Of a stretch of 42,883 nt of DNA, positions 1-42,883 are shown piece by piece. This DNA is from Utricularia gibba (taxonomy: Eukaryota; Streptophyta; Magnoliopsida; Lamiales; Lentibulariaceae): assembly GCA_002189035.1 (NCBI GenBank), contig NEEC01000238.1:1-42883 (forward strand), given 5' to 3'. The translations under genes and the position numbers were made by a program. The notes beneath the pieces are model-generated. The model saw nothing but the letters and a program-made list of their open reading frames with translations. It was not told the DNA's origin and ran no database searches. Every line of letters begins with the position of its first letter. The first letter of the stretch is position 1.

Positions 1-307
1 TGCGGTTGAGAAAACCATTTTGGGTGCTCATGAATCCTAACTTCAATAACTGCATCACGATTTTCGTCGAGTAGGACCCGATGTGGCAAAGGAGTCAGAC
101 CGAACCTTGGTCAGAACGAAGTTCACAAAGACATCACCGCCCAAAAACGACAAGCTTTTCCTTGAGAAACCATGTAGGCAGCCTATTAAAACCAACGTTA
201 ATAAATGCATCAAGTTTTTTGCCGAGCTACAAATGACTATGGGCCCGAGCTCGACTCGACCTCCTACTCGATACCGTTGCCCCACGAGAGCGCCTATCAA
301 ATATAAA
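1..307 (+). repeat. Left-edge satellite unit, missing its first 3 bases
   Basis: The window opens at the fourth base of GCATGC, so this unit lacks only GCA. It is a hybrid. The front looks C-like (GAATCC, CCCGATGTGG, GGAGTCAG). The back looks B-like (TTCACAAAGAC, CAAG followed by a T tract, GCCGAGC, CTATGGG, CTACTCGAT). The array therefore continues to the left of the window. Confidence 0.9.
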
Positions 308-2466
308 GCATGCGGTTGAGAAAACCATTTTGGGTGCTCATGAATCCTAACTTCAATAACTGCATCACGATTTTCGTCGAGTAGGACCCGATGTGGCAAA
401 GGAGTCAGACCGAACCTTGGGTCAGAACGAAGTTCAACGACATCACCCGCCCAGAAACGACAAGCTTTTCCTTGAGAAACATGTAGGCAGCCTATAAAAC
501 CAACGTTAATAAATGCATCAATTTTTTGCGGGCTACAAATGACTCTGGGAGCGAGCCGACTCGACCTTTGCCCGATACCGTGCCCCACTAGAGCGCCTCC
601 TCAAATATAAAGCATGCGGTTGAGAAAACATTTTGGGTGCTCATGAAATCCTAACTTCAATAACTGCATCACGATTTTCGTCGAGTAGGACCCGATGTGG
701 CAAAGGAGTCAGACCGAACCTTGGTCAGAACGAAGTTCCCAACGACATCACCGCCCAGAAAACGACAAGCTTTTCCTTGAGAAACTATGTAGGCAGCCTA
801 TTAAACCAACGTTAATAAATGCATCAATTTTTTTTGCCGGGCTACAAATGACTCTGGGCCCGAGCTCGACTCGACCTCCTGCTCGATACCGTTGCCCCAC
901 GAGAGTGCCTTATCAAATATAAAGCATGCGGTTGAGAAAACCATTTTGGGTGCTCATGAATCCTAACTTCAATAACTGCATCACGATTTTCGTCGAGTAG
1001 GACCGATGTGGCAAAGGAGTCAGACCGAACCTATGGTCAGAACGAAGTTCCAAAAGACATCACCCGCCCAGAAACGACAAGCTTTTCCTTGAGAAACTAT
1101 GTAGGCAGCCTATAAAACCAACGTTAATAAATGCATCAATTTTTTGCCGGGCTACAAATGACTCTGGGCCGAGCTCGACTCGACCTCCTGCTCGATACCG
1201 TTGCCCCACGAGAGCGCCTTATCAAATATAAAGCATGCGGTTGAGAAAACATTTTGGGTGCTCATGAATCCTAACTTCAATAACTGCATCACGATTTTCG
1301 TCGAGTAGGACCCGATGTGGCAAAGGAGTCAGACCGAACCTTGGTCAGAACGAAGTTCCAAAAGACATCACCCGCCCAGAAACGACAAGCTTTTCCTTGA
1401 GAAACCATGTAGGCAGCCTATAAACCGAACGTTAATAAATGCATCAATTTTTTTTGCAGGCTACAAATGACTCTGGGCGAGCTCGACTCGACCTTTGCCC
1501 GATACCGTTGCCCCACTAGAGCGCCTCCTCAAATACAAAGCATGCGATTGAAAAACATTTTGGGTGCTCATGAAATCCTAACTTCAATAACTGCATCACG
1601 ATTTTCGTCGAGTAGGACCAGATTTGGCAAAGGAGACAGACCGAACCTTGGGTCAAACGAAGTTCACAACGACATCACCCGCCCAAAAACGACAAGCTTT
1701 TCCTTGAGAAAACCATTAGGCAGCCTATTAAAACCAACGTTAATAAATGCATCAAGTTTTTTGCCGAGCTACAAATGACTATGGGCCCGAGCTCGACTCG
1801 ACCTCCTACTCGATACCGTTGCCCCACGAGAGCACCTTATCAAATATAAAGCATGCGGTTGAGAAAACCATTTTGGGTGCTCATGAAATCCTAACTTCAA
1901 TAACTGCATCACGATTTTCGTCGAGTAGGACCCGATGTGGCAAAGGAGTCAGACCGAACCTATGGTCAGAACGAAGTTCCAAAAGACATCACCCGCCCAG
2001 AAACGACAAGCTTTTCCTTGAGAAACCATGTAGGCAGCCTATTAAAACCCAACGTTAATAAATGCATCAATTTTTTTGCGGCTAAAAATGACTCTGGGAG
2101 CGAGCCCGACTCGACCTTTTGCCGATACCGTGCCCCACTAGAGCGCCTCCTCAGCATGCGATTGACAAAAACATTTTGGGTGCTCATGAAATCCTAACTT
2201 CAATAACTGCATCACGATTTTCGTCGAGTAGGACCAGATTTGGCAAAGGAGACAGACCGAACCTTGGTCAGAACGAAGTTCCAACGACATCACCCGCCAA
2301 AAACGACAAGCTTTTCCTTGAGAAAACCATTGAGGCAGCCTATTAAAACCAAACGTTAATAAATGCATCAATTTTTTTGCCGGGCTACAAATGACTATGG
2401 GCCCGAGCTCGACTCGACCTCCTGCTCGATACCGTTGCCCCACGAGAGCGCCTTATCAAATATAAA

Positions 2467-4014
2467 GCATGCGGTTGAGAAAACCATTTTGGGTGCTCAT
2501 GAATCCTAACTTCAATAACTGCATCACGATTTTCGTCGAGTAGGACCCGATGTGGCAAAGGAGTCAGACCGAACCTTGGTCAGAACGAAGTTCCAACGAC
2601 ATCACCCGCCCAGAAACGACAAGCTTTTCCTTGAGAAACATGTAGGCAGCCTAATAAACCAACGTTAATAAATGCATCAATTTTTTTTTGCCGGGCTACA
2701 AATGACTCTGGGCCCGAGCTCGACTCGACCTCCTGCTCGATACCGTTGCCCCACGAGAGTGCCTTATCAAATATAAAGCATGCGGTTGAGAAAACCATTT
2801 TGGGTGCTCATGAATCCTAACTTCAATAACTGCATCACGATTTTCGTCGAGTAGGACCCGATGTGGCAAAGGAGTCAGACCGAACCTTGGTCAGAACGAA
2901 GTTCAAAAGACATCACCCGCCCAGAAACGACAAGCTTTTCCTTGAGAAACTATGTAGGCAGCCTAATAAAACCAACGTTAATAAATGCATCAATTTTTTT
3001 GCCGGGCTACAAATGACTCTGGGCCGAGCTCGACTCGACCTCCTGCTCGATACCGTTGCCCCACGAGAGCACCTTATCAAATATAAAGCATGCGGTTGAG
3101 AAAACCATTTTGGGTGCTCATGAATCCTAACTTCAATAACTGCATCACGATTTTCGTCGAGTAGGACCAGATTGGGCAAAGGAGACAGACCGAACCTTGG
3201 GTCAGAACGAAGTTCACAACGACATCACCCGCCCAAAAAACGACAAGCTTTTCCTTGAGAAACTTGAGGCAGCCTATTAAAACCAACGTTAATAAATGCA
3301 TCAAGTTTTTTGCCGAGCTACAAATGACTATGGGCCCGAGCTCGACTCGACCTCCTACTCGATACCGTTGCCCCACGAGAGCACTTATCAAATATAAAGC
3401 ATGCGGTTGAGAAAACCATTTTGGGTGCTCATGAAATCCTAACTTCAATAACTGCATCACGATTTTCGTCGAGTAGGACCCGATGTGGCAAAGGAGTCAG
3501 ACCGAACCTATGGTCAGAACGAAGTTCCAAAGACATCACCCGCCCAGAAACGACAAGCTTTTCCTTGAGAAACCATGTAGGCAGCCTATTAAAACCCAAC
3601 GTTAATAAATGCATCAATTTTTTTGAGGCTAAAATGACTCTGGGCGAGCCCGACTCGACCTTTTGCGATACCGTGCCCCACTAGAGCGCCTCCTCAAATA
3701 CAAAGCATGCGATTGAGAAAACATTTTGGGTGCTCATGAAATCCTAACTTCAATAACTGCATCACGATTTTCGTCGAGTAGGACCAGATTTGGCAAAGGA
3801 GACAGACCGAACCTTGGGTCAGAACGAAGTTCACAACGACATCACCCGCCAAAAACGACAAGCTTTTCCTTGAGAAAAATGAGGCAGCCTATTAAAACCA
3901 ACGTTAATAAATGCATCAAGTTTTTTGCCGAGCTACAAATGACTATGGGCCCGAGCTCGACTCGACCTCCTACTCGATACCGTTGCCCCACGAGAGCACC
4001 TTATCAAATATAAA
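2467..4014 (+). repeat. Candidate five-unit module C-C-B-A-B, copy 1
   Basis: Units 2467 C, 2778 C, 3088 B, 3399 A and 3705 B. The B unit at 3088 is unusual in starting GGTTGAG with GAATCC, because it follows a C unit rather than an A unit, yet it carries CCAGATT and GGAGACAG. The same order recurs at 5881-7425, with a similar GAATCC-bearing B in third place. I infer a larger higher-order repeat or segmental duplication; two copies are too few to prove it. Confidence 0.5.
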
Positions 4015-5880
4015 GCATGCGGTTGAGAAAACCATTTTGGGTGCTCATGAAATCCTAACTTCAATAACTGCATCACGATTTTCGTCGAGTAGGACCCGAT
4101 GTGGCAAAGGAGTCAGACCGAACCTTGGTCAGAACGAAGTTCCAAAAGACATCACCCGCCCAGAAACGACAAGCTTTTCCTTGAGAAACCATGTAGGCAG
4201 CCTATTAAAACCAACGTTAATAAATGCATCAATTTTTTTTTGCCGGCTACAAATGACTCTGGGCGAGCTCGACTCGACCTCCTGCTCGATACCGTTGCCC
4301 CACGAGAGCGCCTTATCAAATATAAAGCATGCGGTTGAGAAAACCATTTTGGGTGCTCATGAATCCTAACTTCAATAACTGCATCACGATTTTCGTCGAG
4401 TAGGACCCGATTGGCAAAGGAGTCAGACCGAACCTTGGTCAGAACGAAGTTCCAAACGACATCACCCGCCCAAAACGACAAGCTTTTCCTTGAGAAACCA
4501 TTAGGCAGCCTATTAAAACCCAACGTTAATAAATGCATCAAGTTTTTTGCCGAGCTACAAATGACTATGGGCCCGAGCTCGACTCGACCTCCTACTCGAT
4601 ACCGTTGCCCCACGAGAGCACCTTATCAAATATAAAGCATGCGGTTGAGAAAACCATTTTGGGTGCTCATGAAATCCTAACTTCAATAACTGCATCACGA
4701 TTTTCGTCGAGTAGGACCCGATGTGGCAAAGGAGTCAGACCGAACCTTGGTCAGAACGAAGTTCCAAAGACATCACCCGCCCAGAAACGACAAGCTTTTC
4801 CTTGAGAAACCATGTAGGCAGCCTATTAAACCCAACGTTAATAAATGCATCAATTTTTTTGCAGGCTAAAAATGACTCTGGGCGAGCCCGACTCGACCTT
4901 TTGCTCGATACCGTGCCCCACTAGAGCGCCTCCTCAAATACAAAGCATGCGATTGAGAAAACATTTTGGGTGCTCATGAAATCCTAACTTCAATAACTGC
5001 ATCACGATTTTCGTCGAGTAGGACCGATTGGCAAAGGAGACAGACCGAACCTTGGGTCAGAACGAAGTTCACAACGACATCACCCGCCCAAAACGACAAG
5101 CTTTTCCTTGAGAAAACCATTGAGGCAGCCTATTAAAACCAACCGTTAATAAATGCATCAAGTTTTTTGCCGAGCTACAAATGACTATGGGCCCGAGCTC
5201 GACTCGACCTCCTACTCGATACCGTTGCCCCACGAGAGCACCTTATCAATATAAAGCATGCGGTTGAGAAAACCATTTTGGGTGCTCATGAAATCCTAAC
5301 TTCAATAACTGCATCACGATTTTCGTCGAGTAGGACCCGATGTGGCAAAGGAGTCAGACCGAACCTATGGTCAGAACGAAGTTCCAAAAGACATCACCCG
5401 CCCAGAAACGACAAGCTTTTCCTTGAGAAACCATGTAGGCAGCCTATTAAAACCCAACGTTAATAAATGCATCAATTTTTTGCCGGGCTAAAAATGACTC
5501 TGGGCGAGCTCGACTCGACCTTTTGCCGATACCGTTGCCCCACTAGAGCGCCTCCTCAAATATAAAGCATGCGATTGAGAAAACATTTTGGGTGCTCATG
5601 AAATCCTAACTTCAATAACTGCATCACGATTTTCGTCGAGTAGGACCAGATTGGCAAAGGAGACAGACCGAACCTTGGTCAGAACGAAGTTCACAACGAC
5701 ATCACCCGCCCAAAAACGACAAGCTTTTCCTTGAGAAAACCATTGAGGCAGCCTATTAAAACCAACCGTTAATAAATGCATCAAGTTTTTTTGCCGAGCT
5801 ACAAATGACTATGGGCCCGAGCTCGACTCGACCTCCTACTCGATACCGTTGCCCCACGAGAGCACCTTATCAAATATAAA

Positions 5881-7425
5881 GCATGCGGTTGAGAAAACCA
5901 TTTTGGGTGCTCATGAATCCTAACTTCAATAACTGCATCACGATTTTCGTCGAGTAGGACCCGATGTGGCAAAGGAGTCAGACCGAACCTATGGTCAGAA
6001 CGAAGTTCCAAACGACATCACCCGCCCAAAACGACAAGCTTTTCCTTGAGAAACTATGTAGGCAGCCTAATAAAGCCAACGTTAATAAATGCATCAATTT
6101 TTTTTGCCGGCTACAAATGACTCTGGGCCGAGCTCGACTCGACCTCCTGCTCGATACCGTTGCCCACGAGAGCGCCTTATCAAATATAAAGCATGCGGTT
6201 GAGAAAACCATTTTGGGTGCTCATGAAATCCTAACTTCAATAACTGCATCACGATTTTCGTCGAGTAGGACCCGATGTGGCAAAGGAGTCAGACCGAACC
6301 TTGGTCAGAACGAAGTTCCAAAAGACATCACCCGCCAGAAACGACAAGCTTTTCCTTGAGAAACTATGTAGGCAGCCTAGCCAACGTTAATAAATGCATC
6401 AATTTTTTTGCCGGGCTACAAATGACTCTGGGCCGAGCTCGACTCGACCTCCTGCTCGATACCGTTGCCCCACGAGAGCGCCTTATCAAATATAAAGCAT
6501 GCGGTTGAGAAAAATTTTGGGTGCTCATGAATCCTAACTTCAATAACTGCATCACGATTTTCGTCGAGTAGGACCCGATTTGGCAAAGGAGACAGACCGA
6601 ACCTTGGGTCAGAACGAAGTTCACAACGACATCACCCGCCCAAAAACGACAAGCTTTTCCTTGAGAAAACCATTGAGGCAGCCTATTAAAACCAACGTTA
6701 ATAAATGCATCAAGTTTTTTGCCGAGCTACAAATGACTATGGGCCCGAGCTCGACTCGACCTCCTACTCGATACCGTTGCCCACGAGAGCACCTTATCAA
6801 ATATAAAGCATGCGGTTGAGAAAACCATTTTGGGTGCTCATGAAATCCTAACTTCAATAACTGCATCACGATTTTCGTCGAGTAGGACCCGATGTGGCAA
6901 AGGAGTCAGACCGAACCTATGGTCAGAACGAAGTTCCAAAAGACATCACCCGCCCAGAAACGACAAGCTTTTCCTTGAGAAACCATGTAGGCAGCCTATT
7001 AAACCCAACGTTAATAAATGCATCACTTTTTTGCAGGCTAAAATGACTCTGGGCCGAGCCCGACTCGACCTTTTGCCCGATACCGTGCCCCACTAGAGCG
7101 CCTCCTCAACTACAAAGCATGCGATTGAAAAACATTTTGGGTGCTCATGAAATCCTAACTTCAATAACTGCATCACGATTTTCGTCGAGTAGGACCGATT
7201 TGGCAAAGGAGACAGACCGAACCTTGGTCAGAACGAAGTTCACAACGACATCACCGCCCAAAAACGACAAGCTTTTCCTTGAGAAAACCATTGAGGCAGC
7301 CTATTAAAACCAACGTTAATAAATGCATCAAGTTTTTTGCCGAGCTACAAATGACTATGGGCCCGAGCTCGACTCGACCTCCTGCTCGATACCGTTGCCC
7401 ACGAGAGCACCTTATCAAATATAAA
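5881..7425 (+). repeat. Candidate five-unit module C-C-B-A-B, copy 2
   Basis: Units 5881 C, 6191 C, 6497 B, 6808 A and 7117 B repeat the type order of 2467-4014, eleven units downstream. The third unit (6497) again has GGTTGAG and GAATCC with GGAGACAG. The match is by type order only; base-level identity between the two modules was not computed. Confidence 0.5.
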
Positions 7426-8027
7426 GCATGCGGTTGAGAAAACCATTTTGGGTGCTCATGAAATCCTAACTTCAATAACTGCATCACGATTTTCGTCGAG
7501 TAGGACCCGATGTGGCAAAGGAGTCAGACCGAACCTATGGTCAGAACGAAGTTCCAAAAGACATCACCCCCAGAAACGACAAGCTTTTCCTTGAGAAACC
7601 ATGTAGGCAGCCTATTAAAACCCAACGTTAATAAATGCATCAATTTTTTTAAAATGACTCTGGGCGAGCCGACTCGACCTTTGCCCGATACCGTGCCCCA
7701 CGAGAGCGCCTCCTCAAATACAAAGCATGCGATTGACAAAAGCATTTTGGGTGCTCATGAATCCTAACTTCAATAACTGCATCGATTTTCGTCGAGTAGG
7801 ACCAGATTGGCAAAGGAGTCAGACCGAACCTTGGTCAGAACGAAGTTCACAACGACATCACCCGCCAAAAACGACAAGCTTTTCCTTGAGAAACCATTGA
7901 GGCAGCCTATTAAAACGTTAATAAATGCATCAAGTTTTTTGCCGAGCTACAAATGACTATGGGCCCGAGCTCGACTCGACCTCCTCTCGATACCGTTGCC
8001 CCACGAGAGCACCTTATCAAATATAAA

Positions 8028-8620
8028 GCATGCGGTTGAGAAAACCATTTTGGGTGCTCATGAAATCCTAACTTCAATAACTGCATCACGATTTTCGTCG
8101 AGTAGGACCCGATGTGGCAAAGGTCAGACCGAACCTTGGTCAGAACGAAGTTCACAACGACATCACCCGCCAAAACGACAAGCTTTTCCTTGAGAAACAT
8201 GTAGGCGCTATTAAAACCAACGTTAATAATGCATCAAGTTTTTTGCCGAGCTACAAATGACTATGGCCGAGCTCGACTCGAATACCGTTGCCCACGAGAG
8301 CCTTATCAATATAAAGCATGCGGTTGAGAAAACATTTTGGGTGCTCATGAATCCTAACTTCAATAACTGCATCACGATTTTCGTCGAGTAGGACCGATGT
8401 GGCAAAGGAGTCAGACCGAACCTTGGTCAGAACGAAGTTCCAAAAGACACCCGCCAGAAACGACAAGCTTTTCCTTGAGAAACTATGTAGGCAGCCTAAT
8501 AAAGCCGAACGTTAATAAATGCATCAATTTTTTTGCCGGCTACAAATGACTCTGGGCCGAGCTCGACTCGACCTCCTGCTCGATACCGTTGCCCCACGAG
8601 AGTGCCTTATCAAATATAAA
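8028..8620 (+). repeat. B'-C pair at the block I/II boundary, with the shortest unit
   Basis: Unit 8028-8315 is 288 bp, the shortest complete unit. It has lost bases in several places, including an 11-bp loss near 8281 that joins CTCGACTCGA directly to ATACCG, and GGTCAG for GGAGTCAG near 8124. It has B'/B-like features (TTCACAAC, CAAG plus T tract, GCCGAGC, CTATGG). Unit 8316-8620 is C-like (GAATCC, AATAAAGCCGAACG, GCCGGC, CTCTGGG). The regular A-B block begins immediately afterwards. Confidence 0.7.
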
Positions 8621-10473
8621 GCATGCGGTTGAGAAAACCATTTGGGTGCTCATGAATCCTAACTTCAATAACTGCATCACGATTTTCGTCGAGTAGGACC
8701 GATGTGGCAAAGGAGTCAGACCGAACCTATGGTCAGAACGAAGTTCCAAAAGACATCACCCGCCCAGAAACGACAAGCTTTTCCTTGAGAAACCATGTAG
8801 GCAGCCTATTAAAACCCAACGTTAATAAATGCATCACTTTTTTTGCAGGCTAAAATGACTCTGGGCGAGCCGACTCGACCTATACCGTGCCCACTAGAGC
8901 GCCTCCTCAAATACAAAGCATGCGATTGAAAAACATTTTGGGTGCTCATGAAATCCTAACTTCAATAACTGCATCACGATTTTCGTCGAGTAGGACCAGA
9001 TTGGCAAAGGAGACAGACCGAACCTTGGTCAGAACGAAGTTCACAACGACATCACCCGCCCAAAAACGACAAGCTTTTCCTTGAGAAAACCATTGAGGCA
9101 GCCTATTAAAACCAACGTTAATAAATGCATCAAGTTTTTTGCCGAGCTACAAATGACTATGGGCCCGAGCTCGACTCGACCTCCTACTCGATACCGTTGC
9201 CCCACGAGAGCACTTATCAAATATAAAGCATGCGGTTGAGAAAACCATTTTGGGTGCTCATGAAATCCTAACTTCAATAACTGCATCACGATTTTCGTCG
9301 AGTAGGACCCGATGTGGCAAAGGAGTCAGACCGAACCTATGGTCAGAACGAAGTTCCAAAAGACATCACCCGCCCAGAAACGACAAGCTTTTCCTTGAGA
9401 AACCATGTAGGCAGCCTATTAAAACCCAACGTTAATAAATGCATCACTTTTTTTGACGGCTAAAAATGACTCTGGGCGAGCCCGACTCGACCTTTTGCCC
9501 GATACCGTGCCCCACTAGAGCGCCTCCTCAACTACAAAGCATGCGATTGAAAAAGCATTTTGGGTGCTCATGAAATCCTAACTTCAATAACTGCATCACG
9601 ATTTTCGTCGAGTAGGACCAGATTGGCAAAGGAGACAGACCGAACCTTGGGTCAGAACGAAGTTCACAACGACATCACCCGCCAAAAACGACAAGCTTTT
9701 CCTTGAGAAAACCATTGAGGCAGCCTATTAAAACCAACCGTTAATAAATGCATCAAGTTTTTTGCCGAGCTACAAATGACTATGGGCCCGAGCTCGACTC
9801 GACCTCCTGCTCGATACCGTTGCCCCACGAGAGCGCCTTATCAAATATAAAGCATGCGGTTGAGAAAACCATTTTGGGTGCTCATGAAATCCTAACTTCA
9901 ATAACTGCATCACGATTTTCGTCGAGTAGGACCCGATGTGGCAAAGGAGTCAGACCGAACCTATGGTCAGAACGAAGTTCCAAAAGACATCACCCGCCCA
10001 GAAACGACAAGCTTTTCCTTGAGAAACCATGTAGGCAGCCTATTAAAACCCAACGTTAATAAATGCATCAATTTTTTTGCCGGCTAAAAATGACTCTGGG
10101 CGAGCCCGACTCGACCTTTTGCCCGATACCGTGCCCACTAGAGCGCCTCCTCAACTACAAAGCATGCGATTGACAAAAGCATTTTGGGTGCTCATGATCC
10201 TAACTTCAATAACTGCATCACGATTTTCGTCGAGTAGGACCAGATTTGGCAAAGGAGACAGACCGAACCTTGGGTCAGAACGAAGTTCACAACGACATCA
10301 CCCGCCAAAAACGACAAGCTTTTCCTTGAGAAAACCATTGAGGCAGCCTATTAAAACCAACCGTTAATAAATGCATCAAGTTTTTTGCCGAGCTACAAAT
10401 GACTATGGGCCCGAGCTCGACTCGACCTCCTACTCGATACCGTTGCCCCACGAGAGCCCTTATCAAATATAAA

Positions 10474-11094
10474 GCATGCGGTTGAGAAAACCATTTTGGG
10501 TGCTCATGAAATCCTAACTTCAATAACTGCATCACGATTTTCGTCGAGTAGGACCGATTTGGCAAAGGAGTCAGACCGAACCTTGGTCAGAACGAAGTTC
10601 CAACGACATCACCCGCCCAAAAACGACAAGCTTTTCCTTGAGAAAACCATGTAGGCAGCTATTAAAACCAACGTTAATAAATGCATCAAGTTTTTTTGCC
10701 GAGCTACAAATGACTATGGCCGAGCTCGACTCGACCTCCTGCTCGATACCGTTGCCCCACGAGAGTGCCTTATCAAATATAAAGCATGCGGTTGAGAAAA
10801 CCATTTTGGGTGCTCATGAATCCTAACTTCAATAACTGCATCACGATTTTCGTCGAGTAGGACCCGATGTGGCAAAGGAGTCAGACCGAACCTTGGTCAG
10901 AACGAAGTTCCAAAAGACATCACCCGCCCAGAAACGACAAGCTTTTCCTTGAGAAACCATGTAGGCAGCCTATTAAACCAACGTTAATAAATGCATCAAT
11001 TTTTTTGCCGGGCTACAAATGACTCTGGGCCCGAGCTCGACTCGACCTCCTGCTCGATACCGTTGCCCCACGAGAGTGCCTTATCAAATATAAA
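10474..11094 (+). repeat. B'-C pair inserted in the A-B block
   Basis: Unit 10474 is B'-like: GGTTGAG, TGTAGGCAGCTATT, CAAG plus T tract, GCCGAGC, CTATGG, and TGCTCGAT where B has TACTCGAT. Unit 10784 is C: GAATCC, TTGGTC, GCCGGGC, CTCTGGG, GAGAGTGCC. It separates two A-B runs. The pair is the dimer that dominates block III from 25919. Confidence 0.75.
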
Positions 11095-12952
11095 GCATGC
11101 GGTTGAGAAAACCATTTTGGGTGCTCATGAATCCTAACTTCAATAACTGCATCACGATTTTCGTCGAGTAGGACCCGATGTGGCAAAGGAGTCAGACCGA
11201 ACCTATGGTCAGAACGAAGTTCCAAAAGACATCACCCGCCCAGAAACGACAAGCTTTTCCTTGAGAAACCATGTAGGCAGCCTATTAAAACCCAACGTTA
11301 ATAAATGCATCACTTTTTTTGAGGCTAAAATGACTCTGGGCGAGCCCGACTCGACCTTTTGCCTGCCCCACTAGAGCGCCTCCTCAACTACAAAGCATGC
11401 GATTGACAAAACATTTTGGGTGCTCATGAAATCCTAACTTCAATAACTGCATCACGATTTTCGTCGAGTAGGACCAGATTGGCAAAGGAGACAGACCGAA
11501 CCTTGGGTCAGAACGAAGTTCACAACGACATCACCCGCCCAAAAACGACAAGCTTTTCCTTGAGAAAACCATTGAGGCAGCCTATTAAAACCAACGTTAA
11601 TAAATGCATCAAGTTTTTTGCCGAGCTACAAATGACTATGGGCCCGAGCTCGACTCGACCTCCTGCTCGATACCGTTGCCCCACGAGAGCCTTATCAAAT
11701 ATAAAGCATGCGGTTGAGAAAACCATTTTGGGTGCTCATGAAATCCTAACTTCAATAACTGCATCACGATTTTCGTCGAGTAGGACCCGATGTGGCAAAG
11801 GAGTCAGACCGAACCTATGGTCAGAACGAAGTTCCAAAAGACATCACCCGCCCAGAAACGACAAGCTTTTCCTTGAGAAACCATGTAGGCAGCCTATTAA
11901 AACCCAACGTTAATAAATGCATCACTTTTTTTGACAGGCTAAAAATGACTCTGGGCGAGCCCGACTCGACCTTTTGCCCGATACCGTGCCCCACTAGAGC
12001 GCCTCCTCAACTACAAAGCATGCGATTGACAAAAGCATTTTGGGTGCTCATGAAATCCTAACTTCAATAACTGCATCACGATTTTCGTCGAGTAGGACCA
12101 GATTGGCAAAGGAGACAGACCGAACCTTGGGTCAGAACGAAGTTCACAACGACATCACCGCCCCAAAAACGACAAGCTTTTCCTTGAGAAAACCATTGAG
12201 GCAGCCTATTAAAACCAACCGTTAATAAATGCATCAAGTTTTTTGCCGAGCTACAAATGACTATGGGCCCGAGCTCGACTCGACCTCCTACTCGATACCG
12301 TTGCCCCACGAGAGCACCTTATCAAATATAAAGCATGCGGTTGAGAAAACCATTTTGGGTGCTCATGAAATCCTAACTTCAATAACTGCATCACGATTTT
12401 CGTCGAGTAGGACCCGATGTGGCAAAGGAGTCAGACCGAACCTATGGTCAGAACGAAGTTCCAAAAGACATCACCCGCCCAGAAACGACAAGCTTTTCCT
12501 TGAGAAACCATGTAGGCAGCCTATTAAAACCCAACGTTAATAAATGCATCACTTTTTTTGACAGGCTAAAAATGACTCTGGCGAGCCCGACTCGACCTTT
12601 TGCCGATACCGTGCCCACTAGAGCGCCTCCTCAACTACAAAGCATGCGATTGAAAAAGCATTTTGGGTGCTCATGAAATCCTAACTTCAATAACTGCATC
12701 ACGATTTTCGTCGAGTAGGACCAGATTGGCAAAGGAGACAGACCGAACCTTGGGTCAGAACGAAGTTCACAACGACATCACCCGCCCAAAAACGACAAGC
12801 TTTTCCTTGAGAAAACCATTGAGGCAGCCTATTAAAACCAACGTTAATAAATGCATCAAGTTTTTTGCCGAGCTACAAATGACTATGGCCCGAGCTCGAC
12901 TCGACCTCCTACTCGATACCGTTGCCCACGAGAGCACCTTATCAAATATAAA

Positions 12953-13266
12953 GCATGCGGTTGAGAAAACCATTTTGGGTGCTCATGAAATCCTAACTTC
13001 AATAACTGCATCACGATTTTCGTCGAGTAGGACCCGATGTGGCAAAGGAGTCAGACCGAACCTATGGTCAGAACGAAGTTCCAAAAGACATCACCCGCCC
13101 AGAAACGACAAGCTTTTCCTTGAGAAACCATGTAGGCAGCCTATTAAAACCCAACGTTAATAAATGCATCACTTTTTTTGACAGGCTAAAAATGACTCTG
13201 GGAGCGAGCCCGACTCGACCTTTTGCCCGATACCGTGCCCCACTAGAGCGCCTCCTCAACTACAAA
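12953..13266 (+). repeat. Representative type A unit
   Basis: Type A is recognised by GGTTGAG at the start, CCCGATGTGG, GGAGTCAG, CCTATGGTC, TTCCAAAAGAC, CCATGTAGG, AAACCCAACG, CATCAC plus T tract then GACAGGCTAAAA, GAGCCCGACTCGACC, CCGTGCC (one T fewer than GTTGCC) and the ending CACTAGAGCGCCTCCTCAAC. It is 314 bp. The second half carries nearly all the type-specific differences; the 42-bp core is unchanged. No function is assigned. Confidence 0.85.
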
Positions 13267-13579
13267 GCATGCGATTGACAAAAGCATTTTGGGTGCTCAT
13301 GAAATCCTAACTTCAATAACTGCATCACGATTTTCGTCGAGTAGGACCAGATTGGCAAAGGAGACAGACCGAACCTTGGGTCAGAACGAAGTTCACAACG
13401 ACATCACCCGCCCAAAAACGACAAGCTTTTCCTTGAGAAAACCATTGAGGCAGCCTATTAAAACCAACCGTTAATAAATGCATCAAGTTTTTTGCCGAGC
13501 TACAAATGACTATGGGCCGAGCTCGACTCGACCTCCTACTCGATACCGTTGCCCCACGAGAGCCCTTATCAAATATAAA
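13267..13579 (+). repeat. Representative type B unit
   Basis: Type B is recognised by GCATGCGATTGA, CCAGATT(T)GG, GGAGACAG, CCTTGGGTC, TTCACAACGAC, GCCCAAAAACG, CCATTGAGG, AAACCAACCG, CATCAAG plus T tract, GCCGAGC, CTATGGG, TACTCGAT and GTTGCC. It is 313 bp. It pairs with the preceding type A unit to make the ~620-bp dimer of block II. Confidence 0.85.
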
Positions 13580-14203
13580 GCATGCGGTTGAGAAAACCAT
13601 TTTGGGTGCTCATGAAATCCTAACTTCAATAACTGCATCACGATTTTCGTCGAGTAGGACCCGATGTGGCAAAGGAGTCAGACCGAACCTATGGTCAGAA
13701 CGAAGTTCCAAAAGACATCACCGCCCAGAAACGACAAGCTTTTCCTTGAGAAACCATGTAGGCAGCCTATTAAAACCCAACGTTAATAAATGCATCACTT
13801 TTTTTGCAGGCTAAAAATGACTCTGGGCGAGCCCGACTCGACCTTTTGCCGATACCGTGCCCCACTAGAGCGCCTCCTCAACTACAAAGCATGCGATTGA
13901 CAAAAGCATTTTGGGTGCTCATGAAATCCTAACTTCAATAACTGCATCACGATTTTCGTCGAGTAGGACCAGATTTGGCAAAGGAGTCAGACCGAACCTT
14001 GGTCAGAACGAAGTTCACAACGACATCACCCGCCCAAAAACGACAAGCTTTTCCTTGAGAAAACCATTGAGGCAGCCTATTAAAACCAACCGTTAATAAA
14101 TGCATCAAGTTTTTTGCCGAGCTACAAATGACTATGGGCCCGAGCTCGACTCGACCTCCTACTCGATACCGTTGCCCCACGAGAGCACCTTATCAAATAT
14201 AAA

Positions 14204-14513
14204 GCATGCGGTTGAGAAAACCATTTTGGGTGCTCATGAATCCTAACTTCAATAACTGCATCACGATTTTCGTCGAGTAGGACCCGATGTGGCAAAGGAG
14301 TCAGACCGAACCTATGGTCAGAACGAAGTTCCAAAAGACATCACCCGCCAGAAACGACAAGCTTTTCCTTGAGAAACTATGTAGGCAGCCTATAAAGCCG
14401 AACGTTAATAAATGCATCAATTTTTTTTGCCGGGCTACAAATGACTCTGGGCCGAGCTCGACTCGACCTCCTGCTCGATACCGTTGCCCCACGAGAGTGC
14501 CTTATCAAATAAA
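14204..14513 (+). repeat. Single C unit interrupting the A-B run
   Basis: GAATCC, CCTATGGTC, TTCCAAAAGAC, ACTATGTAGG, AAAGCCGAACG, CATCAA plus eight Ts, GCCGGGC, CTCTGGG and GAGAGTGCC. The front half shares the CCTATGG and CCAAAAG states with type A; the back half is C. This suggests exchange between A and C near the HindIII site. The same arrangement is seen in the isolated C unit at 20990. Confidence 0.7.
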
Positions 14514-15752
14514 GCATGCGGTTGAGAAAACCATTTTGGGTGCTCATGAATCCTAACTTCAATAACTGCATCACGATTTTCGTCGAGTAGGACCCGATGT
14601 GGCAAAGGAGTCAGACCGAACCTATGGTCAGAACGAAGTTCCAAAAGACATCACCGCCCAGAAACGACAAGCTTTTCCTTGAGAAACCATGTAGGCAGCC
14701 TATTAAAACCAACGTTAATAAATGCATCACTTTTTTTGACGGCTAAAAATGACTCTGGGAGCGAGCCCGACTCGACCTTTTGCCCGATACCGTGCCCCAC
14801 TAGAGCGCCTCCTCAACTACAAAGCATGCGATTGACAAAAGCATTTTGGGTGCTCATGAAATCCTAACTTCAATAACTGCATCACGATTTTCGTCGAGTA
14901 GGACCAGATTGGCAAAGGAGACAGACCGAACCTTGGTCAGAACGAAGTTCACAACGACATCACCCGCCCAAAAACGACAAGCTTTTCCTTGAGAAACCAT
15001 TGAGGCAGCCTATTAAAACCAACCGTTAATAAATGCATCAAGTTTTTTGCCGAGCTACAAATGACTATGGGCCCGAGCTCGACTCGACCTCCTACTCGAT
15101 ACCGTTGCCCCACGAGAGCCTTATCAAATATAAAGCATGCGGTTGAGAAAACCATTTTGGGTGCTCATGAAATCCTAACTTCAATAACTGCATCACGATT
15201 TTCGTCGAGTAGGACCGATGTGGCAAAGGAGTCAGACCGAACCTATGGTCAGAACGAAGTTCCAAAAGACATCACCCGCCAGAAACGACAAGCTTTTCCT
15301 TGAGAAACCATGTAGGCAGCCTATTAAAACCCAACGTTAATAAATGCATCAATTTTTTTGCCAGGCTAAAATGACTCTGGGCGAGCTCGACTCGACCTTT
15401 GCCCGATACCGTGCCCCACTAGAGCGCCTCCAACTAAAAGCATGCGATTGACAAAAGCATTTTGGGTGCTCATGAAATCCTAACTTCAATAACTGCATCA
15501 CGATTTTCGTCGAGTAGGACCAGATTTGGCAAAGGAGACAGACCGAACCTTGGGTCAGAACGAAGTTCACAACGACATCACCCGCCCAAAAACGACAAGC
15601 TTTTCCTTGAGAAAACCATTGAGGCAGCCTATTAAAACCAACGTTAATAAATGCATCAAGTTTTTTGCCGAGCTACAAATGACTATGGGCCCGAGCTCGA
15701 CTCGACCTCCTACTCGATACCGTTGCCCACGAGAGCACTTATCAAATATAAA

Positions 15753-16372
15753 GCATGCGGTTGAGAAAACCATTTTGGGTGCTCATGAAATCCTAACTTC
15801 AATAACTGCATCACGATTTTCGTCGAGTAGGACCAGATTTGGCAAAGGTCAGACCGAACCTTGGGTCAGAACGAAGTTCACAACGACATCACCCGCCCAA
15901 AAACGACAAGCTTTTCCTTGAGAAAACATGTAGGCAGCTATTAAAACCAACGTTAATAAATGCATCAAGTTTTTTGCCGAGCTACAAATGACTATGGCCC
16001 GAGCTCGACTCGACCTCCTGCTCGATACCGTTGCCCCACGAGAGCGCCTTATCAAATATAAAGCATGCGGTTGAGAAAACCATTTTGGGTGCTCATGAAT
16101 CCTAACTTCAATAACTGCATCACGATTTTCGTCGAGTAGGACCGATGTGGCAAAGGAGTCAGACCGAACTATGGTCAGAACGAAGTTCCAAAAGACATCA
16201 CCCGCCCAGAAACGACAAGCTTTTCCTTGAGAAACTATGTAGGCAGCCTAATAAAGCCGAACGTTAATAAATGCATCAATTTTTTTTGCCGGGCTACAAA
16301 TGACTCTGGGACGAGCTCGACTCGACCTCCTGCTCGATACCGTTGCCCCACGAGAGCCTTATCAAATATAAA
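15753..16372 (+). repeat. B'-C pair inserted in the A-B block
   Basis: Unit 15753 has B-type CCAGATTTGG but starts GGTTGAG and has TGTAGGCAGCTATT and TGCTCGAT, so it is B'-like. Unit 16063 is C (GAATCC, AATAAAGCCGAACG, GCCGGGC). It sits between A-B runs in the same way as 10474-11094 and 23455-24057. Confidence 0.75.
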
Positions 16373-18839
16373 GCATGCGGTTGAGAAAACCATTTTGGGT
16401 GCTCATGAAATCCTAACTTCAATAACTGCATCACGATTTTCGTCGAGTAGGACCCGATGTGGCAAAGGAGTCAGACCGAACTATGGTCAGAACGAAGTTC
16501 CAAAGACATCACCCGCCAGAAACGACAAGCTTTTCCTTGAGAAACCATGTAGGCAGCCTATTAAAACCAACGTTAATAAATGCATCACTTTTTTTGACGG
16601 CTAAAAATGACTCTGGGAGCGAGCCCGACTCGACCTTTTGCCGATACCGTGCCCCACTAGAGCACTCCTCAACTACAAAGCATGCGATTGAAAAAGCATT
16701 TTGGGTGCTCATGAAATCCTAACTTCAATAACTGCATCACGATTTTCGTCGAGTAGGACCATTGGCAAAGGAGACAGACCGAACCTTGGGTCAGAACGAA
16801 GTTCACAACGACATCACCCGCCAAAAACGACAAGCTTTTCCTTGAGAAAACCATTGAGGCAGCCTATTAAAACCAACCGTTAATAAATGCATCAAGTTTT
16901 TTGCCGAGCTACAAATGACTATGGGCCCGAGCTCGACTCGACCTCCTACTCGATACCGTTGCCCCACGAGAGCCTTATCAAATATAAAGCATGCGGTTGA
17001 GAAAACCATTTTGGGTGCTCATGAAATCCTAACTTCAATAACTGCATCACGATTTTCGTCGAGTAGGACCCGATGTGGCAAAGGAGTCAGACCGAACCTA
17101 TGGTCAGAACGAAGTTCCAAAAGACATCACCCGCCCAGAAACGACAAGCTTTTCCTTGAGAAACCATGTAGGCAGCCTATTAAAACCAACGTTAATAAAT
17201 GCATCACTTTTTTTGACAGGCTAAAAATGACTCTGGGCGAGCCGACTCGACCTTTTGCCCGATACCGTGCCCCACTAGAGCGCCTCCTCAACTACAAAAG
17301 CATGCGATTGACAAAAGCATTTTGGGTGCTCATGAAATCCTAACTTCAATAACTGCATCACGATTTTCGTCGAGTAGGACCAGATTGGCAAAGGAGACAG
17401 ACCGAACCTTGGGTCAGAACGAAGTTCACAACGACATCACCCGCCAAAAAACGACAAGCTTTTCCTTGAGAAACATTGAGGCAGCCTGTTAATAAATGCA
17501 TCAAGTTTTTTGCCGAGCTACAAATGACTATGGGCCCGAGCTCGACTCGACCTCCTACTCGATACCGTTGCCCCACGAGAGCACTTATCAAATATAAAGC
17601 ATGCGGTTGAGAAAACCATTTTGGGTGCTCATGAAATCCTAACTTCAATAACTGCATCACGATTTTCGTCGAGTAGGACCGATGTGGCAAAGGAGTCAGA
17701 CCGAACCTATGGTCAGAACGAAGTTCCAAAAGACATCACCCGCCAGAAACGACAAGCTTTTCCTTGAGAAACCATGTAGGCAGCCTATTAAAACCCAACG
17801 TTAATAAATGCATCAATTTTTTGACAGGGCTAAAAATGACTCTGGGAGCGAGCCGACTCGACCTTTTGCCCGATACCGTGCCCACTAGAGCGCCTCCTCA
17901 ACTACAAAGCATGCGATTGACAAAAGCATTTTGGGTGCTCATGAATCCTAACTTCAATAACTGCATCACGATTTTCGTCGAGTAGGACCAGATTGGCAAA
18001 GGAGACAGACCGAACCTTGGGTCAGAACGAAGTTCACAACGACATCCCCGCCAAAAACGACAAGCTTTTCCTTGAGAAACCATTGAGGCAGCCTATTAAA
18101 ACCAACCGTTAATAAATGCATCAAGTTTTTTTGCCGAGCTACAAATGACTATGGCCCGAGCTCGACTCGACCTCCTACTCGATACCGTTGCCCCACGAGA
18201 GCCCTTATCAAATATAAAGCATGCGGTTGAGAAAACCATTTTGGGTGCTCATGAAATCCTAACTTCAATAACTGCATCACGATTTTCGTCGAGTAGGACC
18301 CGATGTGGCAAAGGAGTCAGACCGAACCTATGGTCAGAACGAAGTTCAAAAGACATCACCCGCCAGAAACGACAAGCTTTTCCTTGAGAAACCATGTAGG
18401 CAGCCTATTAAAACCCAACGTTAATAAATGCATCACTTTTTTTTGACAGGCTAAAATGACTCTGGGAGCGAGCCCGACTCGACCTTTTTGCCGATACCGT
18501 GCCCACTAGAGCCTCCTCAACTACAAAGCATGCGATTGACAAAAGCATTTTGGGTGCTCATGAAATCCTAACTTCAATAACTGCATCACGATTTTCGTCG
18601 AGTAGGACCAGATTGGCAAAGGAGACAGACCGAACCTTGGTCAGAACGAAGTTCACAACGACATCACCCGCCCAAAAACGACAAGCTTTTCCTTGAGAAA
18701 ACCATTGAGGCAGCCTATTAAAACCAACCGTTAATAAATGCATCAAGTTTTTTGCCGAGCTACAAATGACTATGGGCCCGAGCTCGACTCGACCTCCTAC
18801 TCGATACCGTTGCCCCACGAGAGCCTTATCAAATATAAA
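16373..18839 (+). repeat. Second long A-B dimer run (4 dimers)
   Basis: Eight units in A-B alternation: A at 16373, 16989, 17599, 18219; B at 16680, 17300, 17909, 18528. Unit 17300 is only 299 bp because about 13 bases around 17487 are missing, so GCAGCCT runs straight into GTTAATAAATG. Confidence 0.88.
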
Positions 18840-19143
18840 GCATGCGGTTGAGAAAACCATTTTGGGTGCTCATGAAATCCTAACTTCAATAACTGCATCA
18901 CGATTTTCGTCGAGTAGGACCCGATGTGGCAAAGGAGTCAGACCGAACCTATGGTCAGAACGAAGTTCCAAAAGACATCACCCCGCCAGAAACGACAAGC
19001 TTTTCCTTGAGAAACCATGTAGGCAGCCTATTAAAACCCAACGTTAATAAATGCATCAATTTTTTTGCGGCTACAAATGACTCTGGGCGAGCCCGACTCG
19101 ACCTGCCGATACCGTTGCCCACAGAGCGCTCCTCAAATATAAA

Positions 19144-19440
19144 GCATGCGATTGAAAAAACATTTTGGGTGCTCATGAAATCCTAACTTCAATAACTGCA
19201 TCACGATTTTCGTCGAGTAGGACCGATAAAGGAGTCAGACCGAACTTGGTCAGAACGAAGTTCCAAAAGACATCACCGCCAAAAACGACAAGCTTTTCCT
19301 TGAGAAACTTGAGGCAGCCTATTAAAACCAACGTTAATAAATGCATCAAGTTTTTTGCCGAGCTACAAAATGACTCTGGGCCGAGCTCGACTCGACCTCC
19401 TCGATACGTTGCCCCACGAGAGCACCTTATCAAATATAAA
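19144..19440 (+). repeat. Chimeric satellite unit
   Basis: Starts GATTGA like B, then has GGAGTCAG and TTCCAAAAGAC like A, then TTGAGG, CAAG plus T tract and GCCGAGC like B, then CTCTGGG like C, and CACC near its end. It is 297 bp with visible losses (GACCGATAAAGG, CTCCTCGATACG). Either several exchanges are stacked in one unit or the consensus here is a blend of types. The neighbouring unit 18840 is also atypical, with GTTGCCCACAGAGCGC near its end. Confidence 0.65.
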
Positions 19441-22213
19441 GCATGCGGTTGAGAAAACATTTTGGGTGCTCATGAAATCCTAACTTCAATAACTGCATCA
19501 CGATTTTCGTCGAGTAGGACCCGATGTGGCAAAGGAGTCAGACCGAACCTATGGTCAGAACGAAGTTCCAAAAGACATCACCCGCCAGAAACGACAAGCT
19601 TTTCCTTGAGAAAATGTAGGCAGCCTATAAAACCAACGTTAATAAATGCATCAATTTTTTTTGCGGGCTACAAATGACTCTGGGCCCGAGCTCGACTCGA
19701 CCTCCTGCGATACCGTTGCCCCACGAGAGTGCCTTATCAAATATAAAGCATGCGTTGAGAAAACCATTTTGGGTGCTCATGAATCCTAACTTCAATAACT
19801 GCATCACGATTTTCGTCGAGTAGGACCCGATGTGGCAAAGGAGTCAGACCGAACCTATGGTCAGAACGAAGTTCCAAAAGACATCACCCGCCAGAAACGA
19901 CAAGCTTTTCCTTGAGAAACCATGTAGGCAGCCTATTAAAACCAACGTTAATAAATGCATCACTTTTTTGACAGGCTAAAAATGACTCTGGGAGCGAGCC
20001 CGACTCGACCTTTTGCCGATACCGTGCCCCACTAGAGCGCCTCCTCAACTACAAAGCATGCGATTGACAAAAGCATTTTGGGTGCTCATGAAATCCTAAC
20101 TTCAATAACTGCATCACGATTTTCGTCGAGTAGGACCAGATTGGGCAAAGGAGACAGACCGAACCTTGGGTCAGAACGAAGTTCACAACGACATCACCCG
20201 CCCAAAAACGACAAGCTTTTCCTTGAGAAAACCATTGAGGCAGCCTATTAAAACCAACCGTTAATAAATGCATCAAGTTTTTTGCCGAGCTACAAATGAC
20301 TATGGGCCCGAGCTCGACTCGACCTCCTACTCGATACCGTTGCCCACGAGAGCCTTATCAAATATAAAGCATGCGGTTGAGAAAACCATTTTGGGTGCTC
20401 ATGAAATCCTAACTTCAATAACTGCATCACGATTTTCGTCGAGTAGGACCCGATGTGGCAAAGGAGTCAGACCGAACCTATGGTCAGAACGAAGTTCCAA
20501 AAGACATCACCGCCCAGAAACGACAAGCTTTTCCTTGAGAAACCATGTAGGCAGCCTATTAAAACCCAACGTTAATAAATGCATCACTTTTTTTGACAGG
20601 CTAAAAATGACTCTGGGAGCGAGCCGACTCGACCTTTTGCCCGATACCGTGCCCACTAGAGCGCCTCCTCAACTACAAAGCATGCGATTGACAAAACATT
20701 TTGGGTGCTCATGAAATCCTAACTTCAATAACTGCATCACGATTTTCGTCGAGTAGGACCAGATTTGGCAAAGGAGTCAGACCGAACCTTGGTCAGAACG
20801 AAGTTCACAACGACATCACCCGCCAAAAACGACAAGCTTTTCCTTGAGAAAACCATTGAGGCAGCCTATTAAAACCAACCGTTAATAAATGCATCAAGTT
20901 TTTTGCCGAGCTACAAATGACTATGGGCCGAGCTCGACTCGACCTCCTACTCGATACCGTTGCCCACGAGAGCACTTATCAAATATAAAGCATGCGGTTG
21001 AGAAAACCATTTTGGGTGCTCATGAAATCCTAACTTCAATAACTGCATCACGATTTTCGTCGAGTAGGACCGATGTGGCAAAGGAGTCAGACCGAACCTA
21101 TGGTCAGAACGAAGTTCCAAAAGACATCACGCCCAGAAACGACAAGCTTTTCCTTGAGAAACTATGTAGGCAGCCTATAAAGCCAACGTTAATAAATGCA
21201 TCAATTTTTTTTGCCGGGCTACAAATGACTCTGGGCCGAGCTCGACTCGACTCCTGCTCGATACCGTTGCCCACGAGAGTGCCTTATCAAATATAAAGCA
21301 TGCGGTTGAGAAAACCATTTTGGGTGCTCATGAATCCTAACTTCAATAACTGCATCACGATTTTCGTCGAGTAGGACCCGATGTGGCAAAGGAGTCAGAC
21401 CGAACCTATGGTCAGAACGAAGTTCAAAAGACATCACCCGCCCAGAAACGACAAGCTTTTCCTTGAGAAACATGTAGGCAGCCTATTAAAACCAACGTTA
21501 ATAAATGCATCATTTTTTTGACAGGCTAAAAATGACTCTGGGAGCGAGCCCGACTCGACCTTTTGCCCGATACCGTGCCCCACTAGAGCGCCTCCTCAAC
21601 TACAAAGCATGCGATTGACAAAAGCATTTTGGGTGCTCATGAAATCCTAACTTCAATAACTGCATCACGATTTTCGTCGAGTAGGACCAGATTTGGCAAA
21701 GGAGTCAGACCGAACCTTGGTCAGAACGAAGTTCACAACGACATCACCGCCCAAAACGACAAGCTTTTCCTTGAGAAAATTGAGGCAGCCTATTAAAACC
21801 AACCGTTAATAAATGCATCAAGTTTTTTGCCGAGCTACAAATGACTATGGGCCGAGCTCGACTCGACCTACTCGATACCGTTGCCCCACGAGAGCACCTT
21901 ATCAAATATAAAGCATGCGGTTGAGAAAACCATTTTGGGTGCTCATGAAATCCTAACTTCAATAACTGCATCACGATTTTCGTCGAGTAGGACCCGATGT
22001 GGCAAAGGAGTCAGACCGAACCTATGGTCAGAACGAAGTTCAAAAGACATCACCCGCCCAGAAACGACAAGCTTTTCCTTGAGAAACCATGTAGGCAGCC
22101 TATTAAAACCAACGTTAATAAATGCATCAATTTTTTTGCAGGCTAAAATGACTCTGGGCGAGCCCGACTCGACCTTTGCCGATACCGTGCCCCACGAGCG
22201 CCTTCAATACAAA

Positions 22214-22833
22214 GCATGCGATTGAGAAAACCATTTTGGGTGCTCATGAAATCCTAACTTCAATAACTGCATCACGATTTTCGTCGAGTAGGACCCGATG
22301 TGGCAAAGGAGTCAGACCGAACCTTGGGTCAGAACGAAGTTCCAACGACATCACCCGCCAGAAACGACAAGCTTTTCCTTGAGAAACCATGTAGGCAGCC
22401 TATAAACCAACGTTAATAAATGCATCAATTTTTTTTTTGCCGGGCTACAAATGACTGGGCCCGAGCTCGACTCGACCTCCTGCTCGATACCGTTGCCCCA
22501 CGAGAGTGCCTTATCAAATATAAAGCATGCGGTTGAGAAAACCATTTTGGGTGCTCATGAAATCCTAACTTCAATAACTGCATCACGATTTTCGTCGAGT
22601 AGGACCCGATGTGGCAAAGGAGTCAGACCGAACCTATGGTCAGAACGAAGTTCAAAAGACATCACCCGCCCAGAAACGACAAGCTTTTCCTTGAGAAACC
22701 ATGTAGGCAGCCTATAAAACCAACGTTAATAAATGCATCAATTTTTTTGCCGGGCTACAAATGACTCTGGGCCGAGCTCGACTCGACCTCCTGCTCGATA
22801 CCGTTGCCCCACGAGAGCCTTATCAAATATAAA
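22214..22833 (+). repeat. C-C pair; first unit has a B-type start
   Basis: Unit 22214 starts GCATGCGATTGAG, as expected after an A unit, but then has C-like features (CCCGATGTGG, TTCCAACGAC, GCCGGGC, GAGAGTGCC) and the longest T tract I saw, ten Ts. Unit 22525 is front-A-like (CCTATGG, CAAAAG) and back-C-like. The type switch in 22214 lies between the start and the CCCGATG site, a stretch that includes the invariant core. Confidence 0.65.
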
Positions 22834-23454
22834 GCATGCGGTTGAGAAAACCATTTTGGGTGCTCATGAAATCCTAACTTCAATAACTGCATCACGATTT
22901 TCGTCGAGTAGGACCCGATGTGGCAAAGGAGTCAGACCGAACCTATGGTCAGAACGAAGTTCCAAAAGACATCACCCGCCAGAAACGACAAGCTTTTCCT
23001 TGAGAAACCATGTAGGCAGCCTATTAAAACCAACGTTAATAAATGCATCATTTTTTTGACAGGCTAAAAAATGACTCTGGGAGCGAGCCCGACTCGACCT
23101 TTTGCCGATACCGTGCCCACTAGAGCGCCTCCTCAACTACAAAGCATGCGATTGACAAAAGCATTTTGGGTGCTCATGAAATCCTAACTTCAATAACTGC
23201 ATCACGATTTTCGTCGAGTAGGACCAGATTTGGCAAAGGAGACAGACCGAACTTGGGTCAGAACGAAGTTCAAACGACATCACCCGCCCAAAAACGACAA
23301 GCTTTTCTTGAGAAACCATTGAGGCAGCCTATTAAAACCAACCGTTAATAAATGCATCAAGTTTTTTGCCGAGCTACAAATGACTATGGGCCCGAGCTCG
23401 ACTCGACCTCCTACTCGATACCGTTGCCCACGAGAGCACCTTATCAAATATAAA

Positions 23455-24057
23455 GCATGCGGTTGAGAAAACCATTTTGGGTGCTCATGAAATCCTAACT
23501 TCAATAACTGCATCACGATTTTCGTCGAGTAGGACCAGATTGGCAAAGGACAGACCGAACCTTGGGTCAGAACGAAGTTCACAACATCACCCGCCAAAAA
23601 CGACAAGCTTTTCTTGAGAAAACCATGTAGGCTATTAAAACCAACGTTAATAAATGCATCAAGTTTTTTGCCGAGCTACAAATGACTATGGGCCCGAGCT
23701 CGACTCGACCTCCTGCTCGATACCGTTGCCCCACGAGAGCGCCTCCTCAAATATAAAGCATGCGGTTGAGAAAACCATTTTGGGTGCTCATGAAATCCTA
23801 ACTTCAATAACTGCATCACGATTTTCGTCGAGTAGGACCGATGTGGCAAAGGAGTCAGACCGAACCTTGGTCAGAACGAAGTTCCAACGACATCACCGCC
23901 AAAAACGAAGCTTTTCCTTGAGAAACTATGTAGGCAGCCTAATAAAGCCAACGTTAATAAATGCATCAATTTTTTTTGCCGGGCTACAAATGACTCCGAG
24001 CTCGACTCGACCTCCTGCTCGATACCGTTGCCCCACGAGAGCCTTATCAAATATAAA
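23455..24057 (+). repeat. B'-C pair inserted in the A-B block
   Basis: Unit 23455 is B'-like with the CTCCTCAAAT ending; unit 23758 is C-like. Both carry several small losses (AAAGGACAG, CACAACATCACC, GTAGGCTATT, ACGAAGCTTTT, GACTCCGAG). This is the last such pair before block III begins. Confidence 0.7.
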
Positions 24058-25300
24058 GCATGCGGTTGAGAAAACCATTTTGGGTGCTCATGAATCCTAA
24101 CTTCAATAACTGCATCACGATTTTCGTCGAGTAGGACCCGATGTGGCAAAGGAGTCAGACCGAACCTATGGTCAGAACGAAGTTCCAAAAGACATCACCG
24201 CCAAAACGACAAGCTTTTCTTGAGAAACCATGTAGGCAGCCTATTAAAACCCAACGTTAATAAATGCATCACTTTTTTTTGACAGGCTAAAAATGACTCT
24301 GGGCGAGCCCGACTCGACCTTTTGCCGATACCGTGCCCCACTAGAGCGCCTCCTCAACTACAAAGCATGCGATTGAAAAGCATTTTGGGTGCTCATGAAA
24401 TCCTAACTTCAATAACTGCATCACGATTTTCGTCGAGTAGGACCAGATTTCAAAGGAGTCAGACCGAACCTTGGTCAGAACGAAGTTCACAACGACATCA
24501 CCCGCCCAAAAACGACAAGCTTTTCCTTGAGAAAACCATTGAGGCAGCCTATTAAAACCAACCGTTAATAAATGCATCAAGTTTTTTGCCGAGCTACAAA
24601 TGACTATGGGCCCGAGCTCGACTCGACCTCCTACTCGATACCGTTGCCCCACGAGAGCACCTTATCAAATATAAAGCATGCGGTTGAGAAAACCATTTTG
24701 GGTGCTCATGAAATCCTAACTTCAATAACTGCATCACGATTTTCGTCGAGTAGGACCCGATGTGGCAAAGGAGTCAGACCGAACCTATGGTCAGAACGAA
24801 GTTCCAAAAGACATCACCCGCCCAGAAACGACAAGCTTTTCCTTGAGAAACCATGTAGGCAGCCTATTAAACCCAACGTTAATAAATGCATCACTTTTTT
24901 GACAGGCTAAAAATGACTCTGGGAGCGAGCCCGACTCGACCTTTTGCCCGATACCGTGCCCACTAGAGCGCCTCCTCAACTACAAAGCATGCGATTGACA
25001 AAAGCATTTTGGGTGCTCATGAAATCCTAACTTCAATAACTGCATCACGATTTTCGTCGAGTAGGACCAGATTTGGCAAAGGAGACAGACCGAACCTTGG
25101 TCAGAACGAAGTTCACAACGACATCACCCGCCCAAAAACGACAAGCTTTTCCTTGAGAAAACCATTGAGGCAGCCTATTAAAACCAACCGTTAATAAATG
25201 CATCAAGTTTTTTGCCGAGCTACAAATGACTATGGGCCGAGCTCGACTCGACCTCCTACTCGATACCGTTGCCCCACGAGAGCACCTTATCAAATATAAA

Positions 25301-25918
25301 GCATGCGGTTGAGAAAACCATTTTGGGTGCTCATGAAATCCTAACTTCAATAACTGCATCACGATTTTCGTCGAGTAGGACCCGATGTGGCAAAGGAGTC
25401 AGACCGAACCTTGGTCAGAACGAAGTTCCAAAAGACATCACCCGCCCAGAAACGACAAGCTTTTCCTTGAGAAACCATGTAGGCAGCCTATTAAAACCCA
25501 ACGTTAATAAATGCATCAATTTTTTTGCGGCTACAAATGACTCTGGGCCGAGCTCGACTCGACCTCCTGCCGATACCGTGCCCCACGAGAGCGCCTCCTC
25601 AAATATAAAGCATGCGGTTGAGAAAAACATTTTGGGTGCTCATGAATCCTAACTTCAATAACTGCATCACGATTTTCGTCGAGTAGGACCCGATGTGGCA
25701 AAGGAGTCAGACCGAACCTTGGTCAGAACGAAGTTCACAACGACATCACCGCCCAAAAACGACAAGCTTTTCCTTGAGAAACCATTAGGCAGCCTATTAA
25801 AACCAACGTTAATAAATGCATCAAGTTTTTTGCCGAGCTACAAATGACTATGGGCCGAGCTCGACTCGACCTCCTACTCGATACCGTTGCCCCACGAGAG
25901 CACCTTATCAAATATAAA
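25301..25918 (+). repeat. Transition between A-B and B'-C blocks
   Basis: Unit 25301 begins A/C-like (GAAATCC, TTCCAAAAGAC, AAACCCAACG). It then has GAGCTCGACTCGACC with CCGTGCC and CACGAGAGCGCCTCCTC, mixing A and C endings. Unit 25610 is B-like in the back half (CAAG plus T tract, CTATGGG, TACTCGAT, GAGCACC) with a C-like front (GAATCC, CCCGATG, GGAGTCAG). From 25919 onward the alternation is B'-C, apart from the B-type unit at 28375 in a B' slot. Confidence 0.7.
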
Positions 25919-27759
25919 GCATGCGGTTGAGAAAACCATTTTGGGTGCTCATGAAATCCTAACTTCAATAACTGCATCACGATTTTCGTCGAGTAGGACC
26001 AGATTGGCAAAGGAGACAGACCGAACCTTGGGTCAGAACGAAGTTCCAACGAAATCACCCGCCCAAAAACGACAAGCTTTTCCTTGAGAAAAATGTAGGC
26101 AGCTATTAAAACCAACGTTAATAATGCATCAAGTTTTTTTGCCGAGCTACAAATGACTATGGGCCCGAGCTCGACTCGACCTCCTGCTCGATACCGTTGC
26201 CCCACGAGAGCGCCTCCTCAAATATAAAGCATGCGGTTGAGAAAACCATTTGGGTGCTCATGAATCCTAACTTCAATAACTGCATCACGATTTTCGTCGA
26301 GTAGGACCCGATGTGGCAAAGGAGTCAGACAGAACCTTGGGTCAGAACGAAGTTCCCAACGACATCACCCGCCAGAAACGACAAGCTTTCCTTGAGAAAC
26401 TATGTAGGCAGCCTAAAACCGAACGTTAATAAATGCATCAATTTTTTTGACTACAAATGACTCTGGGCCCGAGCTCGACTCGCTCGATACCGTTGCCCCA
26501 CGAGAGCGCCTCCTCAATATAAAGCATGCGGTTGAGAAAACATTTTGGGTGCTCATGAATCCTAACTTCAATAACTGCATCACGATTTTCGTCGAGTAGG
26601 ACCCGATGTGGCAAAGGAGTCAGACCGAACCTTGGTCAGAACGAAGTTCACAACGACATCACCCGCCAAAACGACAAGCTTTTCCTTGAGAAAACATGTA
26701 GCCTATTAAAACCCAACGTTAATAAATGCATCAAGTTTTTTTGCCGAGCTACAAATGACTATGGGCCCGAGCTCGACTCGACCTCCTGTCGATACCGTTG
26801 CCCCACGAGAGCGCCTCCTCAAATATAAAGCATGCGTTGAGAAAACCATTTTGGGTGCTCATGAATCCTAACTTCAATAACTGCATCACGATTTTCGTCG
26901 AGTAGGACCCGATGTGGCAAAGGAGTCAGACCGAACCTTGGGTCAGAACGAAGTTCCAACGACATCACCCGCCCAGAAACGACAAGCTTTTCCTTGAGAA
27001 ACTATGTAGGCAGCCTATTAAACCAACGTTAATAAATGCATCAATTTTTTTGCCGGGCTACAAATGACTCTGGGCCGAGCTCGACTCGACCTCCTGCTCG
27101 ATACCGTTGCCCCACGAGAGCGCCTTATCAAATATAAGCATGCGGTTGAGAAAACCATTTTGGGTGCTCATGAAATCCTAACTTCAATAACTGCATCACG
27201 ATTTTCGTCGAGTAGGACCCGATGTGGCAAAGGAGACAGACCGAACCTTGGGTCAGAACGAAGTTCACAACGACATCACCCGCCCAAAACGACAAGCTTT
27301 TCCTTGAGAAAACAATGTAGGCAGCTATTAAAACCAACGTTAATAAATGCATCAAGTTTTTTTGCCGAGCTACAAATGACTATGGGCCCGAGCTCGACTC
27401 GACCTCCTGCTCGATACCGTTGCCCACGAGAGCGCCTCCTCAAATATAAAGCATGCGGTTGAGAAAACCATTTTGGGTGCTCATGACATCCTAACTTCAA
27501 TAACTGCATCACGATTTTCGTCGAGTAGGACCCGATGTGGCAAAGGAGTCAGACAGAACCTTGGTCAGAACGAAGTTCCAACGACATCACCCGCCAGAAA
27601 CGACAAGCTTTTCCTTGAGAAACTATGTAGGCAGCCTATAAAGCCGAACGTTAATAAATGCATCAATTTTTTTGCCGGGCTACAAATGACTCTGGGCCCG
27701 AGCTCGACTCGACCTCCTGCTCGATACCGTTGCCCCACGAGAGCGCCTTATCAAATATA

Positions 27760-27916
27760 AAGCATGCGGTTGAGAAAACATTTTGGGTGCTCATGAAATC
27801 CTAACTTCAATAACTGCATCACGATTTTCGTCGAGTAGGACCCGATGTGGCAAAGGAGTCAGACCGAACCTTGGGTCAGAACGAAGTTCACAACGACATC
27901 ACCCGCCCAAAACGAC
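27760..27916 (+). repeat. Half-unit 1 (~157 bp) of the internal duplication
   Basis: Runs from AAGC of AAGCATGC to just before AAGCTT. Aligned with half-unit 2 it shares the AAGC start, TTGAGAAAAC, a 33-bp block (27803-27835 against 27959-27991, 26 identities, no gap) and a weaker colinear match through GAG..GAC..CCT to TT..CACGA / TT..AACGA. AATAACTGCATCA here (27809) pairs with AATAAATGCATCA at 27965, 156 bp away. The GATTTTCG of this half corresponds to the T tract of the other half. Confidence 0.8.
27799..27840 (+). repeat. Invariant 42-bp core of the satellite unit
   Basis: From TCCTAAC to GTAGGA. In my reading it is identical in every unit except 7725, which lacks two bases near 7783 (GCATCGATTTT for GCATCACGATTTT). 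It is bounded by a 5-bp inverted repeat, TCCTA at the left and TAGGA at the right. It contains ACGATTTTCGT, a 4-bp stem with a 3-base centre, followed by CGAG. Flanking sequence differs between types, so the lack of change is local. It may be a protein-binding or chromatin-positioning element; that is inference only. Confidence 0.75.
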
Positions 27917-28071
27917 AAGCTTTTCCTTGAGAAAACAATGTAGGCAGCTATTAAAACCAACGTTAATAAATGCATCAAGTTTTTTGCCGAGCTACAAATG
28001 ACTATGGGCCCGAGCTCGACTCGACCTCCTGCTCGATACCGTTGCCCCACGAGAGCGCCTTATCAAATATA
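27917..28071 (+). repeat. Half-unit 2 (~155 bp) of the internal duplication
   Basis: Runs from AAGCTT to just before the AAGC of the next unit. It is the diverged copy of half-unit 1. It carries most of the differences between types A, B, B' and C: TGTAGG/TTGAGG, the spacer before AACG, the base before the T tract, T number, GCCGAGC/GCCGGGC/GACAGGC and CTATGGG/CTCTGGG. The basic ancestral period is therefore about 156 bp. Confidence 0.8.
27980..27985 (+). repeat. T tract of half-unit 2
   Basis: Each unit has one T run just after ATGCATCA, six Ts in this copy. Across the window it ranges from five (near 39403) to ten (near 22430). Type B/B' has a G before it, C usually an A, and A usually a C. 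Such tracts are known to be stiff and to disfavour nucleosomes, and this one recurs once per ~309 bp. Exact lengths depend on homopolymer accuracy. Confidence 0.7.
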
Positions 28072-28374
28072 AAGCATGCGGTTGAGAAAACCATTTGGGT
28101 GCTCATGATCCTAACTTCAATAACTGCATCACGATTTTCGTCGAGTAGGACCCGATGTGGCAAAGGAGTCAGACCGAACCTTGGTCAGAACGAAGTTCCA
28201 ACGACATCACCCGCCAGAAACGACAAGCTTTTCCTTGAGAAACTATGTAGGCAGCCTAATAACCGAACGTTAATAAATGCATTTTTTTTGCCGGGCTACA
28301 AATGACTCTGGGACCGCTCGACTCGACCTCCTGCTCGATACCGTTGCCCACGAGAGCGCCTCCTCAAATATAAA

Positions 28375-28689
28375 GCATGCGATTGAGAAAACCATTTTGG
28401 GTGCTCATGAAATCCTAACTTCAATAACTGCATCACGATTTTCGTCGAGTAGGACCAGATTTGGCAAAGGAGACAGACCGAACCTTGGGTCAGAACGAAG
28501 TTCACAACGACATCACCCGCCCAAAACGACAAGCTTTTCCTTGAGAAAACCATGTAGGCAGCCTATTAAAACCCAACGTTAATAAATGCATCAAGTTTTT
28601 TGCCGAGCTACAAATGACTATGGGCCCGAGCTCGACTCGACCTCCTACTCGATACCGTTGCCCCACGAGAGCACCTTATCAAATATAAA
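28375..28689 (+). repeat. B-type unit occupying a B' slot in block III
   Basis: Starts GCATGCGATTGAG although the preceding unit (28074) is C, and has CCAGATTTGG, GGAGACAG, TACTCGAT and GAGCACC, all type B states, with CCATGTAGG and AAACCCAACG mixed in. The alternation is not shifted, which is what replacement by gene conversion would produce; an insertion would shift it. Confidence 0.65.
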
Positions 28690-31600
28690 GCATGCGGTTG
28701 AGAAAACCATTTTGGGTGCTCATGAATCCTAACTTCAATAACTGCATCACGATTTTCGTCGAGTAGGACCCGATGTGGCAAAGGAGTCAGACCGAACCTT
28801 GGTCAGAACGAAGTTCCAACGACATCACCCGCCAGAAACGACAAGCTTTTCCTTGAGAAACTATGTAGGCAGCCTAATAAAGCCAACGTTAATAAATGCA
28901 TCAATTTTTTTTGCCGGGCTACAAATGACTCTGGGCCCGAGCTCGACTCGACCTCCTACTCGATACCGTTGCCCCACGAGAGCCTTATCAAATATAAAGC
29001 ATGCGGTTGAGAAAACCATTTTGGGTGCTCATGAAATCCTAACTTCAATAACTGCATCACGATTTTCGTCGAGTAGGACCAGATTGGCAAAGGAGTCAGA
29101 CCGAACCTTGGGTCAGAACGAAGTTCACAACGACATCACCCGCCCAAAAACGACAAGCTTTTCCTTGAGAAAACATTGTAGGCTATTAAAACCCAACGTT
29201 AATAATGCATCAAGTTTTTTGCCGAGCTACAAATGACTATGGGCCCGAGCTCGACTCGACCCCTGCTCGATACCGTTGCCCCACGAGAGCGCCTTCAAAT
29301 ATAAAGCATGCGGTTGAGAAAACCATTTTGGGTGCTCATGACATCCTAACTTCAATAACTGCATCACGATTTTCGTCGAGTAGGACCCGATGTGGCAAAG
29401 GAGTCAGACAGAACCTTGGTCAACGAAGTTCCAACGACATCACCCGCCAAAACGACAAGCTTTTCCTTGAGAAACTATGTAGGCAGCCTAATAAAGCCGA
29501 ACGTTAATAAATGCATCAATTTTTTGCCGGGCTACAAATGACTCTGGGCCGAGCTCGACTCGACCTCCTGCTCGATACGTTGCCCCACGAGAGTGCCTTA
29601 TCAAATATAAAGCATGCGGTTGAGAAAACCATTTTGGGTGCTCATGAAATCCTAACTTCAATAACTGCATCACGATTTTCGTCGAGTAGGACCCGATGTG
29701 GCAAAGGAGACAGACCGAACCTTGGTCAGAACGAAGTTCACAACGACATCACCCGCCAAAAACGACAAGCTTTTCCTTGAGAAAACAATGTAGGCCTATT
29801 AAAACCCAACGTTAATAATGCATCAAGTTTTTTGCCGAGCTACAAATGACTATGGGCCCGAGCTCGACTCGACCTCCTGCTCGATACCGTTGCCCCACGA
29901 GAGCGCCTCCTCAAATATAAAGCATGCGGTTGAAAAACCATTTTGGGTGCTCATGACATCCTAACTTCAATAACTGCATCACGATTTTCGTCGAGTAGGA
30001 CCCGATGTGGCAAAGGAGTCAGACCGAACCTTGGGTCAGAACGAAGTTCCCAACGACATCACCCGCCAGAAACGACAAGCTTTTCCTTGAGAAACTATGT
30101 AGGCAGCCTATAAAACCAACGTTAATAAATGCATCAATTTTTTGCCGGGCTACAAATGACTCTGGGCCCGAGCTCGACTCGACCTCCTGCTCGATACCGT
30201 TGCCCCACGAGAGCGCCTTATCAAATATAAAGCATGCGGTTGAGAAAACCATTTTGGGTGCTCATGAAATCCTAACTTCAATAACTGCATCACGATTTTC
30301 GTCGAGTAGGACCCGATGTGGCAAAGGAGTCAGACCGAACCTTGGGTCAGAACGAAGTTCACAACGACATCACCCGCCCAAAAAAACAAGCTTTTCCTTG
30401 AGAAAACTGTAGGCGCCTATTAAAACCCAACGTTAATAAATGCATCAAGTTTTTTGCCGGCTACAAATGACTATGGGCCCGAGCTCGACTCGACCTCCTG
30501 CTCGATACCGTTGCCCCACGAGAGCGCCTCCTCAAATATAAAGCATGCGGTTGAGAAAACCATTTTGGGTGCTCATGAATCCTAACTTCAATAACTGCAT
30601 CACGATTTTCGTCGAGTAGGACCCGATGTGGCAAAGGAGTCAGACAGAACCTTGGGTCAGAACGAAGTTCCAACGACATCACCCGCCAGAAACGACAAGC
30701 TTTTCCTTGAGAAACATGTAGGCAGCCTAATTAAAACCAACGTTAATAAATGCATCAATTTTTTGCCGGGCTACAAATGACTCTGGGCCGAGCTCGACTC
30801 GACCTCCTGCCGATACCGTTGCCCCACGAGAGCGCCTCCTCAAATATAAAGCATGCGGTTGAGAAAACATTTTGGGTGCTCATGAAATCCTAACTTCAAT
30901 AACTGCATCACGATTTTCGTCGAGTAGGACCCGATGCAAAGGAGTCAGACCGAACCTTGGGTCAGAACGAAGTTCACAACGACATCACCCGCCCAAAAAC
31001 GACAAGCTTTTCCTTGAGAAAACCATGTAGGCAGCCTATTAAAACCAACGTTAATAAATGCATCAAGTTTTTTTGCCGAGCTACAAATGACTATGGGCCC
31101 GAGCTCGACTCGACCTCCTGCTCGATACCGTTGCCCCACGAGAGCGCCTTATCAAATATAAAGCATGCGGTTGAGAAAACCATTTTGGGTGCTCATGAAT
31201 CCTAACTTCAATAACTGCATCACGATTTTCGTCGAGTAGGACCCGATGTGGCAAAGGAGTCAGACCGAACCTTGGTCAAACGAAGTTCCAACGACATCAC
31301 CCGCCAGAAACGAAGCTTTTCCTTGAGAAACTATGTAGGCAGCCTATAAAGCCAAACGTTAATAAATGCATCAATTTTTTTGCCGGCTACAAATGACTCT
31401 GGGCCCGAGCTCGACTCGACCTCCTGCTCGATACCGTTGCCCACGAGAGCCCTTATCAAATATAAAGCATGCGGTTGAGAAAACCATTTTGGGTGCTCAT
31501 GAAATCCTAACTTCAATAACTGCATCACGATTTTCGTCGAGTAGGACCAGATTGGCAAAAGGAGACAGACCGAACCTTGGGTCAGAACGAAGTTCACAAC

Positions 31601-34600
31601 GACATCACCCGCCCAAAAACGACAAGCTTTTCCTTGAGAAAACCATGTAGGCTATTAAAACCAACGTTAATAAATGCATCAAGTTTTTTTGCCGAGCTAC
31701 AAATGACTATGGGCCCGAGCTCGACTCGACCTCCTGCTCGATACCGTTGCCCCACGAGAGCGCCTTATCAAATATAAAGCATGCGGTTGAGAAAACCATT
31801 TTGGGTGCTCATGAATCCTAACTTCAATAACTGCATCACGATTTTCGTCGAGTAGGACCCGATGTGGCAAAGGAGTCAGACCGAACCTTGGGTCAGAACG
31901 AAGTTCCCAACGACATCACCGCCAGAAACGACAAGCTTTTCCTTGAGAAACTATGTAGGCAGCCTAATAAAGCCGAACGTTAATAAATGCATCAATTTTT
32001 TGCCGGGCTACAAATGACTCTGGGCCGAGCTCGACTCGACCTCCTGCTCGATACCGTTGCCCCACGAGAGCGCCTCCTCAAATATAAAGCATGCGGTTGA
32101 GAAAACCATTTTGGGTGCTCATGAAATCCTAACTTCAATAACTGCATCACGATTTTCGTCGAGTAGGACCCGATGTGGCAAAGGAGTCAGACCGAACCTT
32201 GGGTCAGAACGAAGTTCACAACGAAATCACCCGCCCAAAAACGACAAGCTTTTCCTTGAGAAAACTGTAGGCAGCTATTAAAACCAACGTTAATAAATGC
32301 ATCAAGTTTTTTGCCGAGCTACAAATGACTATGGGCCCGAGCTCGACTCGACCTCCTGCTCGATACCGTTGCCCCACGAGAGCGCCTCCAAATATAAAGC
32401 ATGCGGTTGAGAAAACCATTTTGGGTGCTCATGAATCCTAACTTCAATAACTGCATCACGATTTTCGTCGAGTAGGACCGATGTGGCAAAGGAGTCAGAC
32501 CGAACCTTGGGTCAGAACGAAGTTCGACATCACCCGCCCAGAAACGACAAGCTTTTCCTTGAGAAACTATGTAGGCAGCCTAATAAAGCCGAACGTTAAT
32601 AAATGCATCAATTTTTTGCCGGGCTACAAATGACTGGGCCGAGCTCGACTCGACCTCCTGCGATACCGTTGCCCCACGAGAGCGCCTTATCAAATATAAA
32701 GCATGCGGTTGAGAAAACCATTTTGGGTGCTCATGAAATCCTAACTTCAATAACTGCATCACGATTTTCGTCGAGTAGGACCAGATTTGGCAAAGGAGAC
32801 AGACCGAACCTTGGGTCAGAACGAAGTTCACAACGACATCACCCGCCCAAAAACGACAAGCTTTTCCTTGAGAAAATGTAGGCAGCCTATTAAAACCAAC
32901 GTTAATAAATGCATCAAGTTTTTTGCCGAGCTACAAATGACTATGGGCCCGAGCTCGACTCGACCTCCTGCTCGATACCGTTGCCCCACGAGAGCGCCTC
33001 CTCAAATATAAAGCATGCGGTTGAGAAAACCATTTTGGGTGCTCATGACATCCTAACTTCAATAACTGCATCACGATTTTCGTCGAGTAGGACCCGATGT
33101 GGCAAAGGAGTCAGACAGAACCTTGGTCAGAACGAAGTTCCAACGACATCACCCGCCAGAAACGACAGCTTTTCCTTGAGAAACTATGTAGGCAGCCTAA
33201 TAAAGCCGAACGTTAATAAATGCATCAATTTTTTGCCGGGCTACAAATGACTCTGGGCCCGAGCTCGACTCGACCTCCTGCTCGATACCGTTGCCCCACG
33301 AGAGCGCCTTCAAATATAAAGCATGCGGTTGAGAAAACCATTTTGGGTGCTCATGAAATCCTAACTTCAATAACTGCATCACGATTTTCGTCGAGTAGGA
33401 CCCGATGTGGCAAAGGAGTCAGACCGAACCTTGGGTCAGAACGAAAGTTCACAACGACATCACCCGCCCAAAACGACAAGCTTTTCCTTGAGAAACAATG
33501 TAGGCAGCTATTAAAACCAACGTTAATAAATGCATCAAGTTTTTTGCCGAGCTAAATGACTATGGGCCCGAGCTCGACTCGACCTCCTTCGATACCGTTG
33601 CCCCACGAGAGCGCCTCCTCAAATATAAAGCATGCGGTTGAGAAAACCATTTTGGGTGCTCATGAATCCTAACTTCAATAACTGCATCACGATTTTCGTC
33701 GAGTAGGACCCGATGTGGCAAAGGAGTCACAGACCCTTGGTCAGAACGAAGTTCCAACGACATCACCCGCCCAGAAACGACAAGCTTTTCCTTGAGAAAC
33801 TATGTAGGCAGCCTATTAAACCGAACGTTAATAAATGCATCAATTTTTTGCCGGGCTACAAATGACTCTGGGCCGAGCTCGACTCGACCTCCTGCTCGAT
33901 ACCGTTGCCCCACGAGAGCGCCTTATCAAATATAAAGCATGCGGTTGAGAAAACCATTTTGGGTGCTCATGAAATCCTAACTTCAATAACTGCATCACGA
34001 TTTTCGTCGAGTAGGACCAGATTTGGCAAAGGAGAGACCGAACCTTGGGTCAGAACGAAGTTCACAACGACATCACCCGCCCAAAAACGACAAGCTTTTC
34101 CTTGAGAAAACATGTAGGCGCTATTAAAACCAACGTTAATAATGCATCAAGTTTTTTGCCGAGCTACAAATGACTATGGGCCCGAGCTCGACTCGACCTC
34201 CTGCTCGATACCGTTGCCCCACGAGAGCGCCTTCAAATATAAAGCATGCGGTTGAGAAAACCATTTTGGGTGCTCATGATCCTAACTTCAATAACTGCAT
34301 CACGATTTTCGTCGAGTAGGACCCGATGTGGCAAAGGAGTCAGACAGAACCTTGGTCAGAACGAAGTTCCAACGACATCACCCGCCAGAAACGACAAGCT
34401 TTTCCTTGAGAAACTATGTAGGCAGCCTAATAAGCCGAACGTTAATAAATGCATCAATTTTTTGCCGGGCTACAAATGACTCTGGGCCCGAGCTCGACTC
34501 GACCTCCTGCTCGATACCGTTGCCCCACGAGAGCGCCTTATCAAATATAAGCATGCGGTTGAGAAAACCATTTTGGGTGCTCATGAAATCCTAACTTCAA

Positions 34601-37600
34601 TAACTGCATCACGATTTTCGTCGAGTAGGACCCGATGTGGCAAAGGAGTCAGACCGAACCTTGGGTCAGAACGAAGTTCACAACGACATCACCCGCCAAA
34701 ACGACAAGCTTTTCCTTGAGAAAACAATGTAGGCAGCTATTAAAACCCAACGTTAATAAATGCATCAAGTTTTTTGCCGAGCTACAAATGACTATGGGCC
34801 GAGCTCGACTCGACCTCCTGCTCGATACCGTTGCCCCACGAGAGCGCCTTATCAAATATAAAGCATGCGGTTGAGAAAACCATTTTGGGTGCTCATGACA
34901 TCCTAACTTCAATAACTGCATCACGATTTTCGTCGAGTAGGACCCGATGTGGCAAAGGAGTCAGACAGAACCTTGGGTCAGAACGAAGTTCCCAACGACA
35001 TCACCGCGCAGAAACGACAAGCTTTTCTTGAGAAACTATGTAGGCAGCCTAATAAAGCCGAACGTTAATAAATGCATCAATTTTTTTGCCGGGCTACAAA
35101 TGACTCTGGGCCGAGCTCGACTCGACCTCCTGCTCGATACCGTTGCCCCACGAGAGCGCCTTCAAATATAAAGCATGCGGTTGAGAAAACCATTTTGGGT
35201 GCTCATGAAATCCTAACTTCAATAACTGCATCACGATTTTCGTCGAGTAGGACCCGATTTGGCAAAGGAGTCAGACCGAACCTTGGGTCAGAACGAAGTT
35301 CACAACGACATCACCCGCCAAAAACGACAAGCTTTTCCTTGAGAAACATGTAGGCAGCCTTAAAACCAACGTTAATAAATGCATCAAGTTTTTTGCCGAG
35401 CTACAAATGACTATGGGCCGAGCTCGACTCGACCTCCTGCTCGATACGTTGCCCCACGAGAGCCCTTATCAAATATAAAGCATGCGGTTGAGAAAACATT
35501 TTGGGTGCTCATGAATCCTAACTTCAATAACTGCATCACGATTTTCGTCGAGTAGGACCCGATGTGGCAAAGGAGTCAGACCGAACCTTGGGTCAGAACG
35601 AAGTTCCAACGACATCACCCGCCCAGAAACGACAAGCTTTTCCTTGAGAAACTATGTAGGCAGCCTATTAAACCAAACGTTAATAAATGCATCAATTTTT
35701 TTTGCCGGGCTACAAATGACTCTGGGCCCGAGCTCGACTCGACCTCCTGCTCGATACCGTTGCCCCACGAGAGCGCTTATCAAATATAAAGCATGCGGTT
35801 GAGAAAACCATTTTGGGTGCTCATGAAATCCTAACTTCAATAACTGCATCACGATTTTCGTCGAGTAGGACCCGATTGGCAAAGGAGTCAGACCGAACCT
35901 TGGGTCAGAACGAAGTTCACAACGACATCACCCGCCAAAACGACAAGCTTTTCCTTGAGAAAACCATGTAGGCAGCTATTAAAACCAACGTTAATAATGC
36001 ATCAATTTTTTGCCGAGCTACAAATGACTCTGGGCCCGAGCTCGACTCGACCTCCTGCTCGATACCGTTGCCCCACGAGAGCGCCTTATCAAATATAAAG
36101 CATGCGTTGAGAAAACCATTTTGGGTGCTCATGAATCCTAACTTCAATAACTGCATCACGATTTTCGTCGAGTAGGACCCGATGTGGCAAAGGAGTCAGA
36201 CCGAACCTTGGTCAGAACGAAGTTCCAACGACATCACCCGCCCAGAAACGACAAGCTTTTCCTTGAGAAACTATGTAGGCAGCCTAAAAACCAACGTTAA
36301 TAAATGCATCAATTTTTTGCCGGCTACAAATGACTGGGCCGAGCTCGACGACCTCCTGCTCGATACCGTTGCCCACGAGAGCCTTATCAAATATAAAGCA
36401 TGCGGTTGAGAAAACCATTTTGGGTGCTCATGAAATCCTAACTTCAATAACTGCATCACGATTTTCGTCGAGTAGGACCCGATGTGGCAAAGGAGACAGA
36501 CCGAACCTTGGGTCAGAACGAAGTTCACAACGACATCACCCGCCCAAAAAACGACAAGCTTTTCCTTGAGAAAACAATGTAGGCAGCTATTAAAACCAAC
36601 GTTAATAATGCATCAAGTTTTTTGCCGAGCTACAAATGACTATGGGCCCGAGCTCGACTCGACCTCCTGCTCGATACCGTTGCCCCACGAGAGCGCCTTA
36701 TCAAATATAAAGCATGCGGTTGAGAAAACCATTTTGGGTGCTCATGAATCCTAACTTCAATAACTGCATCACGATTTTCGTCGAGTAGGACCCGATGTGG
36801 CAAGGAGTCAGACCGAACCTTGGTCAGAACGAAGTTCCCAACGAATCACCCGCCAGAAACGACAAGCTTTTCCTTGAGAAACTATGTAGGCAGCCTAATA
36901 AACCGAACGTTAATAAATGCATCAATTTTTTTGCCGGGCTACAAATGACTCTGGGCCCGAGCTCGACTCGACCTCCTGCTCGATACCGTTGCCCCACGAG
37001 AGCGCCTCCTCAAATATAAAGCATGCGGTTGAGAAAACCATTTTGGGTGCTCATGAAATCCTAACTTCAATAACTGCATCACGATTTTCGTCGAGTAGGA
37101 CCCGATGTGGCAAAGGAGTCAGACCGAACCTTGGTCAGAACGAAGTTCACAACGACATCACCCGCCCAAAACGACAAGCTTTTCCTTGAGAAAACCATGT
37201 AGGCAGCTATTAAAACCAACGTTAATAAATGCATCAAGTTTTTTTGCCGAGCTACAAATGACTATGGGCCCGAGCTCGACTCGACCTCCTGCTCGATACC
37301 GTTGCCCCACGAGAGCGCCTCCTCAAATATAAAGCATGCGGTTGAGAAAACCATTTTGGGTGCTCATGAATCCTAACTTCAATAACTGCATCACGATTTT
37401 CGTCGAGTAGGACCCGATGTGGCAAAGGAGTCAGACCGAACCTTGGGTCCGAACGAAGTTCCCAACGACATCACCCGCCAGAAACGACAAGCTTTTCCTT
37501 GAGAAACTATGTAGGCAGCCTAATTAACGTTAATAATGCATCAATTTTTTGCCGGCTACAATGACTCTGGGCCCGAGCTCGACTCGACCTCCTGCTCGAT

Positions 37601-39491
37601 ACCGTTGCCCCACGAGAGCGCCTTATCAAATATAAAGCATGCGGTTGAGAAAACCATTTTGGGTGCTCATGAAATCCTAACTTCAATAACTGCATCACGA
37701 TTTTCGTCGAGTAGGACCCGATGTGGCAAAGAGTCAGACCGAACCTTGGGTCAGAACGAAGTTCACAACGACATCACCCGCCCAAAAACGACAAGCTTTT
37801 CCTTGAGAAAACAATGTAGGCAGCCTATTAAAACCCAACGTTAATAATGCATCAAGTTTTTTGCCGAGCTACAAATGACTATGGGCCCGAGCTCGACTCG
37901 ACCTCCTGCTCGATACCGTTGCCCCACGAGAGCGCCTCCTCAAATATAAAGCATGCGGTTGAGAAAACCATTTTGGGTGCTCATGAATCCTAACTTCAAT
38001 AACTGCATCACGATTTTCGTCGAGTAGGACCCGATGTGGCAAAGGAGTCAGACAGAACCTTGGTCAGAACGAAGTTCCAACGACATCACCCGCCAGAAAC
38101 GACAAGCTTTTCCTTGAGAAACTATGTAGGCAGCCTAACCGAACGTTAATAAATGCATCAATTTTTTTGCCGGGCTACAAATGACTCTGGGCCGAGCTCG
38201 ACTCGACCTCCTGCTCGATACCGTTGCCCCACGAGAGCGCCTTATCAAATATAAAGCATGCGGTTGAGAAAAATTTGGGTGCTCATGAAATCCTAACTTC
38301 AATAACTGCATCACGATTTTCGTCGAGTAGGACCAGATTTGGCAAAGGAGTCAGACCGAACCTTGGGTCAGAACGAAGTTCACAACGACATCACCCGCCA
38401 AAAACGAAAGCTTTTCCTTGAGAAACATGTAGGCAGCCTATTAAAACCAACGTTAATAAATGCATCAAGTTTTTTTGCCGAGCTACAAATGACTATGGGC
38501 CCGAGCTCGACTCGACCTCCTGCTCGATACCGTTGCCCCACGAGAGCCTTATCAAATATAAAGCATGCGCGTTGAGAAAACATTTTGGGTGCTCATGAAA
38601 TCCTAACTTCAATAACTGCATCACGATTTTCGTCGAGTAGGACCCGATGTGGCAAAGGAGTCAGACCGAACCTTGGGTCAGAACGAAGTTCCCAACGACA
38701 TCACCCGCCCAAACGACAAGCTTTTCCTTGAGAAACTATGTAGGCAGCCTAATAAAACCAACGTTAATAAATGCATCAATTTTTTTGCCGGGCTACAAAT
38801 GACTCTGGGCCCGAGCTCGACTCGACCTCCTGCTCGATACCGTTGCCCCACGAGAGCGCCTTATCAAATATAAAGCATGCGGTTGAGAAAACCATTTTGG
38901 GTGCTCATGAAATCCTAACTTCAATAACTGCATCACGATTTTCGTCGAGTAGGACCCGATGTGGCAAAGGAGTCAGACCGAACCTTGGGTCAGAACGAAG
39001 TTCACAACGACATCACCCGCCCAAAAACGACAAGCTTTTCCTTGAGAAACCATGTAGGCAGCCTTAAAACCAACGTTAATAAATGCATCAAGTTTTTTGC
39101 CGAGCTACAAATGACTATGGGCCCGAGCTCGACTCGACCTCCTGCTCGATACCGTTGCCCCACGAGAGCGCCTTATCAAATATAAAGCATGCGGTTGAGA
39201 AAACCATTTTGGGTGCTCATGAATCCTAACTTCAATAACTGCATCACGATTTTCGTCGAGTAGGACCCGATGTGGCAAAGGAGTCAGACAGAACCTTGGT
39301 CAGAACGAAGTTCCCAACGACATCACCCGCCAGAAACGACAAGCTTTTCCTTGAGAAACTATGTAGGCAGCCTAATAAAGCCGAACGTTAATAAATGCAT
39401 CATTTTTCCGGGCTACAAATGACTCTGGGCCGAGCTCGACTCGACCTCCTGCTCGATACCGTTGCCCCACGAGAGCGCCTTCAAATATAAA

Positions 39492-39808
39492 GCATGCGGT
39501 TGAGAAAACCATTTTGGGTGCTCATGAAATCCTAACTTCAATAACTGCATCACGATTTTCGTCGAGTAGGACCCGATGTGGCAAAGGAGTCAGACCGAAC
39601 CTTGGGTCAGAACGAAGTTCACAACGACATCACCCGCCCAAAAACGACAAGCTTTTCCTTGAGAAAACTATGTAGGCAGCTATTAAAACCCAACGTTAAT
39701 TAAATGCATCAAGTTTTTTTGCCGAGCTACAAATGACTCTGGGCCCGAGCTCGACTCGACCTCCTGCTCGATACCGTTGCCCCACGAGAGCGCCTCCTCA
39801 AATATAAA
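39492..39808 (+). repeat. Longest satellite unit (317 bp)
   Basis: A B' unit with GTTAATTAAATGCATC instead of GTTAATAAATGCATC, seven Ts, AACTATGTAGG, and CTCTGGG in place of CTATGGG. The extra T creating TTAATTAA is shared with unit 41974 (near 42174), which suggests a common origin of these two units. Confidence 0.7.
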
Positions 39809-40118
39809 GCATGCGGTTGAGAAAACCATTTTGGGTGCTCATGAATCCTAACTTCAATAACTGCATCACGATTTTCGTCGAGTAGGACCCGATGTGGCAA
39901 AGGAGTCAGACCGAACCTTGGGTCAGAACGAAGTTCCAACGACATCACCCGCCAGAAACGACAAGCTTTTCCTTGAGAAACTATGTAGGCAGCCTAATAA
40001 AGCCGAACGTTAATAAATGCATCAATTTTTTGCCGGGCTACAAATGACTCTGGGCCGAGCTCGACTCGACCTCCTGCTCGATACCGTTGCCCCACGAGAG
40101 CGCCTTATCAAATATAAA
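39809..40118 (+). repeat. Representative type C unit
   Basis: 310 bp. It has GGTTGAG, GAATCC, CCCGATGTGG, GGAGTCAG, CCTTGGGTC, TTCCAACGAC, CCGCCAGAAACG, ACTATGTAGG, AATAAAGCCGAACG, CATCAA plus six Ts, GCCGGGC, CTCTGGG, TGCTCGAT, GTTGCCCC and GCGCCTTATC. A subset of C units in block III instead carries GACATCC and ACAGAACC. Confidence 0.85.
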
Positions 40119-42588
40119 GCATGCGGTTGAGAAAACCATTTTGGGTGCTCATGAAATCCTAACTTCAATAACTGCATCACGATTTTCGTCGAGTAGGACC
40201 CGATGTGGCAAAGGAGACAGACCGAACCTTGGTCAGAACGAAGTTCACAACGACATCACCCGCCCAAAAACGACAAGCTTTTCCTTGAGAAAACATGTAG
40301 GCAGCTATTAAACCCAACGTTAATAATGCATCAAGTTTTTTGCCGAGCTACAAATGACTATGGGCCCGAGCTCGACTCGACCTCCTGCTCGATACCGTTG
40401 CCCCACGAGAGCGCTTCAAATATAAAGCATGCGGTTGAGAAAACCATTTTGGGTGCTCATGAATCCTAACTTCAATAACTGCATCACGATTTTCGTCGAG
40501 TAGGACCCGATGTGGCAAAGGAGTCAGACCGAACCTTGGGTCAGAACGAAGTTCCAACGACATCACCCGCCAGAAACGACAAGCTTTTCCTTGAGAAACT
40601 ATGTAGGCAGCCTAATAAAGCCAACGTTAATAAATGCATCAATTTTTTGCCGGCTACAAATGACTCTGGGCCCGAGCTCGACTCGACCTCTGCTCGATAC
40701 CGTTGCCCCACGAGAGCGCCTTATCAAATATAAAGCATGCGGTTGAGAAAACCATTTTGGGTGCTCATGAAATCCTAACTTCAATAACTGCATCACGATT
40801 TTCGTCGAGTAGGACCCGATGTGGCAAAGGAGTCAGACCGAACTTGGTCAGAACGAAGTTCCACAACGACATCACCCGCCCAAAAACGACAAGCTTTTCC
40901 TTGAGAAACAATGTAGGCAGCCTATTAAAACCCAACGTTAATAAATGCATCAAGTTTTTTGCCGAGCTACAAATGACTATGGGCCCGAGCTCGACTCGAC
41001 CTCCTGCTCGATACCGTTGCCCCACGAGAGCGCCTCAAATATAAAGCATGCGGTTGAGAAAACCATTTTGGGTGCTCATGACATCCTAACTTCAATAACT
41101 GCATCACGATTTTCGTCGAGTAGGACCCGATGTGGCAAAGGAGTCAGACCGAACCTTGGTCAGAACGAAGTTCCCAACGACATCACCCGCCAGAAACGAC
41201 AAGCTTTTCCTTGAGAAACTATGTAGGCAGCCTAATAAACCAACGTTAATAAATGCATCAATTTTTTTGCCGGGCTACAAATGACTCTGGGCCGAGCTCG
41301 ACTCGACCTCCTGCTCGATACCGTTGCCCCACGAGAGTGCCTTATCAAATATAAAGCATGCGGTTGAGAAAACCATTTTGGGTGCTCATGAAATCCTAAC
41401 TTCAATAACTGCATCACGATTTTCGTCGAGTAGGACCGATTGGCAAAGGAGACAGACCGAACCTTGGGTCAGAACGAAGTTCACAACGAATCACCCGCCC
41501 AAAAACGACAAGCTTTTCCTTGAGAAAACAATGTAGGCGCTATTAAACCCAACGTTAATAATGCATCAAGTTTTTTGCCGAGCTACAAATGACTATGGGC
41601 CCGAGCTCGACTCGACCTCCTGCTCGATACCGTTGCCCCACGAGAGCGCCTCCTCAAATATAAAGCATGCGGTTGAGAAAACCATTTTGGGTGCTCATGA
41701 CATCCTAACTTCAATAACTGCATCACGATTTTCGTCGAGTAGGACCCGATGTGGCAAAGGAGTCAGACAGAACCTTGGGTCCGAACGAAGTTCCAACGAC
41801 ATCACCCGCCAGAAACGACAAGCTTTTCCTTGAGAAACTATGTAGGCAGCCTAATAAAGCCGAACGTTAATAAATGCATCAATTTTTTGCGGGCTACAAA
41901 TGACTCTGGGCCCGAGCTCGACTCGACCTCCTGCTCGATACCGTTGCCCCACGAGAGCGCCTTCAAATATAAAGCATGCGGTTGAGAAAACCATTTTGGG
42001 TGCTCATGAAATCCTAACTTCAATAACTGCATCACGATTTTCGTCGAGTAGGACCCGATGTGGCAAAGGAGTCAGACCGAACCTTGGGTCAGAACGAAGT
42101 TCCAACGACATCACCCGCCCAGAAAACGACAAGCTTTTCCTTGAGAAAATGTAGGCGCTATAAAACCAACGTTAATTAAATGCATCAAGTTTTTTGCCGG
42201 CTACAAATGACTATGGGCCGAGCTCGACTCGACCTCCTGCTCGATACCGTTGCCCCACGAGAGCCTCCTCAAATATAAAGCATGCGGTTGAGAAAACCAT
42301 TTTGGGTGCTCATGAATCCTAACTTCAATAACTGCATCACGATTTTCGTCGAGTAGGACCCGATGTGCAAAGGAGTCAGACCGAACCTTGGTCGAACGAA
42401 GTTCCCAACGACATCACCCGCCCAGAAACGACAAGCTTTTCCTTGAGAAACTATGTAGGCAGCCTAATAACCGAACGTTAATAAATGCATCAATTTTTTT
42501 GCCGGGCTACAAATGACTCTGGGCCGAGCTCGACTCGACCTCCTTGCTCGATACCGTTGCCCCACGAGAGCGCCTCCTCAAATATAAA

Positions 42589-42883
42589 GCATGCGGTTGA
42601 GAAAACATTTTGGGTGCTCATGAAATCCTAACTTCAATAACTGCATCACGATTTTCGTCGAGTAGGACCAGATTGGCAAAGGAGACAGACCGAACCTTGG
42701 GTCAGAACGAAGTTCACAACGACATCACCCGCCCAAAAACGACAAGCTTTTCCTTGAGAAAACCATTTAGGCAGCCTATTAAAACCAACGTTAATAAATG
42801 CATCAAGTTTTTGCCGAGCTACAAATGACTATGGGCCCGAGCTCGACTCGACCTCCTACTCGATACCGTTGCCCCACGAGAGC
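42589..42883 (+). repeat. Right-edge satellite unit, truncated
   Basis: 295 bp present, ending in CCACGAGAGC before the expected TTATCAAATATAAA end. It occupies a B' slot but has B states: CCAGATT, GGAGACAG, CCATTTAGG, TACTCGAT. The array continues to the right of the window, and the B'-C block may be giving way to a different arrangement here. Confidence 0.85.

What the first reader, a model, noticed from the sequence alone, without database searches (positions are those of the whole stretch)
27760..28071. Each ~309-bp unit is a hidden duplication of a ~156-bp ancestral element
Aligning the two halves of unit 27762-28073 gives 26/33 identities without gaps (27803-27835 against 27959-27991, offset exactly 156). 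There is colinear weaker similarity on both sides: AAGCATGC against AAGCTTTT, and TTGAGAAAACCAT shared exactly in unit 31467 at 31475 and 31634. The halves are now homogenised as a pair and not with each other, so the repeat period changed from ~156 to ~309 in the past. A ~156-bp base period is close to nucleosome size, which is common in centromeric satellites. That last point is general knowledge; the function is inferred.
Basis: partly seen in the sequence, partly recalled or inferred. Interest (0 to 1): 0.75.

Follow-up and report, generated by a model that had tools for sequence, protein, structure and literature searches.

The report
Two-part satellite repeat, probably bladderwort centromere
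A long run of repeated plant DNA is built from pairs of related, roughly 157-base blocks, much as primate centromere DNA is, and it probably sits at centromeres of a carnivorous bladderwort in which such repeats have been reported missing.

Summary
The window is one ~310-bp satellite array whose unit is two related monomers, A (159 bp) and B (155 bp). In the window's own consensus only the first ~77 bp of the halves are detectably alike (0/5000 shuffles); the other ~80 bp are not (z 0.53). With profiles of six monomer groups from this genome, both parts are homologous (z 11.7 and 5.6), with the best register within one base of expected. A and B form two clades, and regular arrays alternate A-B. 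So a ~157-bp monomer duplicated, diverged, and the pair was amplified, later into 4- and 8-monomer repeats. The family makes up about 4.9 Mb if each of 31,133 module hits is one monomer. One array runs from ~3.49 Mb of a contig that starts with a telomere to that contig's other end, beside retrotransposons; it is probably (peri)centromeric, but CENH3 binding is untested. The genome looks like Utricularia gibba, whose putative centromeres were described as lacking satellites (PMC8333044); two telomere-to-telomere contigs gave no pattern match. New member of a known kind; closest is the New World monkey 343-bp alpha dimer.

The parts
1..42883 (+). satellite array, ~138.9 units of ~310 bp (A-B monomer pairs), filling the contig
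   Evidence: TRF; 138 exact copies of the 33-bp A core
27760..27916 (+). monomer A of the unit in the finding (157 bp here; consensus 159)
   Evidence: sequence; consensus
27917..28071 (+). monomer B of the unit in the finding (155 bp)
   Evidence: sequence; consensus
27760..27835 (+). A module: the part clearly alike between the halves
   Evidence: z 9.5, 0/5000; z 11.69, 0/1000
27917..27991 (+). B module, homologue of 27760-27835
27836..27916 (+). A second part ('spacer'), homologous to the B one only when several monomer groups are used
   Evidence: z 0.53; z 5.59
27992..28071 (+). B second part ('spacer')
27803..27840 (+). 38-bp stretch of A: no substitution (12 deleted bases) in 339 pooled main-family units

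Best explanation
This is a dimeric satellite DNA. Shown: two monomers of about 157 bp share an ancestor over their full length; their group consensuses are now about 67% identical; the A-B pair is the unit that is repeated; several monomer subfamilies are built on the same pair, including 4-monomer (~625 bp) and 8-monomer (~1,250 bp) higher-order repeats. Inferred from established knowledge of satellites: the pair is kept uniform by unequal exchange, gene conversion or break-induced replication acting in register at 310 bp or multiples, so that A converts A and B converts B. Inferred from position: the arrays lie at (peri)centromeres of at least some chromosomes, where monomers of about one nucleosome length would host CENH3 nucleosomes.
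For: Halves homologous. For the pooled profiles, B reversed or reverse-complemented scores at or below the shuffle mean, and leaving out the window group or C402 keeps the signal. Two-clade tree, A/B split with FastTree support 1.000. A-B alternation in the regular stretches read from C47, C68, C92, C99, C103 and C106. Higher-order repeats: C106 628 bp, 22 copies with mean identity 0.994; C47 1,252 bp; window units two apart more alike than neighbours (0.976 against 0.950). Position: C213 starts with telomere repeats, 71 copies of CCCTAAA, and from about 3,486,175 to its end at 3,704,653 every stretch sampled is this array, with Ty1/copia-type ORFs ending about 300 bp before the array and Ty3/gypsy-type domains further out. 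C402 end and C414 start also carry the family and have no telomere repeats in the 500 bp read.
Against: No CENH3 data. Telomere-to-telomere contigs C3 and C4 gave no hit to four patterns searched without mismatches. No CENP-B box and no ~10-bp WW periodicity. No pure 156-bp monomer array was found. C213's array runs off the contig, so a place near a second telomere is not excluded, and the contig-end survey read only 500 bp per end, most of it telomere repeat where a telomere is present. The window's own second parts alone do not show homology (z 1.13).
Confidence: 0.78

Rival explanations
1. Only the ~77-bp module is shared: it was copied or inserted between two unrelated spacers, or two satellites sharing a module fused, so the unit is not a duplicated 156-bp monomer.
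For: In the window's own consensus the other ~80 bp show no homology (z 0.53, 1906/5000; z 1.13, 78/500). A local test on three-monomer consensuses was also not significant (991/10000; the global one gave 144/10000).
Against: Six-group profiles: z 5.59, 0/5000; both halves of the second part significant (8/3000 and 0/3000); best register within one base of expected in both directions. Pooled controls with B reversed or reverse-complemented give nothing.
Confidence: 0.04
2. The array is pericentromeric, knob-like or subtelomeric heterochromatin with no kinetochore role, and the real centromeres are elsewhere and satellite-poor.
For: PMC8333044 (passages read) speaks of the absence of satellite repeats in putative centromeric regions of U. 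gibba; telomere-to-telomere contigs C3 and C4 gave no hit.
Against: C213 runs from a telomere to the array at its other end, with retrotransposon ORFs at the border. Six telomere-bearing ends belong to C1-C4, contigs with no pattern hit at all, so the family is not a general subtelomeric repeat. About 4.9 Mb in nucleosome-length dimers with higher-order repeats resembles centromeric satellites.
Confidence: 0.27
3. The 38-bp A stretch is a binding box kept by selection (working like a CENP-B box in every second monomer), and it explains why A-B pairs rather than single monomers are amplified.
For: 0 substitutions in 339 pooled units against pi 0.025-0.064 elsewhere; longest substitution-free run 45 bp, reached in 1/5000 shuffles of variable sites.
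Against: Variants are shared among units, so events are few; with common variants only, 92/5000 shuffles do as well. 12 deleted bases occur in it, the 34 units at the C213 array edge do carry substitutions there (0.0046 per site), and it differs between subfamilies.
Confidence: 0.15

Closest known systems
New World monkey 343-bp alpha-satellite dimer (PMC4053949, passages read, Fig. 6 legend)
   Different: unrelated sequence, plant host; here the single-monomer stage was not found in the genome searched
Human alpha satellite SF1/SF2 A/B dimers and their higher-order repeats (PMC8997354, passages read)
   Same: alternating A and B monomers as the base of longer repeats of 2 to 4 dimers; subfamilies built on the same dimer
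   Different: no CENP-B box; CENH3 occupancy unknown
Sorghum AB dimeric centromere repeat (PMC4053949, passages read)
   Same: plant centromere repeat with an AB dimer
   Different: there A and B are told apart by SNPs; here A and B differ at about a third (group consensuses) to half (window pair) of aligned positions
Genlisea nigrocaulis 161-bp repeat Gn7c161 (PMC4542322, passages read)
   Same: same plant family if the genome is Utricularia; similar monomer length; most abundant tandem repeat there and centromere-associated
   Different: its two printed primers match no monomer of six better than shuffles (356/1000 and 445/1000); full sequence not at hand

Membership tests
Satellite DNA with dimeric higher-order repeat | long head-to-tail tandem array | tested here: met
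   (138.9 copies); C213 array of ~218 kb, sampled, not read throughout
Satellite DNA with dimeric higher-order repeat | alternating monomer types, same-type copies more alike than neighbours | tested here: met
   A-A 0.974 and B-B 0.950 over sampled pairs of window units against 0.510 A-B. Exceptions in disordered stretches of C106 and C213
Satellite DNA with dimeric higher-order repeat | the two monomer types share an ancestor over their full length | tested here: met
Centromeric satellite | CENH3 occupancy | not testable with these tools
   no ChIP data held
Centromeric satellite | located at the inner end of chromosome arms, in retrotransposon-rich DNA | tested here: inconclusive
   fits on C213; C402 end and C414 start also carry it; the C213 array runs off the contig and only its border DNA (~15 kb) was examined for retrotransposons
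Centromeric satellite | present at all or most centromeres | tested here: inconclusive
   lists that appear to be in contig order begin at C34 or C37 for four patterns without mismatches, so none on C1-C33, which include C3 and C4; diverged copies could be missed
Alpha-satellite-like with CENP-B box | CENP-B box TTCGNNNNANNCGGG (recalled motif) | tested here: not met
   0 in window; best 3 mismatches in the consensus, which 498 of 500 shuffles equal or beat
Genlisea Gn7c161 repeat | sequence similarity | tested here: inconclusive
   two primers only, no similarity beyond shuffles

The most novel reading that the evidence does not exclude
The genome has two kinds of centromere side by side: chromosomes whose centromeres carry this A-B satellite (about 5 Mb in all, much of it apparently in small contigs, though its share there was not counted), and chromosomes such as C3 and C4 that assemble telomere to telomere without it. 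The reported absence of centromeric satellites in U. gibba would then be partly an assembly effect: only satellite-free centromeres assembled through.
Probability: 0.35. Interest if true: 0.7.

Novelty: new member of a known kind. Interest (0 to 1): 0.42.

Why it matters
It is a clear plant case of the route from a nucleosome-sized monomer to a dimer to 4- and 8-monomer repeats, with enough diverged relatives in one genome to show homology that the window alone hides. If the genome is U. gibba, an abundant satellite (about 5% of the assembly by module count) sits in small contigs and at inner contig ends of a species whose putative centromeres are described in print as lacking satellites (PMC8333044), which makes that statement directly testable.

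Tried and rejected
Genlisea relation: the primers of Gn7c161 scored no better than shuffles. CENP-B box and 10-bp WW periodicity: not found. 'Only a shared module': the window alone suggested this, six-group profiles reject it. A strong claim for the invariant 38-bp A stretch: it first looked extreme (0 substitutions in 138, 151 and 50 units), but variants are shared among units, and with common variants only 92/5000 shuffles do as well, so it is kept as a lead. A fuzzy search (up to 6 edits) for the 33-bp cores found 138 A but only 51 B sites, probably because B varies more; units cut at the B start number 138 in the window, all at least 80% identical to the consensus. Sequencing noise as the source of variation: C106 higher-order repeats are 99.4% alike, so noise is small there; not tested for C225 itself. 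Rows left out before counting: one 602-bp interval, units outside 270-345 bp, C213 edge units from the pooled 339, one of 23 C106 intervals. IQ-TREE did not run (thread setting), so the tree rests on FastTree alone.

Full report
What is there. The window is contig C225 of a 100.09-Mb, 516-contig plant assembly (a 484-aa rbcL ORF lies on C516). All 42,883 bases are one tandem array of ~310-bp units, 138.9 copies. The assembly looks like Utricularia gibba: C451 is 6,822,880 bp against 'Unitig_8 (6.8 Mb)' in PMC8333044 (passages read), and PMC5793159 (passages read) describes a PacBio U. gibba assembly with contig N50 3.4 Mb. That paper gives 581 contigs, not 516, so the identification is likely but not proven.

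Check of the observation. 26/33 identities at offset 156 and the two TTGAGAAAACCAT copies are as stated. Consensus halves A (159 bp) and B (155 bp) align far better than dinucleotide shuffles (local z 13.0, global z 7.3, 0/2000), and 157 is by far the best circular self-offset. Split in two, the first ~77 bp carry the signal (z 9.5, 0/5000) and the remaining ~80 bp none (z 0.53, 1906/5000). On the window alone, a shared module between unrelated spacers would have been an equally good reading.

Relatives decide it. Pattern searches found diverged copies in the same genome. C106 holds a 628-bp repeat of four monomers B1-A1-B2-A2 (22 copies, mean pairwise identity 0.994), whose monomers are 78-84% identical to the window's A and B in local alignments. 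C47 holds an eight-monomer repeat of 1,252 bp; C68, C92 and C99 hold related arrays; C103 is another dimer family, 83-91% identical to the nearest of six reference monomers; the end of C402 holds an old subfamily inside a ~2,326-bp complex unit. Consensuses of three A and three B monomers (window and C106) gave a weak signal in the second part (global 144/10000, local 991/10000); profiles of the same monomers gave 33/10000. Profiles of six monomer groups (window with C213 edge; C103; three positions of the C106/C47 repeats; C402), aligned within A and within B separately, gave z 11.69 (0/1000) for the module and z 5.59 (0/5000) for the second part, both of its halves significant (8/3000, 0/3000), and the best register within one base of expected in both directions. 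The group consensuses agree at 101/151 aligned positions. Dropping C402 (z 4.60) or the window group (z 6.67) keeps the signal. For these pooled profiles B reversed or reverse-complemented scores at or below the shuffle mean. Single groups alone range from z 1.1 to 4.0, and for one of them (C106_A2) reversed B scores nearly as high as B (-16 against -12), so the case rests on the pooled profiles. The relatives were found through module motifs, which biases module similarity but not the second part. In a FastTree of 22 monomers A and B form two clades, split support 1.000, with C402 monomers near the base of each.

How it is kept. A-A neighbours of the main type at ~140-170 bp were found twice and B-B once in the assembly by exact patterns, against 3,874 exact copies of the 33-bp A core. 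The unit of homogenisation is therefore the pair, or a multiple: in the window, units two apart are more alike than neighbours (0.976 against 0.950). In-register unequal exchange, conversion or break-induced replication is the established kind of cause and is inferred here. Disordered stretches with broken monomers and same-type neighbours do occur, in C106 and in the C213 array near 3.50 Mb. The outermost units of the C213 array still alternate A-B, so no older single-monomer zone was seen there.

Amount and place. A pattern with 21 specified bases and up to 3 mismatches matches 31,133 times, its reversed control 0; if each is one ~156-bp monomer that is about 4.9 Mb. C213 begins with telomere repeats (bases 1-493), and from about 3,486,175 to its end at 3,704,653 every stretch sampled is this array on the minus strand. 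The border holds Ty1/copia-type ORFs ending about 300 bp from the array and, further out, domains of a Ty3/gypsy-type element (the gypsy label rests on recalled domain order). Of 30 ends (500 bp each) of 15 other large contigs, one is all N and two carry this family (C402 end, C414 start), both without telomere repeats; where a telomere is present most of the 500 bp is telomere repeat, so this survey says little about subtelomeres. C3 and C4 carry telomere repeats at both ends, C1 and C2 at one. Lists that appear to be in contig order begin at C34 or C37 for patterns without mismatches, so C1-C4 show no match; diverged copies could be missed. So the family is probably (peri)centromeric on some chromosomes, is not a general subtelomeric repeat, and is not detected on at least two whole chromosomes.

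A lead. A 38-bp stretch of A has no substitution in 339 pooled units, though 12 bases are deleted, and 34 units at the C213 array edge do have substitutions there (0.0046 per site). Because variants are shared, the fairer tests give 1/5000 (any variant) and 92/5000 (common variants only). The stretch differs between subfamilies. It resembles the conserved and variable domains described for other satellites (recalled; only a search listing was seen).

Known or new. Dimeric higher-order repeats are common in plants and animals (PMC4053949, passages read), and the New World monkey 343-bp repeat with weakly related halves has the same kind of history. A/B dimers as the base of longer repeats are described for human alpha satellite (PMC8997354, passages read). 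No CENP-B box is present. In the held library, four searches with Utricularia and centromere, satellite or telomere terms (titles and starts of abstracts of the listed papers only, not all papers that matched) showed no title that describes this repeat. PMC8333044 speaks of absence of satellite repeats in the putative centromeric regions, citing its reference 15; the 2017 genome paper I looked up (DOI recalled) is not held.

Noticed in passing
27803-27840 and the other units: 38-bp stretch of monomer A without substitutions in 339 pooled units from the window, ten other small contigs and C213, while the B counterpart varies.
   Followed up: partly
L074 (C402:2619908-2629907): A ~2,326-bp complex repeat unit made of about six old A/B monomers or parts of them plus ~1.5 kb of other DNA, four full periods seen, at a contig end.
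   Followed up: no
L032 571-5076 (C213 array border): Ty1/copia-type gag and pol domains in two adjacent open frames ending about 300 bp before the satellite array; Ty3/gypsy-type domains further out in L033.
   Followed up: partly
C3 and C4 (telomere-to-telomere contigs): No match to any of four module patterns without mismatches, unlike the small satellite contigs.
   Followed up: partly
C1, C2, C409, C505: Contig lengths are exact multiples of 2,500 (8,500,000; 6,192,500; 2,492,500; 3,452,500) and their far ends lack telomere repeats; perhaps trimmed records.
   Followed up: no
C2:3012594-3013507, C515 and others: rbcL-like fragments outside C516, most with stop codons, probably plastid DNA transferred to the nucleus or mitochondrion.
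   Followed up: no
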